This document shows positions 1-64,000 of a DNA stretch of 64,000 nucleotides, piece by piece. Both the position numbers and the translations under genes were made by a program. Source of the DNA: Isoetes taiwanensis (Eukaryota > Streptophyta > Lycopodiopsida > Isoetales > Isoetaceae); NCBI GenBank assembly GCA_021234155.1, contig JAJEKV010000012.1:9700448-9764447 (forward strand), given 5' to 3'. The first letter of the stretch is position 1. The number at the start of each line of letters is the position of its first letter. The notes under the pieces were generated by a model, which saw only the letters and a program-made list of their open reading frames with translations, had not been told where the DNA came from and searched no databases.

Positions 1-1460
1 TTTCGTATTTTTCACATATTTCCCTTGTTTTCGCATAGGTTCATGACAATTTCCATTGCCCTGCTCGATTTCTTTGGCAAATAAATTAGTCTTCAACTTA
101 GATGGGTTGGATTACCAACTTTTTGTCATGATTGCAACTCCAGACATTTTTCCTCCATGGTTTGTCAACATAAAGGCTAGGCCAAAATTGCAGATGGTGT
201 ATAGATTGATGGGAGAGCTTTGAAGTCAGCTAATATAGCCACCTCTATGGTTATAAGAGAAAATTTATATCCCATCAACTTTATTAAAAACCAGACTAAT
301 TGGTTGCCCTACTCTTCACGAAATAATATCGGTAATGATAACAGTTATGATGATGCTAGTCAAGCGCTTTCTCTGGGGGTTGAAGTGGACTATAATCAAT
401 GGCAATAAGAAAAGAATTCAAAGGAGAAGAGAATAGAGACAGAAACTTACACAAAAGGATACAACATGCTCTGGAAGTTCACAATGCAGTCTGGAATCAA
501 AATTAATCTTCTCAGGATTAATACTCATTCAGAGCAGCTAAGAGAGAATGAAGAATCCTTCATTATGGGAAATAAGGGAAAACGGGTGGATACTCCCATA
601 TCCTCAAGTATCCGGAATTTAAATATTCAAGAAGCAATCACAGATAGTGAAATAAATAAAAACATTGCATCAAACAATGTCAACTCTAGAACCAAGGTTA
701 TGTGTAACAATAAGTTTCGAGTTTTAACTGACATAAGTGATGAGTTTTGTGCAGATACTGAAGAGCCATTAACTCTCCACCAAGATTTACCATATGTCCT
801 CAGCACTGATCCTACAAATATTCACATACACCCCCATCCCTGCCTCTTATTGATTTGGCTAACCAACCTTCTATCCCCCAATATAATAATTCAGTTTCTG
901 AATTTGTTGCAAGGCAACTTTCTGAGTTACATGTGGACTTCAGTTTACATGAGGATATAAATGAGAAAGATATAACTACAGGCAAGAAGGTTAATTCGGA
1001 AGATGAGGCAACCCATTTGAAGGAAAGGAAAAAATAGGGAAAAATCAGTGGATGAGAATACAGGCAATATAGTGACAGGGACAACTTCCTCAAATTTGGC
1101 ACAAGAATATGTTGATGCTGATATAGTTCTATCCTCATTTGACAAGGACAAGGCGCATTACATAAACAATTCAGCAGTGGATGTTGCAGACAATCTTCTT
1201 GCCAGACAAGATCTAAACCATTGTATTTCTCAATTAATGGTAATAATCCACTTTCTCTTAATGATGTAGATAATATAATCCAAAATAACTGCTGTCAATC
1301 TAAATTTTGGGCCTGTCCTCATCTTCTAGATATTGATAGCTCTGATAAAGAAAATAATTGCTCATCAGTCATTAAGACTTGTGGTCAATTCTTATTCTTT
1401 TCTAACATAGCTTCTTCTAAGTCTAACCCAAAAAGGTCCAACTCAAAAAAAAGATTAAAT
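1..1460 (+). pseudogene. LINE copy 1: ORF1 (RNA-binding, gag-like) remnant
   Basis: The window opens inside an L1-type plant LINE. ORF1 proteins of such elements bind the element RNA. The frame is broken many times, with readable pieces at 164-190 (VNIKARPKL, resembling the DUF4283-type domain of plant LINE ORF1), 466-960 and 1040-1460. The piece near 697-726 (VMCNNKFRVL) parallels LLCSNRFKIL in ORF1 of the minus-strand LINE near 53.8 kb, which ties both copies to one family. The remainder is Ser/Asp/Asn-rich linker of low conservation. The true start lies left of the window. Many stops and frameshifts show an old copy. Confidence 0.6.
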
Positions 1461-1601
1461 TGAGGAGGCATTCGATATTGCTTGGCACCCCTGCTCTCCA
1501 TACTAGGCATCAATTTAAGAGAAACACTAGGAGCCAATCTAGAGGTTTAGTTTAGATTTCTTCCTTCTTCTTTCTGGATTTTCTCTCCCTTTTATCTGCT
1601 C

Positions 1602-2180
1602 ATGAAGATCATGAGATGGAATCTTAGGGGTATTAAGGGCCCTCTAAAGAGAAAAAGAGCCATCTTTAAGATTAGAGATTATCATGCTGGCATTATATTG
1701 TTGCAAGAATTAAGACTTCCTAATTTTGAATGCTCCAATCTTGCTGATTGGATTGGCCTTGGATGCTTCTATCTGGATTGATGCTACAAGCACCTCTGGT
1801 GGTCTTCGCATTTGGAAAAACCTTAATCGCACTCTCATATACAACAATCTAGTAAGCAGTGATCTATGCATCTACTGTTTCCAAAAAGAGAGAAACCTTA
1901 TGGTCTCAAATTAATACTTGGCTCCAGAATCATTACTCCTTATCTTGGATTATGGCAGGGGACTTCAATAACACCCCAAGTTGGGACTTAAAGGTTGGGA
2001 GAAACCTCAACATGTCTAGAATTGAAAAATTTTATTGGGATTGTTTACTTGATTCTTACATCTTTCTCACATCCCTCCTCTACAACAAAGTATTCATGGT
2101 CCAACAAGCAGAATGGTAATTCAAAAGTCTTTTGTGCCTTAGATAGATTCTATATCAACAATTCTGATCATTCATTCTAG
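1602..2180 (+). pseudogene. LINE copy 1: AP-like endonuclease domain remnant (start of ORF2)
   Basis: ORF2 begins at 1602 with MKIMRWNLRGIKGP, almost the same opening as the ORF2 at 52930 on the minus strand (MRILTWNLRGIKGP). An LLQELRLP segment follows, the family's E-containing motif. A GDFNNTP motif at 1958-1978 is the conserved metal-site region of apurinic-type LINE endonucleases, which nick target DNA to prime reverse transcription. Frames change at least at about 1740, 1860 and 2100, so no intact protein remains. The next piece (linker to RT) starts about 2185. Confidence 0.75.
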
Positions 2181-2184
2181 GATA

Positions 2185-2910
2185 ATAGCATAGTTTTTAG
2201 TGATGAGAGCACCTCTACCTCTGATCATCAGCCTCAATTTATAGAAACTAAGCATTTGCTGGGCATTAAAAGGGTAGATAATACTCCCTTCAAGCTTAAT
2301 TGCACCTTGCTTAGCGATAAGGATTTATGTAAGGATTTTAAATGTTTTTATACCAGTCTCCCTAGAGTCCAGGCTATAAATCCCGTGAGAGGTTTCTACT
2401 CAAATATTAAATCTTCTAAATCTTGGATTAAGCAATGATCTAAAGTTCACTATGATCTTAGGAAAATTGAGAAAAGAAATTACCTTCTTGAGATGAAATC
2501 TGTAAGGGTTCAACTTCAACCTGATCCTCTAAATCTTAACCTCCATTTGCAAGAAGGTATTCTTGAACATGCTATTAAAACTATGGAGGATTATGAGGCT
2601 AAAGAGGCAGCAATAAGAAGCAAAATCGAGTTTCATTCCAGTATAATTCTAAATTCTTTTTTAGAATTGCTAAGAATATGATGCTTAAGAGTCAGATCAC
2701 TACAATTAAGAATGATCAAGATATTAATCTTGAGTGTCCAAAAGATATTGCTGACTTCTTCCATTCCAGCTACTCTAATATTTTCTCTTCTCATTCTAAT
2801 GTCTCATGGACAGGTTCCCCAGCATCTGAATTTATTCAATTGATGAATTCCGTTCCTGATAATATCGTTGATCTATGGTCATTTGCAGTGTTCAACTTTA
2901 AATTCATATA
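2185..2910 (+). pseudogene. LINE copy 1: ORF2 linker between endonuclease and RT
   Basis: Broken coding sequence. TPFKLNCTLLSDKDLCKDF (from about 2282) aligns with TPFKFNTSLLQMKSFCQEF of the minus-strand LINE. EAKEAAIRSKIEF aligns with QVKGMALRSKIKM. SSYSNIFSSHSN corresponds to the segment just before RT. The reading is lost at about 2900 where the AT-rich insertion begins; RT resumes at about 5541. The region is helical and charged, as usual in this family, with no catalytic residues. Confidence 0.65.
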
Positions 2911-5540
2911 AAATCAATGGTACAAAATCTATTCGAACCCTTCCTAAGAGTTTATATATGGCAGTCATGGTCCACTAGAAAAATATCTAAAAATATATAT
3001 ACCTCCATTCTTGTAAGTTATGCTCTAGCAAACTCAGGGGGGTCAAGTACCAAAAGCTTCATGTTTACATAAAGTCAAACTGTCTCGACAAAACGATTTT
3101 TTCAAATTTTTTAATTACCATGATATTTTTCTAAACAACATAGGAAAAATGACACAAAATACTACATGTCAATCCGAAGTCTATGAAGAAAGATAGGGCC
3201 ATTCAAACATGACAGGGTCAAAACTGCTTTCTGCCTCCTCAGAACCAATTATAGTTCCCGGAAGGCAGTTGTAGTTTAAATACAACAACTTTTATAGGGA
3301 AATGCATTTTGAGCTAATATTTGACATATAAGCAATTGACAAGTTCCTCCATTCCATATAAATGTTGGCTGGCCTTGAACTTGATGTTTGGACTTTCACT
3401 TTTGATCTCAATTCTGAATAACTTGTAATAATGATTAATATTTTCCCATATAGAGCAAAACTTACTCTACGATGTCCTCCAAAAAATCATAGTATGAAAG
3501 TTCAAAATGATATGAAACCAATGAAAAACTAAGCTCATTAAAAATGCAAAAAACGTGGTCACAAGAAATCAAGAAAGGTTTCTGTACCTGAGCCCATTAC
3601 TGGTCCATAGGTCCATTTAAAATCAATAATTTCCTTATGTTAATTGATCTCAAGTTGAATTTTGAGACATGAATAGCTTCTGATTTACTTTAGTAATGAA
3701 AATATTTGTTGATCATAACCTTAAGATTTGGATTAAACTTTATAGCATCAAAATCAAATATGTCTTCCATGTTTATTCTAGATTTATGCCTCGAGACGCG
3801 GCTCAATTCTCAAAATGTCCCATGTTATGAAATCAATGCAAAAAAATTCAAAGAATAAGAATAAGAACGATTTTTTATCGTCCACTGAGACCAATCGGCC
3901 TATGGGATCCAGAGGGAGCACATCAAACTTATTACTGTCCGGGTTAGAAAAAATGTAAAAATATTAATCAAAGAAAAATATGGAAGTTTATGACTATAAA
4001 AAGTCAAGATAGATTGCTATGTGCAGTTTCACTTGTAGACCATTATTGATCCATAGGATTGGAAGTTTAAAAATTAATAGAGGCAACATCTTAATCAATT
4101 TTGATCTCAACCTTAGAATATAGTTTATGCGTACAATTCTCTATAGGATAAAATTAATTGGTTAGATGAGCTTGCATAGTTCGAGGGCAATGTTTAAGCA
4201 CAAACAACTGTGAATTTATGGGTACTATTCGCCAATTGAATCTACATGGACTTCCACTTACACCTTTCAAGATTATGTTATTAAAGGTAAGAAACCATGG
4301 TATCATTATGAGGACAAAATGGATAGGGCTAGTGAGATATATGCTCTATACAATTGGTCTAGTTATGGACCATAAATGGTTCATGCTTAATTATATTCAA
4401 ATCTTTCAAATAATACGTTATTTCAATATGAAAATAGAGAGTTGTAGTGCAAAGGAACGCCCGCATTCATGAAAAATGAAAGATGAGCTACTTGTAACAT
4501 TATCCCACTAAAACTCTAATGCTTTGTAGCAGCAATAGATATACCAGTTTTATACTAGTAGAAAATAACTATATTTCTCTGTAAGGTTTTGCAAGAAAGC
4601 CAAGGACCTGTATATATGTCCCTTGTCATATTTTGAACCATTTGGAAGGCTTATTTGGAGAAATATAGTGTGTTCTCTACAAAGCTGAGGAAGACGTATC
4701 AAAGATCATATAGTTCAATTTTTTATTCTTATATTTAAACTTCACGATCTTCACTTTCATTCATCAATGATGAATGAGCTGTAAATGATGAGTTTTTAGC
4801 CTATAATTTTGGAATTAACTCAAATTTTTAACCTCTAATGTGTTAATTCTATGGTTGTACATCATCTTTAAATCTAGTTAATTGCATGGTTAAACCCTAA
4901 TTACACTATATGCAAGTTGATAGAGTAATTTTCTAGGTAGATATAAGAAAAATGCATCATTCATTACCCTCGTGATACTTATAGGTGGTGATTTTGGAGC
5001 ATTTTAACATATAATTTTGTTCTAAATTCTATAACTTGATACAACTTATGAATACTCCAAAAAAACATAAGATTGTACTTCATATAGTTAAGAACCCATG
5101 GCCACAAGAATTAAGCTAAAGTTTGTAATAATAAGAGAGAAATAATTCCTAAACTACAAGCAGCATTTTTGAAGGCTTCCATGGATGTTAGATGATAGCA
5201 ACCAAAGCTGAAAACATACAAATCATAAATAGACAAATACTTCCAATTTTAGCAAGGTTTAGGCCTGTTTATGCTAGGAAAACCCAAGAATGCAGTTCTG
5301 GACTGTTGCAGAAACTGTCAAATTCTCTAATATTTGAACAATCACTACAACATATAGGTGAGTTCATTGGTCTTGAAATTCTCGAAGGTCATTAAGCATC
5401 AAGTAGAGATTGATATGGTGGTGATATATCTCGAAATTGAAACTTCTATTCTCAGATATATTGATTTAAGTGGTAGTGGGCCAATTGGACCAATTCTGAT
5501 TCATGGACCGGGAATGGTCCCTGGGACCACTCTAGTGTTA
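2911..5540. repeat. AT-rich inserted block splitting LINE copy 1
   Basis: About 2.6 kb separates the pre-RT linker from the RT of what is otherwise one LINE. No convincing gene is present. It contains at least two diverged copies of one segment, for example 3556-3680 and 4005-4130, sharing the order AAATCAAGA, then GTCCATAGG, then TTGATCTCAA, so it is partly a diverged tandem repeat with a period near 450 bp. A LINE-tail fragment of the 15-17 kb family lies at 3871-3955. Neither boundary shows a clear target duplication. Confidence 0.5.
3871..3955 (-). mobile_element. Tail-only copy of the GC-rich LINE family (copy 2)
   Basis: The + strand reads TTTTTTATCGTCCACTGAGA followed by CCAATCGGCCTATGGGATCC, then about 25 bases later TTATTACTGTCCGGGTTAG. 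This matches the 3' end of the minus-strand LINE at 15276-15360 in order and spacing. Just outside the tail is a short repeat of AAGAAT units (3852-3868), the place where the 15-kb copy has GGAA repeats. It is either a severely 5'-truncated LINE or a SINE that borrowed the tail. Confidence 0.55.
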
Positions 5541-6468
5541 AAAGCCTGGCCAAAGGAAAGAGCCCTGGACCATCTTGCCTCCAGAATTTTACCTTCAATT
5601 TTGGGATGAATTAAAAGGGGATCTCATTCATATGGTTCAAGGTTTTTGGCATACCACTCGCTTGCATCCAGCAATTGCCTCGGGCCTAATTTCTCTCATC
5701 CCTAAAGTGGACAATCCAGTCTCTTTTAGTGATTGGAGACCAATTTCTTTGACCAATTCTACTTATAAGATCTATGCCAAAATCCTTGCTAATCGAATCA
5801 AAGTCTTTTTACAAAAGAATATTAGCTTAAATCAATCTGCTTTTCTACCAAACAGATTTATTATATACAATTATATTGCTGCCATGGAGGGGATGCATTG
5901 GGCAAAAATATCAAATCAAAACTGTGTTCTTCTGAAACTAGATTTTTCGAAAGCATTTGATGCTGTCAAATGGGACTTTCTAGAATTAGCCCTCAAATAT
6001 ATTGGCCTTCCTACTAAATTAATTGATTTAATGATTGAACTCAATTCTAGAGCTCAGTCTCCTATTATGGTCAATGGTTCTCCAAGAAAGTTCTTTCCTC
6101 TTCAAAAGGGAGTGAGGCAAGGATGCGCTCTTACTTCTTACCTATTCATTATAGTTGTTTACCAGCTTATAAAAGCCATTCTGCACCATCAAAACATAGG
6201 AAATCCCAGAGGTTTAACAACGCCTGATAATGTCAATCAATTGACATTACTTGAGTATGTTGATGACTCCTTTAGTTTCTTAAATAATCACATCAGTAAT
6301 ATTGAATTCTTTTTAAAGCTTATTAATGGCTCCATTGCAACTTCGGGGATTTTCCTAAACTTGAATAAATGTGTCATTATTGGTAATAATAATCAGCCTA
6401 ATATATTGGGGATTAAATGCATACCTGCTAACCAAACCATTATGAAAATTTCTGTTGAGAGAATTCTT
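5541..6468 (+). pseudogene. LINE copy 1: reverse transcriptase domain, degenerate
   Basis: This enzyme domain copies element RNA into DNA at the nicked target. KGKSPG (5551-5568) corresponds to HGKSPG of the minus-strand copy and is followed by a one-base frameshift before PPEFYLQFWDEL. The continuous frame then carries SDWRPISLTN, LNQSAFLPNR, LLKLDFSKAFDAVKWDFLE, the RQGCALTSYLF block, and YVDD at 6255-6266 in place of the usual YADD. The frame stays open to about 6531, but its last residues come from the inverted-repeat element entering at 6469. The C-terminal half of ORF2 (zinc-knuckle region) is missing from this copy. Confidence 0.85.
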
Positions 6469-6685
6469 CAATGGGAAAAAACAAATGGGCGAGAAATTTG
6501 CCTGTTTTTTCTTCTTATAACTTTCCGGTAGGTCCTCACTGGCGGTGCTGCTTGCAGGGGATGGTAGAATAGCCAGAGACGAGGTGCAAATCAGGCGGAG
6601 GCGAGGTCCATATCAGGTGGAAGTTTCACCTTAAAAAAAACCTGTTGTTTAGGGGCGAAATTTCTCGCCCCCTTTCTTCCCATTG
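6469..6685. mobile_element. MITE-like element with about 33-bp inverted repeats
   Basis: The left end CAATGGGAAAAAACAAATGG (then GCGAGAAATTTGCC) is matched, in inverse orientation, by the right end, whose reverse complement begins CAATGGGAAGAAAGGGGGCG (then AGAAATTTCGCC). The 217-bp unit has no coding capacity and interrupts the LINE reading frame. Inside are two imperfect copies of a 24-bp segment starting GAGGTGCAAATCAGG and GAGGTCCATATCAGG (about 6581-6625). A target duplication is not obvious, so the superfamily is unassigned. Confidence 0.55.
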
Positions 6686-7124
6686 AGTGCAATGTCTCCA
6701 TAGTCATTGAGCCATGCAAGAGGAATTCCATCAATAGTTTTTGCTGGTTTCTACGAGCCTATCATGAGAATGTGCCTTTCATATATCTAAGAGCTTAGAC
6801 TAAATAGAAAATGCTCAAAAGAACTATGTTAATATACTAGAACTTTCTAAAGAATTGCCTCTGGCCTTCCCAAATCTTGCATGCCTTTCGAATTGCTCTA
6901 AAAAGAAAATTATGCACAGTTTAAGGATTCGTAGAACTCGATGAATTTTGTTTTTTTCATCTTTTAGTCTAATTTACCATATACTAGAGCTACTACAAGC
7001 TATAAGATGGTGGATATCTCAGATGTAACAAAATAACCACATCTTCAAAATGTCCCAATGGTTTTTACTAAAAATCAAAATAAGATAATTATGTGTATCA
7101 TTAATATTGTTCAAGGACAAACGG
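6686..7124. other. Intergenic, 3' flank of the B-box gene
   Basis: AT-rich sequence with no supported coding region. The part nearest 7124 is downstream of the B-box gene stop and probably includes its 3' UTR; no sharp polyadenylation signal was identified. Confidence 0.4.
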
Positions 7125-7809
7125 CTATAGAGTCCTAAAGTTATTCATTTCCTCATAATCAAAATTCCATAACTGATCAGTTGGAGCATTGCTATCCTGC
7201 AATCAATCAATAAACAACAATTTAGAGTGTTACAAGAAAGGATCTTCTTTTTAGAAGAATAAGAAACAAGAGGGGGAGGAGGAATTACCTGGGATGGGGA
7301 CAAGGGTAGCATGGAAGGTAAATGATTAAGTGTCGTGGAAGGGCCAATCTCCTCCCTGTGTTCTCTCGAGAGGGATTTCAAGGCGACTTGAAAACCAGAA
7401 ATGAAGATCCTACAATGATTTCTAAATACTGAACATGTGGGATGAGTTGACATATCACAAACTCCACACAACAACTTCCTCTCGTTCACGCAAAAAATGT
7501 TCCCTTTACTTTCCTGCAAAAAACGAAGAAAAAGAACAAGAACAAGCTAAATGAATTAAAAAAAAAAATGTACCTAAAAGTATTAATATATAAAATATAT
7601 ACCTGACATTGCTCACACTTGGGGTCTGGCTCGTCAAAAATAAAAGGCACCCTCTTATGGTTCCTCCCTGCCTCTGAATTGTGTAATCTTTTATCGCACT
7701 CTTGGCACATTGTTTCCTCTTCATCGCAACATATTAACACCGATACTCCCACCTTACATTTGTTGCATGCAACTCCCATCTTTGAACCCTTCGATTTTGA
7801 TCCTTCCAT
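7125..7809 (-). CDS. Double B-box zinc-finger protein, BBX/STO-like (three exons)
   Basis: Exons on the - strand are 7809-7603, 7513-7289 and 7196-7125, with GT-AG introns, all phase 0, giving 167 residues. Exon 1 encodes B-box 1 (C15, C18, C27, E30, C35, C38, D39, H43, H51). Exon 2 completes B-box 2, whose first CxxC (C65, C68) ends exon 1; its later ligands include C77, E80, C85, C88, D89, H93 and H102. Exon 3 gives the tail, ending WNFDYEEMNNFRTL. Plant double B-box proteins are nuclear regulators of light and circadian responses that bind partners such as HY5 and COP1; that role here is inferred from family. The start could instead be M11 (7779), next to the first finger, or an upstream in-frame ATG at 7839. 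At 167 residues it is shorter than Arabidopsis STO/BBX24. No CCT domain is seen. Both fingers keep their ligands, so the gene is probably functional. Confidence 0.8.
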
Positions 7810-10800
7810 CTCATGCCGCCTTCTTTGAAAATCGTGCACTTAAAACACTCATCTACAACAAATCTTACAAGTTGGTCCTTGCAAATGGCCCCCTTGAAAA
7901 AAAGCTAACTCCTATGGCGCCAAAACGTAAAGATGCCTTTCGTACTTGAGGGAGTATAAAGGGCAATTCCTTACTTATTACCAAAGGACAATAAATACCT
8001 TACTTTTATCATTCTATCCTACAGTGATACAAATAAACATGAGTACTCACCAAAGAAGCTTTCACAAATAAACATGAGTAGCTTTCACGAAATGCAAATG
8101 GGCAACATGATAAAGTTAAAGCATGATGGAGAAATATTGTCGAGGCAAACAACAAGTTGGTACCAAACATGAATGAAAAGATAAATGCATTGGTTCTTCT
8201 TAACATTCGAGAAGATACTAATTGTTATGAATATAAGTTGAAAGAAGCCCATTGAGTAGGAGTACAAAATGCAAATCTCATTCAATATAATTTAATGGTA
8301 TTTGTGGGGTTTCTAGTTTGCTTCCCAAGGAAGAACAACTATGTCACACATGTTGACATCATTATGTAGAAGTCGACATGATAAGAAAGCTACTAAATGG
8401 AAAGCATGGTGGGAATATAAGAAGGGGTTCTAGAAAATCACTTGATGGACACTAAGAAGGTAGAGATCATCTTGCCCTAACCAATTAAGACATAAAAGGC
8501 TGGCCTACTGAGACAAGATCATGGGGAGGAGAGAGGTTAGGTAACAAGGCCAAAGGATAAATGGCTGATGAGAAGTGACAAAATAGTTGTACGAGAAAGT
8601 CAAAATTATAAAGAAGAAACTTCTTTGGACTACACTAAAAAATAAAGTGGTGGGTGAAGGGACAACACTTTAAAGGCAAGTTGTTTCATTTTAAATCAAG
8701 CCATAACTACACGACATGGTGCAAGTGGACCTGGACTAAGTAGTAAGTTCGTTCTATGATATTCCATAAATGGTCAACGTAGCTACAGGAAACGAGTCAA
8801 TGTCATCCTCCTACAGTAATATTTTAGTGGTTTCGTAGGTAGAATGTCGTATTCCAAATGCACTTGTAAACTATTCATACATTAATTTCTTGATTTCAAG
8901 TGACTCTAGAAGTAAATATGTGTATGGGGTTATCCTCCACCATACCAATTAATATGCGTTTTTTTCAATTGCATTAAGATCATCACAAGAAAAGCACTTA
9001 AAAGAAGTATTTTCCTACAATGAAGCACTGTTTCGTTTGTGAGAATCAAGGTGCTGATGAAGCAACTCTAGGAGGAGGATTGGAAAAGGGGACCTTTCTT
9101 ATAATGGAATATTCATGGTTACATATCCAGTACCTACGCTTCTGTTAAAATTCCCGTTGTGGAACATAAACCTTGTCTTTGTCTAATCTGTATACCTCCA
9201 GCACAAAGCACTCAGTTACTTGTATAAAGGTGGTCCACAATAGAAAACCCCTATGAATTTCAAGGATCAATCATCATCATCATCAAACTTGAAACTTTAC
9301 CTATTTTTTGGTTGGGGGTGATTTCTAGCTAGTCTAGGAGATACTTCATTCCAGTTGGATCTCGAAAAGCGGGTCCTAACCTGCAGAATATTGTGTTAGT
9401 TGCTTAGCATGTTGCATGCCCTGGTCCCAGAAACGTCCACATCACTCTTCACATGGTATAATGCTTTTATCAAAGAAATTAAGATCGAACACATATCTGC
9501 TTCTTGATGCACACTAGTTAAATAGTTGTGCATCTCAATTGCCTGCATGCCTCGTAATCTATGTACATTCTTTGTGACTTCTGTCACTTTCTGGTCGGCT
9601 TTCAATTTCGTTCATAACTCCTTTGAACCAATCAAATGATCCATGTTCCCTTGTAACCCAATAAGAATAAGCATTTGTAGGGAATTATACTTGGTGTTTC
9701 TTGAGTCCAGTGCTTGGTGTAGTGGAAGAAATTGTCTGGAAGTGGCAATATGTATAACAGATCAGAACAACAAATAAATAAAATGTTGCATTTACAACTC
9801 AACACATAAAGGCCCCCTATTAAACATCCATAGACGAGCTATTAATATCACTAGAAACATTGGGAGAATTCCTTTACAAGAAGGTTTTGTGGAAAACCTT
9901 GGTGAACATCGGAGAGGTACAAACAACTATTTTTTGGTTCTAACTAACCCTGGGATATCTGGGGGAACCATACATAGCTGCTTAGTCTTGGGCACATATA
10001 GACTTCCAAGGTAAAAAACTGGAAGACTTAAATATTACTAACACTCAGCAGCTGATACAGCTAAATTGTAATTAGAAGAAGCCAAAGGGTCAAACTGTTT
10101 GTGGATTTTTGTGCATATACCAGATTTACTTTACGTGCTCCAACTTATTTTGCTACTATTTAGGTCTGGATAGCTATGTGTTCGGCATCAATGTTTCACA
10201 AGGCAAATACAAAAGGTAAAAGAAAGAATCGACTTCATGATTGTTAAAGAACTGAATACAGGGAGTGCAAAGCGATTCTGTAGCACGCCAGAAGTACAGA
10301 GAGTGGCCAGCTAAACGCGTTTGTTCAAATAAAAAATGACGAATTCAATATTGACAAACTGGACTAGGGTTCAATACTTGAACTGCTTAGAATGTCAAAC
10401 ATCAAGTTCTTGTTTGGCATGGGGAATCTTGACTCAGGCATCAATCATTAACAAGAGCTAATGATTCCAACAAAATAAAATACAGAACATATCACAGGTC
10501 AAAACAATCACAGCCCCTGGATAAAAGACGCATTCATGCACCTGTGAAAGAGGGAACACATGTGATACATGAACATCAATGTATCCCTTTGCCAGCCCAC
10601 AAAAAGTTGCTTAAAATACTTATTAATGACCTCTGGCTGTTGTTGCTTGTAACTTCCCCAGTATAGTTCATGAACTGTCCAGTTCTGTTAAGATATCATA
10701 ATGCTCAGACTTGGAAAACAAGCATGATTAACTGAGAAAATTTAGTTAGATCTGAGCTAGAGGAAAAAGTAACCTTGACAAGGATAATATTTGCAGGTCA

Positions 10801-11332
10801 ATCATGAGGGTCTAAAAAGGCGATAGATCACAGCCTCACATTGTTCTTGGTTCAGAACTAAATGTAAACCTAATTCCACATCTAGAAGCAGCAACAGCTT
10901 CAGCATCAGAAGCACATGATGACATTCCTCTTATATTGATGCCACACAGATGCCTTTTTCTCGATCAAGCTCTTAGCAGACAGGAATCAGTGGTTAGAGA
11001 AGCGGAGAAATGGGCTATAAAGACTCACCTTTACTCGTGGCCACGTTGCAAGCCGTTTGTTTTGAAGCTGTCTAGCGGTCGGGCAAGACAGTCCCAGTGG
11101 CAGAATCGAAGTGGTGGAAGTATACTTGATGATTCACCAGAAGTTCGTTGATGGATATGCAGGATCTTTATGCATGTGTGCACTTACCTCCAGCCAGATC
11201 TTGGAGGTCTGCACACAGGCTTCAATATGGTAGTCAAATTAATATTGTCGCCAATGGTTTTAAGTGCAATTGGTTAAAAAGGTCGTCCTTGCTTTTTCCA
11301 GTCTTTTTATATGCTCATGGCAGTCCATAAGA
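7810..11332. other. Spacer with no supported gene
   Basis: About 3.5 kb of AT-rich DNA. Short open frames exist (for example 8009-8285 minus and 10936-11151 plus), but none shows domain motifs, splice signals with continuing frames, or biased composition. The first 150 bases left of the B-box start hold the promoter of that gene, without a clear TATA box. Confidence 0.4.
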
Positions 11333-11518
11333 CTAAAGTGCGCTAAGATATTTCGCAAAAACATTGCACGAGCCTGCATGACAATCTCCATACATAGTAA
11401 CAATCATATCTCCTACGACAAAATTTAACTCCACTCTGAACCACATAGACATGCACAAGTTTACAGTTGTCAAAGGTTCTAGGTTAACACATGCGTTTAA
11501 TGCATGGACATAGCTCAT
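11333..11518 (-). pseudogene. PPR-like fragment
   Basis: A 61-residue open frame reads YVHALNACVNLEPL, then a gap, then DMIVTMYGDCHAG and NVFAKYL. This follows the L/S-type PPR rhythm (SALNACANLEAL, then VGNALVTMYGKCG, then VF) known from plant PPR proteins. No adjoining repeats were found on either side, so this is an isolated, decayed scrap. PPR proteins bind organelle RNA; no function is likely for this piece. Confidence 0.4.
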
Positions 11519-11851
11519 CTCTTCCAGAATTGAATCATCTCACCTAGATTGTTGAAATTGGCAGAGAACTTGATCATGACAATTAGCTTGAGCATACCAG
11601 ATATGGTGGCCGCCTTTGACCTATCTTGCAGTCATTTAAAAAGAAACAATGCATCCTTCATAACCATATGCAATGAGATCATTGACCAAGTCAAAACTGA
11701 ACCTTCTAACTGCATATATAGCATAATAACATGGGGTTTCATGGGGATTTGATATAGATATAATTCCTGAAACCATAAACTATATCCCAAAAATAATTGA
11801 ATGAGTTATTAAAAAAAAAAACATAAATCTAAGATAAAAAAACAATCACGT

Positions 11852-11922
11852 TAGCTCACTGGTTAAATTGGTTAAAGTAGTCTTAGTAGAACAATGAGTT
11901 ATTTTGATAGAGGTTCGAGCCC
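11852..11922 (+). mobile_element. tRNA-like internal promoter, possible SINE head
   Basis: TAGCTCACTGG (11852-11862) fits an A box and GGTTCGAGCCC (11912-11922) fits a B box of RNA polymerase III tRNA promoters, spaced about 50 bp. No cloverleaf closes around them, so a functional tRNA is not supported; a tRNA-derived SINE head is the better reading. An A-rich stretch lies upstream (11810-11850). Confidence 0.4.
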
Positions 11923-14901
11923 CATATTTCATATTCTAAAAGATTAGGTGAAGCTATATAGAGGCTTGATATTCCATCAAAACCTTCAGCAAACTCGTAT
12001 TTCATATTTCAAAATCATAGGTGCCCCCAATCATAAATGACCATAAGCGAAACGAGAGGTACCAGAGGCTCCAACAAATGGTCTGGGCCATAGGATCGAT
12101 GGATGCAGCGACTATGGTAGTCGAGGATGCACCATGTTTAGAATATGTAGCATAATAAATGTACCAACAAATGGCTCCTTCCTGTATGCAGAAATCATAA
12201 TGTTCCATAAAATCACATCCTGAGCTGTTCTGCTTTGTTTTTGAAATGGGGAGGACCCTGTCTATTGACGTTGAGCAAAGACCTTGTAGAAGGCAAAGTT
12301 ATGGAGTATAAGTGAGGAATATGGATGCCGCTGCTTGAGAAATAATCAGTGGGGATATTATAGGCGATGTTATGTATCAAAAGGTTATTACGGACAATAA
12401 GAATAGATTTAAGATATATTCACAACACTGTAATCAAAGGATTCACCATTCAATTATCCTTTGCAATTGAAGAAAGGGGCAGGTGTTACATATGATTGCC
12501 TATGGTTATATATAAGTATGCCAAAACCGTATATTTCTGATGTGAGAAAATAGGGTTTGAGTTTTGCATGGTGGAGTTTTTTTTGAAGGCTTTTTACTGC
12601 GCCATTTTGGAAGTTTTTCGGTGGGCAGAGAAGGAGTGGCCGCTGGAAGCCTTTGTGGGTGTTGGCATAATCCGATCCTGTTTTTCGTTTTGGGTTTCTT
12701 TGTGGCTTTCTTTGCCCCATTTTTTGCTTTTTGTTTCTTTGAAGCTTTCCTCCTTAGATGCCCGTGGAGGCTCATGGACTTGCAGTGGCACATTTTAGAG
12801 TCATGCAGAGCTCCTGTACCACTCTCTTTCTGTCAAGAGTATTTTGTATTTGCAGATTGGTCACATTGGCTATTCTATTTTATATTGGATCACGAACTTT
12901 ACGAATCATTGTCTTTGTAATTGCAACATATGCGATTAGCATGTTATTTGCAACTTATCTTGCACAATGGGCTTTTGAAAGGATGAAGGACCTCCAGAAA
13001 TGACTGAGGTTATGAACACCATTTTCTTTGAGTCTTGTGAATTTTCACTCTGTGTGAAGCATTCTGGGACCAATTGACATCGGTGGGGTTCAAATCCCCA
13101 TGCTTCATCCTTTTTACTTCTGTGATTTCGTTGTCTACTGTAACATTTTGCACATGACAGGTTTGTGGCAGTTTGAGCCAGCATTTGCATTCATATATTT
13201 GTCCTCATGTTCAGGTTCTGTCTATTATATGCATGCATTTCTGTGTCTTTTGAAGTCTGTGGCAGACTGCCATGTAGTTCACTGCAGAAATGCATGTTGT
13301 TTGCAGTCCATAGTTCTTGTTATTGGCACATCAGACTTGTTGTTATGTACAGTTGTTGTAATTGAAAGGAATACGTGTTGTATCAGACTCTTTGTTCCAC
13401 ATTCTTGTTCTTGCAATTCACTTATGTTCTTATTATTGTAGTTTAAATATATGATATATATGTCCAGGCAATATATATTTATTGACTATATGATTGAGGG
13501 GTAGTGTTATCAATGTTTATATCTATACAGTTTGTATCAACTGTATTGCGTACATTGACTTCTATTGTGGTTTCGACAACCATATGTTGAGGTGTAAAAC
13601 GGGGTTTGACCCCATCTTCTTTTTGCATGGATGGCCAGGGTTGTGAGATTTGGTATATTCTGTAGTATATTCCATGGACACGAGCATTAGGATGAGACGA
13701 GTATTATGATAGCATGTGTGAAAATGGAAGAGCTCTCTCATCTCACAACGAAAACGTAAGAATCTACAGGTATCATACAAGTTCTTGCAAATGATAAAGA
13801 AGCAAAATAAAACATACCTTATGTGCTCGTATTTTCGGTTGAAACTATAAACTTAGCGCAAACAGCCCGCGGCCATAGTTGAAGGAGAGGACGAAACTAT
13901 GGTCGAAGGAGAGGAAGGAAATTCCCAGACATTTTTAAAATTAGCAGGCCTGCTGAAAATTAAGAGATCCAATAGTTGAGGTGCGACGCCAAGCATGCTA
14001 GCATCTTTAAAAAGGGGGGGGGGGAGGAGAGAGAATCAAGAGCAAGAGAAGCAAGGACTGGAGTTTGTGCAAAAGTGCTAAAAAAAAAATGCACTCCTCT
14101 ATTGAGTGCACTATGTTGAATAATTGAAGGCATTGTGGATGTGAGGGTTAGATATCATATCTAAGGTTATTGTTTTAGCACGCTAACCCAACCAAGCCTA
14201 CATCGATCCTTTCAAACGCCAATTCATAAATTTGAGAAAAAACTATACTCTTCTTGCTCCAAACAACTTGCAGCATGCGTATAAAGAGTGGTTTGTAAAT
14301 GGACCTAGTCCCTGCACCTAATGTAAAGTCTATATGACATGTGCGTGCATAGGGCTACATGAAACTATCCCTTATTTGGAAAGTTCTTAACAAAATATAC
14401 TTCATATTTCACATACCCCTACCATATATATGGAATTCAAGCAAGAACAATATCCCTCCAATATATGGGTACGGTTTTGGCCCAAAAAAACCCCTCCCGT
14501 ACACTCGGGTTTCTACTGAGTGCATCCCCTGGGGACCTAGTGGTCTGAACCTTCAGGCTGCTCAATAATTGCAAAATAATATGCTTCGCTCCAGTCAGAG
14601 TGGTCTGAAGTATTATCTCTACTTCAGTGCATGTAATAAAAGGTGGAGAAGATCGCCATTGCGGTCTTTTCTACCATGACTATATAATACAAGGAGTGAA
14701 ATATGGACAAAAGCTTTTGTAATTCAATTATTATAGCATACATAATGCTTAGAATAAATACCTTGGCGATTAATCTAAGGCAATAAATTATTATATTACA
14801 TAATAAACTATTATGTACATTGCATATAGTAACATCCAGTAGCATCCATGAAGCTTAGAAGAATTGCAATGGCGATTAGTCTAAGGTCAATCCATATTTG
14901 A
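11923..14901. other. Spacer with no supported protein gene
   Basis: Contains the tRNA-like minihelix at 13055-13108, a T/G-rich stretch at 12560-12760 that opens long but composition-driven frames on both strands, a G run at 14018-14027, and a GATCGC-type palindrome at 14651. No coding region could be defended. Confidence 0.4.
13055..13108 (+). other. tRNA-like minihelix: acceptor stem plus T arm only
   Basis: TGAAGCA (13055-13061) can pair perfectly with TGCTTCA (13101-13107). Between them TGGGG (13084-13088), loop TTCAAAT (13089-13095) and CCCCA (13096-13100) form a standard 5-bp T stem with a 7-base T loop, directly stacked on the acceptor stem as in tRNA. Only 22 bases replace the D and anticodon arms, so no anticodon exists. 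It could be a deleted tRNA pseudogene or a SINE head. Confidence 0.35.
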
Positions 14902-15099
14902 TTACCCTGAGTCTTCCTGTGCATTTAATGGCGGAGATTCTGTAACAATGTCTGGAGTTCCATCTGTATTAACAGTCACTTCCTGTGTTGCTCTGTATTG
15001 ACCCAAGTCTAGGCAGTCATCCATATCCATATTAGTATAGCCGGTTGTGCCTGGATTATTCTGGTCGATATTATCAAAGTTGCGTTTAATTAAAGTGGG
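14902..15099 (-). pseudogene. Possible terminal exon of an unrecognised gene
   Basis: The - strand frame is open from 15099 to a TAA at 14902-14904 and reads NFDNIDQNNPGTTGYTNMDM and later DCLDLGQYRATQEV, an acidic, Asp/Asn-rich tail ending in QEDSG. Its composition is more protein-like than neighbouring frames. There is no in-frame upstream ATG, so it would have to be a last exon, but no clear splice acceptor was located. The GC-rich LINE begins about 150 bp upstream and may have cut the gene. The family is not recognised. Confidence 0.25.
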
Positions 15100-15639
15100 T
15101 CATATTCTATATCTGGAACTCATGCAATAAAGTGGGACGGATGGGAAAATAAACTAGTTTCGTACTGAATCACTATTAGATTTTTTATGATACAACAAAA
15201 ATTCGTTGATGATATTTTTTACAGTCTTTACAAAGAACTTGTTGAGAAAGTTGGGGAGGAAGGAAGGAAGGAAGGTATTTTTATCGTCCACGGAGACCAA
15301 TAGGTCTATGGGACCCAATACAAAAGCGCAGCAAGCGGATTACTACCCGAATTAAAAAACCCCCGCCCCGAAGGGTTTTCGAGGGAAAAAACGTGGCAGC
15401 AATCAGCCTGCTGACAAACTGTTCCAATATACGAAATACAAAAACACACAAATATATACACTCATGTACCGTACCCATAGAGCCCGATCGTGCTGGCGGC
15501 CAAAGGGGCAAAAGGTGGGCTCGCGAGTCCATTACCTCGAGATGTGCGACCGGGGCACATACTGACGGTGTGTTCATCAGCAAATGTAGGGGCAAGTCCG
15601 GACGTACTAAGTGAACGTATCTGGCCTAGATCTGACTGA

Positions 15640-15941
15640 ATCTTGGGCAACTCTGGAAAGTGTGAGACTCATCCTCAATGGCACCCGTTTGACAGCACTG
15701 ACACCGGGGCTCCCCAATCCACCCGCAGATCTCGATCTGCGGAGATGGTGGGCACAATGCTTGAATGGAGGCAATGAGTGCTTTTTTCGAGGGGGTGGGA
15801 GCAGCGGTAGAGCTGCGGGCCCGGACCAACGCGGGGTTGATGTGCTCCTTGTAATGGGCGTTTTGACCTACTATAGAGCGTAGGGGTCCCCGAGCTTGCC
15901 AAGGAAGCAAGCGTCGGGTATTCCCACAAAGCCGCCATCAC
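15640..15941 (-). pseudogene. C-terminal Cys/His knuckle of the GC-rich LINE ORF
   Basis: The - strand frame contains CQCCQTGAIEDESHTFQSCP, matching the C-x2-C...E-x-x-H-x4-C pattern found at the C-terminus of many LINE ORF2 proteins (zf-RVT-like) and thought to help bind nucleic acid. It sits downstream of RT and upstream of the 3' UTR, as expected. Confidence 0.6.
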
Positions 15942-16399
15942 GATCGGCCTCGTGTCCCACGCGCATACATTGCTCTGCCGCGTTCCATTTGGCGAATCAG
16001 CGATCTCTCTTACCCCTCCAACAGGCCCCGAGCGTTCGGGCCCATTGCCCGCCAGTAAGCCCGGTCGCGGAGCCGAGCATCACCCATATTAACCACTTTA
16101 CGAAAGTAGGCGATGTGTCTATCAAGGGCTACCGCAGGCGTAAAGAATCCGATTTCTGCGGTGAGAATATGATAGGGGGGAAGGTTTCACCCCAAGTGCG
16201 TGCCAAAAATGCCTTCTGCACTTTGCTCCAAGTCATTCCGGGCGCCAAAGAGATGGCCAGGGCCCCAAACCTCGACCCGTCTGAAGGGAGGCTCGACCGA
16301 CTCACAAAGCAGATGTGGCTGATGGCCCCAATCATAGAGCTCGCACGGTGGTTGTTGACGCATGGCATAAAGGCTTTCCGGCCTGGCTGTCACCCGTAG

Positions 16400-17300
16400 C
16401 GGATAGGCGTCTCCCCCAGAAGGCGAGGAGGGGCACTCCACCCCTAGGTACTTGTAGGTGGGCGTGACCTCAGCGTCGCCCTCGATATGTGAGTGCGAGA
16501 GGCGTGGGGTGGCGTGAAGAGGATATGAGAACCACCACGGTCTTGGCGGTCGCCGCGCATGTGCGTAGCCTGGCGGGGAATGTGTCTAGGGCATCGGATG
16601 AGGCGCATAACCGGGGTGTGGGCGGAAAGGTCAACATCGTCGCATAAATGAGTGGGCGGATGACACAGTGCAAAAGTTGTATGCCCCCCCATGTTGATAA
16701 GCCGAGGGCTCTAACCGATCAATGTAGAGGCCAAAAAAGTGTTGGTGAGAGGGGCAGCCCTGGGACCCGATACTCTTGGTGAATGCTTGGGTGGTACGCA
16801 TCTGCCAAAACAACTCTCATACGGCTTTGTATATTGCATTACGCGGCGGCGTGGCAGGTGATTGTGATCTAGCCCACGGCTTTTCGAGGGGGCCAGATCG
16901 AAAGCCAGCGAAGTCCACAAAGCGGCAAGACAAGTCTTGCCGATGGTTTCATTTGTCTTCAATCGGCTTCGCAGATGTAAAGATATGGTCAATCGTTGAG
17001 TGGTGGGGTCTAAAGCCTGCTTGTGTGAGGGCTCGCGACATCTAGCGCCCTCCCCGGGTCAAGCTGGCCGCTTTCGAGAATGCCGACCAAGCTGTTTGGC
17101 AAATCTTGAGCCCGACCATGATCGTCCGGTAATTGGGCCGGACGGTGTGGGTCGCCCGCCTTGTGAATGGGGACAACCACGCTTGTGGTCCATTGTCGGG
17201 GAAACCTTCTGCGATGCTCGTTGAGCAGGGGTAGTGAGGATCGGCACCGGCCCGCCCCCGCCATTTTGAGTAACTTCGGCACGCATACCGCCGAGGGTCA
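16400..17300 (-). pseudogene. Reverse transcriptase domain of the GC-rich LINE
   Basis: Frameshifted RT. In - strand order it reads RQWTTSVVVPIHKAGDP (near 17.2 kb), QAGFRPHHSTIDHIFT (about 17035-16985), SCRFVDF, GSQGCP then, after a frame change, FGLYIDRLEP (about 16760-16700), then a YADD box near 16645 in which one base is missing so the frame reads YATM, then TYKYLGVE (about 16465-16440). These are RT blocks 1 to 7 in the correct order. At least four frameshifts make it inactive. It copied element RNA by target-primed reverse transcription. Confidence 0.75.
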
Positions 17301-17689
17301 CCGCCTTCCCATTAGCCGGCCGTTGCGGGCCCTCCACAACATCCTCCTCGCGAGAACCAATGGGGGCCATCTGGTGGGGGTATGGGCGTCTGGCGTCCTT
17401 GGTGGGTCATAGAGCTGCCGCAGCAATCTTGCCCGGCGGGTGTGATGTCCCCAGAGGGCCGGATCGGGCCTTGAAGCATTGCGCCAAAAGGTTCGAGGAT
17501 GAGTGTCCAACAGTAGAACATCTCCCCCCGGTGCGGCAAGGTACCGCGCCTTTGTCTCCTTCCCGGATGGGCAGTCTGTGGTGGTGGCTGGCCGCAAGCG
17601 GTACCGGATCCGAATGTGACCGAGTTTGGCGTTATGCGTTCTTTACACTCGCATCAAACCACGGATTCTGCGGGAAAGGTTGCTATCCC

Positions 17690-17860
17690 CGGCGGAAGGG
17701 GTCTTTTTCCGGAGGAGGGTGGAGCGGGGAAGGGGAATTTTTTTGTTTTTTGAGAGGGCGGAGGGTGTTGGGAGGGTTGTGTGTGTGTGGGGAGGGTTAT
17801 GCGGAGGGGGAAAAGGTTAGAGGAAGGGGGGAGAACTAATGTTCTTTTGCCCCATTGGAA
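17690..17860. repeat. Purine-rich low-complexity stretch
   Basis: Long runs of G and A on the + strand (including GTGTGTGTGTGG and GGAGGGGGAAAAGG) mark the 5' boundary zone of the GC-rich LINE. Frames through it are Gly/Arg/Glu-rich by composition only and are not called as genes. Confidence 0.5.
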
Positions 17861-18229
17861 TAGGGCCCCTCTTAAAAAATGAAATTTATTACAAAATATA
17901 ATTAAACTAACAAATATATTATACAAATAACAATAAACAATAATATAGTAATACTATTAAATAATAATAATACTTTATAATATTATTACTTACAAACGAA
18001 AATAATTTGGGCCTTTGTGGTGTAGCTTGGTGGTTTATTATCACTAGCAAGAAATCTTCTGCATGCATTAAATCCGCGAATAATGTCCTTGCTGCATTTA
18101 AGACTAGCAACTTTTAAGGATTCATAGGTAGCACTGTGGTCTTTTCTCCCGGCTTTAGACTTCCCGTGAGCTTGTCATCATCATAGAAGAGTCATAAGTC
18201 CATTGCAAGATGTACTGGAAGACCTAGTG
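17861..18229. other. AT-rich spacer
   Basis: Strongly AT-rich at 17870-18000 (TAATA-type repeats). Nothing coding is seen. Confidence 0.4.
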
Positions 18230-18487
18230 CTAGAAGACGTCTTCCACGAGGCATATAACATCATCTTCAACCTTTTCAGTACCGTCTTTCCACATGGATA
18301 TTATAATTCGTTCCATTTGCTCACACACCTTGTTCTTCTCTAGGGTCGTGATGAATAGACACAAAACCTTTCGTTTGTCCCCTTCTCTTTGTGGCACCGC
18401 TTGCGCTATTTTCATGCACCACCACCTTCTATCATGCCCAGGTGTGCATGTGCTCGTGAAGTCCTTGGAATAACTCAGTCTCTGCAA
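18230..18487 (-). CDS. Candidate terminal exon, unknown protein
   Basis: On the - strand TTCTTTCGTCTTTGCAG is a good splice acceptor ending at about 18483, and the frame following it is open to a stop at about 18230. The peptide includes CTPGHDRRWWCMKIAQAV, KRKVLCLFITTLEK and ends VEDDVICLVEDVF, with mixed charged/hydrophobic composition typical of real protein. Upstream exons were not identified with confidence; a possible short one lies at 18606-18690 (MREKKILSPHAYTDRDCD). The family is not recognised, and a decayed gene or transposon exon is equally possible. Confidence 0.35.
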   Translation of the reverse strand: MQRLSYSKDFTSTCTPGHDRRWWCMKIAQAVPQREGDKRKVLCLFITTLEKNKVCEQMERIIISMWKDGTEKVEDDVICLVEDVF

Positions 18488-20670
18488 AGACGAAAGAATC
18501 AGTTAATTGCAAAATATTAAATGTGTGAAAGGATCGCGAACACAATTCTTTGAAGCAACTTCTATGGTATTAATGATACATGTATCAATATAGAAAGTAA
18601 CCTTATCTAACGTGAATAAAACTAAGCTTCCAAGGATCGCAGTCGCGATCTGTATAAGCGTGAGGAGAGAGAATCTTCTTTTCACGCATCACTCATCAAT
18701 ATTTGAGCAAAGATGAACACAAATGCAAAAAAAAGTAGTCACACTTTGCTCATTACTAGAGCATACATTATCCAAGTATAATGGATAATGGATTATCGTT
18801 TGTGGTCTGGCCACACTTTTGCGTTTGTCTCCATCCTTAAAGTATCTCAAGTTGCCATTGCCATTCAAATGTTACGCAAGGAATAGCAAAAAAAGCAAGA
18901 AACAGATCACAGAGACTCACTAAGCTGCACTTTCCAAGAGAAACAATAAAATAGAGTACTCAAAATTCTTATTACATCCAAGTGCAATCTGCTACAACTT
19001 CAAATGTGAGAGGGACCATAATTTCTAGCCAAAATGCTGCTCAAGCTTCTCCATCAATTGCGGCAGTAAAGAGTAACTATGGTACGCATTATTTGCATAA
19101 TAGAGTTACATCTCTAATAATGGATGGACAAACCCCAGACATCACTTTGGCTTGAATGTAGAGGACCTTCTCGTCTTTGAAGTTCTAGCAGAGTGCACTT
19201 AGAACTTCCACCATTAGAAGGAACAAGATTTTCACTGCCTCAATTTTGGAGCCTCTCTGTATAGTGCAATGAAGAAAAGACAAATGCTAAACTTCCAAGG
19301 TGGGAACGAGTGGCAAAACGAAATATTGCAAAAATATTATATTGCTCAAGAAAGGTTTCATGTTGCATAGCTATAGTTAAGTAGCATAATCCAGCCTAGT
19401 AGATAGACTTGCCTTCAGAAACTAACTAAATAAGCTTTTCATAATCAATATGGACTTTATACGAGCTTCTTTCTAATAAGTAATTCATTGTTACGGCTTT
19501 AAGCTGATGGTGAGCCTCCAACAAGACATCCTGGTGATCCTGAACAGGACATGCTCTCAAGATGTTGAAAAGTTGTTGCATCTCCACCTACAGTCTACTA
19601 ACCAGATCATAACAAATCTAAGTACTGGGCCCTTGTAACCAACCTGTGAGCTGGATTACTCCGTTCATTTAAAAATGCGTTTGATGTTTTCTACCACTCG
19701 CTGCCGTACTAGACCGAGCACCTTCTTTCTGTCAACTTCTCGATCTTCTGTAATACGAGACGAAGATTTGTAGTGTCACACTATACGATGTACAAGCCAT
19801 TGCTGCCATACTACTTGCAGAAACTAACCCAAACAGTCTACCTATACAAGATATAAGAAAGCAGTTTAATTATACAAGGTAACCACGATCCTTTAAGCGT
19901 GGGCTCTAAGACAATAATAAAGTGAAGCCCAGCTCGGAAGGATCGCTGTGATGATCATTTCCAGCTAGGCTTGAAATGAAAACAACAAAAATTATGCACA
20001 ACTACTAAGGTTGATCACCAAAAAGAAACTCTGAGATTATATTAACAAAATGTTACAGTCTGCACAATCCTTCTTGGGACGTCAAAATCTAGTAGGGTCA
20101 TATTTAGTACCATCAGCAGATTGAACAGAAGCTCCATCTCTGCCAACAGTATGATCGCATATTCTGCATATACAGACATGAGGAAAAACCTCGAGATGGG
20201 CGAGTGCAATGGATCCGTTAGAACATTTTGCATGCGTTCTATATTTTGTATGACATGCTGCCACACAAGGACGAAGACTTCTCAACCTTTCTCTACCCCT
20301 CATTGACCCGATTGGGTTGAAGATGCTACATCTATCGCGTTTCTATGCAAGGCATAGAAAAGCAATATTATTATATGCTATCCAGCAACTCACAAACCTC
20401 GTGACTGTGATCGTCTTGATTAACATCATAATTACTAACAAGAAATGCGATGGTGATCCTATAGATGCTGCTAAGCTAAGTTAATGGCGCTCTCTAAGCT
20501 TGTTGAAGTCGTAGAAATGCCGAGACTTTGGTCATCTATCGCGGATGTACTATTACACAGAACATATATCCAGTTCTGTATATCGAAGCTATGCATTACA
20601 CTGCAATTGACGACCAAAGAATAAACATCCCTATGGCTTCAACAGACTTAGAGATCTTGATTGACCTTGC

Positions 20671-20860
20671 TCAAAAGAATCGCCATGCGGTCCTTCTGAG
20701 TTGGGAAGGTTACTTAGAAAAAACAGGTTTTACTCAAGAAGATCGTCACCACAATCCTTCTGAGCTGGAAAGGTTACTCAGAAAACATAAACTTTGGTCA
20801 AAAAAATCGCCATCGCGATCTTCCATAGCTCAAACATGCAAACGGAGATTACTAAGGTCA
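20671..20860 (+). repeat. Imperfect tandem repeat, unit about 63 bp
   Basis: Units start at 20671, 20734 and 20798. Each begins TCAAAAGAATCGCCA or a close variant, followed in the first two by CCTTCTGAGTTGGGAAGGTT-type sequence. The third diverges after 30 bases. The array opens a frame of about 126 codons (20528-20908), but its repetition, not selection, explains that. Confidence 0.55.
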
Positions 20861-22243
20861 AGCTTAAAGAAAAAATGGAAAATCATACCTTTGTGCACTT
20901 TTTATTAGCGCCATCGAGAGCTTCATCGGATAGATGATCGCGAAAACAGGAATGGTGGGCACTCGCGGAGCTGGGCGTGAACTTTCTTACCCCAAATAAT
21001 TTCTGCGGCGCCATGCTTCAGCAACCAAATTTTTTTGTTATTGTGCTCGCCGTAATGGCGACATACATGTCATAAATAAGGCAGAGTATAAAAATCATTG
21101 CGCATATAAGATACCACCGTATTTATTACAGCACTCGTATTAGTTACAGCCGACTGAACAGATTCGGCCAAATTTCGGTGTCCGAAAACCATACCTGGCA
21201 ATTTTCGGCAGAAATACGCAAACCTTGATATTTGAATTTGCAATGATAATCCACTTTTGAATACTAACCATCATGACTCAATAAAACAAGGTGCTGCGCA
21301 CGCAGTTGCCCTCCATGGCCGGAGAGTAAAGTGGCTTAAGTCATAGTTGTAGACAATAGAGTATTTGAATCGAAATTGCTTTTTTAAAACATTGACATTT
21401 TGTGAAGGTGATGTTGAGCTCTTCTTGGACTAGGATCGAGGTGGACACATGGACTTTGGGGTTTGAGTGCAACGTATTGTTGTCACAAAAGGAAGCCGCA
21501 GTTGAGATTTTGCTCCCAAGTGCCATTGCCGATAGTGGAATCCGGCCCGTTGAGCCCTAGGGATTTCTAACTTATATTCTTGGTTTTTTTTGCAGACAAC
21601 TCGAGAGCGCGTTGCCTATAGTTTGGATGGAAGTTGCAGTTCATAGGCAAGAATGAAGATCTATGGTGAAGGCATTTTCAAAACTTGAGTTCTTCGTTAA
21701 CTTTTTTGTTTAACTGTATTGTTCACCCAACAAGGCTAGTCAGCATGAGGGTATACTTTAGTATAGTTAGATGTTGCTATTATGGTCAGGGTTTTTCCTC
21801 TAAAACCAGAAAGGGCAAGATTTTTTAATCCCGGCCATAATGGTCGCATTTTATCAGCATTCAACATTGTTTCCTGTTGGTTTCAACAGCATTGTTTCCT
21901 GTTGGTTTCAAAGAGATGGCCATGAGGGTTTTATCCCATTGTTTTTTGTTGGTTTCAAAGAGATTCCCGTGAAGGTTTTATCCAGTGTTGGTCTTTCAGT
22001 AGTTCAAGAAGTCATACGTAATGCAAATTTCACCTCTGCAAAGTGCATGGAAGCATCATTTGCACGTCTGAGTGTCTTCTTGCTGTGTCCATCATAGATT
22101 TGGCATCCGCAAGTGTTTGGAAGTGTAATTTGCACGACACACTCCTCTCGGAGATGATCCTTCATTCCAATCGCTAGCAAGATTAGCAGATAGTTGGAAT
22201 AAGTGGATCTCGACAGAGCTCACTTGAATAGATCCACATGATA

Positions 22244-22370
22244 CCAATGGGACAATTCCATATGGCAGGACACTAATGGGGCGGCTCCACGTGACAATGT
22301 GGGGTTATCAATGGGACAATTCATTGTGCAGGACGCTAATGAGGCAGTCCACGTGACAATGTAGAGTTAT
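22244..22370 (+). repeat. Two-unit tandem duplication, unit about 63 bp
   Basis: Both units contain CAATGGGACAATTC, then GCAGGAC(A/G)CTAATG, then CCACGTGACAATGT. The second copy starts at 22309. Both include a CACGTG palindrome. Confidence 0.6.
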
Positions 22371-23207
22371 CTTGCCTAAGGTGAGTGGTGTCGCTCACTT
22401 ATAATGTAGTAACAAGTCGACTATTCAAACTTGACACTAACGTGGCCATAGGATGAACGCATATCGTAGCATATACTCTAGGGGAATGTCATAGTGTTTA
22501 TATTGAACCTTATATCGCAAGTCCTATGAGATTGTGAATACATATTTCGATTTCTATTTCTATTTCTTGTTCGTGCAAAGATAGATTGAAGGTTGAAACT
22601 TGAGCATATGATATTTCCTTATTGATTTTTCTATCAAGAAGTTGAATTGCAAGTGGCAAATAGTAAAGAGTCCACGTTCAAATACAACTATTGATTGAGA
22701 AATTCTTCATTCATTTAATATGAGTTGCATAGTATGTACACAACACTCAATGCCCCATTGCTTTGACTGTTTAGCTCTATGGAGTACTGAATAGAAGTTT
22801 TTGGTTAAACTTTAGACTTTTTAGTGTCAGTCAAACCAAGAAAGCAGATATGCTGGCATGGTCTAAAATTTTAGCATAAAGCTCATTATTCACAAAAATG
22901 AAAGGCTGCTTTATTTTCTTTCTGGCATGCTTTCATCCCGCATGCCAACACAAAACAATAAGCAAATTGCAACACCAAACGAGCATACACCAACCCAAAA
23001 TGGACCTTAGAGCATTACATTTAATAGATTAATAATTGTTTGCTGAAGAAAATATTTTGTAGTGATGGGCTTGCTAAGTGCACGGCTATTTGCTCTTATC
23101 TAACATCAAATGTTATACCTTGAGCACAAATCAAATAGAAGTCTGCTAATTGAACAATTCCTATTGTTGTAAATGGCAAATTTCAAAATTATATCTCCTC
23201 TTTGTTG

Positions 23208-23560
23208 TTACCCCAATTCAGTATTAGGATCAATATGGTAGGTGTCATCGGGAATCCCATATTGCCAAATCACCTCATTATTATAAGATGGTTGTAGGTA
23301 GAACTTTGTATGGTTGTCAATAGAACCTAATTGGTTTACTCTCATTTTGAGCAAGAAGATTCCATGTGCATATTTTGGTGGAGTTGCCAACTTCGTTCCC
23401 AGCCTCCTGGTAATAGGGTTTTGCCAAATCTCCTCTGGCAACACAAGACTTTAGGTCAAATCTGGATGGACAACGAATCCAACTAATAAAGACATGGCCC
23501 AAGATAACACTAGGGTGTGATGCAGACAATTGATAGGTTGCTCCCCTCAGGGCAACCCTA
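23208..23560 (-). pseudogene. Broken ORF, unknown protein
   Basis: Two overlapping - strand frames join by a frameshift near 23435. The upstream part reads ATYQLSASHPSVILGHVFIS, then WIRCPSRFDLKSCV. The downstream part continues PEEIWQNPITRRLGTK and ends IPDDTYHIDPNTELG. The smooth hand-over suggests one ancestral coding region of about 115 residues. No family is recognised and no start codon is evident, so it may be an exon. Confidence 0.3.
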
Positions 23561-24096
23561 TATTCAAGTCATAGTTCGACCATATGCATTATGCAGTGGC
23601 TTGGATGTAGATTACTCGTCAGGCAGTATGTCTGGGCATATTGCAATGCAATAATAAATGCAAAACTCTAAAACGGAGCTTGTTCCACTTTACAGTTGCT
23701 GTAATTGTTGAGCTGCTGTCTTCTTTCTGGTATTTTCCCAGTTCCAATATCATTACCTGATCCAAGGAACGAATATCCAATGCCAGATCTTGCAATAAAA
23801 AACAAGGCCAAGTTAAGTGACTCACATTTCTTTTGTCATAGATTCTTTCGGTAGAAGCTCATTTCCAAATGCTCTGAATTTCCACACAATATGACAAGGC
23901 AATCTATCTCATTGTTGTCCTATCATTATATTTTCCAGCATAGCATAGATTTTATCAATCTCTGGATGGTGTTCGTCTACGTACCTTTGCATCAACTCTA
24001 CTTTATAAGAACTTTTTATCATATGAGCCCCCGCATATCTGACATGAGCACATATGCCCCAGAACAAAAATGATCTAGTTGAAGAATTTCATCAAA

Positions 24097-25640
24097 TCAT
24101 TTTCTTGCTAGCTGCACATTGCAATGTATTTTGCATGAAGTTAATAGTGTGGTCCACAGACATATGTCAGGATGCAATGTCGTTTTGAGCAAATTTTCAG
24201 CTTCATTGACACAGGCAGCATGACCCAGTAGATCCACCAAACATGTAACATGAAATATGTTGTGCGCCTGATGATCACCATATTGGCTCATGCTCTTAAA
24301 AAAAAAAATCCTTCATCCACTAGGCCTAGCCTGTTTATTGCAGTAAGAATGCCAGTAAAAATTATAGCATTTGGTTTAACACCATCATGTTGCATATCTA
24401 GAAGGGACTGCATTGTAGGTCCAGCTTCACCAAGCTGAGCATATTGTAACTATTGTCCCCCAAGACACTACACTTCTATTGGGCATTTTATCAAAGACAT
24501 TCCGTGCCTCTGCCAAGCTCCCACATTTGGCATATATATCAACGAGAGCATTACCCAAGACACTATCATGTTGGAATTTATCATCAGTAATTTGTTCATG
24601 GATACTCCTTCCTTGTTCTATGGCACCTACATTACCACATGCTTTCAAAACACTCAACACTGTAACCTTAATAGGCGTTATCCACATATTTTCAAAACAT
24701 TGGAAAACAAGATAACCTTCTCCAAGCTCAGCATATCCCAAAATCATAGAATTCCAAGTTATGACATTTCTACAAGGCAATGTTATGAAAAAGCTCCATG
24801 CTTCTTCCAAACTGCCAAATTTGGCATACATATCAACGAGAGCACTTCCAACAAAAATGTCAGATTCGAGTTTATTTTCAAGAATCTGCTTATGGATGTC
24901 CTTACCTTGATCTAAGGACCCAATACTACTACATGCTTTCAAGATACTTGAAAATGTGAACTTATCTGGCATTATGCTCTTGCATTGCATACTCTGAAAA
25001 CATTTCAAGGCAAGGTGGCAATCATTGCACCCCAAGCTACTACATCTAGATTCTGGAGTTTGTCAAATACACTTTGAGCTTCCTTCAAGCTCCCACATTT
25101 GGCATACATATGAACAATTGTACTTCCCACCACAATGTCAGATTGAAGACCACTTTGAATAATCTGCTCATGAATTCTCCTACCCTGTTCTACATAGTCC
25201 AATGCTGGAACACGCTTTTAAAATGCCTGGAAACGTAAATTTATCTGCTTTCTTACCTGATTCCTCCATCCGTTCATATAAATGGAGCACTGTTCCACAA
25301 TCTCCAAGTTTGGCATGCACGTCAATAATTGCATTCCATGTACATTGACTTGGTCGTAAAACCTTGATGAAGGCTTAAATTGCTTGATCCAAACTTTTGC
25401 AAGAAGTAAACAGACGAATAAAGTGATCAGAGAGACATGCATTTGAAGCAAGCCCACCTAGTCCTATCAAAAACTATAATGTTTACCAGATTCCAGGTCT
25501 CCTAACTTGGTGCATTCTTGGACGAGCACGTAAGCAGATTCTCGGGAGATAGATATGCCTTGCATCTTCTGACTATTTTCCGTGAAATGAAAAGCCTCAT
25601 CCAAGTGTGTGGAATGCTTGAACGACATTCTTTGCACGCA
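24097..25640 (-). pseudogene. PLS-type pentatricopeptide-repeat (PPR) pseudogene
   Basis: Read on the - strand from 25.6 to 24.1 kb: LFTSCKSLDQAI, CTWNAIIDVHAKLGDC, DKFTFPGILKACSSIG, RRIHEQIIQSGLQSDIVVGS, HMYAKCGSLKEAQSVFDKL, then an open 202-residue segment (25035-24427) with further P, L and S motifs (FTFSSILKACSSIGSLDQGK, VGSALVDMYAKFGSLEEAW, VVSWGTIV), and finally LVDLLGHAACVNEAENLL with LLTSCKIHCNVQLARK, which looks like the start of an E domain. At least three frameshifts or stops and an A run at 24297-24309 break it. Such proteins bind organelle transcripts and direct RNA editing; this copy cannot be expressed whole. A DYW domain was not found. Confidence 0.85.
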
Positions 25641-26964
25641 CAGAAGAACAGAAAACAGAGGGTTCCTTCTCTAGAATCCGGTTAGCCGGTTTCGAAATCG
25701 ATGATCGCCAATTTACACCCTATAGTAAGTTTGGAGCAGTCATTGGCATATTCATGGCATATACTAGCATATACTTAGAATATGCCATAAACCCACATAA
25801 ACAAGAGCTTGCCCCCCTAGGGGCAACCCAAAAAATTCAAATACGTTAACCAAAACAACCCGTAACGTACGAGACAATCTTATACCATTCAGGCCAGTTG
25901 AGATTTTTGCAGAATTCAAATTTCCCACGTGTGAAATTTGAACTTGGCATATGATCCATTCTTGATCAACCAAGTGCTCACAACAATTCTTCTCAGATGC
26001 TTCACAACTCAATTAAATAATAGCCTTTTAATTTTCTAACAAATTCAATCTTGGCAATAACAAAATCTGGTGTGGCTTGGGTCATCTAATTTTTTTTAAA
26101 TCAACAATGAAAGGAATTAGAAAAAGCCAAGAAAGTAGGCCTTGGAGATAGAAGAAGTCGAGAATATATTTGCCCAAATTGTGCTATACCTTGAGCCAAA
26201 AGGGATCATACAATCGTTGCAAAACATAGTAGATCTAACCTATGGGGTTAGATACCGTACGTAATCTACATCTTATATATCTCAAACACCTAGTTTTTCT
26301 TGATATCTAAAACGCAAGAACATCATCTAAAAACCATGTTTACATGCTTGCACCCATAATAGTGGGGAAAAAAAGGACCTTCATTGCATTGTGTAGCCCT
26401 TCCACAGCCCCTAGCGTGCCTATCTGGTATTTTTTTTTTGTTAATCTCCTTTTTTTTTTCCTTTTTGGGCTTGAGTGACAACTGAACATTGAAGTGGTTA
26501 AAATATTTTCTAGGACAAAATACATAAGTATTATATATTGTCAATAGCAAGTCATAGAGAAACGCTAGTTTTAAAAGATGTATGACACAAGATGATTTGC
26601 TGCACTGCTATATCAATAAATTCAACCAAACCAGAATAGGCCCAAAGTAATCTTTTCCAACAAAACTCCTAACTTGTAGCAAATGGTATCATGTATTGGT
26701 ATCTGTAACATAAAATATTTGGTAGATGCAAGAAAGATATAGGACATGAAATGCTTGGTAGATGCAAGAAAAATATAAGACTTTTATATCACATCTACTT
26801 GATTTTGCTCGTTGCCCATAATATCGTTGATAAATACAAGATAGCCAGAACCAAACCCCCTAATATGGGCTACACTTTCTATGCCATATAGGTTGCATTG
26901 GCTCATTCACATAATTTGTCCATGTAATTAGATATATCAAAATAAGAATTGAATTTCAATTAAT
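25641..26964. other. Spacer with no supported gene
   Basis: AT-rich; contains T runs at 26429 and 26451 and short composition-driven frames only. Confidence 0.4.
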
Positions 26965-27035
26965 TTTTATCATCCGCGAAGATCAAACTGGCCTATGGGA
27001 CCCAAACAAGGAATACATCAAACAATTGCATAATA
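26965..27035 (-). mobile_element. Tail-only copy of the GC-rich LINE family (copy 3)
   Basis: The + strand reads TTTTTATCATCCGCGAAGAT, then CAAACTGGCCTATGGGACCC and AATACATCAAAC, matching the tails at 15276 and 3871 over about 60 bases. No LINE coding sequence precedes it on the - strand. Confidence 0.5.
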
Positions 27036-27525
27036 TGAAGTTCTTATCATGCCCATGTCTTCAATTTCTATTGGTCTTACATCTAGTAGATTATCAAAAG
27101 ATATGGTTTGCTGTCCTCTGGTCCTAGCATTAAAATCACCTACCAATATCACATCTTGGTCTTTGTAATGACGAGTGTCAGATTCTACTTACAACCCGTC
27201 AATTATAGAACTTGGCAAGAGCTTCGGGTTTTAATGGACGACGCCAATTGCATATTAGATTCCATTAACCGATTTTAGATCAGACATTGAAAATGAAACT
27301 CCTAGTCTTAACCTCTTGTCATTTAAATTTAAGATTTGGCAATTACAAGTCATTACGAAGCTAAATCGAACCCCAAATTTCAACATTTACTAACACGACA
27401 TTTCATAATTCGTTGTTATTTTAATTCCAACAATAGAGGAATCTGACCTTGAGCTCATGGAAAGGATTATTGTCAGAAAACATACCCATATGGCATATCC
27501 ATGCGGCACTGCGTGGACATCTCAG

Positions 27526-27682
27526 TGATCCAGCTCAAGAGCCACAATCGTGACTCTTGGCTGGGGCTACATCCCTTTCTGGTTATGTCTCTTTGAGGCC
27601 TATGTAATGCTATGGTGAGGGCTCTTTTACCAGTCCAATCCATTCTTATTTTGTATATCCATTCTCTATTTATATTTTAGCA
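27526..27682 (+). repeat. 5' LTR of the TRIM-sized element
   Basis: 157 bp, TG...CA ends, nearly identical in plan to the copy at 28464-28621, with many transition differences such as TGATCCAGCTCAAGAGCC versus TGATCCAGCCCAAGAGCC. Confidence 0.75.
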
Positions 27683-27695
27683 TGGTATCAGAGCC
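27683..27695 (+). promoter_or_regulatory. Primer-binding site (initiator Met-tRNA)
   Basis: TGGTATCAGAGCC directly follows the LTR; this is the standard plant retrotransposon primer site. Confidence 0.8.
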
Positions 27696-28463
27696 TTCAG
27701 ACTAATTTGCAATCCAAGGCCTGGCAGAAATGCAATAAGCTTTGGAATTTAGGGATTCAGTGGGAGCAGTGATTTTGGTGTTCTTCCTCAAAAGCAATAC
27801 TGGGAAACAAAATGGATTATGGATAGATTACACAAAAATTTCTCATTTATAGAAGAAGCATGGCTGCTGCAAGCTATTAGGTTGTTTCTCCAATTATGGT
27901 GGAGAAATCTGATGGAGATAAGTTTTACATACGGAAGATAAGAGTTAGATCTTTATTGATGGAGAGAGATTTGGTGAAGATTGTCGATGGCAGTGAAACA
28001 AAATCTGTTGATCCTGATGCAGCAACTAAGTGGGAGATTTGAGATGCAAGATCAAGAGCTATATTTCAATAATGTCTCAGTGATAATCTGGCCCCACTAT
28101 AATACATTGCAAGACTTCGAAGGAGATCTGGAATTTTCCAGAAGGCATCTATGGAGACAAGGGTAAATCAACTATGGTGTTCCTGCGCCGCAAGCTCTTG
28201 GATTTGCGAATTTTAGATAGCAATATTGTGACTTTTGTAAGCGAATATAATTAAGCATCAATTAGCAGCCATAGGTTTGCCTATTGATGATGATGAAGGA
28301 GTGGCAATATTGTTATGAGAGCTTCCAAGCATCTATGATACATTATCCTTCAATCTGTTGAGCATTAAAGATTTGAAACCTCAAGGGTTATTCAAGCTCT
28401 TCTTAAAGAGGATAACAGGCAAAAGATCAAAGAGGGGTCTGCAATGGAATATCCAGGTGGGAG

Positions 28464-28621
28464 TGATCCAGCCCAAGAGCCACAATCGGGACTCTTGGCT
28501 GGGGTTGCATCCCTTTCTAGTTACGCCTCTTTCAGGCCTACGTAATGCTACCGTGAGGGCTATTCTCACCAGTCCAATCCATTCTTATTGTGTATATACA
28601 TTCTCTGATCATATTTTAGCA
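28464..28621 (+). repeat. 3' LTR of the TRIM-sized element
   Basis: 158 bp, preceded by the purine tract at 28455-28463. It ends TTTTAGCA and is followed by ATTAT. Confidence 0.75.
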
Positions 28622-28629
28622 ATTATCTC

Positions 28630-28956
28630 TGTCTATGTCGGTTGCTTGTAAAAGGGCATGTTACGCGGAGCAAAATAACAAAGACTAGAATAAGTTCCTG
28701 TGAGTCCTTTCCTGATGAGAATGAGGATTTGAGAGCAAAAAGTGGTGCTGGGGGCGTCAAAAGCACTTACACTGAAATCCAACCTCCAATAACAGGAAGA
28801 AAAGATGAGGAGGTAGAGTTCGTAGATCTCGAACTAGTTGAGCTAGAGCCCGCCAAGCAGCCTGTTCCAGTACCCTTAGAATCAGAAACAGGTGTCTCTG
28901 GCTTTGTGGCATCTCAAGAAACAGACCCAAAGGGAGATGAGAGCCCTGTGGACTAG
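28630..28956 (+). CDS. Candidate terminal exon, acidic protein of unknown family
   Basis: An open frame beginning nine bases after the TRIM ends at a TAG (28954-28956). The peptide includes FPDENEDLRAKSGAGGVKST, DEEVEFVDLELVELEPAKQP and ends TDPKGDESPVD. Its Glu/Asp/Pro-rich, non-repetitive composition looks like the flexible tail of a real protein. No ATG lies in a good position, so it would be a last exon whose upstream part may have been separated by the TRIM insertion. The family is not recognised. Confidence 0.3.
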   Translation, partial: CLCRLLVKGHVTRSKITKTRISSCESFPDENEDLRAKSGAGGVKSTYTEIQPPITGRKDEEVEFVDLELVELEPAKQPVPVPLESETGVSGFVASQETDPKGDESPVD

Positions 28957-29771
28957 GAAGAACCTCCCCCCGTATAAATTTACACCGACAGGTTTCAATT
29001 TTAAAGTGTCGGTATAGATTTATACGAGAAACGCTCTATATGTATTGTATTATAAATTCAAGACGAATTTTGAAATGGAATCCATTCATCTTGTCTCCAG
29101 CAATGTTTAATTACAGCAACTACCATTTATTTTCTACATACTTTATTCTTCTGTTTTCATAAATTGTACTTTTAAGGCCTTTACAAATTATGATGCAAAA
29201 GGACACTCTATGTTTGCTTCTTTTTTAACAAAATTAATTTGTTGGTTCTCCAACGTTAGAGAACTACCTTAAAACTGTCTTTTTTTCTTTGCTTTATTTT
29301 TCTTTTGATCACATAGTTATAAAAGTGTTACTTTTTATTTGGTATTCTAAACATCAAGTGTTCAACAATCTTTCATGCTCCCTATTTCATCTCTTTTTTG
29401 AATTTTCCAGAATTTTCAAAGGAATCTTTCAAATGAACTTCTTAAATAAGTGCGTTTCGTTTTAAAGCTTGTATTTTCCCTTTTCAACAGTTAATAGCTT
29501 AAGAGTTTCTGAATCGTCGTCTTCATCTGATTCATTCTTTTATTCAATCTCAGTTCTGGCCAATTGAATTGCCTCCTCCCTACTCTTTGCTATTGTTCTA
29601 GTAAAGGTAGATAAAGTTCCACATTTTGAAAACATTTTTGGAAATGGCAAGTACCTATTGGCTCACTGTCATGGTTGCTCTAGCAGTGTCTAGATCTGCA
29701 CACAATGAATCAAACTTATGATCTAAGTAATACTATTTTATCTTCATATTTTATCTTCCTCAACTCCTTTT
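28957..29771. other. AT-rich spacer
   Basis: T-rich, with an imperfect inverted repeat around 28971-29025 (CCGTATAAATTTACACCGACA against TGTCGGTATAGATTTATACG). No coding sequence is seen. Confidence 0.4.
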
Positions 29772-30110
29772 TTATGAGATCTTAACTTCATGTGTACTAA
29801 TCATACAGTTCCATGCATCTCTGGAACTCATAGATCTCAATTTTAGCATTATACTTGGTGCCACTTTGCACAGTACAATTGCCTTAGCCTGGTTCTCCTT
29901 CATGTGATCTTTCACATGACCTCTATTGCTCGCCTTATATGTTTTAGTAGCCTTTAAGGTTACTAAGATCTTTGCCACAGAACTACTGGCATCTCCAATA
30001 TCTTTGCTTTCTACAACCATGCTTTGTGATGCACTCTCTCCTGGCTCTATGACTTCCCATAGGCCTTCAAACTTTAAGACTTCCATAATCATCTCTTTCC
30101 AAATCTAAAA
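29772..30110 (-). pseudogene. Ty1/Copia gag N-terminal fragment
   Basis: The - strand frame reads MEVLKFEGLWEVIEPGES, then a variable stretch, then QAKAIVLCKVAPSIMLKLRS and SSRDAWNCM...HEVK. This is the plant Copia gag N-terminal domain (UBN2/DUF4219 type), which builds the virus-like particle. The frame stops at 29772 and no protease, integrase or RT follows, so the element is truncated. A primer-binding site lies just upstream at 30171-30185. Confidence 0.75.
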
Positions 30111-30170
30111 ACCATCAACACTTTTATATCAACACTGGTAGCTCCGAATCGAGTTAACATTGTATCTAAC

Positions 30171-30185
30171 CTGCTCTAATACCAC
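30171..30185 (-). promoter_or_regulatory. Primer-binding site of the minus-strand Copia remnant
   Basis: The - strand reads TGGTATTAGAGCAGG, a close variant of the initiator-Met primer site, about 60 bases before the gag remnant. The LTR would lie at higher coordinates (from about 30188) but its far end was not defined. Confidence 0.6.
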
Positions 30186-30399
30186 TGATAGCAATTTCGA
30201 ACAATGCTCTAACCTTCTCTAAACAATGTAAGGTTAATGGTTTAACCAAATTTGCCATATCACAATTAATTTTCTAATTCAATTGTTGCACTACTACTGA
30301 ATCACATGATGCCAAACTCAAATGTATTTCTTTATGGAATGAATGGTTACTCCGAATCATGTATATTATTAATAGGTGCTAAGATGTATGCACGCTTCC

Positions 30400-30587
30400 A
30401 CTATATAGGATTTTCCCTAGAAGGCGTGGGACGAATGACACCTCCATGCCCTTCACCCGGACACTTGCCCATCACAAGTGGTCCGAGTCAGACGAAGGGC
30501 ATTTCCTTAGTGATTGAGTTCCCATGGAAGGGAAATTTCCCATGTTTATACGATGGGGGCATCGTATAGGTTCGTAGAGCGTCACAA
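30400..30587 (+). repeat. 3' part of an LTR (family shared with 61.9-62.1 kb)
   Basis: Sequence ending GAGCGTCACAA abuts a primer-binding site. It contains GGACGAATGACACCTCCAT and the hairpin ATACGATG-GGGG-CATCGTAT (30549-30568). The same order (GGACAAATGACCCGTCCAT, ATACGATGGGAGCATCGTA, GACGTCACAA) occurs at 61951-62100. The LTR's left end was not found. Confidence 0.55.
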
Positions 30588-30598
30588 TGGTATCAGAG
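30588..30598 (+). promoter_or_regulatory. Primer-binding site (initiator Met-tRNA)
   Basis: TGGTATCAGAG follows the LTR end. The internal region it introduces leads into the H3-fusion ORF at 31222. Confidence 0.65.
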
Positions 30599-31221
30599 TA
30601 ATGAAGCCCTGACCGTGTTCTAACTCATCAGATCGATTAGTTGGTAGAGGATCTCTAACATAGGAAATTACCCTAAATCCGTAGGTAGTATGCTATTTAG
30701 CCTAAGTGTGTGAAAAATGAGTAAATTAGGAAGTGAGTTGTAGGATGTAAAACTTGGGCCTTGTTGAGTTTTTGGTAGGAAGAGGTCCCTTGCTCCCGGA
30801 GGCCATAAGTTTTAGTAGGAGGCTCGGATGAAGGCGCTTTTTGTGCCACTGCATTGAAAACATTTGAATAGCTAAGACCCCCTAGAAGCCCCATCAGAAG
30901 ATGCTCCAGATGAGATATTTTTAGAGTTTTGTCAAAGGTGGCGCCGATCGGGAAAAGTGAGTTTAGAATCCAATTTAAAAACGCGAAAACCCCTTCGGTG
31001 CCGCATTATATGCGTCGCGGCGTCGTATAAAATATTTTTTTTTATATGTTTTCAATTTAAAAAAAAAAAACAGCTAGGGATTTAAATTTTCTGAAGACGT
31101 TTTTTTTTTTTCCTTTTTTACTTCCTCTCTCCTCCTCAAGCCGCCATAGCCACCGGACCTCAAGCTCCCCTTCGCCATAGCCAAGCTCACCCAACCACCA
31201 GAGTTGACCACTCTACCATAG
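30599..31221 (+). promoter_or_regulatory. Untranslated leader before the H3-fusion ORF
   Basis: No coding sequence was found. A CGTATAAAAT box (about 31024-31033) followed by T and A tracts and a CT-rich stretch (31110-31150) could be an internal promoter and 5' leader, but this rests on appearance only. Confidence 0.3.
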
Positions 31222-32435
31222 CCAGGCATCATCCTAGCTCCTCACCCCATCGCCTACTTCCTCCTCCACAATTATGTCTCCTTTAGGTATGAGGAGAGCT
31301 ATGAGACACTCTACGTGACCCAGATTTTTGCCGAGCTTGGAAGCAACCTCGCTGGAGATCCCGAGAGGGTCGAAATCCTTCTTGATCAGCTGGTCCATTG
31401 CTTCACGGTAGGAGGCCAGATGCCTTACCCCGTCTTTCACTTGAGTAAGCGGTTTCTACTCAAGTTCAATGCCATTGGCGAAATATACACCCTTGTGGAG
31501 CAGCCAGATCAAGCCCTAATGCTAACCAAGTATTACCCCCCTGAATTTGCGACTGTCAGCAATGAGGAAGCCGCAAGAGTGGAGGCACAGAAGGTCATGG
31601 ACCTGGCCATAGCAGTTGATGCCCAAGAGGTGGCGAGTGGAGATCCAAAGGCTAGAGGTGCGCAATATGTTTTGTTGGAAAATGGAGAAGCCATTATAGA
31701 AGGATGCCCTCTTACCCTGCCCTTGTGTTATTATGATGAGGAGACTGCTTCCTATGGGATGACCTCCCTAAATACATTACTCCCGAACTCCAACATCCTA
31801 ATGAACTAGAGATGGCGGCCAAGCCAGATAGGTATATAACTGAGATGCTAAGGAGGATTGAAGTCCGTCAAGCACTGGAAAGTCATGCACAAAGAGAAGC
31901 CGAGCGGGTAGCAGAGAATCAAGCCAAGCAGGATGCTGACGAACTTCGGCTACCCACGATAAAACGAAGGTGTAAGAGTACTGCACACAAGTTGGAAGGC
32001 AGTTATAAGGAGCGCCTTCAGACAATGGGCGAAATAGGCAAGGCTATCTCCTCCAGTCGACGTCAAGACCGGGTTTGCGCTGCTGGACACCTTCCTACTA
32101 CAAGAAAGACCCTCCCCAAGCTGCTGGCTTCCCCGAAGAAGCCCCATAGGTGGAAACTTGATACAGCGGCTTTGAGGGAGATTCGCAAATATCAGAAGAC
32201 TATTGAGCTTCTGCTATGCAAGCTGCCATTCCAGTGGTTGGTTAGGGAGATTGCCCAGGAAATCAAGGCGAACCTTAGGTTTCAAACCTATGCCATACTT
32301 GCATTGCAGGAAGCCATAGAGGATTACCTGATGGTCCTTTTTGGAGATGCTAACCTTTGTGTCATTCATGCCAAGTGCGTCACTATAATGCCAAAGGATT
32401 TACACCTCGCCCGGAGAATTCGAGGGGATAATTGA
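31222..32435 (+). pseudogene. Histone H3-fold domain fused to an unknown helical N-terminal region
   Basis: The frame opens at 31222 after a TAG, with no clear ATG. It reads AYFLLHNYVSFRYEESYETL and onward to about 31760, where a one-base shift moves to the frame [20 protein letters not shown], continuing through [20 protein letters not shown] and a charged, probably coiled, stretch. Residues encoded at 32136-32432 are an H3 histone fold without gaps: [69 protein letters not shown], then a stop. Against canonical plant H3 from memory, about 70 percent of these residues agree; the N-terminal tail is short and altered ([12 protein letters not shown]). H3 normally pairs with H4 in the nucleosome core. 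R63, R69 and R116 are C, W and C. Lying behind an LTR and primer site, it may be a gag-position ORF that captured H3. A retrocopied H3 pseudogene is the alternative. Confidence 0.75.
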
Positions 32436-32730
32436 TAGTGTGGGAATTGTACACTTTCTTTGCATTGTAACATTATTGTACATTTTGTCCTTTGGTATAA
32501 ATATAAACTTTTCAGGCTTTATGTTACATACATAAATGTTTTGTGTAATTTTATATTGTGTTTTATAGAAAAAAAATAAAAATAAAAAAAATAAATAAAT
32601 AATGATGAAATAACTTTAGCGGGCGCTGATGTCAGCATACTTAAAGTCACTTTTGCTTTTATAAGGTTCCCTCATTTCTTTTCTGCTCCTCCAAGCACAC
32701 ACTCTCCTTCTACTCCTTTCTTCTTGACTC
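32436..32730 (+). promoter_or_regulatory. 3' flank of H3 ORF and 5' leader of the next ORF
   Basis: TATAAATATAAAC and an A-rich tract (32570-32605) follow the H3 stop and could be its polyadenylation region; no histone stem-loop is seen. CTTTTATAAGGTTCC (32656-32670) and a CT-rich leader precede the ATG at 32731. Confidence 0.3.
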
Positions 32731-33330
32731 ATGGACTTCTCTAGGCGCCAACAATTGTACATGGACGGGTGGGACCCCCAGATTCCCTTCGAGCTTCTCC
32801 ACCCTTATTTGCTCCAAGAAATAGATCTCATCAGTAACATGCAGGCACACCCCGAGTATACTGCATTCTTCGAGTTTTACATCCAGGACATGGTTGCCCA
32901 GTGTATCCAACACGGAGACCCTCCTCAGCGATATCTTAGCCAAGCACTTTTGCTACAGATGACAGGTGGCGACCGCCATGCCTCTAACGTCCTCCGTGGC
33001 ATTATTCGTTGGGCCAAGCACCCTCTCACCCTATAGCGGAATGATCGGACCTACTTTGAGGTCCGCTTCACATTGGCCATCTTGATGGACCATTATGTGG
33101 AAGATGAGGATATACTCGCAAAGAGGAGGGAGATGCAGGTCCCCTCGTCTTTTGAGGATGATGAGCGAGTCGATCTGAATGATTTCATGCAATGGAAACA
33201 ACTGGCTGAGGAAATGCCAATATATAGAAGCCAGGGGTCCAAACTTACCGGACTGGATACATTACCCGCAATGTGGATGAATCGTGTCATCGCCAACCTC
33301 AAGCACAAGAGTCCTCTGCAAGCTAGCTAA
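32731..33330 (+). pseudogene. Unknown ORF (one in-frame stop), possibly retroelement gag-like
   Basis: It starts at an ATG after a TATA-like box and CT-rich leader. It reads MDFSRRQQLYMDGWDPQIPF and ILMDHYVEDEDILAKRR, with a single TAG at 33034-33036; the frame then continues to 33330. The next readable piece, KLAKYCMDDFLDFSPTEFPP (about 33319-33380), is in another frame, so the original protein was longer. It is helical and acidic, with no recognised catalytic motif. The family is unknown; a capsid-like retroelement ORF is a guess from its position. Confidence 0.4.
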
Positions 33331-34200
33331 GTACTGCATGGATGACTTCCTCGATTTCTCTCCGACTGAGTTTCCACCATAGGTTCAGTGTTTGTTAAGC
33401 TTCCAGCAATAAGACATTGAGCCCTCGATAGCCTTTGAGGTTGCGACACCTGATACTGCAAGAAGCCCCATCAGAACCTTCCGAGGAAGCCTTCATCGCT
33501 ATGGGACCCTATGTTCCTAATATTAATGACGTCGAAGTTTCCATGGAACCAGATGAGGAAGGGGGGACTTGCTAGAAAACAAAGCCCATGTCTGGGAAGA
33601 GAAGTAGGAAGCCAAGGAAGAGTAAATGCTAGTGGATATTGATAAAGAAGTGGCCACGTCCACTTTGGATGAGATAAAGACCTTGGGTAACCATGTCACA
33701 CATTTCTTCCTTTTAGCTTTTAAGGAAGGGCAGGTCCTATTCATTGCACGGGATCTAGCTCCTGAGGTCTAGGCATCATGGTGGACACTTCGCGTCTTAT
33801 CAACTTTGGCAGGCCACATGAAGATAAACTACCGCATGCTCACTCTTGTGCTCATACGACGTGACCTTGCCATTGCCGCCTTAGGCCACGATATAGCCAC
33901 CTGGATGAGCACGAAATTGCTCGTGGCAACACCTTTGGCGAATGCCTTCTTGCCAGAGATTGCATCAGCAGCTGCCCTCAACGTCAGCCCATGCATACCT
34001 TGCTTCGTCATTGATGGCCACCTGAGCCTCCAACTCCTATACAGGAAGACGCGGGACCGAGTTCGTGATCTTACGTTCTTATGTAATAATTGTATTGGCC
34101 ACTCACTATGACTTCCTACACACATATCACTTTCACACAAACTACCTTAGCCTTCCAAATCAGTGACCTGCATATAAAATCTACAGCTTATTAACATTTA
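33331..34200 (+). pseudogene. Decayed continuation of the unknown ORF
   Basis: Fragments such as IEPSIAFEVATPDTARSP and AFIAMGPYVPNINDVEVSME appear in alternating frames to about 33560, followed by short open pieces to 34111 that look coding by composition but match nothing recognised. CpG and TpG richness and many TAG/TGA stops suggest methylation-driven decay. Confidence 0.3.
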
Positions 34201-34460
34201 GTTTTTCTCTGCAGGAATTGTTCACTCATGCTGCTTACACTCTTAGAGGCAGCACAGCATATTTCTCATCTTCTATTTCAATTCACTACTGATTTTGTTA
34301 CTATTCTGCAAATTACATTGCTACTATTATGTGCTTACAGCAGCACTTATTTCTTTTGTGTTCATCTGATAGCTTTTACTAGTTTGAGTAGCCTATCTAT
34401 AAAGGTTTACTCAATATGTTGTACCTTTTTCTATAATTAATGAAAAAAACCCCATTCATT

Positions 34461-34505
<45 letters not shown>
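34200..34505 (+). mobile_element. 5'-truncated poly(A) retroposon tail
   Basis: Non-coding 3' sequence ends TTTCTATAATTAATGAAAAA then CCCCATTCATTC and a run of about 45 A (34460-34504). This is the layout of plant L1-type LINE 3' ends. The left boundary is approximate and no target duplication was found. Confidence 0.55.
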
Positions 34506-34507
<2 letters not shown>

Positions 34508-34559
34508 AAATCATTTTCGATTTGATCCATACGCACTTCTTATCTATAATCCATTTTCT

Positions 34560-35240
34560 CTTTGATATAGATGGCATACGGAACCCACCCTGGGCTACCC
34601 CAGTAGAACATGGGCGGTTAACTCCCGAGTAGGAACTTGTTTTCATAAAGTGCCAGATGGCCGAGCTCTAGGCATATGTACTGCAAAGAAGCCCTCTGCC
34701 TATGGTTCAGGAGTATGATCCCGAGATGCCTGCATGTTAGTCCTGTGCCTCCTGGTATAGGACTATTCATGCATACGACGGACCAAGTCAAGTCCAAGGA
34801 TCCTGAGCGAGGTGCAATTCGGTCATCCAAGGCCCAAACAAAGACCAAGCGGCGAGACCCACGCGGTCAAAGCACGGGTGCGCTACCAAGAGGCGGCGCG
34901 ACAAGTGATGACCCGTCACCGCTTTGTGTCGGCGTCGGCGTGATTCTAGGCACTTCAAGAGGCACCGCCAACATTCCTGCAAATCAGGCCTCCTTCCGAG
35001 TCGGCACCGAGAGATCGGTCAGTGTCTATATTGGGCCAAAGGCCATTGTACTATATATATGAGTAGAGCTAGCACATGAGTTTTAGATGAGTTTTGAGTC
35101 TTGTCTCTCTTGGTCTTCTCTCGATTGTGAGAGCTCATGTATGTTCATCATTGATATCAAGGAAGCTTATCATTTTCCTCTCATTGTTCTCTTTTGTTTT
35201 GTTTTCTTCTTCTTGTTCTTTTCTTGCAAATCCCGGCGTG
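34560..35240 (+). repeat. Putative 5' LTR and leader of the Ty3/gypsy element
   Basis: TACTATATATATGAGTAG (35049-35066) looks like an LTR TATA box, followed by a pyrimidine-rich stretch ending near GGCGTGACA (35235-35243). The gag ORF starts 130 bp later. No matching 3' copy was found after 41.3 kb, so LTR status is inferred from position and promoter-like features. Confidence 0.35.
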
Positions 35241-35370
35241 ACATAGTCCCCCGGATTCTCTGTTAGATCAAGGGTCCTCACGGAGGGGTCTTGCGGCGTT
35301 CGAACCCGGACCCCAAACACTGTATGGCCATTGCCGGTGCGATTCGATTTTCCTTTCTTCAGCCGCCAAT

Positions 35371-36997
35371 ATGCGTAGAAACTTCACACGGAAGAACTCC
35401 TTTCCTGTGGCGTCGTCTCGGCTTGGGCGCCATCATCGAAGGGAAGCTGTTCGTGACATGTATGGATCTGCTTATGACATTGAGGGAGGCCACATTCGGT
35501 CTAGGGCTCAGTCGGCGCCACCCACCCCTCGTGTCATGTCTCGTCCAAATTCCCCACCTCCAGCGTGCAAACATTGCTCCTGACCTCGATCCACCTCATC
35601 ACTATCGGGGAGCCCTATCAGGCTCCACCTTCTCAACCTTACTTTCATACCCCAGAACATGCCTACATCCATCATTCGTCTGGCCATACGCCTCTGCCTT
35701 CACAACCATCATCTCCCCCGGGTGGGCAAGGATATCCACATGTCTCTTTTGCTCCTCCACAGGACTTTCCCTTCCCTACCTTTCCCCACCGCTCTTCCCC
35801 GTTTTTACAATCTACGGACCTCAAAACCAATGATCGGGGGCACCTCCAGTACCTCCACCTCAGCCACCCCTTGGCCGAGGGTCTTTCCAGGCACCATACC
35901 ACCTCCAACTCCACCTCAATATACTCACTATCTTTGTTCTGTCCAGCCAAGCACTTTCACCTCTACCTTTCGGACCCTTTAAGTCGACTTATCCCACCTT
36001 TGGCAACACGAAAGGCAAACCCTTAGACCAAAGTGCTTCGGGCCCACATGGAAGAATTTGAGGCTCTGGCTGTCCTGAATGGTCATGCGCAACCTCAACT
36101 GAAATTCCACATCTTTTCCACCACACTGCGTGGCTCCCCTCATCAATGGCTCATGTCCAACAAAAGCCACTGGAAACAAGATTGGTCAGAAATGAGAACT
36201 GCTTTTCTTTCTCACTATGGGACCACGGATGATGATCAGCTTCATCTCAAGCAACTCAATGACCTTCAACAAGAGCCCACGGAGTCTGCCAGGGATTTTG
36301 CAGATCGACTTCACATTCTGCTCAGCAAACTCAAGGAGTACCCCCACGAGCGGATCTTGGTCGGTTTCTCCAAGGACTTCCTCCGGCTATCCGACTCATG
36401 GTGAATACTGCTACCAAGACTTTGGAGCGGGCTATCGATCTTGTCAATCACTTTCGGTCAATGTTTCCTCTTGTGGCGTGGCTCTTGGGAGCTCCCTTTC
36501 ATTCCACCCGTCATGGTTCCCCATCGCTGTTGTTCAACCTCAACACGCCAATCCGCGGCCTTGATCGGATCACGGTGCCATATCGCAAATATCAAGGCCA
36601 CTTGGCGAATGAGTGCAACTCCACCAATGGCCCGCCTCATTGTAAAAGATGCAACATGTGCAATCATGCCACCGGAAGAGTGCACTTTCGCACTCATCCT
36701 ACACCTTTCCGCAACAAGATGGTTTATCAAGTGCAAACAACACCTCGGCACCAATCGCAATATCGCTCGGCCACCACCGCTGCGGCAACCCAATCAACTC
36801 TATCAGCAGCAGAGCAACAACGGGGACCCAACACACGCCCTCCTTTTGATCCTTCAAAGCTTCGGTGTTTATCACCGCCAAGAATGGGGTCATACCACCA
36901 CGGCGTGTCCTCAACTTCCACAAGTTCAGATGCAGCTTCCTGGCACAAATCAGACCACATCGGTCCGCCTCACGGCTTACCAACTCTGGATTGCTAA
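35371..36997 (+). pseudogene. Ty3/gypsy gag (capsid and degenerate zinc knuckle)
   Basis: The start at 35371 (MRRNFTRKNSFPVASSR) leads into a Pro/Ser-rich N-terminus, with frame changes near 35580 and 36030. A clean capsid segment follows at 36033-36404 (LKFHIFSTTLRGSPHQWL, WSEMRTAFLSHYG, ESARDFADRLHIL), the retrotransposon gag domain. At about 36574-36615 the knuckle C-x2-C-x4-H-x4-C survives only as V-x2-R-x4-H-x4-C: the first two cysteines are lost. Gag packages the element RNA. At least three frameshifts inactivate it. Confidence 0.75.
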
Positions 36998-37139
36998 TGG
37001 CAAACAAGGCCCGCGTCCTGCTCTTCGGAAGCCACCTCGCGCGCCTCAGCAATCACGCTATCAACCAGCTCCTGCCAATCAACCTCAGATGGATCAACAA
37101 GCACAGGAAGAAATTTTTCAGGCTCTTAATCCTCCAGTC

Positions 37140-37710
37140 CAGCCATCAAATTGGGTTGGTTTGGTTTCACACCTCTACTCCCACGGTACATGCCACGATG
37201 GGCAATCAACAAGTCAATCATGTTCAAATTGATGGAGGTAGCGCGGTCAATCTCATCACGGATAAACTCCGCAAACAAATGGGCATCAAACAACTCTATC
37301 GTGCCCCATATGACATCAAATTGGCAAATGGCCATATCACGAGACCTCAAGGCGTCACGCCTCTTCTTCACATCAACATTGGTGATCTCAGATTCCCCTT
37401 GGAATTTGGTGTTTGGAAGGCTGGAGAAGATCCAGGTGATTATGAAATGTTGGTCGGCAGACCTTTTCTCCGCCAGGCCAAGAGTATCCATTACTGGGCC
37501 ACGGATCAGTTAGTCATCACAGATGGTCACCTCAATGCCACCATGGACTTGGAAACAGGCAAAATCATTTCCGTCGACAATGCTGAACCCTCTCTCTCCG
37601 ACACCGATTCTGAGGACGCCCAAAATATCTATCAAGTTCAGGCTCCACTGCGAAGTGCGCCTCGTCATCCTACCCGAATATGCCGATCCTTGGGGTTAAA
37701 TGACTCTTGA
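37140..37710 (+). pseudogene. Ty3/gypsy aspartic protease domain
   Basis: This stretch is in one frame. The catalytic motif is DGGSAVNLI (about 37223-37249), preceded by VNHVQI and followed by the flap-side LANGHITRPQGVTPLLHINI, then ILVGRPFLR-like MLVGRPFLRQAKSI (about 37447-37490), the standard retropepsin second motif. Protease cuts the gag-pol polyprotein. This piece alone looks undamaged; the sequences before and after it are shifted. Confidence 0.8.
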
Positions 37711-38184
37711 TCAGGACTAGGCCGTGGCTGCTTTGCTTGACCCTTTACGGCTCCTTGCAATCGAATCCAACGTGTTGATCACTTTTCGAGATCTTTGCAC
37801 CTCCCGCCGCTCACCCCAGATGTACATTTGTCATGAAGCAACCTGCGCTTGATGAAACTTCGGCAACCCTCTCTTTTCACCACGCAGAGTGCCACGCATC
37901 CTGTTATGCTTCAACCTCCCGCTCATATCGTCCGGGACACGGAAGTTATCCCCCATATTCGGACACCGGCGTCGAGATTGTGGGCGTAGGCAACAATCAC
38001 TTTGTCCGAATTCTTTGCAAATCTTCCGACACCCTATCGTAGCGGGGCCGCCACGCTCTTCAAAAAGTTCAAACACATTTTTGCACGGAGCTACGAGAGA
38101 TCTTCGGGGATCAACAAAACCTTGAGGGAACTCACCATTCCTACCAAATCGATGATGCACGTATAAGATAGCAACGAAGACGGC
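37711..38184 (+). pseudogene. Ty3/gypsy protease-RT linker, decayed
   Basis: Interrupted frames with no recognised motif. The end near 38170 leads into the RT N-terminus (LLPGLIYEVKHYEWVSPI). Confidence 0.4.
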
Positions 38185-38680
38185 TCAACCCCAATTACCG
38201 TGATCGCGTCCAAGGCGGAAATTGACAAACTCCTTCTGCCGGGTTTGATCTATGAGGTCAAACATTACGAATGGGTGAGCCCCATCGTCATTGCACTCAA
38301 ACACAATGGTAAGATCCGCGTTTGCGTGGACTACCGAAAGCTCAATCAGGCCACGGAGCGTGATCATTTTCCACTTCCCTTCACGGACCGGGCTCGGAAG
38401 AGGTTCTTTGGACATGAGATGTACTCCTTCATGGATGGTTTTTCGGCTACAATCGGATCTCAATCAAAGAATCGATCAACTCAAGACTACTTTCACCACC
38501 CCGTGGGGCACTTTTGCCTACAAGGTGGTTCCTTTTGGATTATCAAACTCTCCATCAACGTTTCAACGCATCATGCTCTCAGTCTTTCATGATTTTATGA
38601 AGGAAAATCCCTTCTTGCAAATTTTTCAAGATGACTTCTCGCCTACAGTTCCATGGTGACCATTTGGATAAATTGGAACT
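38185..38680 (+). pseudogene. Ty3/gypsy reverse transcriptase domain
   Basis: The blocks VSPIVIALKHNGKIRVCVDY, RKLNQAT, then after a frameshift LKTTFTTPWGTFAYKVVPFG, LSNSPSTFQRIM and FQDD (about 38624-38635, in place of Y-x-DD) are in the expected order. The segment between RKLNQAT and TTFTTPWG is garbled. RT makes cDNA in the particle; this copy is inactive. Confidence 0.8.
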
Positions 38681-39640
38681 CGTCTTTCGAAAAAATGTGA
38701 TGAGTCCAGGCATTAGTCTCAATCCAGAAATGCACCTTTTGCGTCACTTCGGTGTTGTTAGGACATGTGGTCACAAAGCGGTATCACCATGGATCTCGCC
38801 AAAATCAGTTTTGTGTGCTCAAGGCTCAAGCACCGACCAATATCAAGGAAACACGCTCTTTCTTGGGTAAGGTCAATTATTACTCCACTTTCATTCCCGG
38901 ACTCGCGGCAATTGCGAGATCCCATTCATAAACTCACGGGTGATGAATCCACGGGCTTGGAATTCCCAGCGGATCTTTGCTTTCAACAGATTGAAGCTTT
39001 TGCTTACTCGGGCCCCGGTTCTTATTCCTCCTCAATGGGACAAGCCCTTTCATGTTCATGTTGATGTCTCGGCCTTTGCTATTGGAGCCGTTCTTTCTCA
39101 AGAATATGATGCGACACCGACAAAACCAAACCGCTTCGCCCGGTAGGAAACTCAATTTCGCTGGCGCAACTACTCTGCCACGAGGCGAGAAGCCTTGGTT
39201 TTAATTTTCAAGCGTCCAACGCTTCCGTCACTATCTTTTGGGCGGTCGGATCAAATTCTTTGTTGACCAGGGCACTTCTTTATTTGATCAACAAATCCCG
39301 CCCACGGCCGTATTGCTCGTTGGGTCCTCCTTCGCAAGAATTTGCACCTTTTGAAATTGTTCACAAGGCCGGCAAATCTCATATTGTCCCGGATTATCTT
39401 TCACGCATCCACACGGATGATCCCTCCACCGGAGTCTCGGGCGCCTTTCACGGCGCTCAACTCTTTTCGGTCACGGCAACACCTCATTGGTTTCATGACT
39501 TTTCAGCATTATCTCCTCACAGCGCTCTTCCACCGAGAGGGCGCCACGCTCTCTCGATAGCGACAATCCCGTCGACATCAATTTCTCCGCGAGGTCCGTG
39601 ACTACACCATGGTTGCGGGCCATCTTTACAAAAAGGGTAA
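38681..39640 (+). pseudogene. Ty3/gypsy RNase H region
   Basis: PPQWDKPFHVHVDVSAFAIG and AVLSQEYD (about 39030-39110) form the first RNase H motif with its catalytic Asp. Later APFEIVHKAGKSHIVPDYLS (about 39342-39402) is the end of the domain, corresponding to the usual KPGKxNVVADALS. Multiple frameshifts occur between them. It removes RNA from the RNA-DNA hybrid. Confidence 0.75.
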
Positions 39641-40830
39641 GGATACCATCCTTCCGGTATTTGTGTTCTCCCTCATGAGGTCCCGGATATTGTTCGAGAA
39701 GCCCATGAAGGGGGCTCGGTGGTGGTCATTTTCATGGTGACACCACGCACGCAAAAATCCTTCTTGCTGGTTATTTTTGGCCCACGCTCTTCAAAGGCGC
39801 TCCACGCCCACGCCGCGACGTGTGATGCTTGCCGGGCGTGTGGGGCGGCCCATGGCCCGTGGACGCTCTTCCCTTGACGCCGGTCGCCACGCCACTTCCT
39901 TCAAAGCAAATGGGGAATGGATTTTTGTGGGACCCATCGATCCTCCCGGCGGCACACCCGCGTGCCGCTACATTCTGGTTCTCACCGACCACGCTACCAA
40001 ATGGGCGGAAGCTTGCGCACTTCCGGACAACACTGCGGCAAGCCGCCCAAGGTCATCTATCAACAAATCATCACGCGATTCGGGCCCGCCTACCGGAAGC
40101 TGGTCGGTGATCGTGGTGTCCATTTTATCAATCATACCATCAAGGAGCTGACGGATTATCTCCTGATACATCATCACAAGAGCACACCTTACTATCCTCA
40201 AGGGAATGGTTTGGCAGAAAGCACCAACAAAACTCTGGTCACAATTCTCAAGAAAATTTGTGACGCTTCTCGCACTGACTGGCAAACCAAGCTTCCTACT
40301 ATTCTTTGGGCTTACAATACTTGTTTCAAAATAGCTACTGGTCACACTCCTTTCAAATTGGTTTATGGTCAAGAAGCTCTCATGCCTTTTGAGTACATTC
40401 TCCCAACTCTCCGTTTTCAACTGGCTAACGCCCATAATCCGCTGCTGTTGCACTCAAAGAAAGGGTTTATCAATTGGAACAGTTGGATGAACTTAGAAGG
40501 GATGCTTATATTCGTGTTCTTCATGGACAACGGTTGCAAAAATCTTTACATGACAAACGTTTGAAGACAAAAACATTCAAGGAAGGAGATTTGGTTCTTC
40601 TTTATGATTCTCGGTACAAAAATTTTCCGGGTAAGCTTAAGTTTCGATGGCTTGGCCCTTATCAAATTGTTCGAGTGGTTCAACCCAGTGTTTTCCAGCT
40701 GGCTGAGTTAGATGGAACTCCATTACCTACACTGGTTAATGGCTTTCGCCTCAAAACATTTCATACCACAGAAAGTGAAAATCAACCAACAGAAGCTGTT
40801 CCAGACGCAAACACAACAGATAGTGACTAA
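39641..40830 (+). pseudogene. Ty3/gypsy integrase with GPY/F domain
   Basis: The core carries VLTDHATKWAEA (first Asp, about 39980), then VGDRGVHFIN and YYPQGNGLAE, which give the second Asp and Glu exactly 35 residues apart (D-x35-E). WAYNTCFKIATGHTPFKLVY follows. After a frame change at about 40470, the C-terminal module reads LKTKTFKEGDLVLLYDSRYK and KFRWLGPYQIVRVVQ (GPY/F motif), ending at a TAA at 40828-40830. No chromodomain follows, so this is a non-chromoviral lineage. Broken in at least two places. Confidence 0.85.
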
Positions 40831-40969
40831 ACCAGCGGCATATTTATATTATAGGTGGAATTTTTTTATAAAATGTGGGCACAGCCCAGCTATTTCCGTT
40901 ATGGGCACTGTCCTATATACAAAAACGGGCTCAGAGCCCTATCTACTAAGTCCTAAGAAGAAAAACCCT

Positions 40970-41254
40970 CTACTCCGGGTTCGGAGCAGAGGTGATGCGC
41001 AGGATGTGGTAGAGGTTATGCTCCGGGTCCCAGCGAAGGTGCAGAATCACCTCCATCCCGTTGGTCTTCGGATCGGGATGTTCAGCCATCCCGGCACACC
41101 AGCCATCCATCGCCAGGCCACGGTTGTGGCAGCGCCAGAGGTCCAGACAATCCATCTTACAAGTAATCCACTCCAGACAGTTCGAAGGCATAGTGCAGTT
41201 ATCATGCAAACCAGCCGCAGACATACTGAGCGCCATCGGATGCCTTCGTTTCAC
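40970..41254 (-). CDS. Antisense ORF downstream of gypsy integrase
   Basis: An intact 94-codon ORF on the - strand starts MKRRHPMALSMSAAGL. It is cysteine- and tryptophan-rich: CTMPSNCLEWITCKMDCLDL then WRCHNRGLAMDGWCAGM, followed by GMEVILHLRWDPEHNLYHIL. A TATATAAG box lies 15-25 bp upstream on the - strand (about 41264-41274 on +). Antisense ORFs between integrase and 3' LTR are known in some plant gypsy lineages (Tat type), and this one has that position. The function is not recognised; the Cys spacing hints at metal binding. Confidence 0.4.
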   Translation of the reverse strand: MKRRHPMALSMSAAGLHDNCTMPSNCLEWITCKMDCLDLWRCHNRGLAMDGWCAGMAEHPDPKTNGMEVILHLRWDPEHNLYHILRITSAPNPE

Positions 41255-41782
41255 TCCCGGTTTGTCTTATATAGCCAACCGAGGAACTCCTTGTCGACGT
41301 GGACCAATCACAAAAATAGCCAACGTGTTTGCAATGCAAGGCTGTTTCTAAAAACAATGAGAATCTTTTCTCCCGCCGCATATCTAGCCATGGTACCTTC
41401 TGACACATTCGTTTTAATGATATCCCACTTCGAGTTGCCAGCATTAAATGCCATTCCTTCTTTTCACGACCGTCGAACATTAATGTGTGTCCTTTGGCCA
41501 CCTGTCACATCCCATCATTCTCTCACGCCTCATCTCCACCGTTCATTACTTCTCCCTTTGTTGTTCGGGGACTTAGCCAAATTTTTTGCCTCTCAATCCC
41601 CTCCTTGGCATCTTTCGACACCTGGCACCATCAAGCGATTCTGATTTAAGCCCTCATCATACCCCTTTCGCCTCCATTTGCGCGCCCTAAACCTTTTTCG
41701 TCTCTGCGCCTTCGCCGTCCTTAGATCCTCCGGTTCTCTCGCTCTCGCCTTTGCATCACCGTTCTTTTCTGAAGCTCTTTGC
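41255..41782. other. Intergenic, possible divergent promoter region
   Basis: It lies between the antisense ORF and the ORF at 41783 and is CT-rich on the + strand from 41640. No LTR copy matching 34.6-35.2 kb was seen. Confidence 0.3.
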
Positions 41783-42296
41783 CATGGCTGCCCCAAAATT
41801 TCCTACACTTCAAGCTTCTGCTCCCAGGGAACCGACTCTTTTCGAGTCAGTATCCTTCTTGACGCCCACTTTCCGTGAAGCCCTTGTTGGCCCGAATCGT
41901 GAAGTCGCAGAACGCCAAAAGCTTTACGAATTTTCACAAATGGAACTTCCGGCTCCAAATCCAGACCAGTTGAAGCAGTTCCTCGCTCACATCGTCAACA
42001 GCCCGCATGGATACACTACAGTGGTCGATGGCACCACCATTTCGCTGACCCAGCACCTAATTTCTGAGGTATTCCATATCCCTTTGCAAACCCCTTGTTT
42101 ATCTTGGTCTGCCATCCAGGATCTAGATGTCACTAAGTTTGGTGCTCCTGCTTATCAAGCAAACGTGCATCGCCTGACAAATATTGACAAGCCCCATGAA
42201 ACTTTTGTTAAGTTTCTGTGGCGCAAGTTCCTTGGGTATTCTATCAAGAACACCCATATCAATAAGCCTTTCTATAATATGGTGATCACTGCTACT
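41783..42296 (+). pseudogene. Truncated unknown ORF, possible retroelement/plant-mobile-type ORF
   Basis: It starts MAAPKFPTLQASAPREPTLF after a CT-rich leader and runs open until cut by the chromovirus fragment at about 42297. It contains VVDGTTISLTQHLISEVFHI, similar in feel to the 'putative plant transposon protein' segments found in front of some gypsy elements. Helical; no catalytic motif. The last few residues before 42308 come from the other element. The family assignment is a low-confidence impression. Confidence 0.35.
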
Positions 42297-43208
42297 CGCT
42301 CCTCATGAGCCTCATGAATATTGCTGGGGCGTTGAACAATTCAAATGACATCACTGTGGACTCGTAATGGCCATATCTCGTCCTGAATGCAGTCTTATGG
42401 ATGTCTCCTTCCGTGATTCTGATCTGATGGTAGCCTGCCCTCAAGTCTATTTTGGAGAAAACCTTCGCTCCCTGCAGTTGATCTATCAAATCATCAGATC
42501 CAGGCACCGCATACTTGTTCTTGATGGTGTGCTTGTTCAATTGACGATAGTCAATGCACATTCTGAGACTTCCATCTTTTTTCTTGACAAAAAGGATTGG
42601 CGCCCCGAATGGAGAGATGCTAGGTCTTATAAACCCTAGGTCTAGTAACTCCTGCAATTGCTTCTTCAATTCCGACAACTCCTGAGGTGACATTCTGTAA
42701 GGAGCCTTACTTGTTGGCTTAGACCTTGGATAAAGTGCTATTTTACACCGACTCCCCTGTAAGGTGGAAGTTGCTTGATCTCATCTGGGAACAAATCATG
42801 GAATTCCTTCACTAGGTTGGCTATTGGCTTTGGCAGCTTGTTTAATGCTTTGGCCTCCTTGTCTTCTTCTGTTTCTAGCTCCTCAACTTCGAGCTTAAAG
42901 ACATAGGCCACTTGCTCCTTCTGTATGCATCTAAATAACTTCTTACTAGACATGCATTGCGTGACTGGGGCGACCTCTTTACCTGTTATCTCAATGATTT
43001 TGCCATTTGACATTATTAAAGCTTCTTATTCTCTGCGCCTCCAGATCCTCTGTCAAACTGTTTCATCATCTTCCCACCAAAAAAACCATTGCAAGCATAG
43101 TATTGCCGGAGCTTTCCATGAGCAACAACTGCATCCCTCCCTCAATGATAAATCATGTTTTCTCTATACCTTTGAAAAGCCTAATTCCTCTTCTTTGGTA
43201 GTAGCGGT
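42297..43208 (-). pseudogene. Chromovirus pol, inverted first half of reverse transcriptase
   Basis: On the - strand: [20 protein letters not shown], then [80 protein letters not shown]. These are RT blocks up to the point before the catalytic YxDD. The sequence ends exactly where the + strand segment at 43211 takes over ([16 protein letters not shown]), so about 0.9 kb of one element has been flipped. A short deletion lies between the PYRG and SPQELSEL parts. Confidence 0.85.
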
Positions 43209-43210
43209 TT

Positions 43211-44046
43211 TCTGTGAGTTTCTAGACACATTCATCATAGTTTTCTTTGATGACACAACAAATCCTTGGAAGAGCATGCCCAACATTTGAGAAAAGTACT
43301 TGAAAAGTTGAGGCATCAACTTTATGCGAAGCTATCCAAGTGTCACTTCGTAATAGAAAGACTAGAGTACTTGGGACATGTAATCACAGCGGAAGGGATT
43401 TCCACTGGCCCTGTGAAGATTGAAGCGGTAATCGATTGGCCAGCACGGAAGAATATCTATGAAGTAAGGAGCTTTCTCGGTTTAGCAGGGTGTTACAGAA
43501 AGTTCGTCGGGAATTTTGCAAAGGTAGCAACACCGCTAACGGACCTCATCAAAGCGGAGAAGATAAAAGACTGAGCGAGTCATTGGCAAAGGAAGGCCCA
43601 TACAATGTTTGAGACATTGAAGGAAGCTTTAACGACTGCCCCAATCTTAATGTTGCCCGATCTAGAGAAAGATAAGTTGGTGGCAACCGATGCTAGCAAG
43701 ATTGCAGCAGGAGTGGTCTTAATGCAGGAAGAGAGGGTGATAGTGTATGATTCAAGGAAGATGAATGATGCCGAAATGTGTTATCCAACCCATGACCAAG
43801 AGTTGCTAGCAGCAGTGAGAGCATTGAGAATATGGAGGCATTATCTATTGGGAAGGAAGTTCCAATTAGATACGGACCATCAAAGTCTATAATATGTCTT
43901 CACCCAACCACATCTCAATTTTTTGACAAAGAAGACAGATGGAGTTTCTGGAGGAGTACGATTTTGACATCAAGCCAGGCAAGCTCAATGTGGTTGCAGA
44001 TGCACTCTCAAGGCACCCCTTGATGACCAGAGTCCATTGCAATGCC
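43211..44046 (+). pseudogene. Chromovirus pol, RT second half and RNase H
   Basis: [16 protein letters not shown] carries FFDD in place of YxDD; the frame then shifts. [40 protein letters not shown] and [20 protein letters not shown] are the RT thumb region. KDKLVATDASKIAAGVVLMQ and NDAEMCYPTHDQELLAAVRA are RNase H, and KPGKLNVVADALSRHP (about 43973-44020) is its end. A TGA at 43572-43574 and frame breaks at 43890-43930 inactivate it. Coding sequence of the same element resumes near 48262. Confidence 0.85.
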
Positions 44047-44593
44047 ACAAGGAGCCCAAAAATGAACTATTATATCAAACTGGTATTAAATTGTCTAAAA
44101 ACCATGGTATATGTGGTTTTTTATGCACGAATTTATTGGTGGAAGAAAACTACATATCATAGTGGTTTGTTGAAACTGTAGTGATTTATGACATGGTTAT
44201 CCATGTTGGTTATTGAAACTATAATGGATTCTTAAAACTAGCTATGGTTTATGAGATAGTTTCTTGCATACAATAACTAGTACTAGTCTATTAAAGTATC
44301 TTGAGTAGTTGTGCTTTGAAGGCTAGTTTTATTATACCCAATATTCATCAATGTACATGACATAGATTTAAGACGTTTATGCTCATTGGGCACATGCTTT
44401 ATGGATGCTCAAGCTTTATGACGATGTGGCCAGTGGAAACATTAAGAACAACTGTTTTTTTTTCTTTCTTTTTTTGTTTTTTTTTTTTTTGGGGCTAATG
44501 AAGCTATGGGTGTTGTGGATATGGTGGGCACATGTTTTATGAAATTTGCACGAGTCATGTGATATATTAAGATATATTATTATTTATGGATGA

Positions 44594-44656
44594 TTGAGGT
44601 TAATTGGTTGGTTTATTTGATTGACACTGTAGAGGCCTCAGGTTCAAGTCCTCGTG
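44594..44656 (+). mobile_element. tRNA-like internal promoter, possible SINE head
   Basis: GAGGTTAATTGGTTGG resembles an A-box region and GGTTCAAGTCC (44640-44650) is a good B box. No cloverleaf forms, so a SINE head or tRNA relic is the likely explanation. Confidence 0.35.
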
Positions 44657-44689
44657 TGGACATTCAATATCTCAAGTCAATAACTAATG

Positions 44690-45700
<1,011 letters not shown>

Positions 45701-45999
45701 ATCCCAATTCCCATATGGAAGCCTGTATTGTTGGACCATTTAGCGTTCTTGCAGACTTCTGTGGCATGGATGGAAGAAACAACCAGCTGAAAAGGATATC
45801 AAAAGGAAGATCTGTATCTGGCCAGAAGTATGTGCCTGTGCCGAGTATTTTGGTGTAGGGGCATTTCAATAATTTAAAGAAATACAGAGTCATTTTTCCT
45901 TCCTATAGTAAAGCAGTTTCATTTTTGTGTTCGAGTGTAATTTCTTCCTTAAAAATTACCATAGAATGACACGTTGCATTCATCGCATTTATGGTAGAT

Positions 46000-46150
46000 T
46001 TGTGCACTTTGCATTTATTGCGGCCATTAATACACTTTGCATTTATTGCGGCCATTAATACGCTTTGAATTTATTGCGAATTATCAAAGCACGACATGTG
46101 TGCACTTTGCATTTATTGCGGCCATTAATACCCTTTGCATTTATTGCGGC
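46000..46150 (+). repeat. Minisatellite, unit about 28 bp
   Basis: Units of CACTTTGCATTTATTGCGGC followed by CATTAATA repeat about five times, the third (CGCTTTGAATTTATTGCGAA) being degenerate. A T run of about 24 follows at 46159-46182. Confidence 0.75.
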
Positions 46151-47132
46151 AAACGATTTTTTTTTTTTTTTTTTTTTTTTTTTTGCCATGTATGGATTAC
46201 TTGGATCAATGCAGCAGTTTTACATTTAGGCATATCCTTGCAGCCCTTTTTAAGAATTAACAATTGTCATGCCTGTAAAGAAATGTTTGCAGCTAGCTGC
46301 TGTTTGAATGTTTTGCGCCTAATGTTCTTCCTTCATTTTCATATTAATGAACGTTATGGCAATTTGAGTTTATCTATATATGAGTTGCTCATATTTGATG
46401 TGCTCATGCTACCTTATCATGCTTGCAAAATAATGGGCGTGCTTTGCAGGTCAGGAAGATTATAACAAACTTCGCCCTCAAGTTATCGAGAGGCAGATGT
46501 ATTTGTCCTAGCATTCTCTCTCATCAGCAAGGTAGTTATAAAAACATTTCTAAAGAGGTGGCAGTGGATTCCAGAATTGAGGCATTATACTTCAGTTCCT
46601 ATTATTTTTGTAGGGAAAAAGATACCTAAGGATTATCTTATTTGCATGGCATGGTGTTAAGATGAATTTTGAAGATACATTTCAGTTTTCATTTTTCTTG
46701 TTACAAAAAATTGATTATCTGGAGCAGTTGTTATTGCTATAATGCCCTTTTCTAGTATGCGTAAGTAAATTAGGATGGATCCTTATTTTTTGAATCAAAT
46801 GACTTGCTTGCCATTGTATTTTGAGATCTCCTTCATTATGATAAATAGTTCTTTAATGAGCATCTCAGAGCTGCTCCAATAGCCACTTCTCAAGTAATGC
46901 GAAGCAGGTAGTACTTGACATTATTTTCTTCAATTCTTGAGAGAAGCTAATTCCATTATTTGGAGTTGTAGAATCTAAAAGCTGAATGGATTTGTTTGGG
47001 TTCAATTCCCAAAGAGGCTTTTTTAAACATTATATAGTTTTTCAATATAGTTTTCTTTAGAACCTCGTGTCACTATCTAAGAAAGACCACTCTTGAAAAC
47101 AACTTTTTTGAGGAACAAAAAACTATCTCTTA

Positions 47133-47745
47133 TTTAAACCCCGGGGGATTCACCTCTATTATAGGTATATATGCCATGTGCGTTCCTTAGGTTGTCAAAA
47201 AACCCATTGTATACGACAGTTCCATATGAAAAACCCTTTGTATACGACTACATTATTTGTAAAAGAATACAGCCCATATCATATAATTACTTGCCCAAAA
47301 CACTTTTATTTGACAACCCTTTCCATACATATGCGACATCTCTATTACTTTATATATTGTCTATTACTTTATATATTATCATAGTATTAATACTTATTAT
47401 GTAAGTATTAATACATAAGTAATTTTATAAGTGATATTTTATAAGTTAACGAAAGGAAACTTAAAACATACAGCCTCAGCTTTCATACAATATAGACCTT
47501 GATCTAAGACTCGATGACGGAATCCCCAACAATAGAAGCTCACCAAAAATGACGGACCCTTACAGTATGAATACGAATCGAACATTGGCGCCACCACACT
47601 CCCTCTGGTATCTATACGGCATTCAAACTATAAAAACCTTATATTTTTCTTATGTATACGGTACCAGAGAGGCAATAAAAAAACCCATTTGGTGCACTCA
47701 CATGTTTCATACCCCATAATCTAGGCGAACCCCCCGGGATTTAAA
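47133..47745. mobile_element. Inverted-repeat element, 613 bp, non-autonomous DNA transposon-like
   Basis: The left end TTTAAACCCCGGGGGATTCA (then CCTCTATTATAGG) is matched by the reverse complement of the right end, TTTAAATCCCGGGGGGTTCG (then CCTAGATTATGGG), and similarity persists for about 50 bp. The interior is AT-rich with an AGTATTAATACTTA-type palindrome near 47390 and no transposase. No target duplication is clear. Confidence 0.55.
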
Positions 47746-48069
47746 CTAATACTAATAATACCAAAACTAATGCCACTTGTATCCCCAAAATGGACTTGGT
47801 TTCCAAGTAAAAGATGCCTTGTTATGTTTATTAAACCAATACGAGTTCAATTGTCTAAAGCACCATCTATCTGCTAAAATATAATTTGTTGTTAACTTGT
47901 AAATTTTGACAAAAAAATTGAGAGATTTCGATGTATAGAACAACATTGTTTCACAAAAATATGTAGGCAACTTCGTGTAAAAACCAACTTAAGTTACACA
48001 TCTTAAGTCGTATGCACAATTAATGCCAAATCATTACTAGTCTATGGCCTGGATCACATAGTTAAAACA

Positions 48070-48222
48070 TAACAAAAAACCACTATTATAAACGCACTAA
48101 CAAACTGAACAAATAAACTACCACATAGAACCACGGTGGTGAACCATAGTAAAGAACTAGTCATAGTTATTCAACACATTAACCCACTTAGTAACATTAC
48201 TTTATTATAATGGTTTTTTTTA
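48070..48222. mobile_element. MITE-like element in triplicate unit 1
   Basis: About 152 bp bounded by TAACAAAAAACCACTATTAT and, at the right, its inverted counterpart TTATTATAATGGTTTTTTTT. Contains the internal palindrome-like CACGGTGGTG. Confidence 0.6.
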
Positions 48223-48261
48223 AAAAGTGATGGAAAAAACTAATAACGATTTTTTTAGGGG

Positions 48262-48441
48262 CCTTGTGATATGCCATATCAACAATCACCAGCGAGTTTG
48301 GCAAGAAGATAGAAGAAATGTTGCCAACGGATCGAGACTTCAAGGAAGCATGGGCAACCTTTGTAAGGAGGCAAGAACGGACAAAGAAAGGGAAACCTTC
48401 AAACATTTTAAGAAGGAAGGTAACCTATTGTACCATAAGAA

Positions 48442-48446
<5 letters not shown>
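48262..48446 (+). pseudogene. Chromovirus RNase H-integrase linker, unit 1 (cut by LINE)
   Basis: Coding resumes after the composite insertion: ITSEFGKKIEEMLPTDRDFK and EAWATF in one frame, then TDKERETFKHFKKEGNLLYH in another, ending at HKNK where the LINE is inserted. The same peptide is uninterrupted in units 2 and 3 (LLYHKNKLCVPESSGIRK). Confidence 0.75.
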
Positions 48447-48494
<48 letters not shown>

Positions 48495-48934
48495 AAAGGA
48501 AGGATTATATTAATCATAACTTAAGTACATACAAAATAAGGCTCAAAGCCCATATCAGAGAAAATTAAATATAAACAAAATAACCAATTGTCCATTGGCA
48601 ACGAGAAAAGTCTGTCAAAACAGGATCATCTTCACAGCCATATGCCAGGGATGGGGGAGACAGAGTTTTGGGAAACTGGTAGGGGAGCAAAGAGAACACG
48701 GGGTAGGGGATAAGTTCAAGAGAGAATCCGGGATAGTGGGAAGATCAGGGAAAGAGTGTGTAGCATTAAGGGGCATTGAAAAGCAAGGGGGGCCATCCAA
48801 TTAATCTCAGCCCGGGAGGGGGGCAGCGATAACTCTTCAATGGGTACCGGATAATATCCAATAACACACCAGCTGCAGCCTCACATCTGCCTTTATGGTA
48901 GTAATACATAGACCGCAAGCAAGAGAACTGCCTT

Positions 48935-49910
48935 TCAGTAAGAAGCCGGTTGTTGGCTCCAATGAACTTGTGGAGAATATGTGCATTGTATGCTTCCTTC
49001 AAAGAAGAATTTAAGCCTAAACGTAGCTCGACGATTTTGACGAGGCGGCCCCCGAATGGTGGGTAGGAACATCATCGGTAGGATTGATCCCCGAATACCG
49101 AACCACTGCTTGTTCAAAAGGCTGCAATCCACAAAGGCATTCAAGTCAATCAGAGAGTCAGAATGAATAGTAAAGAAAGTAGACTTGAAGGAGCCCCAAT
49201 TCAACCAATCCGTATCAAACTTCTCCAATTTAAGGGCTTTATGAGCCATAGCACATCTAATAAGTTCAAATTGGAAATTGAGCTTCATCCAATTAAGGTC
49301 ACACTTCCTGTTTGCCAGAGCCACATTATTCCTATGTTTCCAAACAATCCAGAGGGCTAGTTGTAGGACTGTACAATTGACACTGGAATTCTGGAGCTGA
49401 AAGAATTGAGAAATACTGGTTATGGAATCGAAATCAGGGATTTTCAGGCTCGACCGAAGTCAACCATCTCCAAAAGTCCTGGATCCTTTGGCAAGTGAAA
49501 ATGTGTAGCACAGATTCATCATGATTGTTACAGAGCTGGCAGAGGGCACTATGGACAGTCTTAAAGTTTCTCTTGATCATGTTAGTGTTACTCAGGATAG
49601 CACTGTGCAGGATGAGCCAAGAGAACACTTTTATCTTAGGGCAAGCATAGGATTTCCAGCTAGACTGGAGAATTTTCTTGAAATTCTTGGAAGATAAGCC
49701 CTCGAGAGAGGCATGCTTTACGCTTTTTACGGGAAGGCATGCATGGTAAATCTTAGATACTTTGTAGCTCCTTTTAACCTTGAAAAACCAATTCAGGGGG
49801 GAGTGACTCTCCCCCTTGCCATCTTTGCCTAAGAAAGGGGAGTAGGTGAGCACCACTTTCTTATAAATCGATCTGTGAGTAGCACCCCCTCCAACTTTCT
49901 TCTTAATCAT
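48935..49910 (-). pseudogene. LINE ORF2 C-terminus with zf-RVT knuckle
   Basis: After a frame break near 49.95 kb the - strand reads WFFKVKRSYKVSKIYHACLP, ACPKIKVFSWLILHSAILSN and CQLCNNHDESVLHIFTCQRI: the zf-RVT pattern C-x2-C-x8-H-x3-C (about 49550-49485). A further frame (49324-48935) continues DLNWMKLNFQFELIRCAMAH to the end. This region binds nucleic acid in plant LINEs. Confidence 0.8.
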
Positions 49911-49965
49911 TTCTCAAGGAATCCAATTTTCCTCATCATCAATGAGGTCTTTGACATGCAAAATA

Positions 49966-52332
49966 TTAGCAGAGTGCCATTTTTTGTAACATGTAGGGTG
50001 ACAGATAGCCATAGCAGAGTAGGAGGGAGGGGCCATCACAGGAGACCAGAATATGGAAGTATCTCTCCTTTGAATTGGACAATTTGTCATGAGTAAAGTT
50101 AGCAGCCACTTTCTCCCATGCTTTAAAGATACTTCTAAGGAGAGGAGAAGTATTAGTCGCACATTTGAACTCATAGAAAAGCGTAACTGGGAGCTGGTGC
50201 TTAAGGGAGGGACTTCCTAAGGGTTTACTTTTATTAATCCAGAACCTAATAAAATCCATAGCAGGAGATTGGAAACCAGAGATGGCTTTCCACACATTTT
50301 TGGCCCCAAGCACTTGGGCCTGGAGAAATAAGGATTTACATCCCAAACCCCCTGACTTTTTACTATGAGTCAGCTGATCCCAAGCAGAAAGATGTGTACC
50401 TTGCCAAATATACTCTTTAATACATTGCTCAATTTTGTTATAGGAAGCCTTGTCAGCAATCAAAGCAGAAGAGAAATAGACATGGCTACTAGCAAGGACA
50501 GAGTTGGCAATCAAAATCCTCCCAGCCAGAGACAAAGAACCTTTAAGGAGGATAAGCTTTTTCCTGATCCTATTAATCAGAGGCTGCCAAGCAATCTTAT
50601 GGGACATGTGAACTGCAAGGGGGAGGCCTAAAAGAGTCAGGTATTGGCCATTAGGAACAAATTTGATGCCATGTGTATTAAGGTCTGGATACGAGCCATC
50701 AGCTAGGATGGAACATTTGGCAAAATTCAGGTGGATCCCAGAGGCAGCACTAAATTTAGAGATGCAGTCCATAAAATTCTTCATATTGTCATTATCAGCT
50801 CTGAGCATGGTAAAGGTATCATCAGCATATTGAAGAATGGAAAGCTGTTGGTTGGAATCAGGCATTTGAAGGCCATGGAGCACACCCTTATCTTGGTAAG
50901 AGAGGACCATTTTAGTAAGAATTTCAGCAGCAATTATAAAGAGGTAGGGAGCCAGGGGGCAGCCTTGTCTCACCCCTCTTTGAATGTGGAAAAAACCAGT
51001 AGGAGTCCCATTGACAATAACACATGAAGTGGCTTTTTGGTTTAATCCCATAATGAGCTTAGTGAGGGCAGGATGAATGCCAATATGGACCATGGCTTTC
51101 TCTAAGAATTTCCAAGAAATACAGTCATAGGCCCTTCTGAAGTCCAACTTGAGGAGGATACAGTTTTGTTTGGTCAATCTATTCCAGTGCAGAGCCTCAT
51201 TTGCAGCTATATAGTTATCCAAAATAGATCTGCTGGGAAGAAATGCAGATTGACAGGCATTCACTTTTTCATGGAGGTGAACCAAAATTCTACCAGCTAT
51301 AATCTTAGCTACAAGCTTGTATAAAGTTGTAGTCAAGGAGATGGGGCGCCATTCATTGGTTTTAGAAGGGGATTCAGTCTTAGGGATGAGGGAGATAACT
51401 CCAACATTGAAGGTTGGATAAATAGTGCTGGCTCTCCAAACCCCCTGAACAAATTGGATGATGTCCTCCTTCATAATAGGCCAAAATTCCATAAAGAATT
51501 CAGGTTGAAAACCATCTATACCAGGACTCTTTCCATGCTTCATTTTCTTAAGAGTTTCAAAGATTTCAGGAAGTTCAGGGACTTCAGTCCAATCATCATC
51601 CATCATATCATTAGGAGGACCAATGATATCAAAGACTTCCTGGATTTTACAGTCTTCTATCAATTCGTCTTTAAAAAGATTAGTGTAAAAATCAAGGAAG
51701 GCTGAGGCAATTTCCTTCTCATCTGTAAGAGTGGAACCTTGTTCAGATTCCAGCTGGGTAATGGAGTTATTAACCAGCCTGTTTCTAGCAATTCTAAAGA
51801 ACATTTTAGAGCTCTCATGATCCAATTGATTGTACATCTTAATTTTACTCCTAAGGGCCATCCCTTTAACCTGGTGTTCTTCAAGAGCTTTGATCTGAAT
51901 TTCTAATTGTTCCTCTCTCAAATGAAGAGAGTCATCCCTAGGATTGCCTTCAAGATCAGATCTAATATTCTTGATTTGTTCCAACAGTTGGACATTATAG
52001 CTTTTCCTTTTCTGAGCAAGGTCTTTTCCCCATTGTTTCACCCAGTCTTTGACTTTCTTCATTTTATCATTGAAGCACTTCATGGATTGGTGTTGGCCAA
52101 TCTTGGGCAGAGAGAGGTAGAAAGAGGTGAACTCTTGACAAAAAGACTTCATTTGGAGCAGAGAGGTGTTAAACTTGAAAGGAGTGTTCTTGCTCCTAGG
52201 GCCAATTTTCAGATCTTTAGTGTCAAGGAAGTGTGGTTGGTGATCCGAGATGGTGCTAGCTATATCTCCAAAGAATAACAACTGGTTGTCTAACCAGCTA
52301 GCGTAATTATGGATATAAAATCTGTCTAGCAT
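49966..52332 (-). CDS. LINE ORF2 reverse transcriptase segment, 788 codons open
   Basis: A long uninterrupted frame begins LDRFYIHNYASWLDNQLLFF (end of the endonuclease: SDHQPHF) and passes through the linker (TPFKFNTSLL), HGKSPGIDGFQPEFF, NEWRPISLTTTLYKLVAKII, NACQSAFLPSRSILDN, LLKLDFRRAYDCISWKFLEK, RGVRQGCPLAPYLF, QYADDTFTM (about 50810-50835, catalytic YADD), FAKCSILADG and LGLPLAVHM. The thumb follows (GSLSLAGRILIANSVLASS, ECIKEYIWQG). RT blocks 0-7 are complete and their key residues retained. As part of a broken ORF2 it is unlikely to be mobile alone. Confidence 0.9.
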   Translation of the reverse strand: MLDRFYIHNYASWLDNQLLFFGDIASTISDHQPHFLDTKDLKIGPRSKNTPFKFNTSLLQMKSFCQEFTSFYLSLPKIGQHQSMKCFNDKMKKVKDWVKQWGKDLAQKRKSYNVQLLEQIKNIRSDLEGNPRDDSLHLREEQLEIQIKALEEHQVKGMALRSKIKMYNQLDHESSKMFFRIARNRLVNNSITQLESEQGSTLTDEKEIASAFLDFYTNLFKDELIEDCKIQEVFDIIGPPNDMMDDDWTEVPELPEIFETLKKMKHGKSPGIDGFQPEFFMEFWPIMKEDIIQFVQGVWRASTIYPTFNVGVISLIPKTESPSKTNEWRPISLTTTLYKLVAKIIAGRILVHLHEKVNACQSAFLPSRSILDNYIAANEALHWNRLTKQNCILLKLDFRRAYDCISWKFLEKAMVHIGIHPALTKLIMGLNQKATSCVIVNGTPTGFFHIQRGVRQGCPLAPYLFIIAAEILTKMVLSYQDKGVLHGLQMPDSNQQLSILQYADDTFTMLRADNDNMKNFMDCISKFSAASGIHLNFAKCSILADGSYPDLNTHGIKFVPNGQYLTLLGLPLAVHMSHKIAWQPLINRIRKKLILLKGSLSLAGRILIANSVLASSHVYFSSALIADKASYNKIEQCIKEYIWQGTHLSAWDQLTHSKKSGGLGCKSLFLQAQVLGAKNVWKAISGFQSPAMDFIRFWINKSKPLGSPSLKHQLPVTLFYEFKCATNTSPLLRSIFKAWEKVAANFTHDKLSNSKERYFHILVSCDGPSLLLCYGYLSPYMLQKMALC

Positions 52333-52930
52333 GCGTAAAGTCCTCCTCGATCACCCTTTCTCTTGTTGCTCCAGGAGAATTTAGTGTTAGAAGATGGGAC
52401 ATAGATAAGGTCTTGGTTGGACATCCAATTGTCCTGTGAATATCTTTCATTAATGGACATGTTAATTTTGTTGCCAAGCTTCATATCACTATGAGGGGTA
52501 TTATTGAAGTCCCCAAGAACCACCCAGTTCTCAATATCTGGTGTCTTGGCTCATCCATTGTTGATTTCAAGCCACATGGGCTCTCTTTCATGGGGGTCGG
52601 TTGAGGCATAAATATTAATGAAGGCAACTTGGCGGTCCTTAATTTGGAGGGGTGAGAAAGCCATCCGTTGGAAGGGCTGATATAGGGTATTGATTAACTA
52701 ACGGGTTGTACCGAAGGTGGCAATCCCCCTTTGGTGCCATCATTTGGGATATAACAGAAGCCATCCGGGATTTAATCCATTCACCCAGATTTCTTTGAGT
52801 CAAATTTGGGGAGTCTATGTTCTTGAATCATAATGATATCCGCCTTGAAATCTCTCACAAGTGGCAATAAACCTTCTCCTTTTTTAGTGGGGCCTTTGAT
52901 ACCCCTCAAGTTCCAGGTTAAGATCCTCAT
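52326..52930 (-). pseudogene. LINE ORF2 endonuclease domain, broken
   Basis: Starts at 52930 with MRILTWNLRGIKGPTKKGEG, then DIIMIQEHRLPKF (with the catalytic Glu). Frameshifts and stops follow between about 52.78 and 52.55 kb, then LGDFNNTPHSDMKLGNKINM and SSNTKFSWSNKRKGD. The GDFN motif is intact, but the domain as a whole cannot be translated. It shares the opening and GDFNNTP motif with the copy at 1602. Confidence 0.8.
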
Positions 52931-52962
52931 GGGGAGGGTAGGAGAAAGAACCTGAGAGGAGC

Positions 52963-54052
52963 TTAATAAATAAGACTTCTGAGACCATGAGGTGAGGCCT
53001 TACTTCGAGTATTATAAGTGTGAAGGTTCTCAGTGCTCCCAGGGGACTTAGTTATGGCCCTGCCTTTCATTTTCCTTTTTAAAGATCTAAGAGATGTATT
53101 GGTGATATCATGTAAGGGACTGCTACTCATATCTTCCTCTGAATCAGGTACAATTAGATCTGGTTGACTCTGGTCAAGGTTGTCCAAGGTGTCAAGGTTC
53201 AATTGCAGAGCTTGCAGGCCATATTCAATACTCTCTTTCTCAGTATTATGGTAGGTGGATTGGACAAAATCACAGTCAGCAGAAGAGGTAGGACTATCTT
53301 GTGTTGAGGGGATAAAGTCCTTTTGTTGGTCTTGTGTTTGACTTATCTGGGAGTCAAGCTGTGTGCTCTGGCAAACAAGGGAGTGATCACTTACCTGGAT
53401 TCGCTCCATCTCCTTATCTTCAATCTGCTTGCTTGTCAAGAGACACTTTTCATCCACAGCTTCAGAGACAATCCTGCTCATCAGGTCCACAGTAGACTTT
53501 CCATACTTTTTGTAGAGTTCAGGCAAAGGGGTATGGTGAGAAATGCAGACTGTGGTATGATTGAGTGGATCTACTGAGAGATCAACAAAGATAGACCTGG
53601 AGGGGGAGGTGGGAGAGGTGGGAGAGGTGGGGGTAACTGGTGTATGAGAGGTTGAAGAAAGTGATCCTGTTCCCTGGATGTGCAGTGGTATTTGAGCCAA
53701 ACTTTGTATGTATCCATCCTTTCCTTGTGGTGTGAAGAGATCATTGAACTCCTCACCAAGATCAGTTGAAGAACCCTGTAGAATTTTGAATCTGTTACTA
53801 CAAAGGAGAGGGGAGCCAGTATCCCCCTTATCAGGCGAGTTGACCAGTCTCACAGGCGAGACCTGCTCAAGCAAATTGTGTTGCATATCTTCTGTAGCAT
53901 CATTGACCATGTGTTCCTTATCAGCAGATTGTGTAGGTTGAGAAGAAGATGGAACTTCATCTTGTATACCACCATCCTCAGCTACAATTATTGTGACTTT
54001 ATCATATTGCACCTGTTCTGGAGGTTTGTGCTTATCAAAGGTTTTAACCATG
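52963..54052 (-). pseudogene. LINE ORF1, C-terminal part
   Basis: The frame is open from the 5' truncation point to a stop at 52963. It is Ser/Thr/Asp-rich with low-complexity VTPTSPTSPTSPS, a segment LLCSNRFKIL shared with LINE copy 1, and a basic end (LRSLKRKMKGRAITKS, TYNTRSKASPHGLRS). The DUF4283-like N-terminal domain and zinc knuckle of intact ORF1 proteins are missing. The first few codons after 54078 come from flanking DNA. It would normally coat the LINE RNA. Confidence 0.7.
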
Positions 54053-54060
54053 GAACAAAT

Positions 54061-54498
54061 TGTGCATACCAGAGTCATCCGAAATCAGAAAGTTAATACC
54101 CCATGACACGCACAATAGCCCAATAACCGGCCATGTAGGTTTCATGAAAACCTACTTCAAGATAAGAAGTAGCTACTATTGGCCCGGTATGAAGAAGCAG
54201 ATAGCCAAGTACATTCGAGAATGTCAGCTATGTCAGCAGTCGAAGGCAGAGCAACTTCGAATTCCAGGAGTGTTGGAGCCATTGCCATTGCCAATGCCAA
54301 ATGCCAAATGAAAAGTAATAAACATGGACTTCATAACAGGGCTCTCAAGAATCATATGGGGCAAGGGCGCCGTAATGGTAGTAGTTGACAAGTTGTCAAA
54401 AATGGCGCATTTTGTGCCATGCAGGACCACGGATACGGCATTAGATACCGATGTGTTGTTCACAAAGGAGATCTTCCGACTCAATGGGATGCCACGGG
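54061..54498 (+). pseudogene. Chromovirus integrase N-terminus, unit 1
   Basis: VCIPESS-like CAYQSHP/CIPESSEIRKLIPHD, then HNSPITGHVGFMKTYFKI, YYWPGMKKQIAKYIRECQLC (HHCC zinc-binding domain) and MDFITGLSRIIWGKGAVMVV, VDKLSKMAHFVPCRTTDTAL (first catalytic Asp). A TGA after the zinc domain (54309-54311) separates the two frames; the segment ends at the unit junction. Confidence 0.8.
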
Positions 54499-54653
54499 AA
54501 ATTGAGAGATTTCGATGTATAGAACAAAATTGCTTCACAAAAATATGTAGGCAACTTCGTGTAAAAACCAACTTAAGTTACACATCTTAAGTCGTATGCA
54601 CAATTAATGCCAAATCATTACTAGCCTATGGCCTGGATCACATAGTTAAAACA

Positions 54654-54805
54654 TAACAAAAAACCACTATTATAAACGCACTAACAAACTGAACAAATAA
54701 ACTACCACAGAGAACCACGGTGGTGAACCATAGTAAAGAACTAGTCATGGTTATTCAACATATTAACCCACTTAGTAACATTACTTTATTATAGTGGTTT
54801 TGTTA
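54654..54805. mobile_element. MITE-like element in triplicate unit 2
   Basis: Same element as at 48070. The right end TTATTATAGTGGTTTTGTTA is a near-perfect inverse of the left end TAACAAAAAACCACTATTAT. Confidence 0.65.
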
Positions 54806-55008
54806 AAAAAGTGATGGAAAAAACTAATAACGATTTTTTTAGGGGCCTTGTGATGCCATATCAACAATCACCAGCGAGTTTGGCAAGAAGATAGAAGAAA
54901 TGTTGCCAACGGATCGAGACTTCAAGGAAGCATGGGCAACCTTCTAAGGAGGCAAGAACAGACAAAGAAAGGGAAACCTTCAAGCATTTTAAGAAGGAAG
55001 GTAACCTA

Positions 55009-55465
55009 TTGTACCATAAGAACAAATTGTGCGTACCAGAGTCATCCGGAATCAGAAAGTTAATACCCCATGACACGCACAATAGCCCAATAACCGGCCA
55101 TGTAGGTTTCATGAAAACCTACTTCAAGATAAGAAGTAGCTACTATTGGCCCGGTATGAAGAAGCAGATAGCCAAGTACATTCGAGAATGTCAGCTATGT
55201 CAGCAGTCGAAGGCAGAGCTACTTCGAATTCCAGGAGTGTTGGAGACATTGCCATTGCCAATGCCAAATGCCAAATGAAAAGTAATAAGCATGGACTTCA
55301 TAACAGGGCTCTCAAGAATCATATGGGGCAAGGGCGCCGTAATGGTAGTAGTTGACAAGTTGTCAAAAATGGCGCATTTTGTGCCATGCAGGACCACGGA
55401 TACGGCATTAGATACCGCTGTGTTGTTCACAAAGGAGATCTTCCGACTCAATGGGATGCCACGGG
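55009..55465 (+). pseudogene. Chromovirus integrase N-terminus, unit 2
   Basis: Repeats the zinc-binding domain (LCVPESSGIRKLIPHDTHNS and IRECQLCQQSKAE) and core start (VVVDKLSKMAHFVPC). The same TGA after PMPNAK is present as in unit 1, so that stop predates the triplication. The core is cut at MPRE, before the second catalytic Asp. Confidence 0.8.
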
Positions 55466-55609
55466 AAATTGAGAATAGAACAAAATTGCTTCACAAAAAT
55501 ATGTCGGCAACTTCGTGTAAAAACCAACTTAAGTTACACATCTTAAGTCGTATGCACAATTAATGCCAAATCATTACTAGTCTATGGCCTGGATCACATA
55601 GTTAAAACA

Positions 55610-55761
55610 TAACAAAAAACCACTATTATAAACGCACTAACAAACTGAACAAATAAACTACCACAGAGAACCACGGTGGTGAACCATAGTAAAGAACTAG
55701 TCATGGTTATTCAACACATTAACCCACTTAGTAACATTACTTTATTATAGTGGTTTTGTTA
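55610..55761. mobile_element. MITE-like element in triplicate unit 3
   Basis: Same element and ends as in unit 2; its presence in all three units shows it predates the triplication. Confidence 0.65.
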
Positions 55762-55964
55762 AAAAAGTGATGGAAAAAACTAATAACGTTTTTTTTAGGG
55801 GCCTTGTGATGCCATATCAACAATCACCAGCGAGTTTGGCAAGAAGATAGAAGAAATGTTGCCAACGGATCGAGACTTCAAGGAAGCATGGGCAACCTTC
55901 TAATGAGGCAAGAACAGACAAAGAAAGGGAAACCTTCAAGCATTTTAAGAAGGAAGGTAACCTA

Positions 55965-56814
55965 TTGTACCATAAGAACAAATTGTGCGTACCAGAGTCA
56001 TCCGGAATCAGAAAGTTAATACCCCATGACATGCACAATAGCCCAATAACCGGCCATGTAGGTTTCATGAAAACCTACTTCAAGATAAGAAGTAGCTACT
56101 ATTGGCCCGGTATGAAGAAGCAGATAGCCAAGTACATTCGAGAATGTCAGCTATGTCAGCAGTCGAAGGCAGAGCAACTTCGAATTCCAGGAGTGTTAGA
56201 GCCATTGCCATTGCCAATGCCAAATGCCAAATGAAAAGTAATAAGCATGGACTTCATAACAGGGCTCTCAAGAATCATAAGGGGCAAGGGCGCCGTAATG
56301 GTAGTAGTTGACAAGTTGTCAAAAATGGCGCATTTTGTGCCATGCAGGACCACGGATACGGCATTAGATACCGCTGTGTCGTTCACAAAGGAGATCTTCC
56401 GACTCAATGGGATGCCACGGGAGATGACCTCTGATAGGGATTCGGAGTTCATGAGTGCATTTTGGCAAGATCTCTTCACCACCATCCAGACGAAGCCGTC
56501 GATGAGCACGGCATATCACCCTCAGACCGATGGGCAGATAGAGCGTACGGATCGGATACTTGAAGATATGTTGAGGAATTACGTCTGGAACAAGCAATCA
56601 AAGTGGGACGATTACATTCACTTGGTGGAGTTTGCATACAATAGCACCAAGCAGGAATCGTCTCAAATGTCGTTGTTCATGATCAATTACGGCTACCAAT
56701 GTTTGACTACTTGACACAACCCCGTGTCCAAGGTAGAAGTATCCCAGTAGATGCTAGCCAACATGCAACAATTGGTGGAAGAAGTGAGAGGATACCTTCT
56801 CGCATCGAGGAGCC
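55965..56814 (+). pseudogene. Chromovirus integrase, unit 3, with complete catalytic core
   Basis: The zinc domain and core start are as in the other units; the sequence then continues through MTSDRDSEFMSAFWQDLF and AYHPQTDGQIERTDRILEDM. The second Asp and Glu are 35 residues apart (D-x35-E). WDDYIHLVEFAYNSTKQESS follows. A shift at about 56700 moves to FDYLTQPRVQGRSIPVD and the reading runs to the 5-bp target site at 56810-56814, where element B begins. The rest of the protein is at 59341. Confidence 0.85.
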
Positions 56815-57474
56815 TGATATGATTTAAGGTTAATATCTAATAGTGAGCTTGGGGGAGTGCCAAAATGATTAAGCATTGCACAAAATCATATAGAGTTAGT
56901 ATATAACATGGTTGGGAACAAAAGGCAAAGGCAAAGGCAAAGGCAAAGGCAAAAGGCAGGCCAAAGAAGGCTAAAGTCGCAGAGGCTTCTATAAATAGAA
57001 GTTGAACTTCAATTGACGAGATCTCCGCAAGCAGAGCTTCGATTGAGGCGATATTTGTTTCAATGGAACCACAGTTTCTGAATTCATCTGAATAAGAGAG
57101 TTATGACTGGAAGAGTGATAGGAGATCAAGAAAGACTACTCTACTCATTCACTCTTGAATATGATTCCTAGAAAGCCATTACCTTTTTCCTAGAGCTTTT
57201 GCTGTTCTTGTTTAATATCTTATTACTATCCTAGAATCTTACTCATGGTGCATCATATTGAGGATTGCTAGCTCGAGAAAGGAGCCAGAAGAGGAAACCG
57301 ATTGTCAGATATGCCTTACTGTCTTTATATTCCAACCTGATATTGCTAGCAGAGTGATCCGGTTGGTGGAGAGCTTTGGGCTAAAGGCTTGGTTTTTTTA
57401 TAATCTTTAATGTTTAGTGTTGGTTTACTAGATGTTTGATCTTTTGTTTACTGGCTAACCTTTGGTTCGTAACA
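56815..57474 (+). repeat. 5' LTR of element B
   Basis: 660 bp, TG...CA. It has a GGCAAA-type simple repeat near 56925-56955 and a CTATAAATAGAAG box at 56990-57002 that is a likely TATA box. Confidence 0.85.
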
Positions 57475-57476
57475 AG

Positions 57477-57492
57477 TGGTATCAGAGCACGG
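57477..57492 (+). promoter_or_regulatory. Primer-binding site of element B
   Basis: TGGTATCAGAGCACGG, complementary to initiator Met-tRNA, lies two bases after the LTR. Confidence 0.85.
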
Positions 57493-58153
57493 TTCCGATT
57501 TCTTTTGGAGCCTGTGTATATTTTTATTTGACTAAAATTAGTTTAACTATTCTATTAGAAGTAGTTTAGTATTTCTATAAGCAAAGTTAAGAAATTCAAT
57601 TCTAAAGAATCAAGAATAGGCCTCGGAAAAAGGCGTTATATCTCTAAAACCCTAGCCAGACTCTTGCTGTAGAATCCTTCGTCTTTGGAACCCTAACGCT
57701 GCCCTTACAGTTTTATGAAATTCGATGCCTTTAGGGTATTCCTGAAGAAGTTCATGATGGCTTTAGAATGTAGTTAAAACCATTAATTTTGAAAAAAGAT
57801 CGTGCCATGGTCTCTTCGTAGATTGTGATTGATTAAATCTGCATAAGTATCCATATTTTATTTGAGCCATTACTTACTTTGGAATAAACCGTTTCAAGCC
57901 TTAGTACTTCCTATAATATTTCTCTGGTTATATTGAAAGAAAAATCATTTAAGGCTATGCTAGCAAAGAACCATACCATTTGGTTGGGTTTGCATGTTCT
58001 AATGTCAAGATTGAGTTTTTTGCAGGACATAGAAATTGTCATGCAGGGAATTATTTTGGGTGATATTCTTACCTTCTTATCTAAGTTTTAGGCGTTTGGA
58101 GCTATAAGGTAAACAGATATTTGAGTTACATTTGCATAATAGTTGGACGAATT

Positions 58154-58423
58154 TTTTAGCCTAAAGGGCTGGACTGAGAAAACTTTTAGCCTAAAGGGTT
58201 GGACTTGGAAAACTTTTAGCCTAAAGGGCTGGACTTGGAAAATTTTTAGCCTAAAGGGCTTGACTTGGAAAATTTTTAGCCTAAAGGGCTGGACTTGGAA
58301 ATTTTTAGCCTAAAGCGCTGGACTTGAAAATTTTTAGCCTAAAGGGCTGGACTTAGAAATTTTTTAGCCTAAAGGGCTGGATTTGGAAAATTTTTAGCCG
58401 AAAGGGCTTGGCTTGACTATTTT
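58154..58423 (+). repeat. 30-bp minisatellite in element B, nine units
   Basis: Units are TTTTAGCCTAAAGGGCTGGA followed by CTTGGAAAAT, with unit length 28-31 and few substitutions. Each contains AGCCTAAAGGGCT, an imperfect palindrome able to form a small hairpin. It lies just before the purine tract and 3' LTR. Confidence 0.9.
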
Positions 58424-58515
58424 CTATTGTGCAGGTTGTAGCCATGGATTTGGTTATGCTAATTTTTCATATAATTTCTTGATCGAGGACGATCAATCCC
58501 GAGACGGGGAGGAAT

Positions 58516-59340
58516 TGATATGATTTAAGGTTAATATCTAATAGTGAGCTCGGGGGAGTGGCCAATATGATTAAGCATTGCGCAAAATCATATAGGGTTA
58601 GTATATATCATGGTTGGAAATAGAATAGAATAGAATAGAATAGAATTGTTTTTATAGAAGGCAAACGCAAAAGGAAGGCCAAATAAGGCTAAAGTCGCAG
58701 AGGCTTCTATAAATAGAACTTGAACTTCAATTGACGAGATCTCCGCAACTGAAGCTCTGATTGAGGAAATATTTGTTTCAATGGAACCGCCTTGGAGTCT
58801 AGTATTCATTCGTTTTGGAGGGAAAAAAGAGCCGACTTGGGATCAAGGCAATAAAAATGTTATGAAAAAAGATTAGGTTCTACCTTTTTTTTGGGGGGAG
58901 TTTTTATTGAAATAATTAATGAAAAGATTTCGTGGCAGCTCCCATAACTCGTCTGAATAAGAGAGTTATGACTGGGAGAGTGATAGGGGATCAAGAAAGA
59001 CTGCTCTACTCATTCACTCTTGAATCTGATTCCTAGAAAGCCATTACCTTTTTCCTAGAGCTTTTGCTATTCTTGTTTAATATCCTATTACTGTCCTAGA
59101 ATCTTACTTTTGGTGCATCATATTGAGGACTGCTAGCTCGAGAAAGGAGCTACAAGAGGAAACTGATTGTCAGATATACCTTACTGTCTTTATATTCCAA
59201 CCTGATATTGCTAGCAGAGTGGTCGGGTTGGGTGGAGAGCTTTCGGCTAAAGGCTTGGTTTTTTGAGAATCTTTAATGTTTAGTGTTGGTTTACTAGATG
59301 TTTGATCTTTTGTTTACTGGCTAACCTTTGGTTCATAACA
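58516..59340 (+). repeat. 3' LTR of element B, with extra 165 bp
   Basis: 825 bp against 660 bp in the 5' LTR. The extra stretch lies at about 58789-58950 (CCTTGGAGTCTAGTATTC to CAGCTCCCATAACTC), where the 5' LTR reads only CACAGTTTCTGAATTCAT. An AGAAT microsatellite is at 58617-58645. The TATA-like CTATAAATAGAAC is kept. Confidence 0.8.
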
Positions 59341-59806
59341 GAGCTGGCAGAAGAGTGTAGCCGATAAGCACAGAACAGTAAGAGAGTTTCAAGTAGAGGA
59401 CAATGTGTGGCTGAAGATCAAAGTCAAACAAGTGAAGCTCCGCATTGGCAATTGCAAGAAGCTTGCTCTAAGATGGGCTGGGCCGTTCAGAATAACCAAA
59501 AGAGTAGGTAACAAATCCTACAAGTTGGATCTGTCAGCACATCTCAAAACATAGGGTCTTCCATGTAAGTCTTCTGAAGAGGCACACTCCTAATCCAGAG
59601 GAAGTATTGGAGACAATTGAGTTACTGGAAATGACGGACGACCAACTCGAGATCGTCTCAGAAGTTCTTCTTGACATATCCTACAAGAAAACAAGAAGAT
59701 CCATATTTCTCCAATACCTAGTGAAGTGGGCGCACTTGCCTGTGGAAGACGCTACCTGGGTACTACAATCAGATTTGGAGAAGCAGTACCCTCAATTCAT
59801 GGAGTA
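59341..59806 (+). pseudogene. Chromovirus integrase C-terminus and chromodomain
   Basis: Continues integrase across element B: SWQKSVADKHRTVREFQVED, then VWLKIK and LALRWAGPFRITKRVGNKSY (GPF module). After a one-base shift near 59550, HVSLLKRHTPNPEEVLETIE leads to the chromodomain: EVLLDISYKKTRRSIFLQYL, VKWAHLPVEDATWVLQSDLE, ending at a TAA at 59805. The aromatic/VKW-x7-TWV pattern is typical. The chromodomain in such elements steers integration to marked chromatin. This identifies the element as a chromovirus. Confidence 0.85.
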
Positions 59807-60629
59807 ATGCAAAGGTCAACTCGTCACCAAAGTAGTCCATACCGAACCGATAGGTGAGTGTGAGGTAGATTAAGAAGTCTACTCCCGTCGCCACGAAAGT
59901 AGACGAAATTGAGAGATAAGAGGTCATTTAATTCATGCATTGATAGGAAAGCACCTCTAGTCAATGCCTACTAGGGGGAGGACGCCATCCTCCACGTCAA
60001 GGGCGACGAAAGGTGTAGGCATGGCTGATCATCCTAGGCATTATAGGGCGCTGTCTCCACGACCACAATGAAAGAAGCATCATCTTCCTACGCCGGGAGA
60101 TTAGTCTTGCATCCATATAGTTAATTAAGTGTAATTAAATGGGTGGTTCCCTAATAATCAACGTTATAATAAATAAATGTGTACTAACATAATGTTGGAC
60201 CTGCAGGCCAATAGGAGAGTCTTGCGGCACCAGGGTCGCACTGCGAAGACTTGCAACACATGTTTTATCATAATGTGTTACAGGGAGACCAAATGGATGT
60301 TTAAATTATAAAATTTTGAAAACTTTGTTAATGTTGAGTATGCAAATTATGAAATTTTGTGAATATCAAATGATAATGTAAGGCTGAGAGATCACTTTAC
60401 TATAGCATGTTATGGAACAAGTGATGTGATTATAAAAATAAAACTTAAATATTACCTTGAGGTAATTGTTATAAAAATTGCATGCATGAATTGTGTTGCA
60501 GGGATCATGCAGGTTTCCAAGGTGGGGAGACTCGTGATGCTAAGGACAACATCAATTCAAGGTGGTGAGATTGCGACATTCCAGTATAATATACAGTCCA
60601 AATACATATATTATACTGCCACGCCACTC
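59807..60629 (+). other. Chromovirus 3' non-coding region and spacer
   Basis: A purine tract CTAGGGGGAGGACG (59969-59982) could be the polypurine tract, with a 3' LTR to its right, but no matching 5' LTR exists in the window to confirm it. No gene is seen. Confidence 0.35.
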
Positions 60630-60655
60630 GTACATGTCATCTTGATGACATGTAC
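60630..60655. repeat. Perfect 12-bp inverted repeat (hairpin)
   Basis: GTACATGTCATC, loop TT, GATGACATGTAC. It lies at or near the left end of the LTR-like region that ends at about 62099. Confidence 0.8.
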
Positions 60656-62100
60656 TTGTGAACCATAAAGGGTTGCACCCTGGGGGGCAACCTCGTATGT
60701 TGTACATGTCTATAAACATATGCATTTAACCTCCCCTTGCCTCATGGCAAAACCCCATATGTCCTTTAACCCTAAAACTAAAAGGTCATGTAAAAGGAAC
60801 AAAAGGGGAAACCCTAAACCTTTTCCATTTTCACCTTTCGGCTTCCTAGGCCATTTCGACCAAGGCAAGCCGCTACTTCGCATTGCCAAACGTCGTCAAG
60901 CCGCCTTTGCACAACAGATCTTCCAGGATCAACTGCCTTCGACCCAAGCAAAGGCATGGATGTGATTCGAGGAGCAGGAGCAAGCCAGGGATCAGGTAAC
61001 CAGTGATTCTGTTGTGCAATGCCGACTTTTAGTCCGGCAATAAGCTGGGATAGCATGTTAGATCAGCCCTAGCGGCCTTATAGATCCTGAGATCATAAGC
61101 CCTAACTAAGGAACCTAACCATGTATGTTTAGGTAGATAGATTAGATATTATTCTGTATTTCAGTTCTTTGATGATGATGATGATGTTCTATTCTATGCA
61201 CACTCTTGTCTATTGGGAAGTGGGGTAGAGACCCTGAAAGCTTCAATAATAGATGTATCTAGATAGCCTCATTAATTCCCAATTAATGCGGCCTGTGCAT
61301 AAGAGCCTACTTGGTCGTGAGTGGCAGGGCTAGACCGGTGGAATAAGGAGGACATGTCCCATTGCAGATTGATCCCTCTGGTGTGTAAATCCTACCAGCG
61401 ATCTTAGCGGGCTAGGCTTAATGGTTTGCCACTGCGTGTGGGCAAGGCATGTGCTCGACACCTCTTGGGTGATGCGTCACCTTCAATGAGGTTCAAGTCG
61501 TAGACGGGTAGTGGCCCTCTAGCCATCTGTGATGGGCATGCGTGCCTCTGGAGGGGGTGACTTCCTTCCTGCCTCGTTGGGGCTAGGGAGATGAAACTCA
61601 GTAGTAGCCCTCTTGGCTACGCACCCGGCAGGCTACGGTCCAGTCCCAAGACTCTTCGACCTATTCTACAAAGTATACACAGGAGAGGCGGATGGAGAGG
61701 GCTTCTCGACAGCCATGTTCCTATGCCAGCCCAATCCACTCTCATGAATGCTTCTGGAGACCCAAGCTGTCAGTCCATACCCTTGGAGTCTGAGTCTTGG
61801 GTAGGATCTCCCATTTGATGATGATGTTGTTGATGTGCTTATACATGGATGCTATGGTACAACCACCCTTCGAGGTGGCTCTATTTGTATCTGATATCAT
61901 GTACTTACGTTTATTTATGCTTCCACAGCTAGGACGGTCCTGAGGGAAGATAGGACAAATGACCCGTCCATTCTTCCTCATCGATCCCTTGCTAAAGATT
62001 GGTGTCAGGTGGACGTCCTCTGCCAGCTTGGCTGCCAGGGGGATGAACTCCGCCGTCCGATACGATGGGAGCATCGTAGACGAAGTAGGGGACGTCACAA
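60656..62100 (+). repeat. Long LTR-like region, solo or 3' LTR
   Basis: No coding sequence. The right end (GGACAAATGACCCGTCCAT at 61951, ATACGATGGGAGCATCGTA at 62060, GACGTCACAA at 62091) matches the LTR end beside the primer site at 30.59 kb. No primer site follows here, so it is a solo or 3' LTR. The left boundary is uncertain; ATG-rich TGATGATGATGATGATG runs occur at 61171 and 61818. Confidence 0.45.
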
Positions 62101-62150
62101 GTACCTCGCCAAAGCACCAGCTTAGAAAGCTCCCACTTCTAACTTGATTT

Positions 62151-62439
62151 GCATGAAGCATTTGTTGATCTGTAGGGCTGAAAATTAGCATACATTTGGC
62201 ATCCATTGTATGATAAGGACTAGATATCCAAAGGCCATCATTTGTATATCTGCTTATTTTGATTGTTTTGCATGAAGCATTTGTTGATCTTTAGGGCTGA
62301 AACTCAGCATACAATTGGCATCCATTGTACAATAGGACCACTTCTGTATACGTGCTTATTATGGAGATCGAACTGTGCCCATATATGGCATGAAGACAAA
62401 TTCATAGTGCCCGTATATGGCATGAAGACAAATTCATAA
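62151..62439 (+). repeat. Two adjacent tandem duplications
   Basis: GCATGAAGCATTTGTTGATC with about 68 bp of following sequence occurs at 62151 and 62270 (119-bp spacing). A separate 32-bp pair, beginning GCCC(A/G)TATATGGCATGAAG, lies at 62377 and 62409. No coding sequence is supported. Confidence 0.7.
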
Positions 62440-63540
62440 GTACAAGCACTCTTAGTTTTGGAGCAAAGGACAATTCGTATCCTCGCTTCTTTGGTTCTTA
62501 ATCTGGCATATATCCATGGAAATTCTATTGCAGCAGCACAACGAGAAGGTTGTGTATAGAAAAATGTGTTGGCTTGTTCGGTTAGCATTTTCTAAACATA
62601 TAAAGGACATGCCTCTCTTTTGACCACCCATGGCAACTCTATTTGAGCAAGTGAATCTCAGATATAGATTCAGACAACTTTACGGAATGTAAAAAAAAGG
62701 GGTAGAAGTTTGAAGTATGACAAATGAGTACATTTCTTAGTTTTCTAGGGTGGACTTGATAACACTAAAGCTTTGGAGGATCATCTTATTCGGCTATCAT
62801 AGATCTAATAGGATAGTATGGTCAACAACATATGCTTGAAATGTAAAGCTTAAGAAAGGTCTAAAGATGCTTAAGCAAGCTCAATGGGATGCTTTTATTG
62901 GGCGTCTGCCAAAAATATAACCTATGTACTTACCATCTCAACGACAAGAGTACCGTAATCTCTAAGTTCTGATAATAGGAACGACAATATATCTAACCAA
63001 TTGTACAAGAATGTGTCTCTTATTTCAGGTGCATCAAGGACAATTGAAAATCGCCCAGTAGCTTCAATGCATTCAGGGCACCATGGGCTTCATTTTTATA
63101 GATGCCCCCAAGAGTCCAAAAAAAATTCATGCCAAATTTGTAACCATAACACCCTAATCACTGTGCAATGATACTGGTGGCAAAGCCATTGACATGCCAG
63201 AAAGAGTGGTAATCAGATCCTGCTCAAGAAATAACCATCCATGCATAAGTATGAGGATCTGTAAGCTGGACCTATGAAATATTTCTAAGTTGTGTTCAAG
63301 GTTCTATTGACAGACCTGTGAGTGGTTCATTAAACAAGCCTCTATGCAAATTTGTGTGCAAGTTTATTGCTTTTGATTCTTGTGAGATGGTGCTGGGGAT
63401 ACTAGGTCCTACACTACTGAAGCACTAAACATTGTTGCTATCAACTTTAATGTACAGTCTTCTCTTCAGAGACATCCTATGCTATGACCATTGTAATCCC
63501 TGCTAATCATGATGACAATCATCCACAAGAAGGATTCACT
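62440..63540. other. Spacer with no supported gene
   Basis: Short frames only. A minus-strand open frame at 62304-62588 has a mixed protein-like composition but no motif or splice support. Confidence 0.35.
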
Positions 63541-63830
63541 TTCCCATTTTTGTACACAAGAACTAATGCACAATTGAGCTCAAAGTCAACACCAAAGATG
63601 AGCCTTCAGGTGTTGCAGGCATCTTCTGTCTTATATGAACCGCAAACATAAAATCTCCCAATACTGCAAATTCTTCTTTAGAGTCTTGATCCAACAACAT
63701 TTAGTTTCAATTCATAGAGTCTTGGTCCTTTTTTATACAGAAGAACTAGTGCACAATCGAGCTTAAGGTTAACACTGGAAATGGGACTTGAGGTGCTGCA
63801 TGCATCTTCTATCAGTATCGTACGATCTGT
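63541..63830 (-). pseudogene. Duplicated coding-like module, unknown family
   Basis: Two - strand copies about 180 bp apart encode EDACSTSSPISSVNLKLDCA then LVLLYKKG (63820-63726), and EDACNT, IFGVDFELNCALVLVYKNGK (63635-63541). The peptide pattern EDAC-x-T...L-x-CALVL-x-YK-x-G is kept better than the DNA around it, which hints at past coding selection. The lower copy is broken by a stop. The right copy is in an 86-codon frame. The function is unknown. Confidence 0.3.
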
Positions 63831-64000
63831 CGCACGAGTATAAACTAATACTGTTGGTAACTCTTTATGGAATCCATATATAAAATAAAATAGTTCTAAA
63901 GATGGGAGATTATTGTCTAGGATAATCCAGTTGATCATCTGTTTCTGCGAGCAGTCCTGTGTAGATGGGTGCTTTAAAAGGCATCCTATGAAGCTCTTCC

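Follow-up and report, generated by a model that had tools for sequence, protein, structure and literature searches.

Chimeric retrogenes have been described as frequent in plants (Oryza, PMC6881317). As in the cases described there and by Wang et al. 2006, the plant locus reported here appears to hold an intronless, reverse-transcribed cDNA and flanking sequence in one frame; it differs from both in having a core histone as parent and a partner without known relatives, and in that neither a target duplication nor an intact copy was found. Plant LTR retrotransposons such as Bs1, Grande and Retand are on record with additional and captured ORFs (PMC7264820, a review; PMC11963269; PMC3726574), and these ORFs likewise have no known relative or are host-derived and lie near LTR primer sites, whereas the H3 unit described below was found with neither paired LTRs nor gag-pol. 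The word "histone" is absent from the main texts of these three papers. Helentrons of mosquito carry histone gene fragments (H4 and H15) in eight copies (PMC4067079) and are thus another case of histone fragments borne by a mobile element; in contrast to the H3 chimera, they are rolling-circle elements of an insect, their fragments have a premature stop, a frame shift and indels, and the passages that describe them mention no in-frame fusion. Single viral histones, including a bracovirus H4 with an extended tail (PMC9145170), also represent host histones captured by a genetic parasite, although the captors are DNA viruses, while our locus has no recognisable viral gene and no recognisable H3 tail. 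Helentron fragments and viral histones are the nearest captured-histone cases that we found. Judged by titles, abstract starts and passages, searches of the open-licence PMC literature yielded no paper on a fusion of a histone with a retroelement. The sequence-only reading of this DNA had recognised no described histone-fold fusion in such a position.

We analysed a window of 64,000 nucleotides from Isoetes taiwanensis (the whole stretch of DNA under study), in which a histone H3 core ends a longer open reading frame. The H3 type and the repeat and PPR content by themselves point to a plant source. Few proteins are as constrained as the core histones, and to our knowledge their fold has seldom been fused with another domain, macroH2A being one such case. 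Chromoviral integrases read histone marks. If carried by an element, the H3 fusion would give mobile elements a novel route to chromatin; if a one-off retro-chimera, it would be an example of histone cDNAs seeding new genes. The H3 chimera is real, unusual and broken, and a retro-chimera is its most likely explanation.

An H3 core at the end of a broken open frame

The features on which the argument turns are as follows.

30588..30598, + strand: match to the initiator-Met-tRNA primer-binding site, TGGTATCAGAG, located by script; possible 5' LTR end
31222..31806, + strand: frame A, N-terminal part without known relative, 195 codons, first ATG not before 31420
31740..32135, + strand: N-terminal part of frame B, 132 codons, charged, helical in a low-confidence model, no significant relative
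32136..32432, + strand: histone H3 core, KKPHR to RRIRGDN, 99 residues, from Pfam, PDB and alignment to plant H3.3
32436..32567, + strand: AT-rich, putatively 3'-UTR-like stretch, 26% GC in 32400-32599
32568..32603, + strand: A-rich tract, 81% A, perhaps what is left of the poly(A) of an H3 cDNA
32731..34111, + strand: ORF2, second coding-like stretch, in-frame stops at 33034 and 33328, later frame changes

On its sequence, the region 32136-32432 is certainly histone H3, corresponding to codons 36-134 of plant H3.3-type H3. It matched Histone in a Pfam scan (E 1.4e-34), and the top match in a PDB sequence search was H3.3 of 7ux9 (E 7.9e-41), which confirms the earlier description of a near-complete, ungapped core of 99 residues from KKPHR to RRIRG. 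Aligned to plant H3.3, the core agrees at 70 of 99 residues, is free of gaps and stops, and differs by at least 32 nucleotide changes; aligned to H3.1, it has 69 of 99 identical and at least 34 changes. The closest type appears to lean to plant H3.3, with L90 retained and Y87 a single transition from H87, while K53 agrees with the plant matches and W41 is uninformative for H3.3 versus H3.1. The stop codon at 32433 comes one codon earlier than the normal H3 stop position. A remnant of the H3 tail (codons 1-35) ahead of KKPHR was rejected, since the best match was no better than codon shuffles (P 0.48) or residue shuffles (P 0.21 and 0.76).

Among the arginines that we take to be the DNA-contact set of H3, R49, R72 and R83 are retained, and the other three are lost as R63C, R69W and R116C; these make up three of the four lost Arg/Lys residues of the core and are the replacements that CGN codons decaying C-to-T would give. 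C110, H113, D123 and R129, presumably the H3-H3' residues, are all retained. Pairing of the H3 product with H4 is thinkable, and its grip on DNA would be weaker.

As had been claimed, a longer open frame has the core as its C-terminal end: frame B, read from stop to stop, occupies 31740-32432 (+; 231 codons; position mod 3 = 0), and 132 of its codons precede the H3 core in frame. The further claim of a single frame beginning about 300 residues upstream of H3 did not hold, because the open sequence runs in two registers, first frame A (31222-31806, +; 195 codons stop to stop; position mod 3 = 1) and then frame B, which share an overlap of 67 nt (31740-31806) within which the register switches. 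No ATG precedes 31420 in frame A and no slippery heptamer XXXYYYZ lies within 31740-31812, and a programmed frameshift between A and B was rejected for lack of such a heptamer in the overlap. From the register switch, the missing early ATG and the missing heptamer, it follows that the copy of the H3 chimera at 31222-32432 is broken. A charged helical stretch had also been noted upstream of the core, and its charge was verified (37% of the 108 residues of 31812-32135, His included), whereas helices were modelled at low confidence.

The lengths of both frames exceed chance. Among 1500 Markov shuffles of 30901-32600 (plus strand), a longest frame of at least 195 codons had P 0.0007 and one of at least 231 codons had P 0, contrasts that are inflated, like those of stop counts below, because frames A and B were picked for their openness. 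Codon-usage evidence for the two frames is mixed. Codon-usage scores and stop counts of the forward frames favoured frame 1 up to about 31.7 kb and frame 0 thereafter; the frame 0 score of 31812-32135 is negative (-10.6), yet the best among six frames. In frame A one reverse frame has a slightly higher score (2.6 versus 1.3) yet has 7 stops, and in the H3 core one also does so (6.4 versus 6.1) yet has 2.

Searches of Pfam, NCBIfam, PDB sequences, IMG/VR and GTDB contigs gave no significant relative of the N-terminal parts. In a search of 5.8 billion proteins, frame A had 124 word-sharing candidates and the N-terminal part of frame B (residues 1-118) had 35, none of either set at E <= 0.001. 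Names returned below threshold for the frame B part were PGA2 (Pfam, E 0.028 and 0.036), AtoC (NCBIfam, E 0.011) and DAAM1 (PDB, E 0.056 and 0.064), and they were taken as chance. A protein search with the full frame gave 7781 matches; the 120 of these listed are all duplicated H3s, with two or more occurrences of KKPHR each, and neither frame A nor the frame B N-terminal part is matched by any of the 120 at E 10. As to whether the N-terminal region recurs joined to H3 elsewhere, the protein database thus showed these parts neither with nor without H3. Structure models of frame A alone (mean pLDDT 32.5) and of frame B with 7 H3-containing matches (mean pLDDT 47.3) were too poor for interpretation. 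Rows of duplicated H3s probably spoiled the frame B model, with which a PDB fold search gave 8 matches, the best at E 3.9.

Proposed origin of the chimera by retroposition

We consider that the chimeric reading frame was most likely made by retroposition and later decayed, with a probability of roughly 0.48. An H3.3 mRNA would have been reverse-transcribed into a 5'-truncated, intronless copy (codons ~36 to the end, 3' UTR and poly(A)), which would have been fused in frame to the 3' portion of an ORF without known relative in a repeat-dense region. The chimera may then have stayed open and been translated for a while as its H3 part diverged by 29 changes in 99 residues, before at least one frameshift inactivated it. 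In a working product, a helical N-terminal part would have replaced the H3 tail and would have been followed by a histone fold capable of pairing with H4.

A 5'-truncated H3.3 cDNA is suggested by three observations, namely that the core is intronless (no gap in the alignment to H3.3), that the tail is missing, and that an A-rich tract follows after a short 3' stretch. Plant H3.3 genes contain introns. The tract at 32568-32603 (+) is 81% A over 36 nt and starts 133 nt past the H3 stop; A-rich runs are common nearby (31059-31070, 34462-34505). A cDNA boundary inside the locus, marked by poly(A) or a target duplication, had been named earlier as a finding that would refute an element-borne fusion, and the first of these marks has a candidate in this tract. 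The second was not found: between the 40 nt that follow the tract and the 147 nt that precede the core, the longest shared word is 6 nt (local alignment P 0.35). Such a comparison would see a target duplication blurred if it were of the same age as the H3 divergence.

The history of the frames can be read from the absence of stops and gaps. Neutral-mutation simulations of frames A and B together at d 0.16, about the divergence observed for H3, led to 5.5-6.7 expected stops on average, where none is observed, and the probability of no stop was 0 and 0.003 (600 runs per setting). Local duplicates have an indel:mismatch ratio of 11:104 in the 5 alignments used (15:122 over all 9 non-self rows listed). 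At this ratio, 32 (minimum) to ~48 changes (d 0.16) in the H3 core of 297 nt should be accompanied by 3-5 indels, again with none observed. Because stops and indels are both missing, these data suggest that the frame was kept open through most of the H3 divergence, an argument that assumes an undiverged H3 source and fails if the source had already diverged. As the chimera remained open, it was probably translated for some time. Compared with neutral change, the H3 replacements are conservative to a slight degree only (P 0.085-0.0975; for hydropathy, P 0.12-0.155), which falls short of demonstrating selection on the histone fold as such.

Alternatives: element carriage, neutral decay and host variants

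The sequence-only reading had offered two origins, capture of an H3 gene by a retroelement and an H3 retrocopy landing in frame. The retrocopy fits better (intronless, tail-less, with an A-rich tract); capture retains the primer-site match and the repeat-rich setting. Capture would mean that the H3 frame is an additional ORF of a non-autonomous LTR retroelement and that the captured H3 spread with it, perhaps reaching nucleosomes or packing nucleic acid, a possibility that we regard as doubtful. Its starting point is the 11-nt match TGGTATCAGAG at 30588 (+), which we take to be an initiator-Met-tRNA primer-binding site; it has CA one base before it, lies on the same strand as frame A, 634 nt upstream, and marks the possible end of a 5' LTR. 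Further plus-strand matches to the primer site occur at 27683 and 57477. The earlier claim of an LTR end and primer site about 620 bp upstream is therefore upheld for the primer match, but neither the other end of the putative LTR nor a partner LTR was found in the window. When 29000-36000 was compared with the whole window by blastn (E 1e-2, with low-complexity filtering), no partner came to light, and on this result an LTR pair enclosing the H3 unit was rejected within the 64-kb window; a partner may lie beyond it. The repeat listing for 29000-36000 holds solely an inverted pair of an A-run and a T-run.

Pfam scans of eleven listed frames in 30.3-34.4 kb (four main plus frames of 31.2-33.3 kb and seven further frames) revealed no gag, protease, RT or integrase, and, with no LTR partner in the window either, the "gag position" assigned to the H3 frame finds no support. 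In favour of carriage, GC content is higher in 30.4-34.0 kb (17 of its 18 200-nt windows at 40-53%, the remaining one at 26%) than in 29.0-30.4 kb (28-40%), and a second coding-like stretch, ORF2 (32731-34111), follows downstream. ORF2 may be linked to the H3 ORF; it is more decayed than the H3 frames, and its pieces have no relative in Pfam, NCBIfam or IMG/VR. An exact 16-mer, AGAAGCCCCATCAGAA, occurs at 30884-30899 in the leader ahead of frame A and at 33461-33476 within ORF2, with a near match at 32131-32147 overlapping the start of the H3 core. Carriage has a precedent in plant LTR elements that bear additional or transduced ORFs (PMC7264820), but N-terminal parts belonging to a widespread family might be expected to have relatives among the 5.8 billion proteins or the viral contigs, where none was found.

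A decayed gypsy element lies downstream on the same strand, with gag at 36027-36401 (Pfam, E 3.1e-12), followed by protease and integrase matches below Pfam cut-offs and by an RT-like reading at 38167 that was recognised by eye and has no Pfam match. A 44-A run (34462-34505) separates the H3 block from this gag, which speaks against element carriage. The run itself was rejected as the 3' end of an H3-bearing insertion, since its downstream flank has no exact match of at least 9 nt in 26001-34455 and no shared 11-mers, and since the sequence upstream of it shows no alignment to the LINE-like end at 48.4 kb. A bolder form of element carriage is conceivable, in which a plant retroelement family would encode an additional H3-fold protein whose tail was swapped for a lineage-specific helical domain, and which would pair with H4 and bring element nucleic acid or the intasome to nucleosomes, our locus being a decayed member; we hold this to be unlikely.

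Rather improbable, in our judgement, is a neutral H3 retro-pseudogene that reads through by chance from unrelated upstream DNA, the fusion protein never having been made. Several results would fit such decay: under it an H3 core without stops, taken by itself, has P 0.16-0.21 at d 0.16, R63C, R69W and R116C have the form of C-to-T change, the replacements are not clearly conservative, and the codon-usage score of the frame B N-terminal part is negative. However, 99 codons stand ungapped at the given divergence and the local indel:mismatch ratio of 11:104, a further 132 open codons in frame B and 195 in frame A go beyond shuffle lengths, and frame 0 is the top of six frames for 31812-32135. Finally, it is highly improbable that the locus is what remains of a rapidly evolving host gene for an H3 variant with an extended N-terminus, for example one of CENH3 type: CENH3 tails are highly variable and a long, unusual N-terminal part is attached to the H3 core here, but the core aligns ungapped to ordinary plant H3.3, the 60 PDB matches listed out of 176 are named H3 or H3.x and none CENP-A/CENH3 by name, and the N-terminal part has no relative in 5.8 billion proteins.

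Repeats and coding stretches elsewhere in the window

Searches for Rfam families and tRNA genes found none. Upstream of the primer-site match, a minus-strand frame (29775-30092) has a weak copia gag match below cut-off (E 0.0019), and an open stretch of 211 codons coding for PPR repeats (24430-25062, -) is probably part of a host gene. Right behind the gypsy pol remains, a 205-codon open frame without Pfam match (41691-42305) is perhaps an additional ORF of the gypsy element. On the minus strand, a 794-codon open frame with a reverse transcriptase domain (49969-52350) is probably a LINE, whose poly(A) end may be represented by the 44 consecutive T at 48446-48489.

A tandem unit of ~956-967 bp occupies 54053-56275, with a 300-nt part present three times at 98%, beside integrase coding at 56235; a further partial copy (97%) lies ~6.6 kb upstream at 47915-48447. 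A direct repeat pair in two pieces (57081-57474/58946-59340, 94%; 56815-57070/58516-58788, 84%) has the primer-site match at 57477 just after its first member (56815-57474), and 56815-57474 and 58516-59340 probably represent the two LTRs of a short element, separated by ~1 kb of sequence that includes a tandem array of 30-bp units (58153-58415). A perfect (ATCT)30 microsatellite was observed at 44840-44959.
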